A stretch of 64,000 nt of DNA from Schaalia sp. HMT-172 (lineage in GTDB: Bacteria > Actinomycetota > Actinomycetes > Actinomycetales > Actinomycetaceae): NCBI RefSeq assembly GCF_030644365.1, contig NZ_CP130058.1, positions 1,178,001-1,242,000 of the forward strand, given 5' to 3'. Below, one piece after another: positions 1-64,000 of the stretch (position 1 is its first letter; each line of letters opens with the position of its first letter). The position numbers and the translations under genes are program-made. The notes under the pieces are model-generated. The model was not told where the DNA came from and made no database searches. It worked only from the letters and a program-made list of their open reading frames with translations.

Positions 1-233
1 TCGGCGCTTCGGCCACGCACCCCGCGGTGCTCAACGCCGCGAATGAGGTGATGGTCGACGCCTTCATCGAGGGCGCCGTTCCGTGGCTCGCGATCGTCGA
101 CACTGTGTCGGCGATCGTTCATGAGCACGAGGGTGTCGCGGACCCCTCGCTGGAGGATATTGTGGCCGCGCAGCGCTGGGCCGACCGGCGCGCACGCGAG
201 TGTGTCGCGGCTGGTCAATGGAAGGATATGTGA
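1..233 (+). CDS. dxr: 1-deoxy-D-xylulose 5-phosphate reductoisomerase, C-terminal fragment
   Basis: This is the 3' end of the gene for the enzyme that turns DXP into MEP, the committed step of the non-mevalonate isoprenoid pathway. The frame is open from base 3. The block ATHPAVLNAANEVMVDAF is the family's conserved C-terminal segment, and about 76 residues are visible. The NADPH-binding and catalytic domains lie outside the window. The stop TGA overlaps the start of the rseP-like gene (ATGTGAG), which suggests translational coupling. ispG, of the same pathway, lies 1.3 kb downstream. The dxr-rseP-ispG order is common in actinobacteria, which supports the call despite the short fragment. Confidence 0.93.
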   Translation, partial: GASATHPAVLNAANEVMVDAFIEGAVPWLAIVDTVSAIVHEHEGVADPSLEDIVAAQRWADRRARECVAAGQWKDM

Positions 234-1477
234 GCGTGGGTTCTATCGTCGGTATCGTCGTCATCATCGTGGGGATTTTGGCGTCGGTCGCGCTGCACGA
301 GGTGGGGCACATGCTACCCGCCAAGAAGTTCGGCGTCCTGGTGCCGGATTACGCGGTGGGCTTCGGTCCAGCCCTGTGGAAGAAGAAGATCGGGGATACG
401 ACGTATGCGCTGCGCGCTATCCTGCTCGGCGGCTACGTGAAGATCGTCGGCATGTACGCGCCGGCGCGCCCGGGCACGCGCCTGGTGGGGCGGGGTGGTA
501 AGCCGACGCTCGCTCAGGAGGCTCGCGAGGCCTCGGCGGAGGAGATCCCCCAGGGGCAGGAGCATCGCGCGTTCTACCTGCTCAGCGCGCCCAAGAAGGT
601 CGTGGTGATGCTGGGCGGGCCCCTCATGAACCTGCTGATCGCGATCGTGCTCAGCGCCGTGACGATGATCGGGATCGGGGCTCCCACCGCCTCGCGCACC
701 ATCGCGGCGGTGCCGGCGACGATCTCCACGTCCTCGGGTGAGGTTGCTTCTCCCGCCTACGAGGCGGGGGTGCGTCCCGGGGACACGGTGGAGGCGTGGA
801 ACGGGCAGCCGGTCGCGACCTTCGCGGAGCTTCAGCAGGCCGTGGGCGCGACCCCCGAGGGCGAGTCCGCGACTCTGACCGTCGAGCGTGACGGTGGACG
901 CGTGGATCTGACGGTGATGCCTGTCACGGGTGCTCAGGGCGCGCGTTACGTGGGAGTGACGGCCGCCTACGAGTACGTGTCGGCCTCGCCCGCGGACGTC
1001 GCTCGGGCTGACTGGCAGATGTTCACGGGCACCGCCTCGGTGGTTGTGCGTCTGCCGCAGGCCGTGTGGCAGGTGGGGCGTTCAATCGTCACCGACGAGG
1101 AACGTGATGCGAGCGGCGTCGTGTCGGTCGTGGGCGTGGGCCGCATGGCCGGCGAGGTCACGGGGGATTCGGCGGCCCTGGGCCTGCGCGACACCCGTCA
1201 GGTGGTCGCTGTGCTGCTGAGTCTGCTGGCGTCGCTGAACATGGCGCTCTTCGTCTTCAACTTGATCCCGCTTCCGCCTCTGGATGGCGGTCATATCCTC
1301 GGTGCCGTGTTTGAGGGCGTGCGCCGCCAGGTGGCTCGCCTGCGGGGCGCGCAGGACCCGGGTCCCGCGGATACGGCTCGCCTGGTTCCGCTGACCTGGG
1401 CCGTGGGCGGCCTGCTCGTCGCGATGAGCGTCATCCTGATCGTCGCCGACATCGTCAAGCCCGTGTCCCTCGGCTGA
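230..1477 (+). CDS. rseP: Site-2 intramembrane zinc metalloprotease (RseP/Rip1 family)
   Basis: A membrane-embedded protease that cleaves transmembrane substrates, typically anti-sigma factors, in regulated intramembrane proteolysis. The 415-residue product has the zinc motif HEVGH at residues 23-27 in the first membrane segment. A PDZ-like domain follows at about residues 150-230 (AYEAGVRPGDTV). The second active-site motif, LPPLDGGH, is in a C-terminal membrane segment. I chose GTG at 230 because GGAAGG at 220-225 gives a well-spaced ribosome site and the start overlaps the dxr stop. GTG at 200 and ATG at 218 are possible alternatives. The substrate cannot be read from the sequence. Confidence 0.93.
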   Translation: MSVGSIVGIVVIIVGILASVALHEVGHMLPAKKFGVLVPDYAVGFGPALWKKKIGDTTYALRAILLGGYVKIVGMYAPARPGTRLVGRGGKPTLAQEAREASAEEIPQGQEHRAFYLLSAPKKVVVMLGGPLMNLLIAIVLSAVTMIGIGAPTASRTIAAVPATISTSSGEVASPAYEAGVRPGDTVEAWNGQPVATFAELQQAVGATPEGESATLTVERDGGRVDLTVMPVTGAQGARYVGVTAAYEYVSASPADVARADWQMFTGTASVVVRLPQAVWQVGRSIVTDEERDASGVVSVVGVGRMAGEVTGDSAALGLRDTRQVVAVLLSLLASLNMALFVFNLIPLPPLDGGHILGAVFEGVRRQVARLRGAQDPGPADTARLVPLTWAVGGLLVAMSVILIVADIVKPVSLG

Positions 1478-1518
1478 GGCGGTGGCAGCGCCCTCGTCGG
1501 CGGCGAACGGAAAGCGAG

Positions 1519-1551
1519 CCTTCCCACGTGGCTGGCGTCCGCGTGGGAAGG
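1519..1551 (+). terminator. Hairpin terminator after the rseP-like gene
   Basis: Perfect 10-bp stem CCTTCCCACG/CGTGGGAAGG with a 13-base loop, 41 bases after the stop codon. There is no T-run. It separates dxr-rseP from the ispG transcript. Confidence 0.55.
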
Positions 1552-1567
1552 AATGGTCCGGGTGCGC

Positions 1568-1573
1568 GATAAT
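1568..1573 (+). promoter_or_regulatory. Leaderless -10 element of ispG
   Basis: GATAAT ends exactly six bases before the GTG start at 1580, and no Shine-Dalgarno sequence fits. The same spacing recurs at several other genes here, so a leaderless transcript is inferred. Confidence 0.5.
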
Positions 1574-1579
1574 GGGCGG

Positions 1580-2767
1580 GTGAGTGAAATCAATCTTGGT
1601 ATGCCCGACGTCGCGGCGTCGCCGTTCCCGCGTCGGCAGACGCATCGCCTGATGGTGGGAGACGTTCCCGTGGGCGGTGGGGCGCCGGTGTCCGTCCAGT
1701 CCATGACGACCACGAAGACGCACGATATTGGCGCGACGCTGCAGCAGATCGCGGAGCTGACCGCCGCGGGCTGTGACATCGTGCGCGTCGCGTGCCCGAC
1801 GGATAAGGATGCTGATGCGCTGCCGATCATCGCGAAGCAGTCCCGTATTCCCGTCATCGCGGACATTCACTTCAAGCCGAAGTACGTGTTCCAGGCGATC
1901 GAGGCCGGTTGCGGCGCCGTGCGCGTGAACCCGGGCAACATCCGTAAGTTCGACGACCAGGTGAAGGACATCTGCAAGGCGGCCTCCGATCACGGCGTCT
2001 CCCTGCGTATCGGCGTGAACGCGGGTTCGCTGGATCCGCGCCTGCTGAAGAAGTACGGCCGAGCGACGCCCGAGGCCCTGGTCGAGTCGGCGATCTGGGA
2101 GGCCTCTCTTTTCGAGGAGAACGACTTCCACGACTTCAAGATTTCGGTCAAGCACCACGACGTGCTCACCATGGTTCAGGCCTACCGGATGCTCTCGGAG
2201 GCGGGGGATTGGCCGCTGCACCTGGGTGTCACCGAGGCTGGGCCTGCCTTCCAGGGCACGATTAAGTCCGTGTCCGCCTTCTCGATCCTGCTGGCCGAGG
2301 GCATCGGTGACACGATTCGCGTCTCCCTGTCGGCGCCTCCCGTGGAGGAGGTCAAGGTGGGCACGAAGATGCTGGAGTTTTTGGGCCTGCGTGACAAGAC
2401 CCTCGAGATCGTGTCCTGCCCCTCCTGTGGCCGAGCTCAGGTGGATGTGTGGACGCTGGCCGAGAACGTCACCGAAGGGCTCAAGGACTTGACCGTCCCG
2501 CTGCGCGTGGCCGTCATGGGGTGCGTCGTCAACGGCCCGGGTGAGGCTCGCGAGGCGGACCTGGGTGTCGCCTCGGGCAATGGCAAGGGCCAGATCTTCA
2601 TCCGCGGTGAGGTGGTGGAGACGGTGCCCGAGGACCAGATCGTCGAGACGCTGATCCGTCGTGCTAACGCGTTGGCCGAGGAACTCGGCCTCGAACCGGG
2701 GTCCGGAACCGTTGAGGTTGCCCCGATCACCGCCCCGGATGTGAAACTTCCGGGCATCGATCGCTGA
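1580..2767 (+). CDS. ispG: 4-hydroxy-3-methylbut-2-enyl diphosphate synthase
   Basis: IspG (GcpE) reduces MEcPP to HMBPP in the MEP isoprenoid pathway, using a [4Fe-4S] cluster. The 395-residue product has the N-terminal TIM-barrel start [15 protein letters not shown]. The three cluster cysteines are present, two in SCPSCGRAQ and one in [12 protein letters not shown]. The length is normal for the bacterial two-domain form. GTG at 1580 is preferred over ATG at 1553 because a -10 hexamer lies six bases upstream and homologues start near this point. It sits one gene after dxr, so two enzymes of one pathway flank the protease. Confidence 0.95.
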
Positions 2768-2784
2768 GCGTTGGAGGATTCATC

Positions 2785-3288
2785 ATGCGTCTTCGTACCC
2801 TTGCCTGCCTGTCCCTGATCGGCGGCGCGTGCGCGCTGGCGGCCAGCGGTTTTCCGCGGCGCATTGGCCTGACCGCGTCTCAGGCCGACGTGTCGCTGCC
2901 CGGCGACCTGCTCCTGCCTGGCGCGAACGTGGTCGTGGACCGCGGCGTCGCCATCGACGCCCCCGCCTCCGTCGTGTGGGACGTGCTCGGGCGCGCCTTT
3001 GAGCCCGAGGACGAGTCGACGATCGTGGACGTTGAGGAGGAGGATCACGTGCTCATGCGGGTGGCCGCGCCCGGCGCTCCCGCGGGGGCCCCGGCCTCGG
3101 GCACGTGCGTGATCGCCCTGCTGCCCCTGTCCCCGTCGCGCACCCTGCTGCACATTCGCGAGCGTCACGAGGCCTCGGGCCGTGAGCTGGCCCTCGTGTG
3201 GGCGGGCGTCACTGCGGAGTCCCTGTCGTCCCTGTCCATGCTGCGCGACATCCGCGAGGCATGCGTCGGCGGGCTTGCCGATGCCTGA
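2785..3288 (+). CDS. Putative exported SRPBCC-like protein
   Basis: A 167-residue product of unknown function. The first 22 residues form a basic then hydrophobic stretch (MRLRTLACLSLIGGACALAA) that looks like a signal peptide. The segment VAIDAPASVVWDVL at about residues 53-66 resembles the first strand and helix of SRPBCC (polyketide-cyclase/START-like) lipid-binding folds. No catalytic motif is visible. TTGGAGGA lies just upstream of the ATG, and the gap after ispG is only 17 bases, so it is probably cotranscribed with ispG. The fold assignment is tentative. Confidence 0.7.
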   Translation: MRLRTLACLSLIGGACALAASGFPRRIGLTASQADVSLPGDLLLPGANVVVDRGVAIDAPASVVWDVLGRAFEPEDESTIVDVEEEDHVLMRVAAPGAPAGAPASGTCVIALLPLSPSRTLLHIRERHEASGRELALVWAGVTAESLSSLSMLRDIREACVGGLADA

Positions 3289-3321
3289 TTAGTCTCCTTC
3301 CAGCCCGTTCGGTTGGACAGC

Positions 3322-3372
3322 CATCCCCGTTGGTGTTGTAGTATCGCTTCGTACGCAACGCCGACGGGGATG
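3322..3372. promoter_or_regulatory. 17-bp imperfect palindrome around a -10-like hexamer
   Basis: The arms CATCCCCGTTGGTGTTG (3322-3338) and CAACGCCGACGGGGATG (3356-3372) pair over 17 positions with two G-U pairs. The 17-base loop starts with TAGTAT (3339-3344), a plausible -10 box. This could be an operator, a terminator for the preceding gene, or a 5'-UTR structure. Confidence 0.4.
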
Positions 3373-3396
3373 TTGCACTATCCGAAGGGGGATACG

Positions 3397-3813
3397 GTGT
3401 TCGTCACTTCCACCGCTCTGCTCGCGCTCGTGGGCTTGTTCGTTGCGCTCCTGTGGGCGTGGACGTGGTCCGGCGTCGGCGCGAGCGCCCGTCGCGTCGC
3501 GATGCGCATGGATCTGCGCGGTGGATCGGCCAGCGCGGAGATGACGCGCCTGGTGTGGCCGCTCATGCCCCTGCTCTCCGTCGTCTGGTTCGTCACCGCT
3601 GACCTGGTGGGTCGTGAGGCCGCCGGTCTCGACACGCTCGGTCCCTGCGCTCTGCTCCTGGGCCTCCTCGCGGCCATGATCCTGGTCGCTGTCCAGTCCC
3701 TGTACCTGGGTGGCATGCCCGAGTGGGCCTACCCGGGGTGGATGGCTCGCCGCTACTACGCCGCGCACCCGCAGGCGCGCGAGCGCGAGCTGGGGGTCGG
3801 CGCTCTCATCTGA
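3397..3813 (+). CDS. Small membrane protein of unknown function
   Basis: A 138-residue protein with three likely membrane segments: residues 1-24 (FVTSTALLALVGLFVALLWA), about 51-71 (LVWPLMPLLSVVWFVTADLV) and about 80-105 (LGPCALLLGLLAAMILVAVQ). The C-terminal tail is hydrophilic and ends GVGALI. I do not recognise the family. GTG at 3397 is chosen because GAAGGGGG sits five bases upstream. Earlier in-frame starts would run through the palindrome at 3322-3372. It lies between ispG and proS and has no visible link to either. Confidence 0.7.
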   Translation: MFVTSTALLALVGLFVALLWAWTWSGVGASARRVAMRMDLRGGSASAEMTRLVWPLMPLLSVVWFVTADLVGREAAGLDTLGPCALLLGLLAAMILVAVQSLYLGGMPEWAYPGWMARRYYAAHPQARERELGVGALI

Positions 3814-3879
3814 GGGACGTCGAGCCCTCGATGAGGGGCCACACGGCTGTGCCGGTGGCCCACCTGGCGGCGCGTGCCG

Positions 3880-3885
3880 TACTCT
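3880..3885 (+). promoter_or_regulatory. Leaderless -10 element of proS
   Basis: TACTCT followed by six bases and then ATG at 3892. No ribosome-binding site precedes the start. Confidence 0.5.
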
Positions 3886-3891
3886 TGGACC

Positions 3892-5700
3892 ATGCTTCGA
3901 AATCTCTCGACTTTCTTCCTGCGCACCCTGCGCGAGGACCCGGCCGACGCCGAGGTCAATTCCCATAAGCTCCTGGTCCGCGCCGGTTACATCCGCCGCT
4001 GTGCCCCCGGCATCTACACGTGGCTTCCTCTCGGCCTGCGCACGCTGCGCAAGATCGAGAACATCGTGCGCGAGGAGATGGACGCGATGGGCGCCCAGGA
4101 GGTGCACTTCCCGGGCCTGATTCCCGCTGAGCCCTACAAGGCGACGAACCGCTGGGAGGAGTACGGCCCGACGCTGTTTAAGCTTAACGATCGCAAGGGC
4201 GGCGACTACCTGCTGGCCCCCACTCACGAGGAGATGTTCACTCTCCTGGTGAAGGACATGTACTCCTCGTACAAGGACCTTCCCCTCACGCTGTACCAGA
4301 TTCAGACGAAGTACCGCGACGAGGCGCGTCCGCGCGCCGGCCTGATCCGTGGCCGCGAATTCGTCATGAAGGACGCCTACTCTTTCGACATTGACGACCA
4401 GGGCCTGGACGCCTCGTACCAGGCTGAGCGCGACACCTACGAGCGCATCTTCCAGCGCCTGGGCCTGCGCTACGTCATCGTCTCTGCGATGAGTGGCGCG
4501 ATGGGCGGCTCTCGTTCGGAGGAGTTCCTGCACCCCTCGCCGATCGGCGAGGATACGTTCGTGGCGTCCCCGGGCGGCTACGCTGCCAACGCTGAGGCCG
4601 TGACGACCCCCGTCCCCGAGGCCGTCGATGCGTCCGGCGTGCCCGCGCCCGTGGAGGTCCCCACGCCCGACGCCCCCACGATCGAGGCGCTCGTCGATCT
4701 GCTCAACGTTTCGTACCCGCGCAATGATCGTCCCTGGACCGCCGCCGACACGCTGAAGAACGTCGTCGTGACGCTCACCCACCCGGACGGGCAGCGCGAG
4801 CTCCTCGTCGTGGGCGTGCCCGGCGACCGCGACGTCGACATGAAGCGCCTTGAAGCCGCAGTGGCCCCCGCCGAGGTCGAGATGGCGTCGGATTCGGACT
4901 TCGAGCCGCACCCCGAGCTGGTGCGCGGCTACATCGGCCCCACGGTCCTGGGCCCCAACTCGCCGAAGCGCGCCGTGGATGAGGAGGGCAACGCCTCCGG
5001 TTCCGTGCGCTACCTGGTCGATCCCCGCGTTGTCGACGGCACAGCCTGGGTGACGGGCGCGAACGCCGAGCAGCGTCACGTCCTGAACCTGGTCATGGGC
5101 CGCGACTTCACCGCCGACGGGACGATCGAGGCCGCCGAGGTGCGCGAGGGCGACCTGGCTCCCGACGGCTCGGGCCCCCTTCATCTGGAGCGTGGCATCG
5201 AGATCGGCCACATCTTCCAGCTGGGCCGCAAGTACGCCAAGGCGCTGGGCCTGACCGTCCTCGACGAGAACGGCAAGACCCAGGTCGTGACCATGGGCTC
5301 CTACGGTATCGGCGTCACCCGCGTCATGGCGGCCCTGGCCGAGGCCAACTGCGACGACAAGGGACTGAGCTGGCCCGCGCAGATCGCCCCCTTCGACGTG
5401 CACGTCCTGGCCACGGGCAAGGGCGATGAGGTCTTCGAGACCGCGCAGTCTCTGGGCGTCCAGCTCGACGCGGCCGGCCTGGACGTCCTGGTGGACGACC
5501 GCCGGAAGGTCAGCGCGGGAGTGAAGTTCAAGGATTTCGAGCTCGTGGGCGTGCCCTTCGGTCTGGTCGTGGGCCGGTCGCTGGCCGACGGCCAGGTCGA
5601 GATCCGCGTGCGCGCCACCGGTGAGACGATTGTGGTGCCCGTCGAGGAGGCCGTTGAGCGCCTGCGCGAGGCCCACGCGGCGGCCCTGAAGGGGGAGTGA
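3892..5700 (+). CDS. proS: Prolyl-tRNA synthetase (bacterial type with editing insertion)
   Basis: ProRS charges tRNA-Pro with proline in the cytoplasm. The 602-residue length is that of the bacterial form carrying a YbaK-like editing domain between class II motifs 2 and 3. The start [18 protein letters not shown] is typical of the family. Motif 2 is in [20 protein letters not shown], and motif 3 in [16 protein letters not shown]. The anticodon-binding domain is C-terminal. An upstream GTG at 3874 is in frame, but ATG at 3892 fits homologue starts and the leaderless -10. def follows two bases after the stop. Confidence 0.96.
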
Positions 5701-5701
5701 C

Positions 5702-6193
5702 ATGACTATTCGTCCCATCCGCATCATCGGTGACCCGGTCCTGCGCACCGTGTGCGACCCGATCACGGACATCACCCCGAACGTGAAGGCCCTCGTCGAG
5801 GACCTGCTCGAGGGCGTCGACATGGACGGGCGCGCGGGTCTGGCCGCCAACCAGATCGGCGTGAGCCTGCGTGCCTTCTCCTGGAACATCGACGGGGAGA
5901 TCGGCTACGTGCTCAACCCCCGCATCGTCGCCCTGAGCGAGGACGAGTACCAGGACGGTGACGAGGGCTGCCTGTCGGTTCCGGACCTGTGGTACCCGAC
6001 CGAGCGTGCCTGGTACGCGCGCTGCGAGGGCACGGACCTGGACGGCAAGAAGGTTGTCGTCGAGGGTGAGGAGCTCATGGCCCGCTGCATCCAGCACGAG
6101 TGCGACCACCTGGACGGCCACATCTACATCGACCGTCTGGATCGCCCGACTCGCAAGAAGGCGCTGCGCGACATCCGCAACGCTGGCTTCTGA
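5702..6193 (+). CDS. def: Peptide deformylase
   Basis: Removes the N-terminal formyl group from nascent proteins, using a metal ion. The 163-residue product has the three deformylase motifs: GLAANQIGV near residue 43, EGCLSVPD with the metal-binding Cys near residue 91, and QHECDHLDG with the two His ligands and catalytic Glu near residue 134. It begins one base after the proS stop, with its ribosome site (GAAGGGGGA) inside the end of proS, so the two are cotranscribed and probably coupled. A strong hairpin ends the unit. Confidence 0.95.
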
Positions 6194-6215
6194 AAGGGAC
6201 GGCGCCACAGCGTGA

Positions 6216-6254
6216 GAACGCGCCGGGGAATGGAGTGCATTCCTCGGCGCGTTC
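6216..6254 (+). terminator. Terminator of proS-def
   Basis: A 17-bp stem, GAACGCGCCGGGGAATG pairing with CATTCCTCGGCGCGTTC (one G-U pair), with a 5-base loop. There is no T-run, which is common in high-GC actinobacteria. Confidence 0.75.
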
Positions 6255-6363
6255 CACTATCCTGTAATCACATCGTGCGTGCCGATCAGGCACGGTTCAT
6301 TGCGACTCGCGGCAACTTAGGACGTAGGGGAAGACGATCCTGACAAAGCCAACAGGAGGAACA

Positions 6364-6867
6364 ATGAGAGGGTCATACACCCGCGGTGTACTTTTCGTGC
6401 ACTCAACACCGCCCGCTCTGTGCCCGCACATCGAGTGGGCGTTGGGCACCGCGCTCGGCCAGGAGGTCCGCCTCCAGTGGTCGGATCAGGAAGCGGCGCC
6501 GGGCATGGTTCGCTGCGAGTTTTCGTGGGTGGGACCGATCGGCTCGGGCGCCCGTTTGGCGTCCGCGCTGCGCGGTTGGGAGCACCTGCGTTACGAGGTG
6601 ACTGAGGAAGCCACGGCCTCGAGCGACGGGGGACGCTGGTGCCACACCCCGTCCCTGGGTATCTTTCACTCTCAGATGGATTCCGTGGGTAACGTCGTGG
6701 TCCCCGAGGATCGTATCCGCGCCGCCATGGAGTCCGCCTCCTCGTACCAGGAGCTGCTCGAGGGGCTTGACTTGGCCCTCGGTCAGGCCTGGGATGACGA
6801 GCTCGAATCGTTCCGTCACGCCGGCGCCGGCGCGCCCGTGCGCTGGTTGAACAACCGGGTGGGCTGA
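6364..6867 (+). CDS. DUF3145 family protein
   Basis: A 167-residue member of the actinobacteria-specific DUF3145 family, whose function is unknown. Recognisable blocks are RGVLFVHSTPPALCPHIEWA at the N terminus, GARLASALRGWEHLRYEVTE in the middle and LGQAWDDELESFRHAG near the C terminus. AGGAGGAACA precedes the ATG. Its stop overlaps the start of the ACP-like gene (TGATG), so the two form a coupled pair. In other actinobacteria this family sits near fatty-acid-synthesis genes and aceE. That fits the neighbours here, although no fab enzymes are present in this window. Confidence 0.88.
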   Translation: MRGSYTRGVLFVHSTPPALCPHIEWALGTALGQEVRLQWSDQEAAPGMVRCEFSWVGPIGSGARLASALRGWEHLRYEVTEEATASSDGGRWCHTPSLGIFHSQMDSVGNVVVPEDRIRAAMESASSYQELLEGLDLALGQAWDDELESFRHAGAGAPVRWLNNRVG

Positions 6868-7247
6868 TGGGGTCTATCGCTGACCTGTTGGGTGACCAGC
6901 TGCGTGCGGGCTTAGCGCAGCTGGTCGATCCCGACGCCGACGGGGAAGCACCCGACACGGCCCAGGCCTCGTCGGTCGGCTCGTCGTCGGCGAGCCCCAC
7001 GGCCGCGGAGCTCGCGCGCGAGGCCGCGATGGAGGCAGTCCTCGATGAGGCGGACCTGGAGCCTGCGCACGCGCGAACGGAGCTGACGCTGCGCGGGGAC
7101 CTGGACATGGATGACGTATCGCTGTACGCCGTCGTCGCGCGCATCGAACGCGAGGCGAAGGTGGGTTTCAGTGACGCGCAGATCGAGGGGTGGCAGACCC
7201 TCGGGGATCTGCTCGACGCGGCCGCCACCGCCGCTTCACAGTCCTGA
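6867..7247 (+). CDS. Acyl-carrier-protein-like protein lacking the phosphopantetheine serine
   Basis: A 126-residue protein. A low-complexity Ala/Ser/Asp-rich first half (about residues 20-58) precedes a C-terminal domain that aligns without gaps to acyl carrier proteins. RGDLDMDDVSLYAVVARIER matches the usual DLDVDSLSMVEVVVAAEE region, and WQTLGDLLD matches LKTVGD. At the invariant Asp-Ser-Leu attachment site it reads Asp82-Asp83-Val84, so the prosthetic-group serine is an aspartate. It therefore cannot be a normal holo-ACP. It is coupled to the DUF3145 gene by a TGATG overlap. It may be a structural or regulatory pseudo-ACP. Confidence 0.75.
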   Translation: MGSIADLLGDQLRAGLAQLVDPDADGEAPDTAQASSVGSSSASPTAAELAREAAMEAVLDEADLEPAHARTELTLRGDLDMDDVSLYAVVARIEREAKVGFSDAQIEGWQTLGDLLDAAATAASQS

Positions 7248-7383
7248 CGCAAGGGGAACGTTAGGGGAGTGTCAACGACGTTCCCAATGTTCGTAAAGTG
7301 CCTGAAAATAGGGTGCTTCGGGCCTACGATGGAGGCGGATCGCCGGGGGTTGTCCGGCGCTGACTCGAACGGAAGGAACGACG

Positions 7384-8796
7384 TTGACCCGCACCGAAGA
7401 GGATCTGCTTGGCACGCGTGAAGTACCCGATGACGCGTACTGGGGCATTCACACGCTGCGCGCCATTGAGAACTATCAGATCTCTGGCCGCACCATCAAC
7501 GAGGCACCCGAGCTGATCCGCGCCTTCGCGCAGGTGAAGAAGGCTTGCGCGATGGCGAACATGCAGCTCAAGGCCATGAAGCCCGTGAAGGCTGAGGCCA
7601 TCATTTCCGCCTGCGACGAGATCATTGAAAACGGGCGCTGCATGGACCAGTTCCCCGTCGATCAGTTCCAGGGAGGTGCCGGAACCTCCGTGAATATGAA
7701 CGCGAACGAGGTCATCGCGAACCTGGCGCTGGAAATCCTGGGGGAGGAGAAGGGAAACTACGACGTCATCAACCCCAACGATCACGTCAACCGTTCCCAG
7801 TCGACGAACGACGCCTACCCGACGGCCTTCCGCATCGCCCTGTGGCGCAAGGTGAATCGCCTGCGCAAGGCCATCGACGAGCTGGCCGACTCCTTCGACG
7901 AGAAGGGCGCGGAGTTCCGACACATCCTGACGATGGGGCGCACGCAGCTCCAGGACGCCGTCCCCATGTCGCTGGGCAGCGAGTTCTCGGCATTCGCGCA
8001 CACGCTGCGCGAGGAGGACGAGCGCCTGGTGAACAACGCAGAGCTTCTCCTGGAGACGAACCTGGGCGCGACCGCGATCGGAACGGGCCTGAACACCCCG
8101 GACGGCTATCAGCAGGTCGTCGTGCGTCACCTGCGGCGCATCACGGGAGCGCGCGTCGTCGGCTCCCCGAACCTGCTGGAGGCGACCTCCGACACGGGTG
8201 CCTACGTGTCCATGCACGCCACGATCAAGCGCAGCGCCGTGAAGCTGTCGAAGGTCTGCAACGATCTGCGCCTGCTGGCGTCGGGACCGCGCGCCGGCCT
8301 CAACGAAATTAACCTGCCGAAGATGGCGGCCGGCTCGTCGATCATGCCGGCGAAGGTCAACCCGGTGATCCCCGAGGTCGTCAACCAGGTGTGCTTCAAG
8401 GTCATCGGCAACGACCAGACCGTCACCATGGCCGCCGAGGCCGGTCAGCTCCAGCTCAACGTCATGGAGCCCGTCATCGCGCAGGCGCTCATCGAGTCCA
8501 TCAACCTGCTCGTGAACGCCTGCGACACGTTGCGTGAGCGCTGCGTCTCGGGTATTACCGCGAACGAGGAGGTGTGCCGCGGCTACGTGGAGAACTCCAT
8601 CGGTATCGTCACCTACTTCAACGACGTCATCGGCCACCACCTGGGCGACGTCGTCGGCAAGAGGGCTGCCGCCGAAGGCAAGACCGTCCGCGAAGTCATC
8701 CACGAGATGGAGCTCCTCTCCGAGGCCGAGGTGGAGCGTATCCTGTCTCCCGAAAACCTCGCGCACCCGAAGTACGCGGGCACCGAGGAGGAGTGA
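7384..8796 (+). CDS. aspA: Aspartate ammonia-lyase
   Basis: Cleaves L-aspartate to fumarate and ammonia. The 470-residue product belongs to the fumarase/aspartase superfamily. The start [20 protein letters not shown] and the signature [15 protein letters not shown] near residue 317 favour aspartase over class II fumarase. TTG at 7384 is the start, with GGAAGGAACG just upstream, and no better in-frame start exists. It stands alone, with an approximately 135-base upstream region containing a weak -10 (TACGAT at 7325-7330) and a hairpin downstream. Confidence 0.92.
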
Positions 8797-8826
8797 GCTC
8801 GCTCCTTGCCGCCTGAGCGAATGGCG

Positions 8827-8859
8827 CAGGCCGGGGTTCCCGCGTGGGGCCCCGGCCTG
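8827..8859. terminator. Bidirectional terminator between aspA and the flavin reductase gene
   Basis: 10-bp stem CAGGCCGGGG/CCCCGGCCTG with a 13-base loop, placed between converging genes. It is nearly identical to the hairpin at 9504-9542. Confidence 0.7.
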
Positions 8860-8876
8860 GTCGCTTGCCGGCGCCG

Positions 8877-9446
8877 CTAGGGGAGCAGGGACTCCTTGAA
8901 GGAGCGAACGAAGGTGCCGAAGCGCTCCACGCGGTCCGAGAAGTAGCGGTAGATGCGCCTGCGCGCGTCACCCACGTACTCGACGGTGTGCAGATCCACG
9001 TAGCGGAAACGGCCGTGCTCGTCGATGAGCGCAGAGTCGACCAGGCGCCCTGTGATCTCGCAGCGGAAGTGCGTGTAAGTGCCGTCGTCCGTGGCCTCGA
9101 GGACCCGGCACAGGAGGCTCATCTGTGAATCGTCGAGGACAGGGATGCCGTCGTGGTCGCTCGAATCCAGCTGCGCGTGCCTGAGTTTATCGCCGCCCGA
9201 GACGGTGCCCGCGTACTCGAACAGGCCCATGGCCTCGGCCCCGAAGAGATTGAGCGAGCACACTCCCGAGCGCTTGATCGATCGGGCGGCATGCGTGGTG
9301 GAATCGCAGCCGATCATCACCATCTGTCCCAGCGAGTACGAGGAGGACCCCGTCGTGATTCCGACGCCGACGGCGTCGTCCGGGTAGGCCAGTATGTAGA
9401 CGGGAAAGCCGTAGTAGAACTTTTCTGTTTCGTAGGGAACGTGCAT
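8877..9446 (-). CDS. Flavin reductase-like (FMN-binding split-barrel) protein
   Basis: A 189-residue protein of the flavin-reductase-like fold. SYSLGQMVMIGCDSTTHAAR and GVCSLNLFGAEAMGLFEYAG match the FMN-binding strands, and an acidic/aromatic C-terminal segment follows. The usual role is NAD(P)H-dependent reduction of FMN or a related flavin-dependent reaction. The substrate is unknown. ATG at 9446 is preferred over GTG at 9461 because CACAAT (9453-9458) ends six bases upstream, the leaderless pattern seen elsewhere here. The gene is transcribed opposite to aspA and lies between two near-identical hairpins. Confidence 0.78.
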   Translation of the reverse strand: MHVPYETEKFYYGFPVYILAYPDDAVGVGITTGSSSYSLGQMVMIGCDSTTHAARSIKRSGVCSLNLFGAEAMGLFEYAGTVSGGDKLRHAQLDSSDHDGIPVLDDSQMSLLCRVLEATDDGTYTHFRCEITGRLVDSALIDEHGRFRYVDLHTVEYVGDARRRIYRYFSDRVERFGTFVRSFKESLLP

Positions 9447-9452
9447 GCTCCC

Positions 9453-9458
9453 ATTGTG
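9453..9458 (-). promoter_or_regulatory. Possible leaderless -10 of the flavin reductase gene
   Basis: On the minus strand CACAAT is followed by six bases and then ATG. The hexamer is weaker than the others of this type. Confidence 0.35.
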
Positions 9459-9503
9459 CACCGGTCGCGGCGCGTGGGCAGCCGCTGTTCCACCGGCGTG
9501 AAG

Positions 9504-9542
9504 GATGAGGCCGGGGACCCGCGTGGGGCCCCCGGCCTCGTC
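9504..9542. terminator. Terminator downstream of aceE
   Basis: 13-bp stem: GATGAGGCCGGGG pairs with CCCCGGCCTCGTC with one G-U pair. The loop is ACCCGCGTGGGGC. It shares the CCCGCGTGGGG loop core and the stem with the hairpin at 8827-8859. Confidence 0.7.
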
Positions 9543-9588
9543 AGTTGTCGTTAGGCACCGCGGTGGAGGAGCGGGCGCCTAACGGCGC

Positions 9589-12336
9589 TCACTCCTCGCC
9601 GGCGTGATCCGAGCCTGCGATGGAGTAGTTGAACAGGTCGTACTTCGCGATCGCCTGGCCGACGACCGACGGGTCGATCTGACCCTTGTCGGCCAGGGCG
9701 GCCAGCGTGCGCACGACCATCGACTCGGCGTCGATGTGGTACCAGCGGCGTGCTGCGCGGCGCGTGTCGGAGAAGCCGAAGCCGTCCGCGCCGAGCACGT
9801 GGTAGTCGCCGGGCACCCACTGGCGGATCTGGTCGGGCAGCATACGGTCGAAGTCCGAGGAGGCGACGAAGGGGCCCTCGCGACCGGCGAGCTTGGCGGA
9901 CACATAGGGCGTGCGGCGCGGCTCGTCGGGGTGCAGGAAGTTGTGCTCCTCGGCGTCCAGGCCGTCGCGGCGCAGCTCGTTCCACGAGGTCACGGACCAC
10001 ACGGCGGCGTCCACGCCCCAGTCTCGGGCCAGCAGCTCGCGTGCCTCGCGCGCCCACGGCACGCCTACGCCAGAGGCGAGCAGCTGAGCCTTGGGGCCGC
10101 CGAAGTTCTGGTGCTCATCGAGGTTGTAGATGCCCTTGATGATGCCTTCGACGTCCACGTTCTCCGGCTCGGCCGGCTGGTGGATGGGCTCGTTGTAGAC
10201 GGTGATGTAGTACATGACGTTCGGGTCGCGACCGGCCGCGTCGCCGTACATGCGCTCCAGGCCGTCCGCCATGATGTGGCGGATCTCGTAGGCGTAGGCC
10301 GGGTCGTAGGACACGAACGCGTGGTTGGTCGCGGCCAAAACCTGAGAGTGACCGTCCATGTGCTGCAGGCCCTCGCCCGCGAGCGTCGTGCGGCCGGCGG
10401 TCGCGCCGATGACGAAGCCCTTGGTCAGCTGGTCGCCCGCCGCCCAGAACTGGTCGCCCGTGCGCTGGAAGCCGAACATCGAGTAGAAGATGTAGATCGG
10501 TACCATCGGCAGGTCGTGCGTCGCGTACGCCGTGCCGACGACCTGGAAGGCGGCAGCGGAGCCGGCCTCGGTGATACCCGTGTGCAGGATGCGGCCCTGC
10601 TCGGACTCACGGTAGGACAGCATCATGTCCGCGTCGACGGGCGTGTAGGACTGGCCGGTCGTGTTGAAGATCTTCGCCGAGGGGAAGATCGCGTCCAGAC
10701 CGAAGGTACGGGCCTCGTCGGGGATGATCGGCACGAAGTACTTGCCGACCTGCTTGTCCTTCATGAGGTCCTTGATGAGGCGCACGAGGGCCATGGTCGT
10801 GGCGACCTCGAGCTTGCCCGAACCCTTGGACAGCGCCTCGAAGGGGCGCGTGGGCAGGGTGGGGAGCTTGGGCGCACGGTCGGCGCGGCGCTCGGGCACC
10901 CAACCGCCGAGGATCTCGCGGCGCTCCTTCATGTACTGCAGGGCCGGGTGATCGGCCGGCGGCATGTAGTACGGAGGCATGTAGGGATCGCGTTCCAGCT
11001 CCTCGTCCGTGATCGGGATCTGCAGGCGGTCGCGCAGCTGCTTGGCGTCCTCGAGCGTCAGCTTCTTCATCTGGTGCGTCGAGTTACGGCCGGCGAAGTG
11101 CGTGCCCAGGGCGTAGCCCTTGATGGTGTGGGCGAGGATGACGGTCGGCTGGCCGGTGTGGTCCATGGCGGCCTTGTAGGCGGCGTAGACCTTGCGGTAG
11201 TCGTGGCCGCCGCGCTTGAGCTCCCAGAGCTGCTCGTCGGTCCAGTTCTTGACCATTTCCTTGGTGCGCGGGTCGCGGCCGAAGAAGTGCTCGCGCACGT
11301 AGGCGCCGTCGTTCGCGCCGAACGTCTGGTAGTCGCCGTCCAGGGTCTCGTTCATGACGTGGACGAGGGCGTCGTCCTTGTCGGCGGCGAGCAGCTGGTC
11401 CCAGCCGCGGCCCCAGATGACCTTGATGACGTTCCAGCCGGCGCCCTTGAAGAAGGCCTCGAGCTCCTGGATGATCTTGCCGTTGCCGCGCACCGGGCCG
11501 TCGAGACGCTGCAGGTTGCAGTTGATGACGAAAGTCAGGTTGTCGAGGCGCTGCTGGGCGGCGAGCTGGAGCATGCCGCGGGATTCGGGCTCGTCCATTT
11601 CGCCGTCGCCGATGAAGGCCCACGTGTGCTGCTGGGAGGTGTCCTTGATGCCGTTCATGTGCAGGTAGCGGTCGAACCACGCCTGGTAGATGGCTTCGGC
11701 GGGCCCCAGGCCCAGCGACACGGTGGGGAACTCCCAGAAGTGGTCGAGCTGGCGCGGGTGCGGGTAGGAGGGCAGGCCGTGAGCGGTGGAGACCTGCTGG
11801 CGGAAGCCGTCCATCTCCTCTTCGGAGAGGCGTCCTTCGAGGAAGGCGCGGGCGTAGGGGCCGGGGGAGGCGTGTCCCTGGAAGAAGACGTGGTCGCCGC
11901 CGCCGGGGTGGTCCTTGCCGCGGAAGAAGTGGTTGAGGCCGACCTCGTAGAGGGTGGCGACGGAGGCGTAGGAGGAGATGTGTCCTCCGACCTTGACGCC
12001 GGGGCGCTGGGCGCGGGTGACTTGGACGGCGGCGTTCCAGCGGATCCAGCGGCGGTATTCGCGCTCCATGGCTTCGTCGCCGGGGAAGTACGGCTCCTGG
12101 TCAACGGGGATGGTGTTGACGTAGGGGGTTGTGTATTCCTGGGGGAGCTGGACGCCGTTGCGGCGCGCTTCGTCCAGCATGTGCAGCAGGATGTAGCGCG
12201 CGCGGGGGCCGCCTTTTTCGTTGATGAGTCCGGTCAGGGACTCGACCCATTCGGCGGTTTCCTGCGGGTCGTTGTCGGGGACCTGGGGGATCAGCCCGTT
12301 GACGACGACGGGGCGTGACTCGTGGAGTTGGCTCAC
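9589..12336 (-). CDS. aceE: Pyruvate dehydrogenase E1 component, homodimeric type
   Basis: The thiamine-diphosphate-dependent E1 subunit of the pyruvate dehydrogenase complex, which decarboxylates pyruvate and acetylates lipoyl-E2. The 915-residue length and single chain mark the homodimeric type of actinobacteria. The ThDP motif is GDGEMDEP followed by [20 protein letters not shown]. The C-terminal region has [21 protein letters not shown] at 12336 is preceded by GAGAAGGT, so a longer N-terminal extension is unlikely. lipB and lipA, which make the lipoyl cofactor of E2, lie 7-9 kb away. No E2 or E3 gene is in the window. Confidence 0.96.
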
Positions 12337-12595
12337 GGTGTACCTTCTCGCTTGACTCGGAGCTGCGACGTGCAGCGTTCGTGGGCGGTGTCTTCGGTCG
12401 ACATCGCACATATCGGGACTATTGTCCCACTAATGGTGTGGCTTTGCGAGTGTTTGGGTGCGCGCGAGCCTATGAGGTGCGTATCACCGCGCCTCGTGAT
12501 GCCGCGGAAAAGTAAAGCTGCTGGTCACGGGGGCGTTGCTTGGAAGGGGTGTTTCGATTGGTGTTATCCCTTGCATTCGACCTGCTTTCATGCCC
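12337..12595. other. Intergenic region upstream of aceE
   Basis: A 260-base non-coding stretch between divergent transcripts. It holds a small palindrome GGGACTATTGTCCC (12415-12428) that could be an operator for aceE. I see no RNA gene. Confidence 0.4.
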
Positions 12596-12601
12596 TAGGA
12601 T
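12596..12601 (+). promoter_or_regulatory. Leaderless -10 upstream of the leader ORF
   Basis: TAGGAT ends six bases before a GTG at 12608. TTGCAT at 12571-12576 is a possible -35, 19 bases upstream. Confidence 0.4.
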
Positions 12602-12607
12602 GAAGGC

Positions 12608-12661
12608 GTGAACGTTGATATGACACTGAGCGCCAGCTCGTTGATGGGTGGTGCTGCGTGA
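12608..12661 (+). CDS. Putative 17-residue leader peptide coupled to the DUF3052 gene
   Basis: GTG at 12608 opens a 17-codon frame (MNVDMTLSASSLMGGAA). Its TGA overlaps the ATG of the DUF3052 gene (TGATG). A -10 hexamer lies six bases upstream of the GTG, as for other leaderless genes here, and the DUF3052 ATG has only a weak ribosome site of its own. This suggests that a short leaderless leader is translated first and the next start is reached by re-initiation. No family is recognisable and expression is unproven. Confidence 0.35.
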   Translation: MNVDMTLSASSLMGGAA

Positions 12662-13062
12662 TGGCAGTGAGCCTGGGTTTTGCGTCCGATGCGATCGTGC
12701 AGGAGTTCTACGTCGATGATGACGTGGATCAGGGTGTGCGCGATGCGGTTGAAAGGGAGACGGGGCATCCGCTCGTTGACGTCGATTACGCGGACGTCGT
12801 GGACGGCGCGATCGTCTGGTGGCGCGCGGATGACGCCGAGGAGGAGGACCTCGCGGACGTCCTCGTGGACGCGATGTCGAACTTGGATGACGGCGGCCTG
12901 ATCTGGGTGCTGATCCCTAAGCCGGGTCGCCCGAATTCTGTGAGGGTTGGCGACGTGGAGGAGGCCGCGGAGATCACGGGCCTGCACGCGACGACGTCGA
13001 CGGCGCTGGGGGCGAACTGGGCGGGCGTGCGCCTGACTGCGCGTCCGCGTTCGCGCCGCTAG
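12661..13062 (+). CDS. DUF3052 family protein
   Basis: A 133-residue acidic protein of the actinobacterial DUF3052 family, with function unknown. Family-typical blocks are SLGFASDAIVQEFYVDDDVD at the N terminus and DDGGLIWVLIPKPGRP in the middle. Relatives lie next to aceE in mycobacteria (Rv2240c region), as here, where it is divergent from aceE. ATG at 12661 is preferred to the adjacent GTG at 12658. A weak GATGGGTGG is the only ribosome-site-like sequence. Coupling to the upstream leader frame is likely. Confidence 0.85.
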   Translation: MAVSLGFASDAIVQEFYVDDDVDQGVRDAVERETGHPLVDVDYADVVDGAIVWWRADDAEEEDLADVLVDAMSNLDDGGLIWVLIPKPGRPNSVRVGDVEEAAEITGLHATTSTALGANWAGVRLTARPRSRR

Positions 13063-13164
13063 TTTCATCGACGAGGCCTGGGCGGGGCGGCGCTGTCTTG
13101 TGCTGTGTCGCTCGGCCTCGGATGTGACCGTGCGTGCCTGTTCTGGTAGATTGGCGCGTGCGTG

Positions 13165-13238
13165 GGGCCTTTAGCTCAGTTGGCTAGAGCGTCTGGTTTA
13201 CACCCAGAAGGTCATCGGTTCGAGCCCGGTAGGGCCCA
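13165..13238 (+). tRNA. tRNA-Val (anticodon TAC)
   Basis: A complete cloverleaf. The acceptor GGGCCTT pairs with AGGGCCC, the D-arm is GCTC...GAGC, and the anticodon stem TCTGG/CCAGA has loop TTTACAC with TAC at positions 34-36. The T-arm is ATCGG-TTCGAGC-CCGGT and the discriminator base is A. CCA is not encoded. A hairpin follows directly, and a foreign-looking gene starts beyond it. Confidence 0.96.
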
Positions 13239-13248
13239 CAAACGCTCG

Positions 13249-13276
13249 GGGGCCGGAAGCGACAGCTTCCGGCCCC
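13249..13276. terminator. Terminator of tRNA-Val and of the NB-ARC/TPR gene
   Basis: Perfect 12-bp stem GGGGCCGGAAGC/GCTTCCGGCCCC with loop GACA. The same stem, with loop TCTT, occurs at 16672-16699 on the other side of the NB-ARC/TPR gene. Confidence 0.8.
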
Positions 13277-13294
13277 AACGCGTATTTGCTCGCG

Positions 13295-16200
13295 CTATTC
13301 GGCGGGTGTCTCCTTCTCCTGTCCGGACTCTTCCTTGGCTGTCTCAAGATGTTCGCGGACTGTTACTGTCAGAGCGTGCTCACTCCCCAAAGTGATCACA
13401 CACGTCTCAAGTAACTCCTTCAAATGATTTATGCATTCCCCAGTTCGGTTGCTTTCCAAGTATGCGTTTGCAAGAGCGAAACGCGATGATAATGTATTAA
13501 TGTGTTTCGATCCGTAAATACGTCGATAGTCTCTATATAGATTGTCGAAATATTGTATTGCCAGCTCGAAGTAACCTATATCTAGAACTAGGTTTGCGAG
13601 ATGCTGGTAATTCTCGAGAGTGTCAAGGTGGTCCGGTCCTAGACTGTCAGTGCAGTCGTTGTAAAGCTTACGAAGGTGACGCAAAGCTTCTTTGAAGTTA
13701 CCGGCTTCGTGATAGGCGGATGCAAGATTGCGACGAGCTCGTTGGGTGCGCATACTAGTTATGCCGCTAGAATGTTGAAGCTCGTCAACAATGACTTGAA
13801 AGTGATGAATGGCAGTGTCGTAGTGCTTCGCCCTGAGGTGTGCTTCCGCAAGATTATATCGCGCATGCTGAGTGTCGTCATTATTTGAATGGCGTTTCCT
13901 TAAGATGTCCTCAAATTCGGATATGGCACTGTCAATATCGGACATATCGAGGTACGCATTAGCCAAATCGTTTTGGAGCTCGAGAGTAAAATAATGTGTT
14001 GGCCCGTTGGTTTGTGCACTAGCGTCAAGTGCCTCTGTTAACAAAGTGATAATCTCGTTATTACGCCCTGCTACTTTGTATGTATGTGCGAGGTTGTTGA
14101 TTACTTCATGAGTTAAAAAATGATTCAAGCCGAGTGCTATCTGGCAGTCACGTAACAATGTGCTGAAGTGCCGGATTGCGTCATCAATGTATCCAGCTGA
14201 GTGATATGTGAAAGCAAGTCTGCAGCGCGCGTTCAGAGTGTCGACATCATCTGGGCCCAACGCTTGAGTGAGGTTATCGGCAAGTATTCGATAGTGATTC
14301 AGAGCATTGTCGATTAAGTCGGAACGTGAATGCGCATCTGCGAGGTGCTGTTGCGTGGTGAGCGTCTCGATATGTGTGGAGCCGAGCGACTTCAAGTCAT
14401 TATTCAGGGCATCTTCATAAAGCTCTATGATTCTCTCGTGGTGACCAGCCTGGAAATATGCGTCTGCCAAGTTGCTACGCGTATTTCTTGTTTCAATATG
14501 ATTGGCACCTAGGGTCTGAATGCAATGATCAAGAGTCTCTGAATATAGGCGAATTGCTTCAATGATGTATCCATTGTCGTAATATGCTTCAGCGAGATTG
14601 TTGCGCGCGCATAATACGGTTAGATTGTCAATTCCTAACAGGTTTTGTATAATTCCAAGAGCGTGTGTGAGTGTTATTGTATGGTGTGCAGTATGTCGAT
14701 CATATGCAAAGGCTAGTAGCTCGAACAGAGCGCTCTGTAGCTCATCGTGCCTAAAGAGGGAATGGGAGTGAGGCTGCTGGCTCATAGCCGAGAGTTGCGA
14801 AGTAATCGCTATTGCCCTATCTCTGTGTGTGGTGATGGTATCGGCGCCTGAAGAGTCTTTATAATGCTGGATAAGGAAGTTGACGCAAGTTAATTCAGCT
14901 ATGGCGCGTTCGTTAGGTGTTAAGTGTGTGCGTAGTGCTAGTGCTTGGAGTCGATGAATGAAAGCAACTTCGCCATCGGCTGATTCGGATATTATCGAAA
15001 AGTCAAAAAGGAGTGAGTAGGCTTTTCTAGAGTGAAAGTTACTAAACTTTAACCATTTACTTGGTATGCCAGATTCTGCAAGGAAGCATAGGATTGTGAG
15101 TATTTTCTTGGCTTCAATTTGTATCGTAACATCGCTCAAGCGATCTAAGGTTGTTGTGACGGCAAAGTGTAGTGCCGTTATGGTTCCTGTGCTGTATTCA
15201 GTTCCTTCAATGGCTTCAAGGAGTCGGTCGACGTTGTGTAACTGTATATCGTTGAAGTAGTCTTCAAGGTTTTGATAGTAGTGGGCGCACGTTGTTCCTG
15301 CCTGTGCTATCGCTAATGGCAAGTCACCCAAGTAATTTGCAATGTTATTTGCCGCTTCTCGATTCGCGTCTTTCGTAATGTCCTGAAGTAGTTTGATTGA
15401 ATCGTTGCGTGTAAAGTCTTCGATTATATATTCATTCCAGTTGTCCTGGTGCCGCCAGCCGTTCCTATTTCTAGTCGTTGCGAGTATGTGTATGCCTGGT
15501 CCGCTTGGAAGTAGGCTGGATAAGTCGTCGATGTTTTGAATATTGTCGAAGACAAAGATGCAGTTGGTGTAAGATCTTGTCCGCAGTACTGACAATACCT
15601 GATTGACTCTAACAGTTCTGTCTTCGAAGAGTCCTGTCATCACGTTGAGTACCGATTCTCCAAATGCTATCATATCGTTCGTAATTGTGTTGTAAGATGA
15701 GGCGTTAATCCATGCGACTAGTGACCACCCATCGGATTCACATCTGTCTGCTATCGCGGCGGCAAGGCGCGTCTTTCCACTTCCTGCATGTCCGATTAAT
15801 ACGTTGAAGCTTGGGAAGTTTATCGTACTCGGATTCAAAATACGATCCTGTAGTGTTTGGCCATCAATTTCAGGGTATCGTTCGATCCAGTGTCTCAGCG
15901 GTCGTGGGCGGCTGCCCCAAACATTATTGTTAAGTTTCTTTGGACAACTTTTAGTGCTCGTGTCTATGTGAGCTGTGCGCAATGATTCAATATCGTTGTG
16001 GAGTTGTTCATGTTGTTTACTGTGAGCTTCTGCTGTCGATGCAATGATGCTTTTGATATTTCTTACTTCTATGATAATTTCGTACAGCTGTTCGAGCGCG
16101 GCCTTAAGTGCAGCCATGTTGTAGCGTGGAGAATTTGGGGCCAAAACTAGGTATTCGTCGGCAATGCAGCGTAGGAGGTTGTCGAGGTAGTGCTCCTCTT

Positions 16201-16612
16201 CTGGTTTGAAGTTCACTCGTACCTGTTTCGATTTTTCCAGAACGTAGGCGTGGAATGTTTCGGGCTTTGTGATTGCCTCACATAATGCATCCTCGTCATC
16301 GAGGAGCTTTCTTATGGTTTCATTGGCCGCGGTCTCAAGGCTGCCAATGAATAGATCAATACTCTTCAAATCAAGGCCGGATACAACAAGGCCATCTTCG
16401 ATAATTTCGAACTCGTTCTTGATCGTGCTTCTGAGCGCTCCGCTCATCTGCGCTTCTGCACTCCCGAACGTTTCGTCTTTGAGACTGCATGCGAGCTGGT
16501 AGAGCTCTTGCCCACCTTCTATTGCGTCAGCGACGAAGCCGAAGCCGGCTACTTTCACAAGAGACTTGACAATGCTTGTGGAGATGTTGACTGCTGCCCT
16601 CAATGTGCTCAT
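13295..16612 (-). CDS. STAND NTPase: NB-ARC domain with C-terminal TPR repeats (candidate defence sensor)
   Basis: A 1105-residue protein in three parts. The N-terminal ~220 residues are helical with no recognised domain and could be an effector. The NB-ARC-type ATPase has Walker A GHAGSGKT (about 274-281), Walker B CIFVFDN (about 351-357), an ATTR sensor (about 378-381) and the GLPLA-like GDLPLAIAQAG (about 429). About ten kinesin-light-chain-like TPR units (LGANHIETRNTRSNLADAYF type) follow from about residue 640 to the end. This is the architecture of bacterial NLR-like proteins, many of which sense phage. The gene is much AT-richer than its neighbours, with AGA, TTA, ATA and similar codons, so it was probably acquired. 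ATG at 16612 has a leaderless -10. The function is inferred. Confidence 0.85.
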   Translation of the reverse strand: MSTLRAAVNISTSIVKSLVKVAGFGFVADAIEGGQELYQLACSLKDETFGSAEAQMSGALRSTIKNEFEIIEDGLVVSGLDLKSIDLFIGSLETAANETIRKLLDDEDALCEAITKPETFHAYVLEKSKQVRVNFKPEEEHYLDNLLRCIADEYLVLAPNSPRYNMAALKAALEQLYEIIIEVRNIKSIIASTAEAHSKQHEQLHNDIESLRTAHIDTSTKSCPKKLNNNVWGSRPRPLRHWIERYPEIDGQTLQDRILNPSTINFPSFNVLIGHAGSGKTRLAAAIADRCESDGWSLVAWINASSYNTITNDMIAFGESVLNVMTGLFEDRTVRVNQVLSVLRTRSYTNCIFVFDNIQNIDDLSSLLPSGPGIHILATTRNRNGWRHQDNWNEYIIEDFTRNDSIKLLQDITKDANREAANNIANYLGDLPLAIAQAGTTCAHYYQNLEDYFNDIQLHNVDRLLEAIEGTEYSTGTITALHFAVTTTLDRLSDVTIQIEAKKILTILCFLAESGIPSKWLKFSNFHSRKAYSLLFDFSIISESADGEVAFIHRLQALALRTHLTPNERAIAELTCVNFLIQHYKDSSGADTITTHRDRAIAITSQLSAMSQQPHSHSLFRHDELQSALFELLAFAYDRHTAHHTITLTHALGIIQNLLGIDNLTVLCARNNLAEAYYDNGYIIEAIRLYSETLDHCIQTLGANHIETRNTRSNLADAYFQAGHHERIIELYEDALNNDLKSLGSTHIETLTTQQHLADAHSRSDLIDNALNHYRILADNLTQALGPDDVDTLNARCRLAFTYHSAGYIDDAIRHFSTLLRDCQIALGLNHFLTHEVINNLAHTYKVAGRNNEIITLLTEALDASAQTNGPTHYFTLELQNDLANAYLDMSDIDSAISEFEDILRKRHSNNDDTQHARYNLAEAHLRAKHYDTAIHHFQVIVDELQHSSGITSMRTQRARRNLASAYHEAGNFKEALRHLRKLYNDCTDSLGPDHLDTLENYQHLANLVLDIGYFELAIQYFDNLYRDYRRIYGSKHINTLSSRFALANAYLESNRTGECINHLKELLETCVITLGSEHALTVTVREHLETAKEESGQEKETPAE

Positions 16613-16618
16613 GCGCAC

Positions 16619-16624
16619 AGTCTA
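16619..16624 (-). promoter_or_regulatory. Leaderless -10 of the NB-ARC/TPR gene
   Basis: On the minus strand TAGACT is followed by six bases and then ATG. The acquired gene uses the same start architecture as host genes. Confidence 0.5.
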
Positions 16625-16671
16625 CATACGTGCAGGAGCAGATGTTGCCTGATAGAAGATGGCATGACAAT

Positions 16672-16699
16672 GGGGCCGGAAGCTCTTGCTTCCGGCCCC
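16672..16699. terminator. Terminator downstream of ndh
   Basis: 12-bp stem GGGGCCGGAAGC/GCTTCCGGCCCC with loop TCTT, 85 bases after the ndh stop on the minus strand. The stem is identical to the tRNA-Val hairpin at 13249-13276. Confidence 0.75.
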
Positions 16700-16783
16700 A
16701 CACCATGCCTGTCTGCCTGTTTGTCAGCGCGCGCTTGCTGTGCCCGAACGTGCGCCAGAATCGACCCTCAGAGCGTGAGGTGC

Positions 16784-18151
16784 TCAGGCCTCGTGAATGC
16801 GCTCCTCGACGACGTCCTCGCCGGCGACGAGCTTGCCGGACGCGCCGGCCCCCAGCTGCTCCATGGCCAGGCGGCCCACCATCTGCTGGTTCGTCGTCGT
16901 GCGCTGCGAACGCGCACCCGACAGGAAACTGAAGAACCAATTCACCAGCGTGCCCACCTGCGACTTGAAGCCGACGATGTACAGCAGGTGCAGGAAGCAC
17001 CAAGCCACCCACGCGGTGAAACCCGTCATCTTCGTGTTACCCATCTTCACGACCGCCTTGAAGCGCGCGATCGTCGCCATCGACCCCTTATCGAAGTAGG
17101 AGAACTCCGTCGCCCTCGGCTTACGGCCCGCCAGGCGCGCCGCCACCGTGTCTGCGGCGAAGCGCGCCGACTGGATGGCGCCCTGCGCGACGCCGGGGAC
17201 GCCCGGGAACGCCATCATGTCGCCCAACACGAAGATCTCGGGGTGCCCGGGCAGCGTCAAGTCCTTGTTGACGCTCACGCGGCCCGCGCGGTCCACCTCG
17301 GCGCCCGTCGCCTCGCCCAGGGCCCGGCCCAGCGGGCTCGCGGACACACCCGCAGCCCACACCTTGCACACGGACTCGATCCGCTCCTCTTCGCCGGACT
17401 TGTACTTCAGCGTCACGCCCTCGGCGTCCACGTCGGTGACGAAGGCGTTCATCTTCATCTCGACGCCGAGCTTGGCCAGCGCCTCCTCGGTCTTGTGCCC
17501 GAGCTGCTCGCCGAACGGGGGGAGTGGGTGCTCGGCGCCGTCCACCAGGATGACGCGAGCCTTCGTCGGATCGATGTTGCGGAACTCGCCCTTCAGCGTG
17601 TGAGAGGCGAGCTCGCGGATCTGTCCCGCCATCTCCACGCCCGTCGGGCCCGCGCCCACGACGACGAAGGTGAGGAGCTTGCCCACCAGAGCAGGATCGG
17701 TCTCGATCTCCGCCAGCTCAAACGCGCCGAAAATACGCGCGCGCAGCTCGAGTGCGTCATCGATCGTCTTCATGCCCGGCGCGAACACCGCGAAGTGGTC
17801 ATTGCCGAAGTAGGACTGGCCCGCGCCCGCCGCCACGATCAGCGTGTCGTACTCGGTGTGCTCATATTTGTTGTGGTTGCGCCACTTCACGACGCGAGCC
17901 TCGACGTCGATATCCTCGACGAGCGCCTGCAGGACGGTCACGTTCTTCTGCTTCCGCAGGATCTCGCGCGTCGTGGGGGCGATGTCGCCCTCGGAGAGGA
18001 TGCCGGTGGCCACCTGGTAGAGCAGGGGCTGGAACAGGTGGTGCGACGTGCGGGCCAGGATAGTGATGTCGGCGTCGGCCTTCTTCAGTCGACGAGCAGC
18101 CGTCAGACCAGCGAAACCGGAGCCGATGATGACGATGCGATGACGGGGCAT
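16784..18151 (-). CDS. ndh: Type II NADH:quinone dehydrogenase
   Basis: A single-subunit, non-proton-pumping flavoprotein that passes electrons from NADH to menaquinone at the inner face of the membrane. The 455-residue product has the FAD motif IVIIGSGFAGLTAARRL at the N terminus and a second dinucleotide fold, FVVVGAGPTGVEMAGQI, near residue 165. The quinone-side segment is GVPGVAQGAIQSARFAAD, and a membrane-binding C-terminal region (AWVAWCFLHLLYIVGF) follows. GGAGA precedes the ATG. An iron-box-like palindrome lies 16 bases upstream, which suggests iron-responsive control. Confidence 0.94.
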   Translation of the reverse strand: MPRHRIVIIGSGFAGLTAARRLKKADADITILARTSHHLFQPLLYQVATGILSEGDIAPTTREILRKQKNVTVLQALVEDIDVEARVVKWRNHNKYEHTEYDTLIVAAGAGQSYFGNDHFAVFAPGMKTIDDALELRARIFGAFELAEIETDPALVGKLLTFVVVGAGPTGVEMAGQIRELASHTLKGEFRNIDPTKARVILVDGAEHPLPPFGEQLGHKTEEALAKLGVEMKMNAFVTDVDAEGVTLKYKSGEEERIESVCKVWAAGVSASPLGRALGEATGAEVDRAGRVSVNKDLTLPGHPEIFVLGDMMAFPGVPGVAQGAIQSARFAADTVAARLAGRKPRATEFSYFDKGSMATIARFKAVVKMGNTKMTGFTAWVAWCFLHLLYIVGFKSQVGTLVNWFFSFLSGARSQRTTTNQQMVGRLAMEQLGAGASGKLVAGEDVVEERIHEA

Positions 18152-18166
18152 AAGACTCTCCTTTGA

Positions 18167-18185
18167 TTAAGCAAGGCTAATCTTA
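18167..18185 (-). promoter_or_regulatory. DtxR/IdeR-type iron box upstream of ndh
   Basis: TTAAGCAAGGCTAATCTTA resembles the DtxR/IdeR consensus TTAGGTWAGSCTWACCTWA, with about two clear departures. The overlapping TTACCTAA extends the symmetry to 18190. It sits between the ndh ribosome site and its promoter region, where a metal-dependent repressor would act. No regulator gene is in the window. Confidence 0.55.
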
Positions 18186-18230
18186 CCTAAATGCGGTGCG
18201 CATAAATTGTGAAGTCTCGCGCACTCGTCT

Positions 18231-19717
18231 CTAGCGTTCCGACGCCGAGAACAGCTCCGCCGCCCCGAGTGGATCAGGCTTGCCCGTCGCCGTCGTCGGC
18301 AGCTTGTCCACGACCACGATCCGCCGCACCTTCTCCCACGGCGCCAAGGCCTCGCGCAGGGCCTCGGACAGCGCGTCGGCGCTCATCGACGAGGCCTGGG
18401 CGCGGCCCTTGGGAGAAGGCACGATGAGCGCGGCGACGATCTGCCCCCAGCGCTCGTCCGGCAACCCCACGACGAGGGCATCGGACACCGTATCCAGCGA
18501 CCGCAGCGCGCGCTCGACGCTCGGGGGAGCCACCAGCTCACCGGCCGTGTTGATCATGCGGTGGGCGCGTCCCACCATGTGCAGCCAGCCGTTCGCGTCC
18601 CTCGTCGCCAAATCGCCGGTGCGCAGCCACTCCTCGCCGCTGACGACGCCGGGTCCGCGATCTCGCCCATCTCGCCGACGCTCGCCTCTCGCTCGGGAGA
18701 GGCCATGACAACCAGGTCCACGTAGGGAAAAGGGACACCGAGCGACCCGGCGGGCGCGCCGCACTGCGGCGTCGCAACCGTTCCGGCCCCCGACGTCTCC
18801 GTCATGCCCCACACGTGGATGGGAGACAGGCCCACGCGACGCATCGCCTCCGCCAGATCCGCCGTCATCGCGTCCCCGCCGATCAGCGGGCGCACCCACG
18901 AGGACAGATCGCCGCCGCCGGCCTCGTACTCCTCGACGAGGGCACGCACGATCGCGGGCACGGCGAACATCATGGTGATCCCGTAGCGCGCGATCGCGTC
19001 CAGCACGCCGCGCGCATCAAAGGAACCCGGGAAACCCAGCGTCACCAGCGTCCCGCCGTGCGTCCACACGTCCATCGACGTTCCGTTGAAGCCTCCGATG
19101 TGGCTGGCGGGCGCGCACACGCCCACGACCGACGAGGTCGGCGCGTAGTCGAAGCCCTCGCGGAAATTCGTCGACCCCCACCACATGACCTCGTGGGTGA
19201 GCTCGACGGGACGCGGCGTCCCCGTCGACCCGGAGGTGAACAAGATGGCCGCCAGCTCGGTGCCGCAGCGCGCGGGCGCGGTGCTCATCGGCGCCGCGCG
19301 AGCCACCCAAGCAGCCAGGTCGCGAAACGACGCCCGGTGCACACCCGCGGAGGCCAGGGCGAGCGCAGTGAGGGACGAGGCCTCGTCGTGGAAGACCCAC
19401 GAGACGCCTCCCTGCGCGCACATCGACGCGAGCGCGGAGGCGGGCATGCGCGGGGAGAGCGGAACCGTCACCGCGCGCAGCCACGAGGCCGCCACGAACG
19501 CGATGTAGTGCCACGGCGAGTTCGCCCCGATGACGCCGATGCGCGTGCCCTCGCCGATGCCCGCCTCCGCGAAGGCACGAGCCAGGCGAGCGACCGTATC
19601 GGCGGCCTCGCGCACGCTCCACTCCTGGCCCATCACCGCATCCACGAGGGAGAGCCGCTCGGGGTGGCGGCGCGCCGCCGCCAGGAGAGCCCGCGCGGGC
19701 GAATAATCGGGGATCAC
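18231..19717 (-). pseudogene. AMP-dependent acyl-CoA synthetase/ligase, frameshifted
   Basis: An adenylate-forming ligase split over two frames. The first frame (19717 to about 18660) carries the start, the P-loop LFTSGSTGTPRPVELTH and VWGMTETSGAGT. The second frame (about 18660 to 18231) resumes with RGPGVVSGEEWLRTGDLATR, then WLHMVGRAHRMINTAGE and the catalytic-lysine segment LPTTATGKPDP. The break is at 18657-18664, between GEMGEI and RGPGVV. There is no homopolymer there, so a real mutation is more likely than a read error. An intact protein would have about 494 residues. GTG at 19717 overlaps the lipA stop. The substrate is unknown; MenE-like and fatty-acyl ligases are both possible. Confidence 0.75.
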
Positions 19718-20781
19718 GAGGCCGAGGCGGCCTTCGCGGCTGCCATGGCCGCGTGACGCTCCGAGCGCTCCTTCAGGCGAGCCAGCACCGAGCCGGCCTC
19801 CTGGAGCGTCGAACCGGAGTTCTCGATGTGGCGCAGCTGCTCGGGGATCTCAAAGCCGCGAGCACGCATACCCTTGGCCCACAGCAGACCCGCGCGGTAC
19901 GAGGAACGCACGAGGGGGCCGGCCATGACGCCCGCGAAGCCCATCTCCTCGGCCTCAGCGGCCAGCTCCACGAACTCCTCCGGGTGCACCCAGCGGTCGA
20001 TCGGGTGATGCAGGGGAGAGGGACGCAGGTACTGCGTGAGCGTCAGCAGATCGCAGCCCGACTCATGCAGATCGCGCATGGCGGCGCTGACTTCCTCACG
20101 CGTCTCGCCCATGCCGAGGATCAGATTCGACTTGGTGACCATGCCGCCGTCGTGGGCGCGCTTGATCATCGCGAGCGAACGATCGTAGTTGAAGGCGGGA
20201 CGAATCTTCTTGAAGATGCGCGGCACCGTCTCCAGGTTGTGCGCGAAAACCTGCGGGCCGGCCTCGATCACCATGTCGATCGACTCGGCCTGTCCGCGGA
20301 AGTCGTCCACGAGCAGCTCCACGCCCGTTCCCGGGTTGAGCTCGTGGATGAGGCGGCACGTCTGCGCATACAGCCACGCGGCACCGTCGGGCAGATCGTC
20401 TCGGGTCACGCCCGTGATCGTCACGTAGCGCAGGTCCAGGTCACGCACCGACTCGGCGATGCGGCGTGGCTCGTCCTTGTCGTACTCCGTGGGACGCCCC
20501 GTCGCGATGTCACAGAAATCGCAGCGGCGCGTGCACAGGGCGCCGCCGAGGAGGAACGTCGCCTCGCGATCCTGCCAGCACTCGTAGATGTTGGGGCACC
20601 CCGCCTCGGCGCATACCGTGTGCAGGCCTTTCGCGTGGGAAAGCGAACGCATGTCCTGGTAGTTCTCGCCGGCTTTCGCGGTCGTGCGAATCCACTCAGG
20701 CTTCTTCTCGATCGGCGTTTGCGAGTTACGCACCTCGATGCGTAGGAGCTTGCGTCCTTCGGGATCGGGCAGGGTACTCAT
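19714..20781 (-). CDS. lipA: Lipoyl synthase
   Basis: A radical-SAM enzyme that inserts two sulfurs into octanoyl groups on lipoyl domains to make lipoate, the cofactor of PDH-type complexes. The 355-residue product has both cluster motifs, [12 protein letters not shown] (auxiliary cluster) and CTRRCDFCD (CxxxCxxC radical SAM). ATG at 20781 overlaps the lipB stop (ATGA), and GAGGT lies nine bases upstream. Its own stop overlaps the next gene. It depends on Fe-S assembly, which the suf operon in this window would supply, and serves the E2 partner of aceE. Confidence 0.97.
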
Positions 20782-21467
20782 AGGGGGGACCTCGTCGTGT
20801 AGGAAACGGAAGCGGGCTGGGTGGCCAGGCACGGGGAGATGTGCTCCACCATGCGCGGGATGAGCTGCGTCGCGGCCTCGGCTACGGTCGTGTGAACGCC
20901 CTCCCACGACAGGGAGGTCACGTCGGCGTCGGTCAGGCCGCAGGGGATGATGCCTTCGAAGGCGTGGGCAGGGTCGATATCGACGTTCAGGGCGACGCCG
21001 TGCAGGGTTGCCCCGCGCGCGACCTTCAGGCCGATCGCGCAGATCTTGCGGTCGCGGCGCCCCTCCTCGGTCAGCCACACGCCCGCGCGTCCCTCGACGC
21101 GGTGCACCGGCAGTCCCCACGCCTCGCGCACGGTGTCGATAACCGAGGCCTCAACCGCGCGGATCCACCGCACGAGATCGACGGGCTCGCGCAGCAGAAC
21201 GACGGGGTAGACGACGAGCTGTCCGGGGCCGTGCCACGTCGCCGAACCCGCGCGATCCGTCCGAATGATCGGGACGGTCGTGGACGGGATATCCTCGGGC
21301 TTCGTGTGGCGCCCCGCCGTCCACGTGGGCGTGAACTGGGAAACGATGAGCGTGTCCTCGCCGCCGGCGAGGACCTCCTCGTGCAGGGAGCGCTGGAGCG
21401 CGTCAACCTGCGAATAATCGACCAACCCCCGGTCGAGTAAGCTCAAAATCTGCACGGATGTGATCAT
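20778..21467 (-). CDS. lipB: Octanoyl-[ACP]:protein octanoyltransferase
   Basis: Transfers octanoyl groups from octanoyl-ACP to lipoyl domains, the step before LipA. The 229-residue product has [17 protein letters not shown], the active lysine in [17 protein letters not shown], and the catalytic cysteine in [12 protein letters not shown] at 21467 matches the usual family start ([13 protein letters not shown]). An in-frame ATG at 21518 with GAGAGGA upstream is an alternative that would overlap the divergent Nif3 gene. It is first in the lipB-lipA-ligase operon, with 4-base overlaps at both junctions. Confidence 0.95.
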
Positions 21468-21504
21468 AGTCGCGGGCAGGGTCCCTTGCTTGTTGGGGGT
21501 CCGG

Positions 21505-21510
21505 TATGCT
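21505..21510 (+). promoter_or_regulatory. Leaderless -10 of the Nif3-like gene
   Basis: TATGCT, six bases, then ATG at 21517. No ribosome-binding site is present. Confidence 0.5.
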
Positions 21511-21516
21511 TGTCGC

Positions 21517-22428
21517 ATGCGATTGTCCTCTCATTCTTCCGAACCCGACGCCCCCGACTCAGCCCAGGCCTCGTGGCGCGTCCGCGACCTCATGTCCCTC
21601 ATGGAGTCCTGGTACCCGCAGGCCACCGCGCAGCCCTGGGACCGCGTCGGCCTCATCGTCGGCGACCCCGACGCCCCGGTGCGCTCACTCCTCCTCGCCC
21701 TCGACCCCACCGCCGCCATCGCCGAACAGGCCGTCGCCGGACCCCACGGGGACGGGCAGCCCTACGACATGGTGATCACGCACCACCCGCTACTCCTTCG
21801 CGGCGCCTCCTTCCTGCCGGTCACCGACCCCAAGGGAGCGGTCGTGACACGGCTGATCCGGGCCGGCATCTCCCTCTTTAACGCGCACACGAACGCTGAC
21901 GTGGCCTGCGAGGGCGTGGCCACGGCGCTCGCCGACCTGATCGGCCTACGCGACACGGTGCCGCTCGAACCCTGCGGCGTTGACGCCGAGGGACACGAGA
22001 TCGGACTGGGCCGCGTCGGAACGGTCGAGACGACGACGCTCGGTGCCTTCGCCGACCACGTCGCCTCCGCGCTCCCCGCCGGTCCCACGGGTCTGCTCGT
22101 CGGAGGGGACGAGGCCATGGCGGTGCGTCGGGTCGCCGTCCTGGGTGGCGCGGGGGACAGCGCACTGGACGTGGCGCGCGCCGCCGGCGTCGACGTGTAC
22201 CTGACAGCAGACCTGCGCCATCACCCGGCCTTAGAGCACCTCGAGGGTGGTTCCCCCGCGCTGCTGTGCGGCTCCCACTGGGCCACAGAGTCGCCGTGGC
22301 TGCCCGTGCTCGCCCGGCGCATCGAAGCGGCGGCAGCGGCCGCCGATGTGGAACTTCGCGTCGAAGTCTCTACGATTGTCACCGAGCCATGGACCAGCCA
22401 CCGAGTCACCCAGGGAGGACTAGCGTGA
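21517..22428 (+). CDS. Nif3-like dinuclear metal centre protein
   Basis: A 303-residue member of the Nif3/YbgI family. It has the metal-ligand block VITHHPLLLRGASF, the segment LFNAHTNADVACEGV, and a C-terminal VYLTADLRHHPALE. The family is thought to hydrolyse cyclic or GTP-type substrates, or act in metal or folate metabolism, but the role is unsettled. The start is leaderless. The stop overlaps the GTG of the next gene (GTGA). The pairing of Nif3-like and zinc-ribbon genes is widespread in actinobacteria, so they probably act together. Confidence 0.88.
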   Translation: MRLSSHSSEPDAPDSAQASWRVRDLMSLMESWYPQATAQPWDRVGLIVGDPDAPVRSLLLALDPTAAIAEQAVAGPHGDGQPYDMVITHHPLLLRGASFLPVTDPKGAVVTRLIRAGISLFNAHTNADVACEGVATALADLIGLRDTVPLEPCGVDAEGHEIGLGRVGTVETTTLGAFADHVASALPAGPTGLLVGGDEAMAVRRVAVLGGAGDSALDVARAAGVDVYLTADLRHHPALEHLEGGSPALLCGSHWATESPWLPVLARRIEAAAAAADVELRVEVSTIVTEPWTSHRVTQGGLA

Positions 22429-23168
22429 AAGCGACGCACACCGACCAGCTCGAGCTTCTCGAGCTTCAGAAGCTTGACCAGAAGGAATCGGCGCTGCTCC
22501 ACAAGCGCGACTCTCACCCCGCCCACGCCACCGTGCGCGAGTTCGCGGGCCGTGTCGCAGACCTGCAGCGCGCCGCGATCAGCCAGAACGCCATCATCGC
22601 CGACGTGAGCCGCGACATCACCCGCATCGAAGACGAGATCGGCAAGGTGAGCGAGCGCCGCAAGCGCCAGCAGGGGCGCATCGATAACAACCAGGTGCCC
22701 CTGCGCGACATCTCCGCCATGGAGCACGAGATCGCGCAGATGGACCGGCGCCTGTCCAAGCTCGAAGACGATCAGGTCGAGGCCGAAGAACGCCTCGAAG
22801 CCGCGCGCGCCGCGCAGGACAAGATGAAGGCCGAAGCCCAGGCGATCGCCGCCGACATCGAGCACCTCAAGGCTGAGTTCGAGGCCGACGTCGCCGATTC
22901 CGACGAGGAACTGCGCCGCGTCATCGCCGCCCGCCGCGCTCTGGCCGATCGCCTCCCGCACTCCCTCCTCGAGGAATACGAGGACGCGCGCCGCCGCAAC
23001 GGTGCCCTGGCCGTCATCGAGGTGCGCGACGGCTACGGCATCGGCGTGGCCGCCGACCTGAGCCCGATGGAGCTCGAACGCATTCGCCTGACCCCCGCCG
23101 ACGAACTGTACCTGACCGAGGACACCTCCCAGATTGTCGTGCGAACGGCGGCGAACACGCCCCGCTGA
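22425..23168 (+). CDS. CT398-like coiled-coil protein with cysteine-less C4 zinc-ribbon domain
   Basis: A 247-residue protein. Residues from about 5 to 180 form a long antiparallel coiled coil (LELQKLDQKESALLHKRDSH onward), as in the CT398/DUF164 family. The C-terminal domain aligns with the family's C4 zinc ribbon: DLSPMELERIRLTPADELYL is kept. However, the positions that normally hold CxxC (here YGIGV) and the second CxxC (here LTEDTSQIVV) have no cysteine. Zinc binding by this motif is therefore lost. GTG at 22425 follows GGGAGGA and overlaps the Nif3 stop. Confidence 0.85.
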   Translation: MKATHTDQLELLELQKLDQKESALLHKRDSHPAHATVREFAGRVADLQRAAISQNAIIADVSRDITRIEDEIGKVSERRKRQQGRIDNNQVPLRDISAMEHEIAQMDRRLSKLEDDQVEAEERLEAARAAQDKMKAEAQAIAADIEHLKAEFEADVADSDEELRRVIAARRALADRLPHSLLEEYEDARRRNGALAVIEVRDGYGIGVAADLSPMELERIRLTPADELYLTEDTSQIVVRTAANTPR

Positions 23169-23171
23169 GGC

Positions 23172-24509
23172 TCAGGCCCGAACCGCGTAGACATCCGCCA
23201 GGTAGAAGCCCTGCCTGCTCGCCGTGACCGTCACCCGCACCCGGGTGGCGGTCACGGGCTTGTCCAGGGTGATGATGCGCCGGTAGCCCACGCACTGGAC
23301 GCGAGCGATCTCCCGCTCGTCGCCACCCTCCACGCACGAGGCCACCACGGCCTCGTCGATGCGCTGCCCGCGGGCGATGTCCTCCTCCAGGACGAGGGCG
23401 CCGACCGATTGCGGCGAACCAAAACGCAGCGTCACCGTGTTCGACGAATCCTCGCGGGCGGCGTCGATGCGGCGCGAACGGAAGTCAGCGATCTTCTCCC
23501 CGAGTTGCGCCAGAACCCGCACGTCGGTGTCGGCCAGGCGGCCGTGGCGGTTGGGCGGGACGTTGAGCAGGAAGGTCGCGTTACCGCCCACCGACCCCTT
23601 CCAAATGGCGAACAGCTCGTCGGCGCTGCGCACCTGGGAGTCTTCGACGTCGTGGTGGAACCAGCCCTTGCGCGTCGAGGTGTTGACCTCCGCGGGGTAC
23701 CACGCCAGGGGGCCGGAGTAACCTGCCAGGGCCTCGCGCGAGCCCAGGTCTTCGTCGCCGGAGGCCACCTGCCGGGAAAACTCGCCGTCGTCTGCCTTCT
23801 GGGACTTCTCCGCGGTGCGCTCGGCCTCGCGCAGGGACGCGGGCACGACGCTCCACTCGTTGGTCCGAACGGATCCCGCCTCATTGCCGCACCAGCGCAC
23901 GTCGGGGCCGCACACCGAGATGACGGCTTCGGGGGCCAGCGCACGCACGGTGTCGTAGATGCGCTGCCAATCGTAGGTCTGGACCTTGCCGTTGGGGCCC
24001 TCCCCGCACGCGCCGTCCAGCCACACGGAAAACACGGGGCCGTAATGGGTGAGCAGCTCGATGAGCTGGTTGATGTAGAAGTCGTTGTAGGCCTCGCCCT
24101 GCCCATAGGTCGGCTCCGTCATGTCCCAGGGGGACAGGTAGACACCGAACTTCAGGCCGTGGCGCGCGGCCGCATCCGACACCTCGCGCACCAGGTCGCC
24201 TGTGCCGCCCTTCCAGGGGGAAGAGGCCACGGAGTGAGCCGTGTAGGCCGACGGCCACAGGCAGAACCCGTCGTGGTGCTTGCATGTCAGGATCACGCCG
24301 GTCATACCGGCGCTGACGAGAGCGCGCATCCACTGCTCCACGTCCACGTTAGCGGGGTTGAAGAGAGCTGGATCCTCATGGCCCTCGCCCCATTCACGAT
24401 CCGTCATCGTGTTCATCCCAAAGTGAATGAACGCGTACATCTCCATCTTCTGCCACTGGAGCTGACGGTGAGTGGGCCGAATATTGGCCAGGTAGTCCTC
24501 GTTGATCAT
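23172..24509 (-). CDS. Alpha-L-fucosidase, GH29 family
   Basis: A 445-residue glycoside hydrolase of family GH29 that removes alpha-linked L-fucose with retention of configuration. Visible blocks are YAFIHFGMNTMTDREWGEG, CKHHDGFCLWPSAYTAHSV and the nucleophile region VFSVWLDGACGEG, where the Asp in WLDGA is the expected nucleophile. A C-terminal carbohydrate-binding-like domain (about residues 340-445) follows. There is no signal peptide, so it acts inside the cell on imported fucosides. No transporter or fucose-catabolism gene is adjacent. The start ATG has GGAGAAAA about nine bases upstream. It lies tail to tail with the zinc-ribbon gene. Confidence 0.88.
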   Translation of the reverse strand: MINEDYLANIRPTHRQLQWQKMEMYAFIHFGMNTMTDREWGEGHEDPALFNPANVDVEQWMRALVSAGMTGVILTCKHHDGFCLWPSAYTAHSVASSPWKGGTGDLVREVSDAAARHGLKFGVYLSPWDMTEPTYGQGEAYNDFYINQLIELLTHYGPVFSVWLDGACGEGPNGKVQTYDWQRIYDTVRALAPEAVISVCGPDVRWCGNEAGSVRTNEWSVVPASLREAERTAEKSQKADDGEFSRQVASGDEDLGSREALAGYSGPLAWYPAEVNTSTRKGWFHHDVEDSQVRSADELFAIWKGSVGGNATFLLNVPPNRHGRLADTDVRVLAQLGEKIADFRSRRIDAAREDSSNTVTLRFGSPQSVGALVLEEDIARGQRIDEAVVASCVEGGDEREIARVQCVGYRRIITLDKPVTATRVRVTVTASRQGFYLADVYAVRA

Positions 24510-24588
24510 CGCGACGTTTTCTCCGCTTCGTGGCCGCGCTGGGCCAAGCCTGCGCCCTGCAGGTTCCTGACAAAGGATAGCCCAGCGG

Positions 24589-25401
24589 CTAATTGGTCAC
24601 CAGCGTGAGCGCTCGCGTCGCGCCGCCCTGTTTCGCCTTCTTTTCCGGCCCGAATTCGACATCGATAACGCGGTGCTCGGCCCCGCGAGCGTCGTGCAAC
24701 GTCACCGCGTGCGCAGCGTCCGTCAGCGCCTGCTCACACTCGGCCGTCTCGCCCGCGGCGTATCCTCCCGACGCCAGGAGTGTGCCCGTGACGGCGCCCC
24801 TCCAGCGCTTAGCGTCGTGGGAAATGACGGAGCGTGTGCCGCCCGCCTCGCGCACGACGCGCAGTTCCCACACGCGCGCCCACGGCGCCTTGCAGGCTGC
24901 CCGGTAGGGGCCCGAGCGCGCGTCGATAACGATGCACTCCGAGGCCTCCGGGCGCAGGGCCGCGTCCAAGCGCGGTGCCCACCAGGTGGACATGACGCCG
25001 AAGCCGGGCAAGGACACGCCCATGGCGAGGCGGTGGTTGGGGACGTGGTCGGCGGGGGAGAGGACCCCGAAGAGGCCCGAAAAAACCGACACGTGAGACG
25101 CGCCCATGCTCTGCCACGCGCCGGGGGCGACGGCCTCGATGGCCTCGAAGAGAACGCCCGTGAAGAGCGACGAGGCCGGGGCGCAGGGGGCGGAGTCAAG
25201 AGCCTCGTTGACGGACAGGTCGATGCGCGTTCCGACCTTGAGGGCGGCCGCAGCGTCCACCCCGGACCCAAGCGCCACGAGCGCGTCCGCGACCCGGCGA
25301 CGATCCGCGTTCAGCGAAGGGCGCGAGAGGGCGTCCAGGGACAGACAAGGCCCGGATTCGGGCGCGTTCTTCCCCTCCGACGGGGGCAACCAGATCAGCA
25401 T
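24589..25401 (-). CDS. yaaA: YaaA family peroxide-stress protein (DUF328)
   Basis: A 270-residue YaaA/UPF0246 protein. In E. coli, YaaA lowers intracellular iron and limits peroxide damage. The family start MLIWLPPSEGKNAPESG and the block FSGLFGVLSPADHVPNHRL are clear. The start is leaderless, with -10 TAGGGT (25408-25413) six bases upstream of the ATG. It is divergent from the RNase P RNA gene. Most family work is from E. coli, so the role here is inferred. Confidence 0.87.
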   Translation of the reverse strand: MLIWLPPSEGKNAPESGPCLSLDALSRPSLNADRRRVADALVALGSGVDAAAALKVGTRIDLSVNEALDSAPCAPASSLFTGVLFEAIEAVAPGAWQSMGASHVSVFSGLFGVLSPADHVPNHRLAMGVSLPGFGVMSTWWAPRLDAALRPEASECIVIDARSGPYRAACKAPWARVWELRVVREAGGTRSVISHDAKRWRGAVTGTLLASGGYAAGETAECEQALTDAAHAVTLHDARGAEHRVIDVEFGPEKKAKQGGATRALTLVTN

Positions 25402-25407
25402 GCATTC

Positions 25408-25413
25408 ACCCTA
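25408..25413 (-). promoter_or_regulatory. Leaderless -10 of yaaA
   Basis: On the minus strand TAGGGT is followed by GAATGC and then ATG. Confidence 0.45.
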
Positions 25414-25437
25414 TCGCGCCGGCGGCCCCAGGCGCGC

Positions 25438-25443
25438 TAGAAT
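25438..25443 (+). promoter_or_regulatory. -10 element of RNase P RNA
   Basis: TAGAAT lies five bases before the first paired base of RNase P helix P1, where the -10 of this RNA should be. Confidence 0.5.
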
Positions 25444-25448
25444 TTGTC

Positions 25449-25821
25449 GGTGGATCTGCCGGCCGGGCGGCCGCGCGCGGAAACGCTCGAGGAACGTCCG
25501 GGCTCCACAGGGCAGGGTGATGGCTAACAGCCACCCGGGGTAACCCGCGGGACAGTGCCACAGAAAAGAAACCACCTCCACTGATCGTGGCGGTAAGGGT
25601 GAAAAGGTGAGGTAAGAGCTCACCAGCGGCGCGGGCGACCGCGTCGGCTAGGTAAACCCCACCCGGAGCAAGACCGAGCAGCAGGCAGGGCGGCCCGCCT
25701 CATGCCTGCGGGTAGGTTGCTGGAGGCCGTCGGCAACGACGGTCCTAGATAGATGGTCGCCACCGCGAGACCGGTAACGGTCCGCGGGCACAGAACCCGG
25801 CGTATAGGCCGACAGATCCAC
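25449..25821 (+). ncRNA. rnpB: RNase P RNA, bacterial class A
   Basis: The catalytic RNA of RNase P, which matures tRNA 5' ends. The 5' GTGGATCTG pairs with 3' CAGATCCAC to form helix P1. The conserved cores GAGGAACGTCCGGGCTCCAC and GGCTAACAGCCACC are present, as is ACAGTGCCACAGAAAAGAAA, and the 3' ACCCGGCGTATAGGCC closes the fold. The approximately 373-base length is normal. A promoter precedes it and a strong terminator follows. Confidence 0.95.
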
Positions 25822-25855
25822 GGAAGGACCCCGACGCGAGTCGGGGTCCTTCCGT
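25820..25855 (+). terminator. Terminator of rnpB
   Basis: Perfect 16-bp stem ACGGAAGGACCCCGAC/GTCGGGGTCCTTCCGT with tetraloop GCGA, followed by AGTTTC. It abuts helix P1 of rnpB. Confidence 0.85.
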
Positions 25856-25891
25856 AGTTTCGGGAGCCGAGTGCCCACCGCGGGGCGGCGC

Positions 25892-26644
25892 TCAGGCACT
25901 ATGCTGCGCCGCGTAGTAGGCGGCGCCGACGATGCCAGCGGTGTTGAGCAGCTTCGCGGGAATCATGGGGGTCTTCAGCGTGAGCAGAGGCATGAACTTC
26001 TCGTGGTTCTCCGAGACACCCCCGCCCACGACGAACAGGTCGGGGTTAAGCAGGAACTCCACGTGGCTGTAGTAGCGCTGGAGGCGCTGCGCCCACTGCT
26101 CCCAATTCAGGCCCTGGAGTGTCTTTTGGCCCGAAGACGCGTTCTTCTCCGCGTCGGTGCCGTCGATCTCCAGGTGGCCCAGCTCTGTGTTGGTCAGCAG
26201 TGTGCCGTTGACGATGATGGCCGAGCCAATGCCCGTGCCCTGCGTCGTAAACACGATGACCCCGTCGCGGCCCTTTGCCGCTCCGTAGGCGACCTCGGCG
26301 ATGCCCGCGGCGTCCGCGTCGTTGAGGGCGACGACGGTGCGGCCCAGGTAACGCTCCATCAGAGCATCCACATTGACGTTAACCCACGACTGATCGAGGT
26401 TCGCCATGTAGGGGATCACGCCGTTAAAGACGGGGGCGGGGAAGGTGACGCCAATCGGCACGCCGATCTTGACGTCGAGCTGGTCGATGACCTCGCGGCA
26501 GACCTGCGCCACGGCTTCGGGGGTTGCCGGGGTGGGGGTGGGAATACGAACCTGATCGCCGATGTACTCGCCGGTCTCAAGATCCACCAGCGCGCCCTTC
26601 ACGCCGGATCCGCCGATGTCGATGCCGCAAGCGACCTGAACCAT
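25892..26644 (-). CDS. ppgK: Polyphosphate glucokinase
   Basis: Phosphorylates glucose to glucose 6-phosphate with polyphosphate (and ATP) as donor, an enzyme typical of actinobacteria. The 250-residue product has the ROK-fold phosphate motif GIDIGGSGVKGALVDLETGE at the N terminus. RIPTPTPATPEAVAQV is characteristic of PPGKs, and a C-terminal FVVGGGVSE follows. AGGAGGGG precedes the ATG at 26644. A separate promoter lies in the gap towards map: -10 TACAAT at 26707-26712 and -35 TTGTGT at 26732-26737, minus strand, with 19-base spacing. Confidence 0.93.
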   Translation of the reverse strand: MVQVACGIDIGGSGVKGALVDLETGEYIGDQVRIPTPTPATPEAVAQVCREVIDQLDVKIGVPIGVTFPAPVFNGVIPYMANLDQSWVNVNVDALMERYLGRTVVALNDADAAGIAEVAYGAAKGRDGVIVFTTQGTGIGSAIIVNGTLLTNTELGHLEIDGTDAEKNASSGQKTLQGLNWEQWAQRLQRYYSHVEFLLNPDLFVVGGGVSENHEKFMPLLTLKTPMIPAKLLNTAGIVGAAYYAAQHSA

Positions 26645-26706
26645 GACCCCTCCTCGGGTAACGTGTGCCGTTTTGTACGCGGGCTCCTGGTGCCCAACGT
26701 ATTTGA

Positions 26707-26737
26707 ATTGTAACGGAGGCCACCGCGATAAACACAA
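26707..26737 (-). promoter_or_regulatory. Promoter of ppgK
   Basis: Minus strand: TTGTGT (26732-26737), 19 bases, TACAAT (26707-26712). The leader to the ATG is about 55 bases. Confidence 0.4.
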
Positions 26738-26747
26738 TTCGTTTGCA

Positions 26748-26802
26748 AAACGAACGCGGCCTGCCTCATATCGTGAGAAAACGAGGCGGGCCGCGTTCGT
26801 TT
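26748..26802 (-). terminator. Terminator of map
   Basis: A 20-bp stem (arms 26748-26767 and 26783-26802, one G-U pair) with a 15-base loop, seven bases after the map stop. On the minus strand it is followed by a short T-run (CGTTTTGC). Confidence 0.8.
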
Positions 26803-26808
26803 CGGTGA

Positions 26809-27693
26809 TCAGGGAAGGGTCAGGATCTCGGCCCCGTCCTCGGTCACGACAATCGTGTGCTCGAACTGCGCGGTGCGCGAGCGGTCGGCGGTCACGATCG
26901 TCCAATCGTCGTCCCAGCGCTCCCACTCGACGGTGCCCAGTGTCAGCATGGGCTCGATCGTGAAGACCATCCCGACCTCCATGACCGTGTCGTAGGAGGG
27001 GGCCGCGTCGTAATGGGGGACGATGAGGCCGGAGTGGAAGGCTTCGCCGACGCCGTGGCCCGTGAAATCGCGCACGACCCCGTAGTCGAATCGCTTCGCG
27101 TATGCCTCGATGACGCGCCCGATCACGTTGATTTCGCGGCCCGGACCCACGGCCTTGATGCCGCGCATCATCGCGTTCTTCGTTCGTTCGATGAGCAGGT
27201 GGGACTCCTCGTCGACCGTGCCGACCTCGAACATGGCGCAGGTGTCGCCGTGGACGCTGTCCTTGTAGGCCGTGATGTCGATGTTGATGATGTCGCCGTC
27301 TTGAAGCGGGCGGTCGTCGGGGATGCCGTGGCAGATGACCTCGTTGATCGAGGAACAGAGGGACTTGGGGAAGCCCATGTAGCCCAGACACGACGGGTAG
27401 GCGTCGTGCGCGAGCAGGTACTCGTGGCCGATACGGTCTAGCTCGTCGGTTGTCACGCCCGGCGCGATGGCGGCGCCCACGGCCTCGATGGCACCGGCGG
27501 CGATGCGCCCGGCCTCGCGGATCTTCGCGATCGTCTCGGGGCTCTTGATGTCCGAGGTCGTGACGCGCTCGGGGCCGTCGTGGAACATGTATTCGGGGCG
27601 CGCGATGTGCTCAGGCACGGCGCGCCGGGCCGAGACGCGTCCGGGCTTCAGCGTGCCCAGGGGCGCGCGGCGTGCCAGCGATGATGCTTCCAT
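26809..27693 (-). CDS. map: Methionine aminopeptidase, type I
   Basis: Removes the initiator methionine from nascent proteins after deformylation. The 294-residue product has an N-terminal extension of about 40 residues, as in type Ic enzymes of actinobacteria. The metal ligands are Asp in [16 protein letters not shown], His in GHGVGEAFH, and Glu in FTIEPML and [17 protein letters not shown] precedes the ATG. It stands between ppgK and panB on the same strand. Together with def elsewhere in the window it covers both N-terminal maturation steps. Confidence 0.95.
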
Positions 27694-27720
27694 GGTTCTT
27701 CCTCCTGCAAACGGGTGGTG

Positions 27721-28581
27721 TCAGTCGTTCTTGTAGTTGTCGGGGCCGGGGAAGGAGCGCTCGCGCACCGCCTCCACGTAGTCGGACGCGGCCTCACGCA
27801 GAGCCTGACCAAGCTGGCCGAACTGTCGCACGAAAGAGGGCGTCCAGTCGGAGTATCCGGCCATGTCGGACCACACAAGCACCTGTCCGTCGGTGTTCGG
27901 ACCCGCGCCGATACCGATGGTGGGGATAGTCAGGGTTTGGGTGAGCTCCGTCGCGATGGAAGCGGGCACCATCTCGAAGACGACGGCGAAGGCTCCGGCC
28001 TTTTCGACGGCCTCGGCGTCCGCGCGCAGCTGATCGGCACCAGCGCCTCGTCCCTGCATGCGCGGTCCGCCCAGCGTGTTTTCGGACTGGGGCGTGTATC
28101 CCAGGTGCGCGCACACGGGGATGCCGGCGGCCGTGAGTGCGGCGATGATGTGGGCGCGGCTGCGCCCGCCCTCAAGCTTGACGGCGTGGGCGCCGGCCTT
28201 CATGAGCGCGGTCGCCGAGGCGAAGGCGTGCTCCGCAGTGTCCTCGTAGGTGCCGAAAGGCAGATCGGCGACGATCATCGCGCGGGAGGTTGAGCGAGCG
28301 ACGGCGGCTGTGGCGCGCTCCATGTCCTCCAGGGTGACGGGCAGGGTCGAGCCGTGCCCCAAGATCACGTTCCCCAGCGAATCGCCCACGAGGAGCATGT
28401 CGACCCCGGCGGCCTCCAGGATGGGCGCGGTCAGGGCGTCGTAGGCGGTGAGCATGGTCAGGGGGATGCCCTCGGCCTTGGCGCGCGCGATGTGCTGGAC
28501 GCGCACGCGCTTGGCGCCCAAGAGGGTGGGGGTTGGCAACGAGGCCGGGGCCGCGCCGTCGGGGTTCGTGATGTGAGACAT
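27721..28581 (-). CDS. panB: 3-methyl-2-oxobutanoate hydroxymethyltransferase
   Basis: Adds a hydroxymethyl group from methylene-tetrahydrofolate to ketoisovalerate to give ketopantoate, the first step of pantothenate and CoA synthesis. The 286-residue TIM-barrel protein has LTAYDALTAPI, LLVGDSLGNVILGH, ADLPFGTYED, AVKLEGGRS and AHLGYTPQSE, all family landmarks. ATG at 28581 with AGGAACCCC upstream is preferred over an earlier in-frame start at 28602. panC and panD are not in the window. It precedes map on the minus strand. Confidence 0.94.
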   Translation of the reverse strand: MSHITNPDGAAPASLPTPTLLGAKRVRVQHIARAKAEGIPLTMLTAYDALTAPILEAAGVDMLLVGDSLGNVILGHGSTLPVTLEDMERATAAVARSTSRAMIVADLPFGTYEDTAEHAFASATALMKAGAHAVKLEGGRSRAHIIAALTAAGIPVCAHLGYTPQSENTLGGPRMQGRGAGADQLRADAEAVEKAGAFAVVFEMVPASIATELTQTLTIPTIGIGAGPNTDGQVLVWSDMAGYSDWTPSFVRQFGQLGQALREAASDYVEAVRERSFPGPDNYKND

Positions 28582-28681
28582 GGGGTTCCTGTCTGGAGAC
28601 AACGGGTGCGCTCACGCGCATTCACGCCTTCCAGGGTAGCGCGGCGGCGGACCCGGTGAGCTGTGAGGATGCGCGACCGGG

Positions 28682-28687
28682 TAGGAT
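28682..28687 (+). promoter_or_regulatory. Probable -10 of pheST
   Basis: TAGGAT about 63 bases before the pheS start in the divergent panB-pheS gap. The leader contains GCGC(N)GCGC pairing but no T-box is visible. Confidence 0.35.
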
Positions 28688-28729
28688 GGGGGACAGTGCG
28701 CGTGATGCGCGCAGTAATGACCCCAGTAG

Positions 28730-29836
<1,107 letters not shown>

Positions 29837-29837
29837 C

Positions 29838-32486
29838 ATGCCTATGGTTCCGCTGAGCTGGCTGGCCGACCACGTCGACGTTCCTGAGGGGACGGACGCC
29901 GAGGCCCTGGCCGCCGCCCTGGTCAAGGTCGGCCTCGAGGAAGAAGAGATTCACCCCGCCCGCGTCATCGGCCCCCTCGTCGTGGGCCGCGTCCTGACGC
30001 GCGTGGAGGAGACCGCCTCGAACGGCAAGACCGTCAACTACTGCCGCGTGGACGTGGGCGAGTACAACGACGCCCCCGGCACGGGCAAGGAGCCCTCGGA
30101 GCTGCCCAGCCGCGGCATCATCTGCGGCGCGCACAACTTCGACGTCGGCGACCTGGTGGTTGTCTCTCTGCCGGGAGCCGTGTTGCCGGGCGACTTCCAG
30201 ATCGCCGCGCGCAAGACCTACGGTCACGTCTCCGACGGCATGATCTGCTCCGCGCGCGAGCTGGGTCTGGGCGAGGATTACAGCGGCATCATCGTCCTGC
30301 CGCAGTACTTCCCGGATCGTGAGATCCCCGCGGTCGGTACGGACATCGTGTCCTGGCTGGGGCTGGGGGAGGAGGTCCTGGAGATCAACGTGACCCCGGA
30401 CCGCGGCTACTGCTTCTCGATGCGCGGCATCGCGCGCGAGTACTCCCACTCGACCGGCGCCGCTTTCCGCGACCCGGGCCTGCCCGGCGTCGTGGCCGCC
30501 GAGCCCCCCGCGCCCAACGCCGAGGGCTTCCCCGTGGTCTTCGCCGACGACGCGCCGATCCGCGGCCGCGCGGGCGTTGATCGCTTCGTCGCGCGCGTCG
30601 TGCGCGGCACCAACCCTGCCGCTCCGACCCCGCGTTGGATGGTTGAGCGCCTCGAGGCCGCTGGCATGCGCTCCCTGTCGCTGCCCGTCGACATTACGAA
30701 CTACGTCATGCTCGACCTGGGGCAACCGATGCACGCCTACGACCTGGCAGCGCTCGCGTCTCCCATCGTCGTGCGCCGCGCCCGCGCGGGCGAGAGCCTC
30801 GTGACCCTGGACGAGGAGAAGCGCGAGCTGGATCCGCAGGACCTGCTCATCACCGATTCGCCCCAGGGCGAGGGCTCTCGCATCATCGGCATCGCCGGTG
30901 TCATGGGCGGGGCCTACTCCGAGGTGGAGGAGGGCACCACCGATATCCTGTTCGAGGCCGCCCACTTCGATGCGGTGTCGATCGCGCGCAGCGCGCGCCG
31001 CCACAAGCTGCACTCCGAGGCCTCGAAGCGCTTCGAGCGCGGGGTCGACCCGGCACTGCCCGAGGTCGCCGCACAGCGCGCCGTCGAGCTGCTCGTTCAG
31101 TACGGCGGCGGGAGCATTGACGCCGGCGTGACCGACGTCGACGAGCGAGAGGCCCCGACCGTCATCTCCCTGCCCGTGGGCGAGGCACAGCGCCTCACCG
31201 GCGTTGCGCACAGCCCCGAGCGCATCGCCGAGCTGCTGACCACCGTTGGCTGCCGCGTCGAAGGCCCCGTCGATGGCACGTTCACCGTCACGGCGCCGTC
31301 GTGGCGCCCGGACCTGACGCTTCCGGCGGATCTCGTCGAGGAAGTCGCGCGCCTGGACGGTTACGACAACATTCCTGTCGTGCTTCCTACGGCTCCCGCG
31401 GGCCACGGCCTGACCACGGGCCAGAAGGCGCGTCGTCTCGCTGCTGCGATGCTCGCCGACGGCGGCCTCGTCGAGGTTGAGTCCTACCCGTTCGTGTCCG
31501 ACACCTGGGATCGTCAGGGTATCCCCGCCGACGATCAGCGCCGCGAGGCCCTGCGCCTGCGCAACCCGATGGCGGACGATGCCCCGTGGCTGCGCACCTC
31601 GGTGCTCGACACACTCCTCGACGTCGCCGGCCGCAACGCGTCGCGCTCCAACGCGGAGGTCGCCGTCTTCGAGGTCGCGAAGGTAGCCAGGCCCCACGGC
31701 ACGGTTCCCGCGGCTCTGCCCGGGGCGGAGGAACGCCCCTCGGATGAGGTACTCGCCGCCCTCGAGGCCGGCATCCCGCCTCAGCCGTGGCACATCGGCG
31801 GTGTCCTCACAGGCCAGGCTGTCCCGGCCGGCGTGTTGGCGAACGCCCGCGCCTACGACTGGGCGGACGCCCTGGAGTACGTGCGTCGCGTGGCCTCGGC
31901 CCTCGGGGTGCGCGTCGAGGTGACCCGCGCCTGGATGGACAAGGCTCCCGCCCACAAGGGGGCCCCGATGCCCGCCCCGGCCACGGATCCCGCGGACGTT
32001 GCTCCCTTCCACCCGGGCCGCGTCGCCCGCGTCTTCGTGCGCGCGGGCCGCACGCTCGTGGACGTCGCGCTGGCGGGCGAGCTCTCGCCGGCGGCGTGCC
32101 GCGCCTTCGGCCTGCCGGCGCGCGCCTGTGCCTTCGAGATCGACATGGATGCGCTCATCTCCCAGATGAGCGCCGACCCGATCCAGGTCAAGGGCGTCTC
32201 GACGTTCCCGCTGGCCAAGGAGGACATCGCTCTCGTCGTTCCGTCTGACATCCCCGCCTCGCGCGTGGAGCAGATCGTGCGTCAGGGTGCCGGCCCGCTC
32301 GCGGAATCGGTCTCACTCTTCGATATCTACGAGGGCGACCAGGTGCCCGAAGGCTACCGCTCGCTCGCGTTCGCCCTGCGACTGCGCGCCGCTGACCACA
32401 CGCTGACCGCAAAGGAATCCGAGGCGGTCCGTGCGCAGGTGGTGGCCAAGGCCAAGAAGGTCCTGGGAGCCTCCTTGCGCGCCTGA
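29838..32486 (+). CDS. pheT: Phenylalanyl-tRNA synthetase beta subunit
   Basis: The large subunit of phenylalanyl-tRNA synthetase, providing tRNA binding and editing of mischarged Tyr-tRNA-Phe. The 882-residue product starts MPMVPLSWLADHVDVPEG. A tRNA-binding OB fold covers about residues 40-160 (GIICGAHNFDVGDLVVVSLP), and the B3/B4 editing region has HKLHSEASKRFERGVDP. The B5 domain lies at about 410-480, and the anticodon-binding FDX-ACB domain is C-terminal (FPLAKEDIALVVPSDIPASR). ATG at 29838 follows GGAAGGGGAAA. A nested hairpin ends the operon. Confidence 0.97.
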   Translation: MPMVPLSWLADHVDVPEGTDAEALAAALVKVGLEEEEIHPARVIGPLVVGRVLTRVEETASNGKTVNYCRVDVGEYNDAPGTGKEPSELPSRGIICGAHNFDVGDLVVVSLPGAVLPGDFQIAARKTYGHVSDGMICSARELGLGEDYSGIIVLPQYFPDREIPAVGTDIVSWLGLGEEVLEINVTPDRGYCFSMRGIAREYSHSTGAAFRDPGLPGVVAAEPPAPNAEGFPVVFADDAPIRGRAGVDRFVARVVRGTNPAAPTPRWMVERLEAAGMRSLSLPVDITNYVMLDLGQPMHAYDLAALASPIVVRRARAGESLVTLDEEKRELDPQDLLITDSPQGEGSRIIGIAGVMGGAYSEVEEGTTDILFEAAHFDAVSIARSARRHKLHSEASKRFERGVDPALPEVAAQRAVELLVQYGGGSIDAGVTDVDEREAPTVISLPVGEAQRLTGVAHSPERIAELLTTVGCRVEGPVDGTFTVTAPSWRPDLTLPADLVEEVARLDGYDNIPVVLPTAPAGHGLTTGQKARRLAAAMLADGGLVEVESYPFVSDTWDRQGIPADDQRREALRLRNPMADDAPWLRTSVLDTLLDVAGRNASRSNAEVAVFEVAKVARPHGTVPAALPGAEERPSDEVLAALEAGIPPQPWHIGGVLTGQAVPAGVLANARAYDWADALEYVRRVASALGVRVEVTRAWMDKAPAHKGAPMPAPATDPADVAPFHPGRVARVFVRAGRTLVDVALAGELSPAACRAFGLPARACAFEIDMDALISQMSADPIQVKGVSTFPLAKEDIALVVPSDIPASRVEQIVRQGAGPLAESVSLFDIYEGDQVPEGYRSLAFALRLRAADHTLTAKESEAVRAQVVAKAKKVLGASLRA

Positions 32487-32507
32487 GACATCGCGACCAG
32501 CGTCTGG

Positions 32508-32569
32508 CCGGTCGAATCTCACGTGTGGCGCCCCACTCATTGGGGTGTCGCAGGTGCGGATTCGACCGG
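32508..32569 (+). terminator. Nested hairpin terminator of pheST
   Basis: The outer 11-bp stem CCGGTCGAATC/GATTCGACCGG encloses a second stem CGCCCCAC/GGGGTGTCG. The right side runs into the -10 of the flavodoxin gene. Confidence 0.65.
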
Positions 32570-32578
32570 TCTTCGCCT

Positions 32579-32584
32579 TAGCAT
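32579..32584 (+). promoter_or_regulatory. Leaderless -10 of the flavodoxin gene
   Basis: TAGCAT, six bases, then ATG at 32591. Confidence 0.5.
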
Positions 32585-32590
32585 GGTCTT

Positions 32591-33079
32591 ATGCACATTC
32601 TTGTAACTGCAGCATCAAAGCACGGGGCGACGGATGAGGTCGCCGACGCCATTGCCCGGCGTATCGAAGCGAGTGGAATCACCGTTGATCGTCTCGCGCC
32701 CGCCGACGTCACGTCGGTCTCGGGTTACGATGCCGTCGTTGTCGGATCGGCCGTGTACATCCTCCAGTGGATGCCCGAGGCACACGACTTCATGGAGCGT
32801 TTTAAGGACGAGTTGCCCGTCGGACGCGTATGGGCCTTCTCCGTCGGCATGAATGGCGTTCCCAAGCACTCCGAGCAGGACGGCACGCGCGTCGGACCGC
32901 TCCTCACCCATGTCAAGTGCCGCGAGCTGCATACCTTCCCGGGTCGGTACAAGCCCTCCCTCCTGTCCCTGCGCGAGCGTTCGGTTGCCCGCCTGGCTGG
33001 AGTTGTCGAGGGGGACTTCCGTGACTGGGAGGCTATCGACCAGTGGGCTGATGAGATCGTCGAGGCGCTGAAGGCCTGA
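32591..33079 (+). CDS. Flavodoxin-domain protein (HemG-like)
   Basis: A 162-residue protein of the flavodoxin_5 type, related to menaquinone-dependent protoporphyrinogen oxidase HemG. The N-terminal phosphate loop is MHILVTAASKHGATDEVAD, where Ser-Lys-His-Gly-Ala-Thr binds FMN. The second FMN region is YDAVVVGSAVYILQW. No heme-synthesis genes are adjacent, so the partner is unknown; it may be an electron carrier or a HemG-type oxidase. The start is leaderless. A hairpin (33095-33122) separates it from argR. Confidence 0.82.
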   Translation: MHILVTAASKHGATDEVADAIARRIEASGITVDRLAPADVTSVSGYDAVVVGSAVYILQWMPEAHDFMERFKDELPVGRVWAFSVGMNGVPKHSEQDGTRVGPLLTHVKCRELHTFPGRYKPSLLSLRERSVARLAGVVEGDFRDWEAIDQWADEIVEALKA

Positions 33080-33094
33080 GACTGTCAGAACGTG

Positions 33095-33122
33095 AGTGGG
33101 TGAGGGGTGCCCCTCACCCACT
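33095..33122 (+). terminator. Terminator of the flavodoxin gene
   Basis: 13-bp stem AGTGGGTGAGGGG/CCCCTCACCCACT with a very small loop, 16 bases after the stop. Confidence 0.7.
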
Positions 33123-33136
33123 TGCGCACATATATG

Positions 33137-33162
33137 CATATGCATGTATAATCATGCATATG
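33137..33162 (+). promoter_or_regulatory. Perfect palindrome around the argR -10 (probable ArgR operator)
   Basis: Arms CATATGCATG (33137-33146) and CATGCATATG (33153-33162) are exact inverted repeats. They flank TATAAT (33147-33152), a consensus -10. The argR ATG (33160) is inside the right arm. ATGCAT elements resemble actinomycete ARG boxes, and binding here would block the polymerase. Autoregulation is inferred. Confidence 0.7.
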
Positions 33163-33675
33163 AGTTCAGCAGCAGCGTTCCCCAGCACCAAGAGTGCCAG
33201 GCACGAAATGATCCGCAACCTCCTGGCCTCCGAGTCCATCGGTAGCCAGGAAGCGCTGCGCTCACGCCTTGCTCAGCGGGGCATCGACGTCACCCAGACG
33301 ACGCTGTCGCGCGACCTCATGGACCTGCGGGCCACCAAGGTGCGCAACGCATCCGGCACCCTCATCTACACCGTGCCCGACCACGACGGGGGAGCGACCC
33401 ACGACGGCGAAGCCGCCAACGTCCGCCTCGCGCGCTGGTGCCAGCTCCTCCTCGTCACCTCCGTCAAAGTCGGCAACCAGCTCGTTCTACGCACCCAGGT
33501 CGGGGCGGCCAATCTCCTTGCCTCCTCGATCGACTCCGTGCGCCGAGAGGAAATCGCCGGCACCATCGCCGGCGACGACACGATCCTCGTGATCTGCCGC
33601 TCCGAGGAGGATGCTGTCGGCGTCGAACGCATGCTTCTCGCCCTCGCAGAGCCCGGCGCTCTGCCCGAAAACTAG
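33160..33675 (+). CDS. argR: Arginine repressor
   Basis: A hexameric, arginine-dependent repressor of arginine biosynthesis. The 171-residue product has the N-terminal winged-helix domain (RHEMIRNLLASESIGSQEAL, then TQTTLSRDLMDLRATKVR). The C-terminal arginine-binding and oligomerisation domain includes the end of the GTIAGDDTILVICRSEEDA region, typical of ArgR. ATG at 33160 has a consensus -10 seven bases upstream, so the message is probably leaderless. The operator palindrome overlaps both. argG follows 63 bases downstream and is probably on the same transcript. Confidence 0.95.
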   Translation: MSSAAAFPSTKSARHEMIRNLLASESIGSQEALRSRLAQRGIDVTQTTLSRDLMDLRATKVRNASGTLIYTVPDHDGGATHDGEAANVRLARWCQLLLVTSVKVGNQLVLRTQVGAANLLASSIDSVRREEIAGTIAGDDTILVICRSEEDAVGVERMLLALAEPGALPEN

Positions 33676-33738
33676 CCACGGCCTCGTCCCAACGAGCCGC
33701 GATACGACCCAACGAAACCCCCAGTGGAAGGAACCCCC

Positions 33739-34959
33739 ATGTCGAGCACAGACCGCGTCGTCCTGGCCTACTCAGGCGGCCTGGACACCTCCGTCGCCAT
33801 CGGATGGATCGGCGAGCAGACCGGCCGCGAGGTCGTCGCCGTCGCCGTCGATGTCGGCCAGGGAGGCGAAGACCTCGAGGTCATTCGTCAGCGCGCTCTC
33901 GACTGTGGTGCCGTCGAAGCCTACGTCGCCGACGCTCGCGACGAATTCGCAAACGAGTACTGCATGCCCGCGCTGAAGGCCAACGCCCTCTACGAAGGCA
34001 AGTACCCCCTCGTCTCCGCCCTCTCGCGCCCCGTCATCACCAAGCACCTGGTCAAGGCAGCGCGCGAATTCGGTGCCACGACCGTCGCCCACGGCTGCAC
34101 CGGCAAGGGCAACGACCAGGTCCGTTTCGAAGTGTCCATCACCTCGATGGCCCCCGACATGGACTGCATCTCCCCGGTGCGCGACCTCGCCCTGACCCGC
34201 GACGTCGCCATCGAATACGCAGAAAAGCACAACCTGCCGATCGAAACGACGAAGCATAACCCCTTCTCGATCGACCAAAACGTGTGGGGCCGCGCCATCG
34301 AGACCGGCTTCCTCGAAGACCTGTGGAACGCCCCCACCAAGGACGTCTACGTCTACACCGACGACCCGACCTACCCGCCGCTGCCCGACGAAGTCGTCAT
34401 CACCTTCGACAAGGGCATCCCCGTCGCCATCGACGGACGCCCGGTCACCCCGCTTGAGGCCATACAGGAGATGAACCGCCGCGCCGGCGCCCAGGGCATC
34501 GGCCGCATCGACATGGTCGAGGACCGCCTCGTGGGCATCAAGTCCCGCGAGATCTACGAGGCGCCCGGCGCCGTCGCCCTCATCGAGGCCCACCAGGCCC
34601 TCGAATCCATCACCCTGGAGCGCATGCAGCACCGCTACAAGCGACAGCTCGAGCAGACATGGGGCGAACTCGTCTACGAGGCCCAGTGGTACTCGCCGCT
34701 CAAGAAGTCGATGGATGCTTTCATCGAGCACACCCAGGAATACGTGTCCGGCGAGATCCGCATGATCCTTCACGGCGGACGCGCGACCGTCAACGGGCGC
34801 CGCTCGGAGTCCTCCCTCTACGACTTCAACCTGGCGACCTACGAGACGGGCGACACCTTCGACCAGTCGTCCTCGCGCGGATTCATCGACATTTACGGCC
34901 TGCAGTCCAAGCTCGCGGCCGCACGCGACGTGCGCTTCGGCGTCAATATGGGGTACTGA
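33739..34959 (+). CDS. argG: Argininosuccinate synthase
   Basis: Joins citrulline and aspartate with ATP, the penultimate step of arginine synthesis. The 406-residue product has the PP-loop [20 protein letters not shown] at the N terminus, [18 protein letters not shown] in the ATP/aspartate site, and [19 protein letters not shown] precedes ATG at 33739. The order argR-argG with argH further on is the usual actinobacterial arg cluster end, but here a membrane-protein gene separates argG from argH. A hairpin (35008-35041) closes the argRG unit. Confidence 0.97.
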
Positions 34960-35007
34960 GTACTCGCTGAGTGTTCTCTCACAGGGAATGTTTCAGTTGG
35001 GTTTCAA

Positions 35008-35041
35008 GAGGTGGGAGCGTCGGCGACGGCGCTCCCACCTC
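35008..35041 (+). terminator. Terminator of argG
   Basis: Perfect 12-bp stem GAGGTGGGAGCG/CGCTCCCACCTC with a 10-base loop. It abuts the promoter of the next gene. Confidence 0.75.
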
Positions 35042-35044
35042 GCC

Positions 35045-35050
35045 TACTGT
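35045..35050 (+). promoter_or_regulatory. Leaderless -10 of the O-antigen-ligase-like gene
   Basis: TACTGT, seven bases, then ATG at 35058. It lies right after the argG terminator. Confidence 0.45.
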
Positions 35051-35057
35051 GTCGTGT

Positions 35058-37885
<2,828 letters not shown>

Positions 37886-37906
37886 CGCCCGGCGCCGCCG
37901 AGCCGA

Positions 37907-37912
37907 TACACT
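37907..37912 (+). promoter_or_regulatory. Probable -10 of tyrS
   Basis: TACACT about 45 bases before the tyrS start, in the short gap after argH. Confidence 0.35.
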
Positions 37913-37956
37913 ACAAGAACAACAATCCGTCGAATCCGCAAGGAAGGACAAGTTTC

Positions 37957-39219
37957 GTGACAGACATTCTGGACGAATTGCAGTGGCGTGGGCTGCTCGC
38001 GCAGCACACCGACCTCGAGGCGCTTCGCGCGCACCTGGCCGCCGGACCTGTCACCTTCTATTGCGGCTACGATCCGACCGCGCCCTCCCTGCATCACGGT
38101 CACCTCGTTCAGCTCATCGTCATGCGCCACCTCCAGCTCGCCGGGCACCGCCCCCTCGCGCTCGTTGGCGGCGCCACCGGGCAGATCGGCGACCCCCGCC
38201 AGAGCGGCGAGCGTCAGCTCCAGTCGACCGAGGTCGTCAAGGGATGGGCGGATCGTCTTCGCGCCCAGATCTCGCGGTTCCTCGACTTTGAGGGGCCGGC
38301 GGCCGCGCGCATGGTGAACAACCTGGACTGGACCCAGGAGATGAGCGCCATCGACCTGCTGCGCACCATCGGCAAGTACTTCCGCGTGGGCACGATGCTC
38401 AACAAGGACATCGTCGCGCGCCGCATCGCCTCCGACGAGGGCATCTCCTACACGGAGTTCTCCTACCAGGTTCTCCAGGCCAACGACTTCCTCGAGCTGT
38501 ACCGTCGCCATGGCTGCACCCTCGAGACCGGCGGGAACGACCAGTGGGGCAACATGGTGGGCGGCGTCGACCTGATCCGCAAGGTCGAGGGCGTCGACAC
38601 GCACGTGATGACCACGCCGATCATTACCAAGGCCGACGGCACGAAGTTCGGCAAGTCCGAGGGCGGTGCCATCTGGCTCGACCCTGAGATGATGACTCCC
38701 TACGCTTTCTACCAGTTCTGGCTGCAGGTCGCGGATGAGGATGTCGTGCGCTTCCTGAAGATCTTTACCTTCAAGTCTCGAGAAGAGATTGAAGCGCTGG
38801 CTGCCGAGGTCGCCGAGCGTCCCCACCAGCGCGCAGCGCAGAAGGCACTGGCCGCCTCCGTGACTGAGCTTGTCCACGGGGCTGATCAGCTCGCCCGTGT
38901 CCTCGCCGCAACGGATGCCCTGTGGGGTGGCGGCGATATCCGCGACCTGGACGAGGCCACCCTGGCCGCCGCGACCGCCGACCTTCCGCGCGCCTCGCTC
39001 ACTCTCGGCGAATCCACCGTGGCCGACGCTCTCGTCGCCCTCGGTTTCGAGAAGGGCAAGACGGCTGCCCGTCGCACGATCTCCTCCGGCGGTGCGTCCA
39101 TCAACAACGTCAAGGTCACCGACCCCGAGGCGATCCTCCGCCAGGAGGACGTCCTCGCAGGTGGACTGGCTCTCATTCGTAAGGGGCGCAAGAACCTTGC
39201 CGTGCTTGAGCTGAGCTGA
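37957..39219 (+). CDS. tyrS: Tyrosyl-tRNA synthetase
   Basis: A class I synthetase that charges tRNA-Tyr. The 420-residue product has the HIGH-equivalent PSLHHGHL near residue 45, the tyrosine-binding SYQVLQANDFLELY, GGNDQWGNMVGG, and the KMSKS-equivalent KFGKSEGG. An S4 RNA-binding domain is C-terminal (RRTISSGGASINNVKV). GTG at 37957 with AAGGAAGGA upstream is the start. tyrS next to the HAD-tlyA-nadK-recN cluster is conserved in actinobacteria; here the rRNA operon lies between them. Confidence 0.96.
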   Translation: MTDILDELQWRGLLAQHTDLEALRAHLAAGPVTFYCGYDPTAPSLHHGHLVQLIVMRHLQLAGHRPLALVGGATGQIGDPRQSGERQLQSTEVVKGWADRLRAQISRFLDFEGPAAARMVNNLDWTQEMSAIDLLRTIGKYFRVGTMLNKDIVARRIASDEGISYTEFSYQVLQANDFLELYRRHGCTLETGGNDQWGNMVGGVDLIRKVEGVDTHVMTTPIITKADGTKFGKSEGGAIWLDPEMMTPYAFYQFWLQVADEDVVRFLKIFTFKSREEIEALAAEVAERPHQRAAQKALAASVTELVHGADQLARVLAATDALWGGGDIRDLDEATLAAATADLPRASLTLGESTVADALVALGFEKGKTAARRTISSGGASINNVKVTDPEAILRQEDVLAGGLALIRKGRKNLAVLELS

Positions 39220-39230
39220 TTCTTTCTGAG

Positions 39231-39266
39231 AAGGGGGCGTTCGATGGCGATCGGACGGCCCCTTTT
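39231..39266 (+). terminator. Terminator of tyrS
   Basis: 15-position stem AAGGGGGCGTTCGAT/ATCGGACGGCCCCTT (one mismatch, one G-U) with a 4-base loop and a following TTTTC. Confidence 0.7.
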
Positions 39267-39575
39267 CGTTGTGTTTGGTGGGTTTGTGGGTTGTGTGTTG
39301 GGGGTCACGTTGTTTTGGGTTGACTTTTGTGTGGGGGGTGAGTAGATTATTCACCTGTCGCCGCGAGCTTGTGAGTGAGTTTGTGGTGGTGGTTCACTGC
39401 TTGGGTGGCTGGGTTTTGGCCTGGTTGTTTGGGTGTGTGGGTGTTGTTTGTGAACTCGATAGTGTGTTTGTTTGTTTTGTTTATGCCTGTTTTTTGTTTT
39501 TGAGTGTTTTTGGTTGGGATTGCTGGCCGGGCTTTGTGTTTGGTTGGTTTTTCTGGGCTTTAACGTTTTTGTTTT
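39267..39575 (+). promoter_or_regulatory. rRNA operon promoter and leader
   Basis: A strikingly G/T-rich, C/A-poor 310-base stretch without genes. It holds a near-consensus promoter, TTGACT (39320-39325), 17 bases, TAGATT (39343-39348). Further on, TTGTTTGTGAACTCGATAGT (39444-39463) is the actinobacterial rrn leader motif linked to antitermination and processing. A related motif recurs in the 16S-23S spacer. Confidence 0.7.
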
Positions 39576-44580
<5,005 letters not shown>

Positions 44581-44702
44581 CCACACAATACGTGCGGGTA
44601 ACAAGAACAACGGACAACAACACTGCCGCAACCACTATACAAATCACGATCAACCCACACCCCCCAAACACACAGCCGGGGGGGACAGTGTTGAACACCA
44701 GT

Positions 44703-44822
44703 CTTGTGGTGGTCATAGCACCGGGGAAACGCCCAGCAACATTTCGAACCTGGAAGCTAAGCCCGGCAGCGCCAATGGTACTGCAACCGACAGGTTGTGG
44801 GAGAGTAGGACACCGCCACAAC
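44703..44822 (+). rRNA. rrf: 5S ribosomal RNA
   Basis: About 120 bases. Helix I pairs TTGTGGTGG (44704-44712) with CCGCCACAA (44813-44821). The loop sequences CCCAGCAACATTTCGAACCT and GGGAGAGTAGGACACCGCC are typical. It ends the rrn operon. Confidence 0.95.
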
Positions 44823-44834
44823 ACAACCAAATGG

Positions 44835-44868
44835 GAGGGACGGCACGCCACACGGCGTGCCGTCCCTC
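44835..44868 (+). terminator. Terminator of the rrn operon
   Basis: Perfect 15-bp stem GAGGGACGGCACGCC/GGCGTGCCGTCCCTC with loop ACAC, followed by TCTCCTTTC. Confidence 0.85.
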
Positions 44869-44910
44869 TCCTTTCACACCCCCACCACCCCCACCACACC
44901 AAACCTCGTC

Positions 44911-44916
44911 TAAGAT
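44911..44916 (+). promoter_or_regulatory. Probable -10 of the HAD-tlyA-nadK-recN cluster
   Basis: TAAGAT about 73 bases before the first start codon of the cluster. A 17-codon frame opening at TTG 44924, seven bases after the hexamer, ends at a TAG before the ribosome site. Whether it is translated is unknown. Confidence 0.35.
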
Positions 44917-44989
44917 TGGGTGGTTGAACGCGCTTCGTGCGCACCACAGACAAGAGCGCGAGCGAGCGCAGGAATAGAGGTTTAGCACC

Positions 44990-47668
44990 ATGGCAGAAGA
45001 GACTCAAGGACGCGGCGGATTCGGCCGTGGTGACTACTCGAAGCGTTCGCCCCAGTGGCGTGAACGCGCCGATCGCGGTGGCTATCAGCGTCGCGATGAG
45101 CGCCGGGGCGGTTATGACCGCGGCACGGATCGAGACTTCCAACGTCGAGATGGTGAGCGCCGTGACTTCGGCGGTCGCGACGACGCTCGCGGTGATCGTG
45201 GTTTCCAGCGTCGTGATGACCGCCGCGGAGGTTACGACCGTCGTGAGGGGGACCGTGGTTTCCAGCGTCGTGATGACCGCCGCGGTGGTTTCGAGGATCG
45301 CGGTGAGCGTGGCGGCTTCCGTCGTGATGATCGTCGTGGTGGTTTCCGTGATGATCGTCGTGGTGGTTTCCGTGATGATCGTCGTGGTGGTTTCCGTGAT
45401 GATCGTCGTGGTGGTTTCCGTGATGATCGTCGTGATGGCGACCGTGGCGGTTTCCAGCGTCGTGATGATCGTCGCGGTGGTTTCGAGGATCGCGGTGAGC
45501 GTGGCGGCTTCCGTCGTGATGATCGTCGTGGTGGTTTCCGTGATGATCGTCGTGATGGCGACCGTGGCGGTTTCCAGCGTCGTGACAACGATCGTCGTGA
45601 CTTCGGTTCGCGTGATGATCGTCGCGGGGATCGTGGGGGTTACCAGCGTCGTGACGACCGCCGTGGTGGTTTCCGTGATGATCGTCGTGACGGTCGCGGT
45701 CCTCGCGGCAACGACCGCCGCAAGGACGCAAACTACCAGAGCTACTCCTCGACTGAGGAATACGTGTCCCCCAACGGCAACGAGCCGACCATTCCTGCTG
45801 GCGTGAGCGCTCAGGAGCTCGACGCTGACGCCGCGCGCGCCCTGACCACCCTGTCGGGCCCCAACCGCGACATCGTTGCACGCCACCTCGTCATGGCCGG
45901 CCAGCTTATCGACCTCGACCCCGAGGCCGCCTACCAGCACGCGCAGGCTGCGGTTAGTCGCGCCGGACGCGTCGACGTGGTTCGTGAGGCCGCGGCCCTG
46001 ACCGCCTACGCGTCGGGCCGCTACGAGGAAGCCCTGCGTGAGGTTCGCGCCGTTCGCCGCATGCGCGGTGACGAGTCGCTGCGCGCCGTGGAAGCGGACG
46101 CTGAGCGCGGGCTCGGCCACCCCGACAAGGCGGTGGAGATCATCGACGCGACCGACTCGTCGTCTCTGGATCTCGCCGAGCAGGTCGAGCTCGTGCTCGT
46201 TTCTTCTGGCGCCCGCGCTGACCTCGGCCAGCCCGACGTCGGCCTCGTGATCGTCGACGACGCGCTGGCGGTGCTGCCCGCGTCCGCTGACGACGAGCTG
46301 CGCCGCCGCCTCATGGCGGTCAAGGCTGAGCGCCTGACCGAGCTCGGTCGCACCGAGGAAGCGGAGGAGGTCATCGCAGCGATGCCTGCCGAGGCCGAGG
46401 ACACCGACATCATTGATATTGCCCTGTACCAGGATGCCGACGTCGACAATAAGCGTTCGCCGCTGCGCGGTTCCGAGAGCGCCTTGGCCGAGGACTTTGA
46501 CTGTGCTCTCCTCGACCTGGACGGTACCGCCTGGTCCGGCGACGAGCGCATCGAACACGCGGCTTCCTCCGTCATCGAGGCGCGCACGATGGGCATGGCC
46601 TCCGCGTTTGTGACGAACAACGCGATGCGTACCCCGCAGCAGGTCGCGGACAAGCTCAACGGCATGGACTTCGAGGCGACCCCCGAGATGATTATGACCT
46701 CGGCGATGGATATTGCCGCGATCATGGCGGAGGAACTCGAAGAGGGCGCTAAGGTCTTCGTGCTCGGCGGACCCGGCCTGCGCCTCGCTCTCGAGGAACG
46801 GGGCTTCGAGCTGGTCGACAGTGCCGACGACGAGCCTGCCGCCGTCGTCCAGGGACTCGACAAGGAGGTCAACTGGACCCTCCTGTCCGAGGGGGCATTC
46901 GCCATCGAACGCGGTGCAGCCTTCTACGCCTCCAACCTTGATGCGACCCTGCCCGTTGAGCGCGGTCAGGCTCTGGGCAACGGCTCGCTCGTGCGCGCGA
47001 TTCAGCACGCCACCCGCAAGCGTCCCACCGCGGGAGGCAAGCCTGAGCCCGGAATCTACCGCCGCGCGAGCGAACTCGTCGGCGCCACGAACCCCGTGGC
47101 AGTGGGCGATCGCCTCGAGACCGACATCATGGGTGCCGTTGCCGCCGGCGTGCCCGCCATGCACGTCTTGACCGGCGTTCACCGTGCCCGCGAGGTCCTG
47201 CGCGCCCCGCGCGGCCAGCGTCCCGCTTACCTAGCGATCGACATGCGTGGTCTGCTCGAGTCGCACCCGGCGCCCAAGCACCACCGCGATGGCACGTGGA
47301 CCTGCGGTCTGTCCCAGGTGGCCAAGGTGACGCGCGCGGGCGTGCTGACCCTTGACGACATCGAGCTCACCGACGCGGTCACGATCTCCATCGACTCCTA
47401 CCGCGCACTCGCCGCGGCAGCGTGGGAGTGGGCCGACGGCTCCGGCAACCCGGTGACCTGCCCCGACATCACGGTCGTTGACAACGACGACCCGGCCGGC
47501 ATCGTGACCGCCCCGGAACCGGTCGTCGACGCGGATGACGACTTCGTCGAGGGCGCCGACGCTGACGCGCTGCCGGAGCCCGGTGAGGACACCCCCGCAT
47601 TCCTGCCCGGTGAGGAGGAACTCGAGGCGCTCCTGGAGTCGACGGCCGACATGGATGACGAGGCCTGA
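44990..47668 (+). CDS. Arg/Gly/Asp-repeat, TPR-like and HAD-IIA hydrolase fusion protein
   Basis: An 892-residue fusion. Residues 1-245 are almost only R, G, D, F and Q in repeats of DDRRGGFR, an RGG-like disordered region likely to bind RNA. Residues about 270-480 form a helical TPR-like region (AALTAYASGRYEEALREVRA). Residues about 503-760 are a HAD-IIA phosphatase of the NagD type: DLDGT at 509-513, FVTNN at 540-544, KPEPGIYRRA, and GDRLETDIMGA near 706. The C-terminal tail is acidic. It occupies the place of the separate HAD gene Rv1692 of M. tuberculosis. The repeat DNA includes four perfect 24-base tandem copies (45326-45421). The role is unknown; its position after the rrn operon and the RNA-binding-like N terminus suggest a link to ribosomes. 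Confidence 0.85.
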   Translation: MAEETQGRGGFGRGDYSKRSPQWRERADRGGYQRRDERRGGYDRGTDRDFQRRDGERRDFGGRDDARGDRGFQRRDDRRGGYDRREGDRGFQRRDDRRGGFEDRGERGGFRRDDRRGGFRDDRRGGFRDDRRGGFRDDRRGGFRDDRRDGDRGGFQRRDDRRGGFEDRGERGGFRRDDRRGGFRDDRRDGDRGGFQRRDNDRRDFGSRDDRRGDRGGYQRRDDRRGGFRDDRRDGRGPRGNDRRKDANYQSYSSTEEYVSPNGNEPTIPAGVSAQELDADAARALTTLSGPNRDIVARHLVMAGQLIDLDPEAAYQHAQAAVSRAGRVDVVREAAALTAYASGRYEEALREVRAVRRMRGDESLRAVEADAERGLGHPDKAVEIIDATDSSSLDLAEQVELVLVSSGARADLGQPDVGLVIVDDALAVLPASADDELRRRLMAVKAERLTELGRTEEAEEVIAAMPAEAEDTDIIDIALYQDADVDNKRSPLRGSESALAEDFDCALLDLDGTAWSGDERIEHAASSVIEARTMGMASAFVTNNAMRTPQQVADKLNGMDFEATPEMIMTSAMDIAAIMAEELEEGAKVFVLGGPGLRLALEERGFELVDSADDEPAAVVQGLDKEVNWTLLSEGAFAIERGAAFYASNLDATLPVERGQALGNGSLVRAIQHATRKRPTAGGKPEPGIYRRASELVGATNPVAVGDRLETDIMGAVAAGVPAMHVLTGVHRAREVLRAPRGQRPAYLAIDMRGLLESHPAPKHHRDGTWTCGLSQVAKVTRAGVLTLDDIELTDAVTISIDSYRALAAAAWEWADGSGNPVTCPDITVVDNDDPAGIVTAPEPVVDADDDFVEGADADALPEPGEDTPAFLPGEEELEALLESTADMDDEA
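45326..45421 (+). repeat. Four perfect 24-base in-frame tandem repeats
   Basis: The unit encodes DDRRGGFR and is repeated four times without change, then a fifth copy begins and diverges. A larger 192-base period (8 x 24) links 45281-45362 with 45473-45554 (82 identical bases). Slippage in units of 24 bases would change protein length without frameshift. Confidence 0.9.
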
Positions 47669-47856
47669 TGGCCCTGAGTGAACAGACGGCGGCCCGTTTG
47701 GTCGGCTTCGATGAGCTTGGCGCGCAGATGCAAATCTCGACGCTGACGGCCATCGAAGCCGATCTGCGGCGGGCCCTGTCGACCGACGTGCCCCCGGGAA
47801 CGCCAGTTTTGGGTGTGGGCGTCGGATCGCGAGAGGACGGGAGGGCTCACACGTGA
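47668..47856 (+). CDS. Small conserved-position protein between HAD and tlyA
   Basis: A 62-residue product (starts MALSEQTAARLVGFDELGAQ) with a helical N-terminal half and a Gly/Val-rich tail. No family is recognised. Its ATG overlaps the preceding stop (TGATG) and its own stop overlaps the tlyA GTG, so it is embedded in the coupled operon. A small gene occurs at the same place in mycobacteria (Rv1693). That supports it being real. Confidence 0.7.
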   Translation: MALSEQTAARLVGFDELGAQMQISTLTAIEADLRRALSTDVPPGTPVLGVGVGSREDGRAHT

Positions 47857-48680
47857 AGCTGAGAAGGATTGACTCCGAGCTGGTGCGACGAGGCCTGGCG
47901 AAGTCTCGCTCGGCCGCGGCGTCCATGATCGTGGAGGGACGCGTCAAACTCGACGGCCAGGTCGTCCTCAAGCCCGCGCGCCAGATGGATCCCGCCCAGG
48001 CCATCGTCGTGGCCGCCTCCGACGACCCCGAGTATGTCTCTCGCGGCGCGCACAAGCTCGCCGGGGCCCTCGACGCCCTGGGCGATAAGGCCCCGCGCAT
48101 TGAGGGACGTCGCGCCCTCGACGCGGGGGCCTCGACGGGAGGCTTCACGGACGTTTTGCTGCGCAGGGGAGCGGCCTCCGTTGTCGCAGTCGACGTGGGT
48201 TACGGCCAGCTCGCCTGGAAACTTCAGTCCGACCCGCGCGTGGAGGTTCACGATCGGACCAATGTGCGCACACTGGACCCGGCCTCGGTTGCTCCTGCCC
48301 CCGGCCTCGTCGTGGGCGACATGTCCTTCATTTCGCTGACCCTTGTCCTGCCCGCGCTGGTCGCAGCGGCCGCTCCCGACGCGGATTTCCTGCTCATGGT
48401 CAAGCCGCAGTTTGAGATCGGTAAGGAGCGCCTCGGACACGGGGGAGTGGTCCGCAATCCCGAGCACCACGTCGAAACTGTTGAGAACGTTGCGCGCTGC
48501 GCCATCGGCCTGGGGCTGGACATCGCCGCCATCGCGGCCTCCCCGCTGCCCGGCCCCTCCGGCAACGTCGAGTATTTCCTGTACATGCGCCGCGGCTACC
48601 CGGATCCGATTGACCCGCGGGAGCTGACTGACTACATTCGCGCAGCCGTCGCGCAAGGACCCGCAGGAGGTGGGGTATGA
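47853..48680 (+). CDS. tlyA: TlyA family rRNA 2'-O-methyltransferase
   Basis: Methylates cytidines in 16S and 23S rRNA; in mycobacteria loss gives capreomycin resistance. The name haemolysin is historical. The 275-residue product has an N-terminal S4 domain (RIDSELVRRGLAKSRSAAAS) and a Rossmann methyltransferase domain with the SAM motif RALDAGASTGGFTDVLLRRG. VVGDMSFISLTLVLPAL and LLMVKPQFEIGKE follow. GTG at 47853 overlaps the previous stop, and ATGA joins it to nadK. Confidence 0.95.
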   Translation: MKLRRIDSELVRRGLAKSRSAAASMIVEGRVKLDGQVVLKPARQMDPAQAIVVAASDDPEYVSRGAHKLAGALDALGDKAPRIEGRRALDAGASTGGFTDVLLRRGAASVVAVDVGYGQLAWKLQSDPRVEVHDRTNVRTLDPASVAPAPGLVVGDMSFISLTLVLPALVAAAAPDADFLLMVKPQFEIGKERLGHGGVVRNPEHHVETVENVARCAIGLGLDIAAIAASPLPGPSGNVEYFLYMRRGYPDPIDPRELTDYIRAAVAQGPAGGGV

Positions 48681-49507
48681 CGCGTGTTCTGATGGTGCGT
48701 CACCGTCATCGCACCAACGCGGTGACTTCCGCTGTAACGCTGTCGCAGGCCCTGTCTGAGCGCGGCATCGAGGTCGTCGAGGACGCTTCGGTCGGCGACA
48801 TTGACATGGTCGTGTCGATCGGCGGCGATGGCACGTTCCTGGTTGCCGCGTCGAGCGCGCGAGCCCTGGACGTGCCGCTGCTGGGCATCAACGCCGGACA
48901 CATGGGATTCCTGACGGAACTCGGTGCGACAGGTACGGGCGACGTCGCTCGCAAGATCGCCCAGGGTGATTTCACGGTCGAGCGGCGTATGACGCTGGAC
49001 GTCACCATGGAACGCCCCGACGGTTCGAGGGCGTCCGACTGGGCACTCAACGAGGCCGTCATTATGCACACGGATGTCGCACACCCTGTTCACTTCGCTC
49101 TCGTTGTCGATGGGCAGGAAGTGTCCACCTACGGCGCGGACGGGATGATCCTGTCGACGCCCACCGGCTCGACGGCGTATTCCTTCTCGGCTGGCGGTCC
49201 CGTCGTGTGGCCTGACACGGAGGCGATCGTCGTGGCTCCGCTGGCCGCGCACGGCCTGTTCACGCGCCCGCTCGTGGTCGGCCCCTCCGCATGCGTGGAG
49301 ATCGTCGTCCTGGACGACATGTGGACTGCCCCCGAGATGTGGTGTGACGGCCTGCGGCGCATGACTGTTCCGGCGGGCAGCGTCGTTCGTGCCCGCGTTG
49401 GGTCGGCGCCCGTCCAGCTCGTGCGCGTGGACGACACGCCCTTCTCGGCGCGCCTCGTGCGCAAATTTAATCTTCCCGTGCGCGGGTGGAGGGACGGCTC
49501 GCGGTGA
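48677..49507 (+). CDS. nadK: NAD kinase
   Basis: Phosphorylates NAD to NADP with ATP or polyphosphate. The 276-residue product has the signature SIGGDGTFLVAAS near residue 47, LLGINAGHMGFLTEL, and GADGMILSTPTGSTAYSFSA with the NE/D-type NAD site. Its ATG overlaps the tlyA stop and its stop overlaps the recN GTG. The tlyA-nadK-recN order is conserved in actinobacteria and many other bacteria. Confidence 0.97.
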   Translation: MTRVLMVRHRHRTNAVTSAVTLSQALSERGIEVVEDASVGDIDMVVSIGGDGTFLVAASSARALDVPLLGINAGHMGFLTELGATGTGDVARKIAQGDFTVERRMTLDVTMERPDGSRASDWALNEAVIMHTDVAHPVHFALVVDGQEVSTYGADGMILSTPTGSTAYSFSAGGPVVWPDTEAIVVAPLAAHGLFTRPLVVGPSACVEIVVLDDMWTAPEMWCDGLRRMTVPAGSVVRARVGSAPVQLVRVDDTPFSARLVRKFNLPVRGWRDGSR

Positions 49508-51180
49508 TTGAGTCTCTCGATATTGCCAACCTGGGTGTCATCGCGTCGGCGCACGTCGATTTTGGCGGCGGCCTGATCGTTGTGACGGGCGAGACCGGCG
49601 CGGGCAAGACGATGGTCCTGTCGAGCCTGCAGCTCCTGCTGGGGGCCAGGGCTGACGCGGCGCTCGTGCGAAGCGGCGCCGATCGATTGTCGGTGGACGG
49701 TATCTTTTCTGTCGGCGATGACGTCGCTTCTCGCGTCGAGGAGGCCGGTGGCGTCGTCGAAGGGGGCGAGCTCATCGTCGGCCGGTCCGTCCGCGCGGCT
49801 GGCAGGTCGCGCGCGCACCTGGGTTCGCGCCCCGTTCCCGCATCCGCGCTCTTAGAGATCGTCGGGTCAATGGTCACAATCCACGGGCAGTCGGATCAGA
49901 TTCGCTTGACCGGCGAGGCTGCCCAACGCCGCGCACTCGACCAGTTCGGCGGGGCCACTCACGCCGCGCTGCTGGAGGAGTATCGCGAGGCCTTTCGCGC
50001 GGCAGTTGACACGAAGCACCGACTCGACTCGCTGCGTGGGGATGCGAACGATCGCGCGGAGGAGCTCGAGGACCTGCGCGGTGCCCTCGCCCAGATCGAC
50101 GCGCTCAACCCGCAGCCTGGCGAAGAAGAAGAGCTGGTCCGCGAGGCGTCTCGCTTGACGAACGTTGAGGACCTGCGCGCACTCATGGGGGTCTCGCTGG
50201 GCTATCTCAAGGGCGACGACCGCGGCGACTACGCGGGGGCCGTCGAGTCAGCGCGCGGCGCCTACGCGCAGCTAGACGACGCTTCTCATTTCGACGAGGC
50301 CGTGGCGGAGTTTGCCGCTCGCGCTCGCAGCCAGGCCCTCGAGCTGGACGCGCTGGCAGACGACGTGTCCGCCTACCTCTCCCGCCTCGACGCCGATCCC
50401 GAGCGCCTGGCCCAGATCCACGCCCGTCGCGCGGCCATCAAGGACGCGTTGCGTGGGCGCGCCGGTGACATCGAGTCCCTGCTGACGTGGGCAGACCTGG
50501 CGCGCGGGCGCGTCAAGGAACTATCGGCCCCGGCCTCGGATCCTGCGGTGGTCGAGCGCGAGCTCGCGCAGGCCCAGCGCCGCGTTCTTGACGTTGGCGC
50601 GCGCCTGTCGAAGGCCCGTGCCCGCCTAGCCAGCGAGCTCGCGGCCGGAGTCAACGACGAGCTGCACGCCCTGTCGATGCCCGACGCGACTCTTCGCATT
50701 GACCTGGAGGCAACGAAGCCGAGCTCTCACGGATGCGAAACGGTCGTTTTCCGGCTCCAGCCTCATCCGCACGCCCCCGCGCGCCCCCTCGGTCAGGGAG
50801 CCTCCGGCGGCGAGTTGTCCCGTGTCATGCTCGCCCTCGAGCTCATGCTGGGACGCACCGAGGCCTCGTCCACCTTTATCTTCGACGAGATCGACGCCGG
50901 CATCGGCGGTCAAACCGCGACCGAGGTGGGCGCGAGGCTGAAGAGGCTCGCGGCGAGTCGGCAGGTCATCGTCGTCACCCACCTGGCGCAGGTCGCCGCC
51001 TTCGGAGACCAACACCTCGTCATCGAGAAGCACGACGGCACGACGAACGTCAGAGAGGTCACGGGGGCGCAGCGCGAGGCGGAACTCACCCGAATGATGG
51101 GTGGCGATCCGCACTCGCAGGCGGCGCGCCGCCACGCTTCGCAGGTCTTGGCCTCCGCCGTGTCACAATCGCAGGGATGA
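49504..51180 (+). CDS. recN: DNA repair protein RecN
   Basis: An SMC-like ATPase acting early in recombinational repair of double-strand breaks. The 558-residue product has Walker A VVTGETGAGKTMVLSSLQ near residue 27, a central coiled coil (about 150-370), the ABC signature QGASGGELSRVMLALELMLG, and Walker B TFIFDEIDAGIGGQTATEVG. GTG at 49504 is chosen because it overlaps the nadK stop and matches the normal start IESLDIANLGVI. A GTG-type start 18 bases earlier would add six residues. Confidence 0.96.
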   Translation: MIESLDIANLGVIASAHVDFGGGLIVVTGETGAGKTMVLSSLQLLLGARADAALVRSGADRLSVDGIFSVGDDVASRVEEAGGVVEGGELIVGRSVRAAGRSRAHLGSRPVPASALLEIVGSMVTIHGQSDQIRLTGEAAQRRALDQFGGATHAALLEEYREAFRAAVDTKHRLDSLRGDANDRAEELEDLRGALAQIDALNPQPGEEEELVREASRLTNVEDLRALMGVSLGYLKGDDRGDYAGAVESARGAYAQLDDASHFDEAVAEFAARARSQALELDALADDVSAYLSRLDADPERLAQIHARRAAIKDALRGRAGDIESLLTWADLARGRVKELSAPASDPAVVERELAQAQRRVLDVGARLSKARARLASELAAGVNDELHALSMPDATLRIDLEATKPSSHGCETVVFRLQPHPHAPARPLGQGASGGELSRVMLALELMLGRTEASSTFIFDEIDAGIGGQTATEVGARLKRLAASRQVIVVTHLAQVAAFGDQHLVIEKHDGTTNVREVTGAQREAELTRMMGGDPHSQAARRHASQVLASAVSQSQG

Positions 51181-52322
51181 GTGACACACGTTCAACAACA
51201 GCACACGCCCGGACGGGGCGGGTCCGTATCGACGACCGCCCCAAGCACCTGGCGACGCGCCTGGAGCGCGGCGATATCGCCGTCATTAACGTCGCGGACC
51301 TGGACAAGGAGAGCGCCGCTGCGCTCGTGGCGAACCAACCCGCCGCCGTCCTGAACGCCCAGCCTTCCCTGACGGGCCGAGTGGCCGCGATGGGTCCCAG
51401 GCTCATCCTCGACGCGCAGATTCCCCTCGTGGACGACCTCGGCCAGGACATCATGTCGTTGCGCGAGGGGCAGGAAGTGACGGTTACCGGGGGCACAGTG
51501 CTGCTCGAGGGCACCGTTATTGCGACGGGGACGCCCGTGGAGAGCGAGGACCTCGACATTGAGGTCGCTGATTCCGCGCCGCTGTTCGCCGGCTTCGAGG
51601 GCGCGATCGAGGACTACCTGGCCAAAGACGGAGCCACCGTCTTGCGAGGGCAGGACGTTCCCGAGCTCTCCGGGCTTCGCGGTCGCCCGGTCCTGCTCGT
51701 CACTGGAGCCCCGGACGCGGCCGTTCAGCTGCGTGCCCTCGCCCGTTGGCGCTCGGAGGCGGCCCCCTACGTGCTCGCCGTCGACGGGGGAGCGGACGTT
51801 GCCCTGAAGGCGCACCTGCCCCTTGACGCTGTGATCGGCGACGCTGACCTGATGAGCGAGAAGGCGATCCGCAAGGCCAGGTCCTTCATCGTGCGCGTGG
51901 GCGGCGACGGACTGGCCCCTGGCTCCGATCGCCTCGACCGCATGGGAGTCGTCTACAGTTCCGTCCCAATGGCCGGCTCCTCGCTCGACGCCGCGCTGGT
52001 CGTTGCGGCCCACTCCGATGCCCCCGCCGTCATCACGGCTGGCGTCTCCTACGGTGAAGCCGAACTCGTTGACGCAGGACGCGCCCTGGTCGCCCCCGCC
52101 TTCTTCTCGCGCCTCGCGTGCGGGTCGCGCCTCATCGGCGCGGACGCCGTCGCAGCTACGTTCCGTCCCCGCCCGCGCGGCTGGACGCTCGTGCTGCTCG
52201 CGCTCGTCGCTCTCGCACTCATGGGCGTCGCTTTGTGGTCCACCCCCTGGGGTCACGACCTCCTGTATCCGCTCACGTCCTTCTTCTCGTCGCTCATGCA
52301 CCTTGCTGGAGGAACCCAATGA
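51177..52322 (+). CDS. steA: SteA-type cytokinetic ring protein (thiamine-pyrophosphokinase-like fold)
   Basis: A 381-residue protein with a thiamine-pyrophosphokinase-like domain (VLAVDGGADVALKAHLPLDA, then VIGDADLMSEKA). One C-terminal membrane segment, GWTLVLLALVALALMGVALW, lies near residue 345. In Corynebacterium, SteA localises to the division ring and works with SteB in cell separation. ATG overlaps the recN stop (ATGA) and its stop overlaps the next ATG. This matches Rv1697 in order and architecture. Confidence 0.88.
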   Translation: MSDTRSTTAHARTGRVRIDDRPKHLATRLERGDIAVINVADLDKESAAALVANQPAAVLNAQPSLTGRVAAMGPRLILDAQIPLVDDLGQDIMSLREGQEVTVTGGTVLLEGTVIATGTPVESEDLDIEVADSAPLFAGFEGAIEDYLAKDGATVLRGQDVPELSGLRGRPVLLVTGAPDAAVQLRALARWRSEAAPYVLAVDGGADVALKAHLPLDAVIGDADLMSEKAIRKARSFIVRVGGDGLAPGSDRLDRMGVVYSSVPMAGSSLDAALVVAAHSDAPAVITAGVSYGEAELVDAGRALVAPAFFSRLACGSRLIGADAVAATFRPRPRGWTLVLLALVALALMGVALWSTPWGHDLLYPLTSFFSSLMHLAGGTQ

Positions 52323-53203
52323 TTAACTTCCGTTACCACGTCGTCTCGATCATCGGGATCTTCATCGCGCTGGCCGTCGGCGTCGTCCTCGGCGCCGGCC
52401 CGCTCCAGCGCAGCATTAACGCCGGCATGAACCCCTCGTCGTCGCAGGCCGCCTCCGACCCGGTCCTGAGCGCGCAGGCCGAGGCCGAGGCGGCGGGCCT
52501 GAAGGCACTGGCCTCCTCGACGCTCACCGGATCGCTGACCGGGACCTCGGTGGCGCTCGTGGTCCTGCCCGGTGCCTCCGACGACGACGTGTCCGCCATA
52601 CGTTCGACCCTGACCGACGCGGGCGCCTCTGTCGTGGGACGCGTCACGCTGACGGATAACTGGCAATCGACCTCGATGAGTCAGTACCGCACGACGCTGG
52701 CCACGACGCTGGCCTCCCACCTCCAGTCGAGCGGCGCCAAGACGGCAAGTGCCGACGGCGTCGTGGGCTACTCCATCGTCCAGGTCCTGACCTCGACGGG
52801 AGCAGAGACTGACCTGCTGCGCCAGATCCTCACCGACAAGTCCACGCCGCTCATGACGATCGACGAGGATCCCGCCGGTAAGGCCACGACGCTCGTCGCC
52901 GTTGGGGCGCGCGCGCAGACCACGACGTCCACGCAGGCGTCGGTCGCGGCGAGCTCCGATGCGTGGATCGGTCTGGGCCTGGCCGTGGGTTCCACGTCCG
53001 GCGTGGTCGTGGGCGACGCATCGTCTCGCGAGGCCATGATCTCCCAGATCCGCACGTCGGGAACCGCGGTGACGACCGTCGACTCGGTGGGCACGACCCT
53101 CGCCTCCGTCGACACCGCGCTCGCGTTGTCCACCGCTTCGAGCGGTGCCCGCGCCTTTGGAGTGGGTAACGGAGCACAGTCCGTCATTCCGAGTAGCAAG
53201 TAA
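52319..53203 (+). CDS. MctB/SteB-like membrane-anchored protein
   Basis: A 294-residue protein starting with the family block MINFRYHVVSIIGIFIALAV, an N-terminal membrane anchor, followed by a Ser/Thr/Ala-rich extracytoplasmic domain. The family includes mycobacterial MctB (Rv1698), proposed to limit copper, and corynebacterial SteB in the same position next to steA. The sequence does not decide between these roles, although coupling to steA favours the cell-separation role. GGAGGAACCC precedes the ATG. A hairpin ends this transcript before pyrG. Confidence 0.85.
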   Translation: MINFRYHVVSIIGIFIALAVGVVLGAGPLQRSINAGMNPSSSQAASDPVLSAQAEAEAAGLKALASSTLTGSLTGTSVALVVLPGASDDDVSAIRSTLTDAGASVVGRVTLTDNWQSTSMSQYRTTLATTLASHLQSSGAKTASADGVVGYSIVQVLTSTGAETDLLRQILTDKSTPLMTIDEDPAGKATTLVAVGARAQTTTSTQASVAASSDAWIGLGLAVGSTSGVVVGDASSREAMISQIRTSGTAVTTVDSVGTTLASVDTALALSTASSGARAFGVGNGAQSVIPSSK

Positions 53204-53230
53204 CGCGCGTGTCGACGCGATGTGCCTCGT

Positions 53231-53265
53231 CGGCCCCCGCTGATCTGCAGAGATAGCGGGGGCCG
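53231..53265 (+). terminator. Terminator of the HAD-steA-MctB transcript
   Basis: Perfect 11-bp stem CGGCCCCCGCT/AGCGGGGGCCG with a 13-base loop containing CTGCAG. Confidence 0.65.
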
Positions 53266-53296
53266 AGTCATAGGTGGAGTGTTAAGCTGGAGTTCC

Positions 53297-55006
53297 ATGG
53301 TGAGTACTTCAATGCGCGCGGTGCGCGCGGAACATTCCATGACCAAGCACATTTTTGTGACGGGTGGTGTCGTTTCCTCCTTGGGCAAGGGCCTGACCGC
53401 CTCCAGCTTGGGCAGACTCCTTCGATCGCGGGGACTGCATGTGGTCATGCAGAAGCTCGATCCCTACATCAACGTCGATCCCGGCACGATGAACCCCTTC
53501 CAGCATGGCGAGGTGTTCGTGACGGAGGACGGCGCGGAGACTGATCTGGATATCGGCCACTACGAGCGCTTCCTCGACGTGAATCTGTCGGGCGCCGCTA
53601 ATGCGACGACCGGCCAGGTGTATTCCACGGTGATCGCCAAGGAGCGCCGCGGCGAATACCTGGGCGACACGGTTCAGGTCATCCCTCATATCACCGACGA
53701 GATTAAGAACGTCATGCGTCGCCAGGCTCAGCCCGATGAGAATGGTGACCGTCCGGACGTCATCATCACGGAAATCGGCGGCACTGTCGGCGACATCGAA
53801 TCCCAGCCGTTCTTGGAGGCGGCCCGTCAGGTGCGCCACGACCTCGGCCGCTCGAACGTTGCCTTCGTGCACGTGTCGCTTATTCCTTTCCTGCCCGCGG
53901 CGGGCGAGTTGAAGACAAAGCCGACGCAGCACTCCGTCAGCGCACTGCGATCGATTGGCATCGCACCTGACGCACTGGTGCTGCGCACCGATCGCGCGCT
54001 GCCTGAGGGCATTAAGTCGAAGGTGGCCCTCATGTGCGATGTCGACCCCGACGCGGTCATCGAGTGCGCCGACGTCGCCTCCATCTACAACGTGCCGCTG
54101 ACGCTGTATCGCGAGGGCCTCGACGCCTACCTGGTCCAGCGCCTCGGATTGTCCTTCCGCGACGTCGACTGGAAGGAATGGAAGGAGCTCCTGGAGCGCG
54201 TGCATTCTCCCAAGCGCCGCGTTGAGGTTGCCCTGGTCGGCAAGTACATCGACCTGCACGACGCGTATCTGTCGGTGTCTGAGGCGATCAAGCACGGCGG
54301 CTTCGCACACAACGCTCGCGTTGACATCCGCTGGGTCGCGTCGGACACGTGCGAGACGCCCGAAGGCGCTGCCCGCGAGCTCGCCGGCGTCGACGCGATC
54401 GTTGTCCCCGGAGGCTTCGGCATCCGTGGCATTGAGGGAAAGCTCGGCGCGCTGCGCTGGGCGCGTGAGCATCGTGTTCCGACGCTGGGGCTGTGCCTGG
54501 GCCTGCAGTGCATGGTGATTGAGGCCGCCCGTCATCTCGCTGGCATCGCCGGGGCGTCGTCGACCGAAATGGATCCGGACACGACCGAGCCCGTCATCCA
54601 TACGATGGCCGACCAACACGAGTTCGTCGACGGCAGCGGTGACATGGGCGGAACGATGCGACTCGGCGCATACCCCGCGGCTCTCGTCCCGAATTCGATT
54701 GTTGCCACCACCTATGGCGCGACGGAGGTCAGTGAGCGGCACCGCCACCGTTACGAGGTCAACAATGCCTACCGCGACCGCCTCGAACAGGTGGGTTTGA
54801 AGGTGTCCGGAACCTCTCCGGATGGCTCGCTCGTTGAGTTCGTCGAGCTTGATTCGGCGCTGCACCCCTATTATGTTGCAACACAGGCGCACCCGGAGTT
54901 CAAGAGCCGTCCGACGCGCCCGCACCCGCTGTTCGCGGGGCTGATCGCAGCCGCGTTGAAGCGTCACGTGGGACGTTACTCATCGCGCGTGGATGAGAAG
55001 GAATGA
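53297..55006 (+). CDS. pyrG: CTP synthase
   Basis: Aminates UTP to CTP with glutamine and ATP. The 569-residue product has the N-terminal synthase domain ([20 protein letters not shown] with its P-loop) and a class I glutamine amidotransferase domain. There the nucleophile Cys is in GLCLGLQCM and the His-Glu pair in [14 protein letters not shown] at 53297 with GGAG four bases upstream adds 14 residues before the usual MTKHIF start. ATG at 53339 is the conservative alternative. It is coupled to the NUDIX gene by an ATGA overlap. Confidence 0.96.
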
Positions 55007-55659
55007 GAGACGACATGCATTTTCTGTTGAGCGAGCAGGTCCGCGCGATCGCGGATCAGCCAAGCCCGCACACGGTTGCGTCGAGCGAGGTCGTGTGGAG
55101 CGGGCGGATCGTTGACATGGTGGAGGACCGTGTGGTGGTCGTCGAGGGCGAGGAACCTGTCGTGCGCCAGTACACGCGCCACCCCGGTGCCGTCGCCGTC
55201 GTCGTCATGCGCGGCGAGGAGGGGGCCGAGGAGATCCTGCTTGAGCGCCAGTACCGCCACCCCGTCAATGCGTCGCTGTGGGAGATTCCCGCGGGTCTGC
55301 TGGACATCCCGGGGGAGGATCCCCTTGTTGCCGCCGAGCGTGAGCTTGCCGAGGAGGCGGATTTGGCGGCCCGACGCTGGGACGTGCTCGTGGACTTCTT
55401 TACCTCGCCCGGTGGTTCGACGGAGCCCCTGCGCGTCTTCCTGGCCCGTGACCTCGAAGCGACCGGCACGTCTTTTGAGCGTGAGGACGAGGAAGCGACG
55501 ATGGAATACGCGTGGGTGGCGCTGTCCACGGCGCTCGAGTGGGTGCTGGCCGGGCGCCTGCACAACCCGTCGACGGTCATCGGCATCCTCTCGGCACACG
55601 CGGCACGAGGCCGTGGCTGGGAGGGGCTGAGGGAGCCAGGTGCTCCCTGGCTTCGCTGA
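55003..55659 (+). CDS. NUDIX hydrolase, probable ADP-ribose pyrophosphatase
   Basis: A 218-residue NUDIX hydrolase; relatives at this locus split ADP-ribose to AMP and ribose 5-phosphate. The NUDIX box is [20 protein letters not shown] followed by EADL. It keeps the catalytic RE-x2-EE residues but has Asp where the box usually has Gly. EIPAGLLD and the tail [17 protein letters not shown] suit the ADP-ribose subgroup. ATG overlaps the pyrG stop. In M. tuberculosis pyrG is also followed by such a gene (Rv1700), with xerD next, but xerD is absent here. Confidence 0.9.
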
Positions 55660-55749
55660 TTGCCCGGTAATAGGCCGTAAGTCCCTCGACATGTGGGTCG
55701 TGTAACACTCCGACACGCTTTTCGCAACGCCTCTTTATCCAAATTAGCG

Positions 55750-55755
55750 TAGACT
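55750..55755 (+). promoter_or_regulatory. Probable -10 of the suf operon
   Basis: TAGACT about 60 bases before the sufR start. An upstream inverted repeat CGTGT-N9-ACACG (55699-55717) could be an operator, but it is far from the -10. Confidence 0.4.
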
Positions 55756-55814
55756 TCTTTCCAGAGAAAAGCACGGATTGGGGCGCGCGAGATGCGTGTC
55801 GGAGCGGAGGACAG

Positions 55815-56510
55815 GTGGCTGAAGAAGTAGACGCCACAACCCGTCAGCAGGTGCTCGATCTCATTGTCGAAAAAGGACCTGTGACGGCATCGGCGATTGC
55901 CAAGGTCCTGGGCTTGACGACGGCGGCCGTGCGTCGCCACATCACGCTCCTCCTCGACTCCAAGGAGATCGCCGAACACGAGCCGAGTGCCCCCTCCAAG
56001 CGGGGACGTGGACGCCCCGCCCGGCACTATGTGGCCACCGAGCGGGCGCACGTCCACCTTGCCGACGGGTATTCCGACCTTGCCACCAAGGCCCTGGGGT
56101 ACCTCGGACAAGTCGGCGGAGAAGAGGCCGTCGAATCCTTCGCGGCCGCGCGCTCGCGCGAGATCGAGCGTCGCTACGCGCCCATCGTGCGAGATGCGGG
56201 AACGGATCCCAGGGTCCGAGCCCAGGCGCTGGCCGACGCGCTCACGCAGGACGGATACGCCGCGACCGTCCGCGACATCGGGGGAGGCACGCTGGCTGTT
56301 CAGCTGTGCCAGGGACACTGCCCGATCCAGAACGTGGCGGGGGACTTCCCCCAGCTGTGCGACGCCGAGACAATTGCCTTCGGCAAGCTGCTCGACGTGC
56401 ACGTCCAGAGACTTTCCACGCTCGCAGGCGGGGGACACGTGTGTACCACCCACATACCGGTGGGCATGCCGATCATCCGCCCCGGCGCGAGGAACGTGCG
56501 ACGCAAGTAG
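55815..56510 (+). CDS. sufR: SufR-type Fe-S-sensing transcriptional regulator
   Basis: A 231-residue repressor of the suf operon that senses Fe-S status. The N-terminal winged helix (ATTRQQVLDLIVEKGPVTAS, then LTTAAVRRHITLLLDSKEI) is followed by a C-terminal cluster-binding domain. Its cysteines are in QLCQGHCPIQN, PQLCDAET and GHVCTTHIP. GTG at 55815 has GGAGG four bases upstream. It heads the operon, which fits autoregulated control by cluster loading, as in other actinobacteria. Confidence 0.9.
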   Translation: MAEEVDATTRQQVLDLIVEKGPVTASAIAKVLGLTTAAVRRHITLLLDSKEIAEHEPSAPSKRGRGRPARHYVATERAHVHLADGYSDLATKALGYLGQVGGEEAVESFAAARSREIERRYAPIVRDAGTDPRVRAQALADALTQDGYAATVRDIGGGTLAVQLCQGHCPIQNVAGDFPQLCDAETIAFGKLLDVHVQRLSTLAGGGHVCTTHIPVGMPIIRPGARNVRRK

Positions 56511-56542
56511 CACACGGTTAAGAACGAGAGGTTGACACAACT

Positions 56543-57988
56543 ATGACGCAGGCACCCGCCTCGGGCGCTGACGACCGTCGTATGACCGATGACGAGATCA
56601 TCGAGTCCATCGGCGGTTACGAATACGGTTGGCACGATTCCGACGACTATTCGAAGGACGTCCCCACCGGAATTAATGAAGAGATCGTCCGTTTTATCTC
56701 GGATGTTAAAGACGAACCGCAGTGGATGAGGGAACGTCGCCTGAAGGCCCTGGAGCTGTTCGAGCGCAAGCCCATGCCGGCCTGGGGTCCCGACCTGTCC
56801 CACGTGGACTTCGACGCCTTTAAGTACTATGTGCGTCCCACGGACCGTCAGGTCAACGACTGGGAGGACCTCCCTGAGGAAATCCGCGACACCTACGATC
56901 GTCTCGGTATTCCGGAGGCGGAGAAGGCCCGCCTGGTCTCCGGCGTCGCCGCCCAGTATGAGTCCGAGGTCGTCTACCAGCAGATCCAGGAAGACCTGGA
57001 GCGCCAGGGCGTCATCTTCACCGACACCGACACGGGCCTGCGCGAGTACCCCGAGATCTTCGAGGAGTACTTCGGCAAGTGCGTGCCCGCCGGCGACAAC
57101 AAGTTTTCGGCTCTGAACACGGCCGCGTGGTCGGGTGGCTCCTTCGTGTACGTCCCCAAGGGCGTGCACGTGACGATCCCGCTGCAGGCATACTTCCGTA
57201 TCAACACCTCCGCGATGGGCCAGTTCGAGCGAACGCTCATCATCGCCGACGAGGGCTCCTACGTGCACTACGTCGAGGGCTGCACCGCGCCGATCTACGA
57301 CGAGAACTCGCTGCACTCGGGCGTCATTGAGATCTTCGTGAAGAAGGATGCTCGCGTTCGCTACACGACGATCCAGAACTGGTCGACGAACGTCCTGAAC
57401 CTGGTGACCCAGCGTGCCATCGTCGAAGAGGGTGGCACCATGGAGTGGGTCGACGGCAACATGGGTGCCGCAATCACCATGAAGTACCCCGCCTGCTTCC
57501 TGATGGGCGAGCACGCCCGCGGCGAGACGCTGTCCATCGGCTTTGCCGGCCCCGGCCAGCAGCAGGACACGGGCGCCAAGATGGTGCACATGGCGCCCCA
57601 CACCTCGTCCTCCATCGTGTCGAAGTCCGTCTCGCGCGGCGGCGGCCGCACGTCCTACCGCGGCCTCGTCCAGGTCAACGCGCGCGCCCGCCACTCCAAG
57701 TCGAACGTGCTGTGCGACGCCCTGCTCGTCGACAAGATCTCGCGCACCGACACGTACCCCTACGTGGACGTGCGCACGGACGACGTCGAGATGGGCCACG
57801 AGGCCACCGTGACCAAGGTGAGCGCCGATCAGCTCTTCTACCTCATGAGCCGCGGCCTGGACGAGAACGAGGCCATGGCCACGATCGTGCGCGGCTTCGT
57901 CGAGCCGATCGCCAAGGAGCTGCCCATGGAATACGCCCTCGAGCTCAACCGCCTCATTGAACTGCAGATGGAAGGATCCGTCGGCTGA
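56543..57988 (+). CDS. sufB: Fe-S assembly scaffold SufB
   Basis: A core subunit of the SufBC2D complex that builds Fe-S clusters. The 481-residue product has TAAWSGGSFVYVPKGVHVTI, YVEGCTAPIYDENSLHSGVI with a conserved Cys, and SVSRGGGRTSYRGLVQV. It ends LPMEYALELNRLIELQMEGS. The ATG follows GAGGTTGACACAACT, a rather distant ribosome site. sufD starts with a one-base overlap. The length is normal. Confidence 0.96.
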   Translation: MTQAPASGADDRRMTDDEIIESIGGYEYGWHDSDDYSKDVPTGINEEIVRFISDVKDEPQWMRERRLKALELFERKPMPAWGPDLSHVDFDAFKYYVRPTDRQVNDWEDLPEEIRDTYDRLGIPEAEKARLVSGVAAQYESEVVYQQIQEDLERQGVIFTDTDTGLREYPEIFEEYFGKCVPAGDNKFSALNTAAWSGGSFVYVPKGVHVTIPLQAYFRINTSAMGQFERTLIIADEGSYVHYVEGCTAPIYDENSLHSGVIEIFVKKDARVRYTTIQNWSTNVLNLVTQRAIVEEGGTMEWVDGNMGAAITMKYPACFLMGEHARGETLSIGFAGPGQQQDTGAKMVHMAPHTSSSIVSKSVSRGGGRTSYRGLVQVNARARHSKSNVLCDALLVDKISRTDTYPYVDVRTDDVEMGHEATVTKVSADQLFYLMSRGLDENEAMATIVRGFVEPIAKELPMEYALELNRLIELQMEGSVG

Positions 57989-59178
57989 TGACGACCCCCA
58001 ACACTATTGTCGACACCATGAACAAGGCCCACTCGCACGGGGCACACGCCGAGAAGGCGCACCCCTCGCGCGCGGACCGCCCGACCTCGTTCAACCTGGA
58101 CGACATCGCTGTGCCCCACGGACGTGAGGAAGACTGGCGTTTCACCCCGATGCGTCGCATCGAGCGCCTCTTCGAGCCCGCCAACTACGACGCGGGCGAC
58201 GCGGCCGTGGCCGTCGAGGCCCCCGCCCCCGTTTCTGTCGAGACCGTCGCGCGCGATGACAAGAGGCTGGGCACCGTCCTGGCTCCCGGCGACCGCACCG
58301 CGGTCGTGGCCTGGAACGGCTTCGAGCAGGCCACCGTCATCGAGATCCCGGCCGAGGCCGAGCTTGACGCCCCGGTGCGCATCAACGTCGCAGACGTCGA
58401 GGGCACCCGTGCCCAGCACATCGTCATCCGCGCGGCCGCCTTCTCCAAGGCCACCGTGATCCTCTCGCACACCGGCTCCGCCCAAGCCGCCCTCAACCAG
58501 ACCGTCGAGGTCGAGACCGGCGACAGCGCCGACCTGACCGTCGTGTCGCTGCAGGAATGGGACGACACCGTCCTGCACGCCTCGAACCAGCGCCTGGCCC
58601 TGGGCCGCGACTCCAAGCTCACGCACATCGTCGTCACCTTCGGCGGCGACCTTGTGCGCCTGTGCGCGGACACCGACTTCCGTGGCCCCGGCGCCGAGCT
58701 GACCATGCTGGGTATCTACTTCGTGGACGGCGGCCAGCACCTCGAGCACCGCGTCTTCGTGGACCACTCCCAGCCCAAGTGCTTCTCGCGCGTCACCTAC
58801 AAGGGTGCCCTGCAGGGCAAGGACGCGCACTCGGTGTGGATCGGCGACTGCCTGATCCGCGAGGCCGCCGACGGGACGGACACCTACGAGCTGAACCGCA
58901 ACCTGGTGCTCACCGAGGGCGCCAAGGCCGACTCGGTTCCCAACCTCGAGATTGAAAACGGCGAGATCGAGGGCGCCGGACACGCCTCCGCGACCGGTCG
59001 CTTCGACGACGAGCAGCTCTTCTACCTGATGAGCCGCGGCGTCCCCGAGGCCGAGGCCCGCCGCCTCGTCGTGCGCGGCTTCTTTGCCGAACTCATCAAT
59101 CAGATTGGCGTCCCCGAGGTGGTCGATCATCTCATGGCAACCGTCGAGGCCGAGCTGGCCAAGTCCCGTAACAACTGA
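57988..59178 (+). CDS. sufD: Fe-S assembly protein SufD
   Basis: A partner of SufB in the SufBC2D complex; its dimer interface with SufB is where the nascent cluster forms. The 396-residue product has the beta-helix core TDFRGPGAELTMLGIYFVDG and the tail DEQLFYLMSRGVPEAEARRL. The N-terminal part (VPHGREEDWRFTPMRRIERL) is the helical domain. The ATG overlaps the sufB stop (TGATG). sufC follows after 16 bases. Confidence 0.95.
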   Translation: MTTPNTIVDTMNKAHSHGAHAEKAHPSRADRPTSFNLDDIAVPHGREEDWRFTPMRRIERLFEPANYDAGDAAVAVEAPAPVSVETVARDDKRLGTVLAPGDRTAVVAWNGFEQATVIEIPAEAELDAPVRINVADVEGTRAQHIVIRAAAFSKATVILSHTGSAQAALNQTVEVETGDSADLTVVSLQEWDDTVLHASNQRLALGRDSKLTHIVVTFGGDLVRLCADTDFRGPGAELTMLGIYFVDGGQHLEHRVFVDHSQPKCFSRVTYKGALQGKDAHSVWIGDCLIREAADGTDTYELNRNLVLTEGAKADSVPNLEIENGEIEGAGHASATGRFDDEQLFYLMSRGVPEAEARRLVVRGFFAELINQIGVPEVVDHLMATVEAELAKSRNN

Positions 59179-59194
59179 GCTGTAAGGAATACAC

Positions 59195-59947
59195 ATGTCG
59201 ACTCTTCGCATTAAGGATCTGCACGTCTCCGTCGAGACCTCCGAGGGCCCCAAGGAGATCCTCAAGGGCGTCAACCTCACGATCAACTCCGGCGAAATCC
59301 ATGCCATCATGGGCCCCAACGGCTCCGGTAAGTCCACCATGGCCTACGCGCTGGCCGGTCACCCCGACTACGAGATCACCTCGGGCGAGGCCTGGCTCGA
59401 TGATCAGCTCATCACCGAGATGAGCGTCGACGAGCGCGCCAAGGCGGGCCTGTTCCTGGCCATGCAGTACCCCGTCGAGGTCGCGGGCGTGTCCGTGTCG
59501 AACTTCCTGCGCACCGCTAAGACCGCCATTGACGGTCAGGCTCCCGCCCTGCGTTCGTGGGTCAAGGACATGAAGACCTCTATGGAGAACCTGCGCATGG
59601 ACCCCGACTTCGCCGAGCGTGACGTCAACGTCGGCTTCTCCGGCGGTGAGAAGAAGCGCCTCGAGATCCTCCAGATGGAGCTCCTCAAGCCCTCGTTCGC
59701 CGTCCTCGACGAGACCGACTCCGGCCTCGACGTCGACGCGCTGCGCATCGTCTCCGAGGGCGTCAACCGCGTCCACGGCGAGACAGGCTGCGGCGTCATG
59801 CTCATCACGCACTACACCCGCATCCTGCGCTACATCAAGCCGAGTCACGTTCACGTGTTCGTTGACGGTCACGTCGCCGCCCAGGGTGGCCCCGAGCTGG
59901 CCGACGAGCTTGAGGAAAACGGCTACGACAAGTACCTGGGACTCTGA
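59195..59947 (+). CDS. sufC: Fe-S assembly ATPase SufC
   Basis: The ABC-type ATPase of the SufBC2D complex. The 250-residue product has Walker A IMGPNGSGKSTMAYALAG near residue 36, the signature FSGGEKKRLEILQME, Walker B FAVLDETDSGLDVDALRI, and the switch His in LITHYTRIL. TAAGGA lies before the ATG. sufS follows six bases after the stop. Confidence 0.97.
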   Translation: MSTLRIKDLHVSVETSEGPKEILKGVNLTINSGEIHAIMGPNGSGKSTMAYALAGHPDYEITSGEAWLDDQLITEMSVDERAKAGLFLAMQYPVEVAGVSVSNFLRTAKTAIDGQAPALRSWVKDMKTSMENLRMDPDFAERDVNVGFSGGEKKRLEILQMELLKPSFAVLDETDSGLDVDALRIVSEGVNRVHGETGCGVMLITHYTRILRYIKPSHVHVFVDGHVAAQGGPELADELEENGYDKYLGL

Positions 59948-59952
59948 TACCT

Positions 59953-61230
59953 GTGCCCACGGATTTCACTGCCGCCGAGCTCGACGCGATCCGATCGGAC
60001 TTCCCGATCCTGGGCCGCGTCGGGCGCGGCGGCGCGCCCATTGCGTACCTCGACGCGTCAGCGACCTCGCAAAAGCCCGAGGCCGTCATCGACGCCGAGG
60101 CTACCTTCTACCGACGCTCCAACGGTGCGGTCCACAGGGGTACGCACCTGCTGGGTGACGAGGCGACCGACGCCTTCGAGAGCGCGAGGGGCACCCTGGC
60201 CTCGTTCGTGGGCGCGCGCCCGGACGAGATCGTGTGGACGAAGAACGCCACCGAGGCCATCAACCTGGTCGCCCTGTCGATGGGCAACGCATCCCAGGGC
60301 ATGGGCGGGGCACTGGCCGCGCCCATGCGCGTGGGGCCCGGCGACCGCATCGTGTGCACACGGGCCGAGCACCACGCGAACATCGTTCCGTGGCAGCAGC
60401 TGTGCGAGCGCACGGGGGCCGAGCTCGCCTGGCTCGACCTGACCCCGGACGGGCGCATCGACCTCGATACCCTCTCGGTCATCACCCCGAACACGAGGCT
60501 CGTCGCTGTCACGCACGTCTCCAACGTGACGGGTGCCGTCTCACCGGTCGCCGCGATCACCGCTGCTGCACGCGCGGTGGGGGCGCTCATCCTGCTGGAC
60601 ACCTGCCAGTCGAGCGCTCACATGCCCCTCGACCTGTCCGCCCTTGACGTGGACTTCGCGGTGTTCTCCTCCCACAAGATGCTCGGTCCGACAGGCGCGG
60701 GCGCCCTGTGGGGTCGGCGTTCGCTGCTTGAGGCGATGCCCCCCGTCCTGACCGGCGGCTCCATGATCGAGTGGGTGACCATGGAGGGGTCCACCTTCAT
60801 GGCGCCACCCGAACGCTTCGAGGCAGGCTCTCAGCCCGTCGCGCAGATCGCCGCATGGTCCGAGGCGCTGCGCTACATGTCGGCTCTCGACATGACCCGC
60901 GTCGAGGCCCACGAGCACACGCTCACGCGCCTTATGCTGGAGGGTATCTCCTCGATCGAGGGCATCACGGTCCTGGGACCCAACACGGACGTCGACCGCA
61001 TCGGCGTCGTGGCTTTCGCCGTTGACGGCGTGCACCCCCACGACGTCGGTCAGTTCATGGACTCGGTGGACGTCGCCGTGCGCGTCGGGCACCATTGCGC
61101 CATCCCGTTGCACACCTTCTTCCAGGTGCGTTCGTCGGCGCGAGCCTCGGTGGCGCCCACGACCACGCCGGAAGAGATCGAGCGTCTAGTGGATGGCCTG
61201 TCGAAGGTGCGAGCCTTCTTCGGCCGGTAG
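59953..61230 (+). CDS. sufS: Cysteine desulfurase SufS
   Basis: A PLP enzyme that takes sulfur from cysteine and passes it to SufU. The 425-residue product has YLDASATSQKPEAVIDA at the N terminus, AEHHANIVPWQ, the PLP lysine in FSSHKMLGPTG near residue 241, and the persulfide cysteine in RVGHHCAIPLHTFF near residue 382. GTG at 59953 is the only suitable start near the sufC stop. Group II (SufS-like) membership follows from the RxGHHC motif. Confidence 0.95.
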   Translation: MPTDFTAAELDAIRSDFPILGRVGRGGAPIAYLDASATSQKPEAVIDAEATFYRRSNGAVHRGTHLLGDEATDAFESARGTLASFVGARPDEIVWTKNATEAINLVALSMGNASQGMGGALAAPMRVGPGDRIVCTRAEHHANIVPWQQLCERTGAELAWLDLTPDGRIDLDTLSVITPNTRLVAVTHVSNVTGAVSPVAAITAAARAVGALILLDTCQSSAHMPLDLSALDVDFAVFSSHKMLGPTGAGALWGRRSLLEAMPPVLTGGSMIEWVTMEGSTFMAPPERFEAGSQPVAQIAAWSEALRYMSALDMTRVEAHEHTLTRLMLEGISSIEGITVLGPNTDVDRIGVVAFAVDGVHPHDVGQFMDSVDVAVRVGHHCAIPLHTFFQVRSSARASVAPTTTPEEIERLVDGLSKVRAFFGR

Positions 61231-61269
61231 AATCGTTCACAGCCCTCGAAGCAGTTTGGAAAGGTAGCT

Positions 61270-61746
61270 ATGGGTAGTCTCGACCAGTTGTATCAGCAGG
61301 TGATCTTGGATCATGCGCGCGAAAAGCACGGCGAGGGCGATCCTGCGGGGATGGACGCAACCTCCCACCAGGTGAACCCGACCTGCGGCGACGAGGTGAC
61401 CCTCGGAGTCACGATGGATGGGCAGACACTCGCTTCCGTACAGTGGGACGGCGACGGCTGCTCGATCTCGCGCGCGTCCCTGTCCATGATGACGGACCTG
61501 ACCCAGGGCAAGAGCACCGAGGAGATCGGCCGCCTGTACCGGGACATGGAAGTCATGATGCACTCGCGCAACCTGGGCGTCGACGACGAGATCCTCGACG
61601 AGCTCGGTGATGCGGCCGCCCTGGAGTCCACGTCCCAGTTCGCCAACCGCGTCAAGTGCGCGCTGCTGGGCTGGTACGCCCTGCGCGACGCGATGGCCAA
61701 GTCCGGTATCGACATTTCCAATGCGGGCGAGCCCGCCGAGCAGTAA
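61270..61746 (+). CDS. sufU: Zinc-dependent sulfurtransferase SufU
   Basis: Accepts persulfide sulfur from SufS and hands it to SufB in SUF systems of Gram-positive bacteria. The 158-residue product has the three conserved cysteines in NPTCGDEVTL, DGDGCSISRA and ANRVKCALLGW, with the Asp of CGDE as the fourth zinc ligand. GGAAAGGTAG precedes the ATG. It has the insert between the second and third Cys that marks SufU against IscU. Confidence 0.95.
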   Translation: MGSLDQLYQQVILDHAREKHGEGDPAGMDATSHQVNPTCGDEVTLGVTMDGQTLASVQWDGDGCSISRASLSMMTDLTQGKSTEEIGRLYRDMEVMMHSRNLGVDDEILDELGDAAALESTSQFANRVKCALLGWYALRDAMAKSGIDISNAGEPAEQ

Positions 61747-61756
61747 AGGATCCGCA

Positions 61757-62191
61757 ATGAGTAACCCGATGGCTCAGTCCGAGCCCGTCGAGCAGCGCTT
61801 CGGTGCGCCGGCCTCGAACGAGGCCGAGCAGGCGCCTACCCCCACCCGCCAGATCGACGGAACAGACGTCGTCGAGCAGGGGAGCCTGGCCGCCGACAAC
61901 GTGCTGGAGGCCCTCAAGGATGTCATCGACCCCGAGCTGGGCATCAACATCGTTGACCTTGGTCTCGTGTATGGCGTCGTCATCGGCCCCGAGAATCAGG
62001 TGCGCCTCGACATGACGCTGACGTCGGCCGCCTGCCCGCTGACCGACGTGATCGAGCGTCAGGCCCAGACGATCCTGTCGGGCGTGACCGACGAGGTGCA
62101 GATCAACTGGGTGTGGATGCCGCCGTGGGGCCCCGACCGCATCACGCCGGACGGGCGCGAGCAACTGCGCGCGATCGGCTTCAACGTCTGA
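61757..62191 (+). CDS. sufT: DUF59 (MIP18) family Fe-S maturation factor
   Basis: A 144-residue SufT-like protein that helps deliver or mature Fe-S clusters. The DUF59 core is ALKDVIDPELGINIVDLGLV, then MTLTSAACPLTDVIERQ with the conserved Cys, and WVWMPPWGPDRITPDGRE. About 45 N-terminal residues are variable and acidic. It is the last gene of the operon, 10 bases after sufU, followed by a hairpin. Confidence 0.9.
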   Translation: MSNPMAQSEPVEQRFGAPASNEAEQAPTPTRQIDGTDVVEQGSLAADNVLEALKDVIDPELGINIVDLGLVYGVVIGPENQVRLDMTLTSAACPLTDVIERQAQTILSGVTDEVQINWVWMPPWGPDRITPDGREQLRAIGFNV

Positions 62192-62209
62192 GCTCCCCGA
62201 GTTCACAGC

Positions 62210-62239
62210 TGTCCCCGGAACTTCACGGTTCCGGGGACA
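62210..62239 (+). terminator. Terminator of the suf operon
   Basis: Perfect 12-bp stem TGTCCCCGGAAC/GTTCCGGGGACA with a 6-base loop. Confidence 0.75.
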
Positions 62240-62369
62240 CTCGTATGCGGCGCGCTGTCACTGTCGCCGCCTCCCGGCGCTCCTGTGCGAGCAGCACCGG
62301 TGTCGCTCGTGCCCTTCGTCATGCTGTTCCGGTAACCTAGTGTGAGTCACGGCATGAAGGAGAGGAACA

Positions 62370-64000
62370 ATGCCCATAGAGATGCTCGACAACACCGAGG
62401 GCAAACGCTTGGGAGACTCCCTGCGGGCCGTCCTCGACGACGAGGCGAAACTGTCGTTCATCAGCGCGCACGTCAGCTTGTTCGCCTTTGGAGAGTTACG
62501 GGAAGAACTTGAACGCTTGGATTCCGTGCGCGTGCTGTTCAACGAACCAACCTTTATATCGGACATGAAAGGGCTCGCCGATGCTCCGGAGTTCGAGCTC
62601 ACGCGACGTGCGCAGTGCGAGAGAGAAAGAGCGCTCACTGACTCGGCCCTGGAACTGTCGTTGCACAACAAGCTCAACCAGCGCGCTCTCGCGCGGGCGT
62701 GTGCATCCTGGCTGAGGGAGAAGGTTACGCTGCGCTCCGTGCGGCGCGAGCACATGCTCCAGCATCCGCCGACCTACGTCATCGAAGGCTCTGGCGCGAG
62801 TCCCCATTTGTTTTGGGGACAGGGCGCCACCTTCACCCTGGAGGGACTGGGAGTTGAACGCCGCCCGGACACGCTGACGATGATCACCCATTGTGCGGGG
62901 GATGAGGCCAAGGCACAGGTCGAATTCCTCATGGCGCAATTTGAGTCCGTGTGGGCCGACGACGCTAAGACCTGCGACGTCACCGAGCAGATCGCTTCGA
63001 AGATCGAGGCGCTGTACACTGACAATTCCCCCGAGTTCATCTATTTCCTGACCCTCTACCACATCTTCCGGCGTTTCCTCCAGGAGAACCAGGACCACAA
63101 TCCGCGTGAAGACACCGGCTTTTTCGAGTCGGTGATCTGGGGCAAGCTGTACGATTTCCAGAAGGACGCCGTCATTGGGGCGATTCGTAAGTTGGAAAAG
63201 TACAACGGTTGCATCATCGCCGACAGCGTCGGCCTGGGCAAGACGTTCGAAGCACTCGCCGTCATCAAGTACTACCAGCAGCTCAACAAGAACGTCCTGG
63301 TCCTGTGCCCCAAGCGCCTGCGTGAGAACTGGACGCTATGGACGCAGGCGAGTGATGAACGTAACCCGCTGGCGAAGGACCGATTCGCCTACAAGGTGCT
63401 GAACCACACGGACCTGTCGCGCCGCCGTGGGAAGAGCGGGGACACCGACCTGGAACACCTGCAGTGGGGGACATTCGATCTGGTGGTCATCGACGAGAGC
63501 CACAACTTCCGCAACAGGAGCGCGACAGCGGCGAGCACGAATCGTTACACGCGGCTGATGAACGAGGTGATCCGGGCCAACGGACGCACGAAGGTGCTCA
63601 TGCTGTCGGCGACCCCGATCAACAATCGCCTCACCGACCTGCGTAACCAAATCGAGCTCATCACGGAGGGGCGCGATGACTACCTCGAGAAGACCGACGG
63701 CATCACGTCCATTGACTCGGTGATGCGGCTGGCACAAAAACGCTTCAATCTGTGGTGTTCTCAGGCACATGGACGTCACACGACCCAGAGCTTCGCCGAG
63801 TACGTTAACGCTGACTATTTCCGGCTTCTCGATGCGCTGACAATTGCGCGTAGCCGAAAGCACATAGCGAAATACTACGGCACGCAGACGGGCTCGTTCC
63901 CCGCCCGCCTCGCTCCACGCAACGTCCAGGTGCCCATCGACGAACGCGGCGAGCTGCCTCCTATCGGGGCGCTATACGACATGATCAGCGACCTGACGTT
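62370..64000 (+). CDS. SNF2/superfamily II helicase, N-terminal part (defence-type)
   Basis: About 543 residues are visible; the frame is open to the window end. The first ~250 residues resemble the degenerate phospholipase-D-like N terminus of helicase proteins found in restriction and defence clusters (KLSFISAHVSLFAFGELREE), but I see no HKD nuclease motif. The helicase core has motif I IIADSVGLGKTFEALAVIKY near residue 283, motif II DLVVIDESHNFRNRS (DESH) near 374 and motif III MLSATPINNRL near 411. AGGAGAGG precedes the ATG. Codon use (TTG, ATA, AGA, CGA) is less GC-biased than in the suf genes, which suggests transfer. The C-terminal helicase lobe lies outside the window. Confidence 0.85.
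   Translation, partial: MPIEMLDNTEGKRLGDSLRAVLDDEAKLSFISAHVSLFAFGELREELERLDSVRVLFNEPTFISDMKGLADAPEFELTRRAQCERERALTDSALELSLHNKLNQRALARACASWLREKVTLRSVRREHMLQHPPTYVIEGSGASPHLFWGQGATFTLEGLGVERRPDTLTMITHCAGDEAKAQVEFLMAQFESVWADDAKTCDVTEQIASKIEALYTDNSPEFIYFLTLYHIFRRFLQENQDHNPREDTGFFESVIWGKLYDFQKDAVIGAIRKLEKYNGCIIADSVGLGKTFEALAVIKYYQQLNKNVLVLCPKRLRENWTLWTQASDERNPLAKDRFAYKVLNHTDLSRRRGKSGDTDLEHLQWGTFDLVVIDESHNFRNRSATAASTNRYTRLMNEVIRANGRTKVLMLSATPINNRLTDLRNQIELITEGRDDYLEKTDGITSIDSVMRLAQKRFNLWCSQAHGRHTTQSFAEYVNADYFRLLDALTIARSRKHIAKYYGTQTGSFPARLAPRNVQVPIDERGELPPIGALYDMISDLT

Follow-up and report, generated by a model that had tools for sequence, protein, structure and literature searches.

What could a lone gene of markedly low GC content be doing between a tRNA gene and an oxidoreductase gene of Schaalia sp. 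HMT-172, at a position where some close relatives hold strongly divergent counterparts and others hold nothing? Combining profile searches, structure prediction and comparison of the locus across the genus, our analysis of a 64,000-nucleotide stretch of DNA (the window) leads us to regard the product as probably an NLR-type immune receptor acting through cell death or growth arrest, which belongs to the AP-ATPase (NB-ARC) branch of the STAND NTPases and occupies a hypervariable, exchangeable slot, with defence as the function that we infer. The gene and its parts are as follows.

13295..16612, minus strand: receptor gene with NNH1-like, NB-ARC and TPR parts, 1105 aa (open frame, Pfam, NCBIfam, single genome match)
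15923..16612, minus strand: helical N-terminal region, residues 1-230, apparently a divergent NNH1 (PF22733) (Pfam, all-helical model)
14648..15922, minus strand: NB-ARC and winged-helix region, residues 231-655, putative Apaf-1-like nucleotide switch
15770..15793, minus strand: Walker A GHAGSGKT, residues 274-281 (read from the translation)
15542..15562, minus strand: Walker B CIFVFDN, residues 351-357 (read from the translation)
14945..14956, minus strand: HRLQ, residues 553-556 (conservation in a 16-row alignment)
13313..14647, minus strand: ten TPR units and a capping helix, residues 656-1100, presumed sensor (Pfam TPR_12, helix pairs of the model)

The reading frame starts at an ATG, with an in-frame GTG upstream at 16618, contains no internal stops, and its product has one match at E<=0.001 in the 2.53 Mb genome. 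Pfam recognizes NB-ARC (2.2e-8; 34.1 bits, cut-off 23.5) and TPR_12 (1.1e-48), with NACHT at 19 bits below its cut-off of 26.7, and all four motifs named in an earlier note on this DNA could be located, ATTR at residues 378-381 and GDLPLA at 429-434 besides the Walker pair, which bears out its description of an NB-ARC/TPR gene. Across 36 aligned rows, G274, G277, G279 and K280 of Walker A and D356 and N357 of Walker B are kept in at least 90%; across 16 rows, H553 and R561 are invariant and R554 to Q556 nearly so, at a site that we take to be the expected place of the MHD motif in NB-ARC proteins. Because it has the Walker A and B motifs together with the sensor and GxP motifs, the sequence assigns the receptor to the NB-ARC/AP-ATPase STAND NTPases. 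Structure prediction places a winged-helix region after the NTPase in an Apaf-1-like arrangement, and the predicted core superposes on Apaf-1 and the plant NRC receptors. In the full-length model, ten TPR helix pairs and a capping helix, by our count, lie within residues 664-1096, in agreement with the earlier estimate of about ten units; these units share a mean pairwise identity of 29%, and the C-terminal array fits an NLR-like layout in which its role in sensing is presumed.

The gene also stands apart in composition, with a GC content of 45.9% against 68.7% in the rest of the examined stretch and about 67% at the locus. Measured per 1 kb, GC lies at 63-72% across window positions 1-13000 and 17001-39000. 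The gene had been called more AT-rich than all its neighbours, which is true of the nearby protein genes but not of the stretch at 39-45 kb (55-58%), where an rRNA operon (16S, 23S and 5S; 39576-44821) accounts for the low GC and the skew. Elsewhere in the window, RNase P RNA lies at 25455-25820, and the final kilobase (63001-64000), at 58.9% GC, falls below its surroundings.

Apaf-1 and the plant receptors carry WD40 or LRR sensors and CARD or CC N-termini. The receptor described here shares its predicted core with Apaf-1, NRC1 and NRC2, but a presumed TPR sensor replaces WD40 or LRR, NNH1-like helices replace CARD or CC, and the whole is bacterial and encoded by a single gene. The tripartite layout of Avs and bNACHT proteins, described in parts of PMC12169576 as an N-terminal domain, a STAND NTPase and a C-terminal sensor, is common to the receptor, in which, by contrast, NB-ARC rather than NACHT passes the Pfam cut-off. 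PADLOC, run on the receptor at E<=1, returned no Avs model and only weak matches to mad3, mad8 and Csx1/Csm6.

The N-terminal region had been thought to lack any known domain, a view that holds in part: its model has no significant structural match in the PDB, but when searched alone the region has one Pfam match, to NNH1 (NACHT N-terminal Helical domain 1), with an E-value of 9.4e-4 and a score of 19.8 bits, under the cut-off of 27. In relatives the match improves to as much as 7.4e-9, with three of eight tested N-termini above the cut-off, and NNH1 is matched at E<=0.1 in 23 of 36 alignment members, several of the 36 rows being without an N-terminal region. We found no tested function for NNH1. 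Modelled separately, the region is all helical (pLDDT 79.9, pTM 0.60), the first ~50 residues being of low confidence. The most hydrophobic 19-residue stretch falls within the first 45 residues in 23 of 27 rows, and in 16 of the 27 it exceeds 95% of shuffles. HeLo and MLKL-like pore-forming death domains combine a helical bundle with a membrane-inserting N-terminal helix; here the model is all helical, and the hydrophobic head is weak, with 91 of 1000 shuffles of our own receptor reaching as high a value. Because the effect is so weak in this receptor, a membrane-inserting head is only a guess.

The gene sits in a slot whose boundaries recur in other members of the genus, and the tRNA-Val reported beside it in the earlier note is indeed there.

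13165..13239, plus strand: tRNA-Val(tac), one slot boundary (ARAGORN and Rfam; beside the slot in congeners)
16784..18151, minus strand: ndh-type pyridine-nucleotide oxidoreductase, the other slot boundary (Pfam Pyr_redox_2; NDH2_C below cut-off only)
13249..13276, no strand: tRNA-side stem-loop, 12-bp stem, loop TGTC read from the minus strand (second genome copy; z -6.3)
16672..16699, no strand: ndh-side stem-loop, same stem, loop AAGA read from the minus strand (one of two genome copies; z -8.2)

Of 35 genomes available for the genus, 30 have a match to ndh (E<=1e-100), and our survey covered 28 of these loci, all but those of G012 and G025; in G029 a DUF3052 gene served as slot boundary, the tRNA not being found by BLAST, and in G014 the contig stops before the tRNA. 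Among the 15 close congeners, defined as loci with ndh at ~85% identity or higher and including our own genome (G000), a receptor lies in the ndh/tRNA-Val interval in eight (G000, G001, G005, G007, G013, G019, G022 and G023), and the slot is empty, with 77-121 bases, in the other seven (G006, G010, G016, G018, G020, G021 and G026). No receptor match was found in this interval in 12 more distant congeners. In our own genome the insert consists of the receptor gene alone, no second frame of at least 80 aa being kept. The gene had been described as acquired; with eight of 15 close congeners carrying such a gene at the same slot, it is not a one-off acquisition. Two occupants look worn (L046 and L047): in G005, in-frame stops interrupt the N-terminal part of the receptor, and in G013 the protein, at 943 aa, has weak TPR matches only (TPR_12 26.2 of 30.1 bits), through decay or the use of another sensor. 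The ndh match of G001 (L052:11198-12154) is without query residues 292-394, either because the gene has lost this part or because the assembly is at fault.

The neighbours of the receptor gene are housekeeping genes, and a scan of them for defence genes lent the immune reading no support, which counts against it and slightly lowers our confidence; a defence island was rejected on the same scan. Overall, the proposal of a stand-alone immune sensor is partly upheld. Integration into the tRNA gene was likewise rejected, the tRNA being intact and reported a single time for the window, and the repeat being a stem-loop beyond it.

Compared in all 28 pairs, the eight occupants show 23-57% identity between receptors, against 78-97% for the DNA of ndh, two occupants being cut by contig ends and one lacking its N-terminus; for G000 and G022 the values are 26.7% for the receptors and 96.8% for ndh. 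The NB-ARC core is usually best kept, the N-terminal region and the TPRs usually most divergent. Could the gene instead encode a regulator of signalling or transcription of the STAND type, comparable to MalT, AfsR or the TPR protein of FxSxx-COOH systems, that is mobile by chance? The receptor does score 323.7 bits against the profile of that TPR protein (NF040586; curated cut-off 300), but the best FxsB radical SAM match in its own genome reaches 72.3 bits of a cut-off of 370, on which ground membership of such a system was rejected. No DNA-binding domain appears among the best 25 of 36 Pfam families, and absence from about half of the close relatives, with 27% identity beside a 97% identical flank, would be unexpected of a housekeeping regulator, so we hold this explanation to be unlikely. 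Outside the window, the same genome encodes TPRs in two further long frames, of 828 and 1881 aa (G000:C1:1431363-1438776), both of which match the FxSxx_TPR profile below its cut-off.

The history of the occupants is at odds with that of their flanks. On the ndh tree, occupancy takes five changes, of which starred branches force four, and it clusters no more than shuffles do (291 of 500 as low); on an aceE tree of 13 genomes, made without G019 and G023, whose loci do not include aceE, it takes four, two of them forced. The receptors fall into two classes, and G000, G005 and G013 form one clade (100/100) that is rejected by ndh (p 3e-51) and by aceE (p 1e-8), just as the flank group of G000, G001 and G022 is rejected by the receptor data (p 5e-13); these groups were named after the trees had been seen, so the p values are nominal, yet the conflict is still large. 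DNA identity is also uneven from block to block, with windows of 92-93% between G022 and G023 where others show 30-76%, which by sequence is a sign of recombination. We suggest that occupants probably passed from one related bacterium to another when homologous recombination took place in the shared flanks, the alternative being ancient alleles retained across species; the tree conflict would fit either alike.

Such a pattern also invites comparison with fungal het loci, which likewise use NLRs with repeat arrays, and raises the prospect that the gene serves allorecognition or inter-strain conflict, as in kin discrimination or a barrier to DNA exchange, rather than sensing phage. The divergence, the presence and absence and the discord between receptor classes and flank trees all recall those loci, and TPR units in some relatives are up to 100% alike; within one receptor they average 86% identity in L039 and 73% in L058, which suggests concerted evolution of the sensor in these two. 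The units of our own receptor average just 29%, however, there is no sign of cell fusion or of contact-dependent exchange of trigger proteins, and phage or plasmid pressure accounts for the same pattern, which makes this explanation, to our minds, quite improbable. STAND defence genes are already known, as are hot spots and the diversity of repeats. Among the publications listed by our literature searches, none was seen to describe a dedicated slot at one address whose NB-ARC-TPR receptors are exchangeable and strongly divergent and whose duplicated borders can be read. Close parallels, as far as portions of the sources describe them, are the fungal het-d/het-e NLR loci, polymorphic and with repeats highly alike internally, as in some receptor relatives (PMC12222747, PMC11138114), and the bacterial STAND NTPase sensors, hypervariable and putatively immune, that DGRs diversify (PMC10907252). 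From the former the present case differs in being one exchangeable slot of a bacterial chromosome; from the latter, in relying on whole-gene exchange and recombination, the window slot holding a single frame and so no reverse transcriptase.

The borders of the slot are duplicated. In the 2.53 Mb genome, the pattern GGCCGGAAGC-loop-GCTTCCGGCC has exactly two copies, one to either side of the gene, and both stem-loops fold far better than shuffles; a high-copy genomic repeat is ruled out by this count, and the terminator scan did not list them as canonical T-tailed terminators, any terminator role being conjectural. A slightly looser pattern is matched in 12 of the 35 genomes, twice in G000, G001, G005, G013, G022 and G023 and once in G006, G018, G019, G020, G026 and, outside the slot survey, G027; with a relaxed pattern, there is one copy at each of the seven empty sites, two at the occupied sites of G000, G001, G005, G013 and G022, and none in G007. 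The second copy of G023 is on another contig, beside tRNA-Val and a TPR end, and there the border repeat stretches over ~90 bp, taking in the end of ndh. For the five genomes with both copies at the occupied site, a comparison of the left flanks gave no more similarity than shuffles do. Two histories could equally account for the copies: a border duplicated upon insertion, or empty sites that arise when the stretch between two copies is deleted. A selfish cassette, spreading through duplication of the site where it lands and bringing the host no benefit, for which these borders, the frequent gain or loss on the trees and the G005 copy with in-frame stops could be cited, is very unlikely, given an insert of one gene with no other frame of at least 80 aa, so no recombinase or toxin-antitoxin pair of that size, and nucleotide-switch motifs kept over 16 and 36 aligned rows.

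For the immune receptor that we favor, selection by immunity is the simplest reason for the pattern, because the gene is absent in about half of the close relatives, extremely divergent, mosaic and built around a repeat sensor; empty slots and very different versions among close relatives are what an arms race would lead one to expect. At rest, the NB-ARC switch would carry ADP, with the TPR superhelix kept closed upon it. The TPRs would then bind a trigger, probably made by a phage or a mobile element, or else a host protein that has been disturbed, upon which the switch may swap its nucleotide, oligomerise and cluster the NNH1-like helical N-termini; the clustered N-termini would then kill the cell or halt its growth, perhaps through a hydrophobic first helix at the membrane.

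Strong matches to the receptor stay mostly within the family: at E<=1e-20 they occur in 37 of 213 family genomes, our own included, and, among genomes drawn evenly across the class, in two of 394, one being our own; among genomes drawn evenly across the order, the N-terminal part is matched in four of 297, our own included and all in Actinomycetaceae. A phage-borne gene was rejected, viral contigs giving only two loci that match residues 272-439, at 28%, and three phage records matching, all Wolbachia and in the TPRs only.

More tentatively, and with more doubt than belief, we propose that Actinomycetaceae hold NLR receptors in dedicated single-address slots (ndh/tRNA-Val here, uppP/sbcD in Actinomyces), where ancient, divergent lineages would be swapped across species like MHC or het alleles by way of landing pads, the cassette carrying a copy of a neighbouring gene end or a stem-loop so that recombination adds, replaces or removes it without an integrase, and some arrays might form sensor-helper pairs. 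If our reading of the slot is right, bacteria hold NLR diversity much as plants and fungi do, in polymorphic loci exchanged among relatives, although theirs are compact, take a single gene and have borders that can be read. Such a slot is a simple way to gather many NNH1-NB-ARC-TPR receptors from oral actinomycetes, pair alleles with phages and learn the role of NNH1, and it makes testable whether balancing selection acts on bacterial repeat-sensor NLRs.

In Actinomyces, the same receptor family is placed between uppP and sbcD. Among 22 loci picked non-randomly from 49 genomes with uppP, homologue carriers first and then others, 15 hold one to four receptors (that of G054 being partly seen) and seven hold none. 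The first receptor is without the N-terminal region in eight of the 15 filled slots, and is then followed by one with the region in seven of the eight.

L058, L060, L062-L064 and L224-L226: arrays in the Actinomyces uppP-sbcD slot whose first receptor lacks the N-terminal region

By analogy with plants, such a receptor and a full one could possibly form a sensor-helper pair. In G056 (L062), a 285-base aligned copy, which takes in the beginning of sbcD, is placed between the second receptor and the third and, judged by sequence, represents a border duplication resembling that in G023. In G060 (L057:11394-13198), the receptor is separated from an sbcC-like gene by an ATPase-like frame and a second frame, by their look possibly another defence module.
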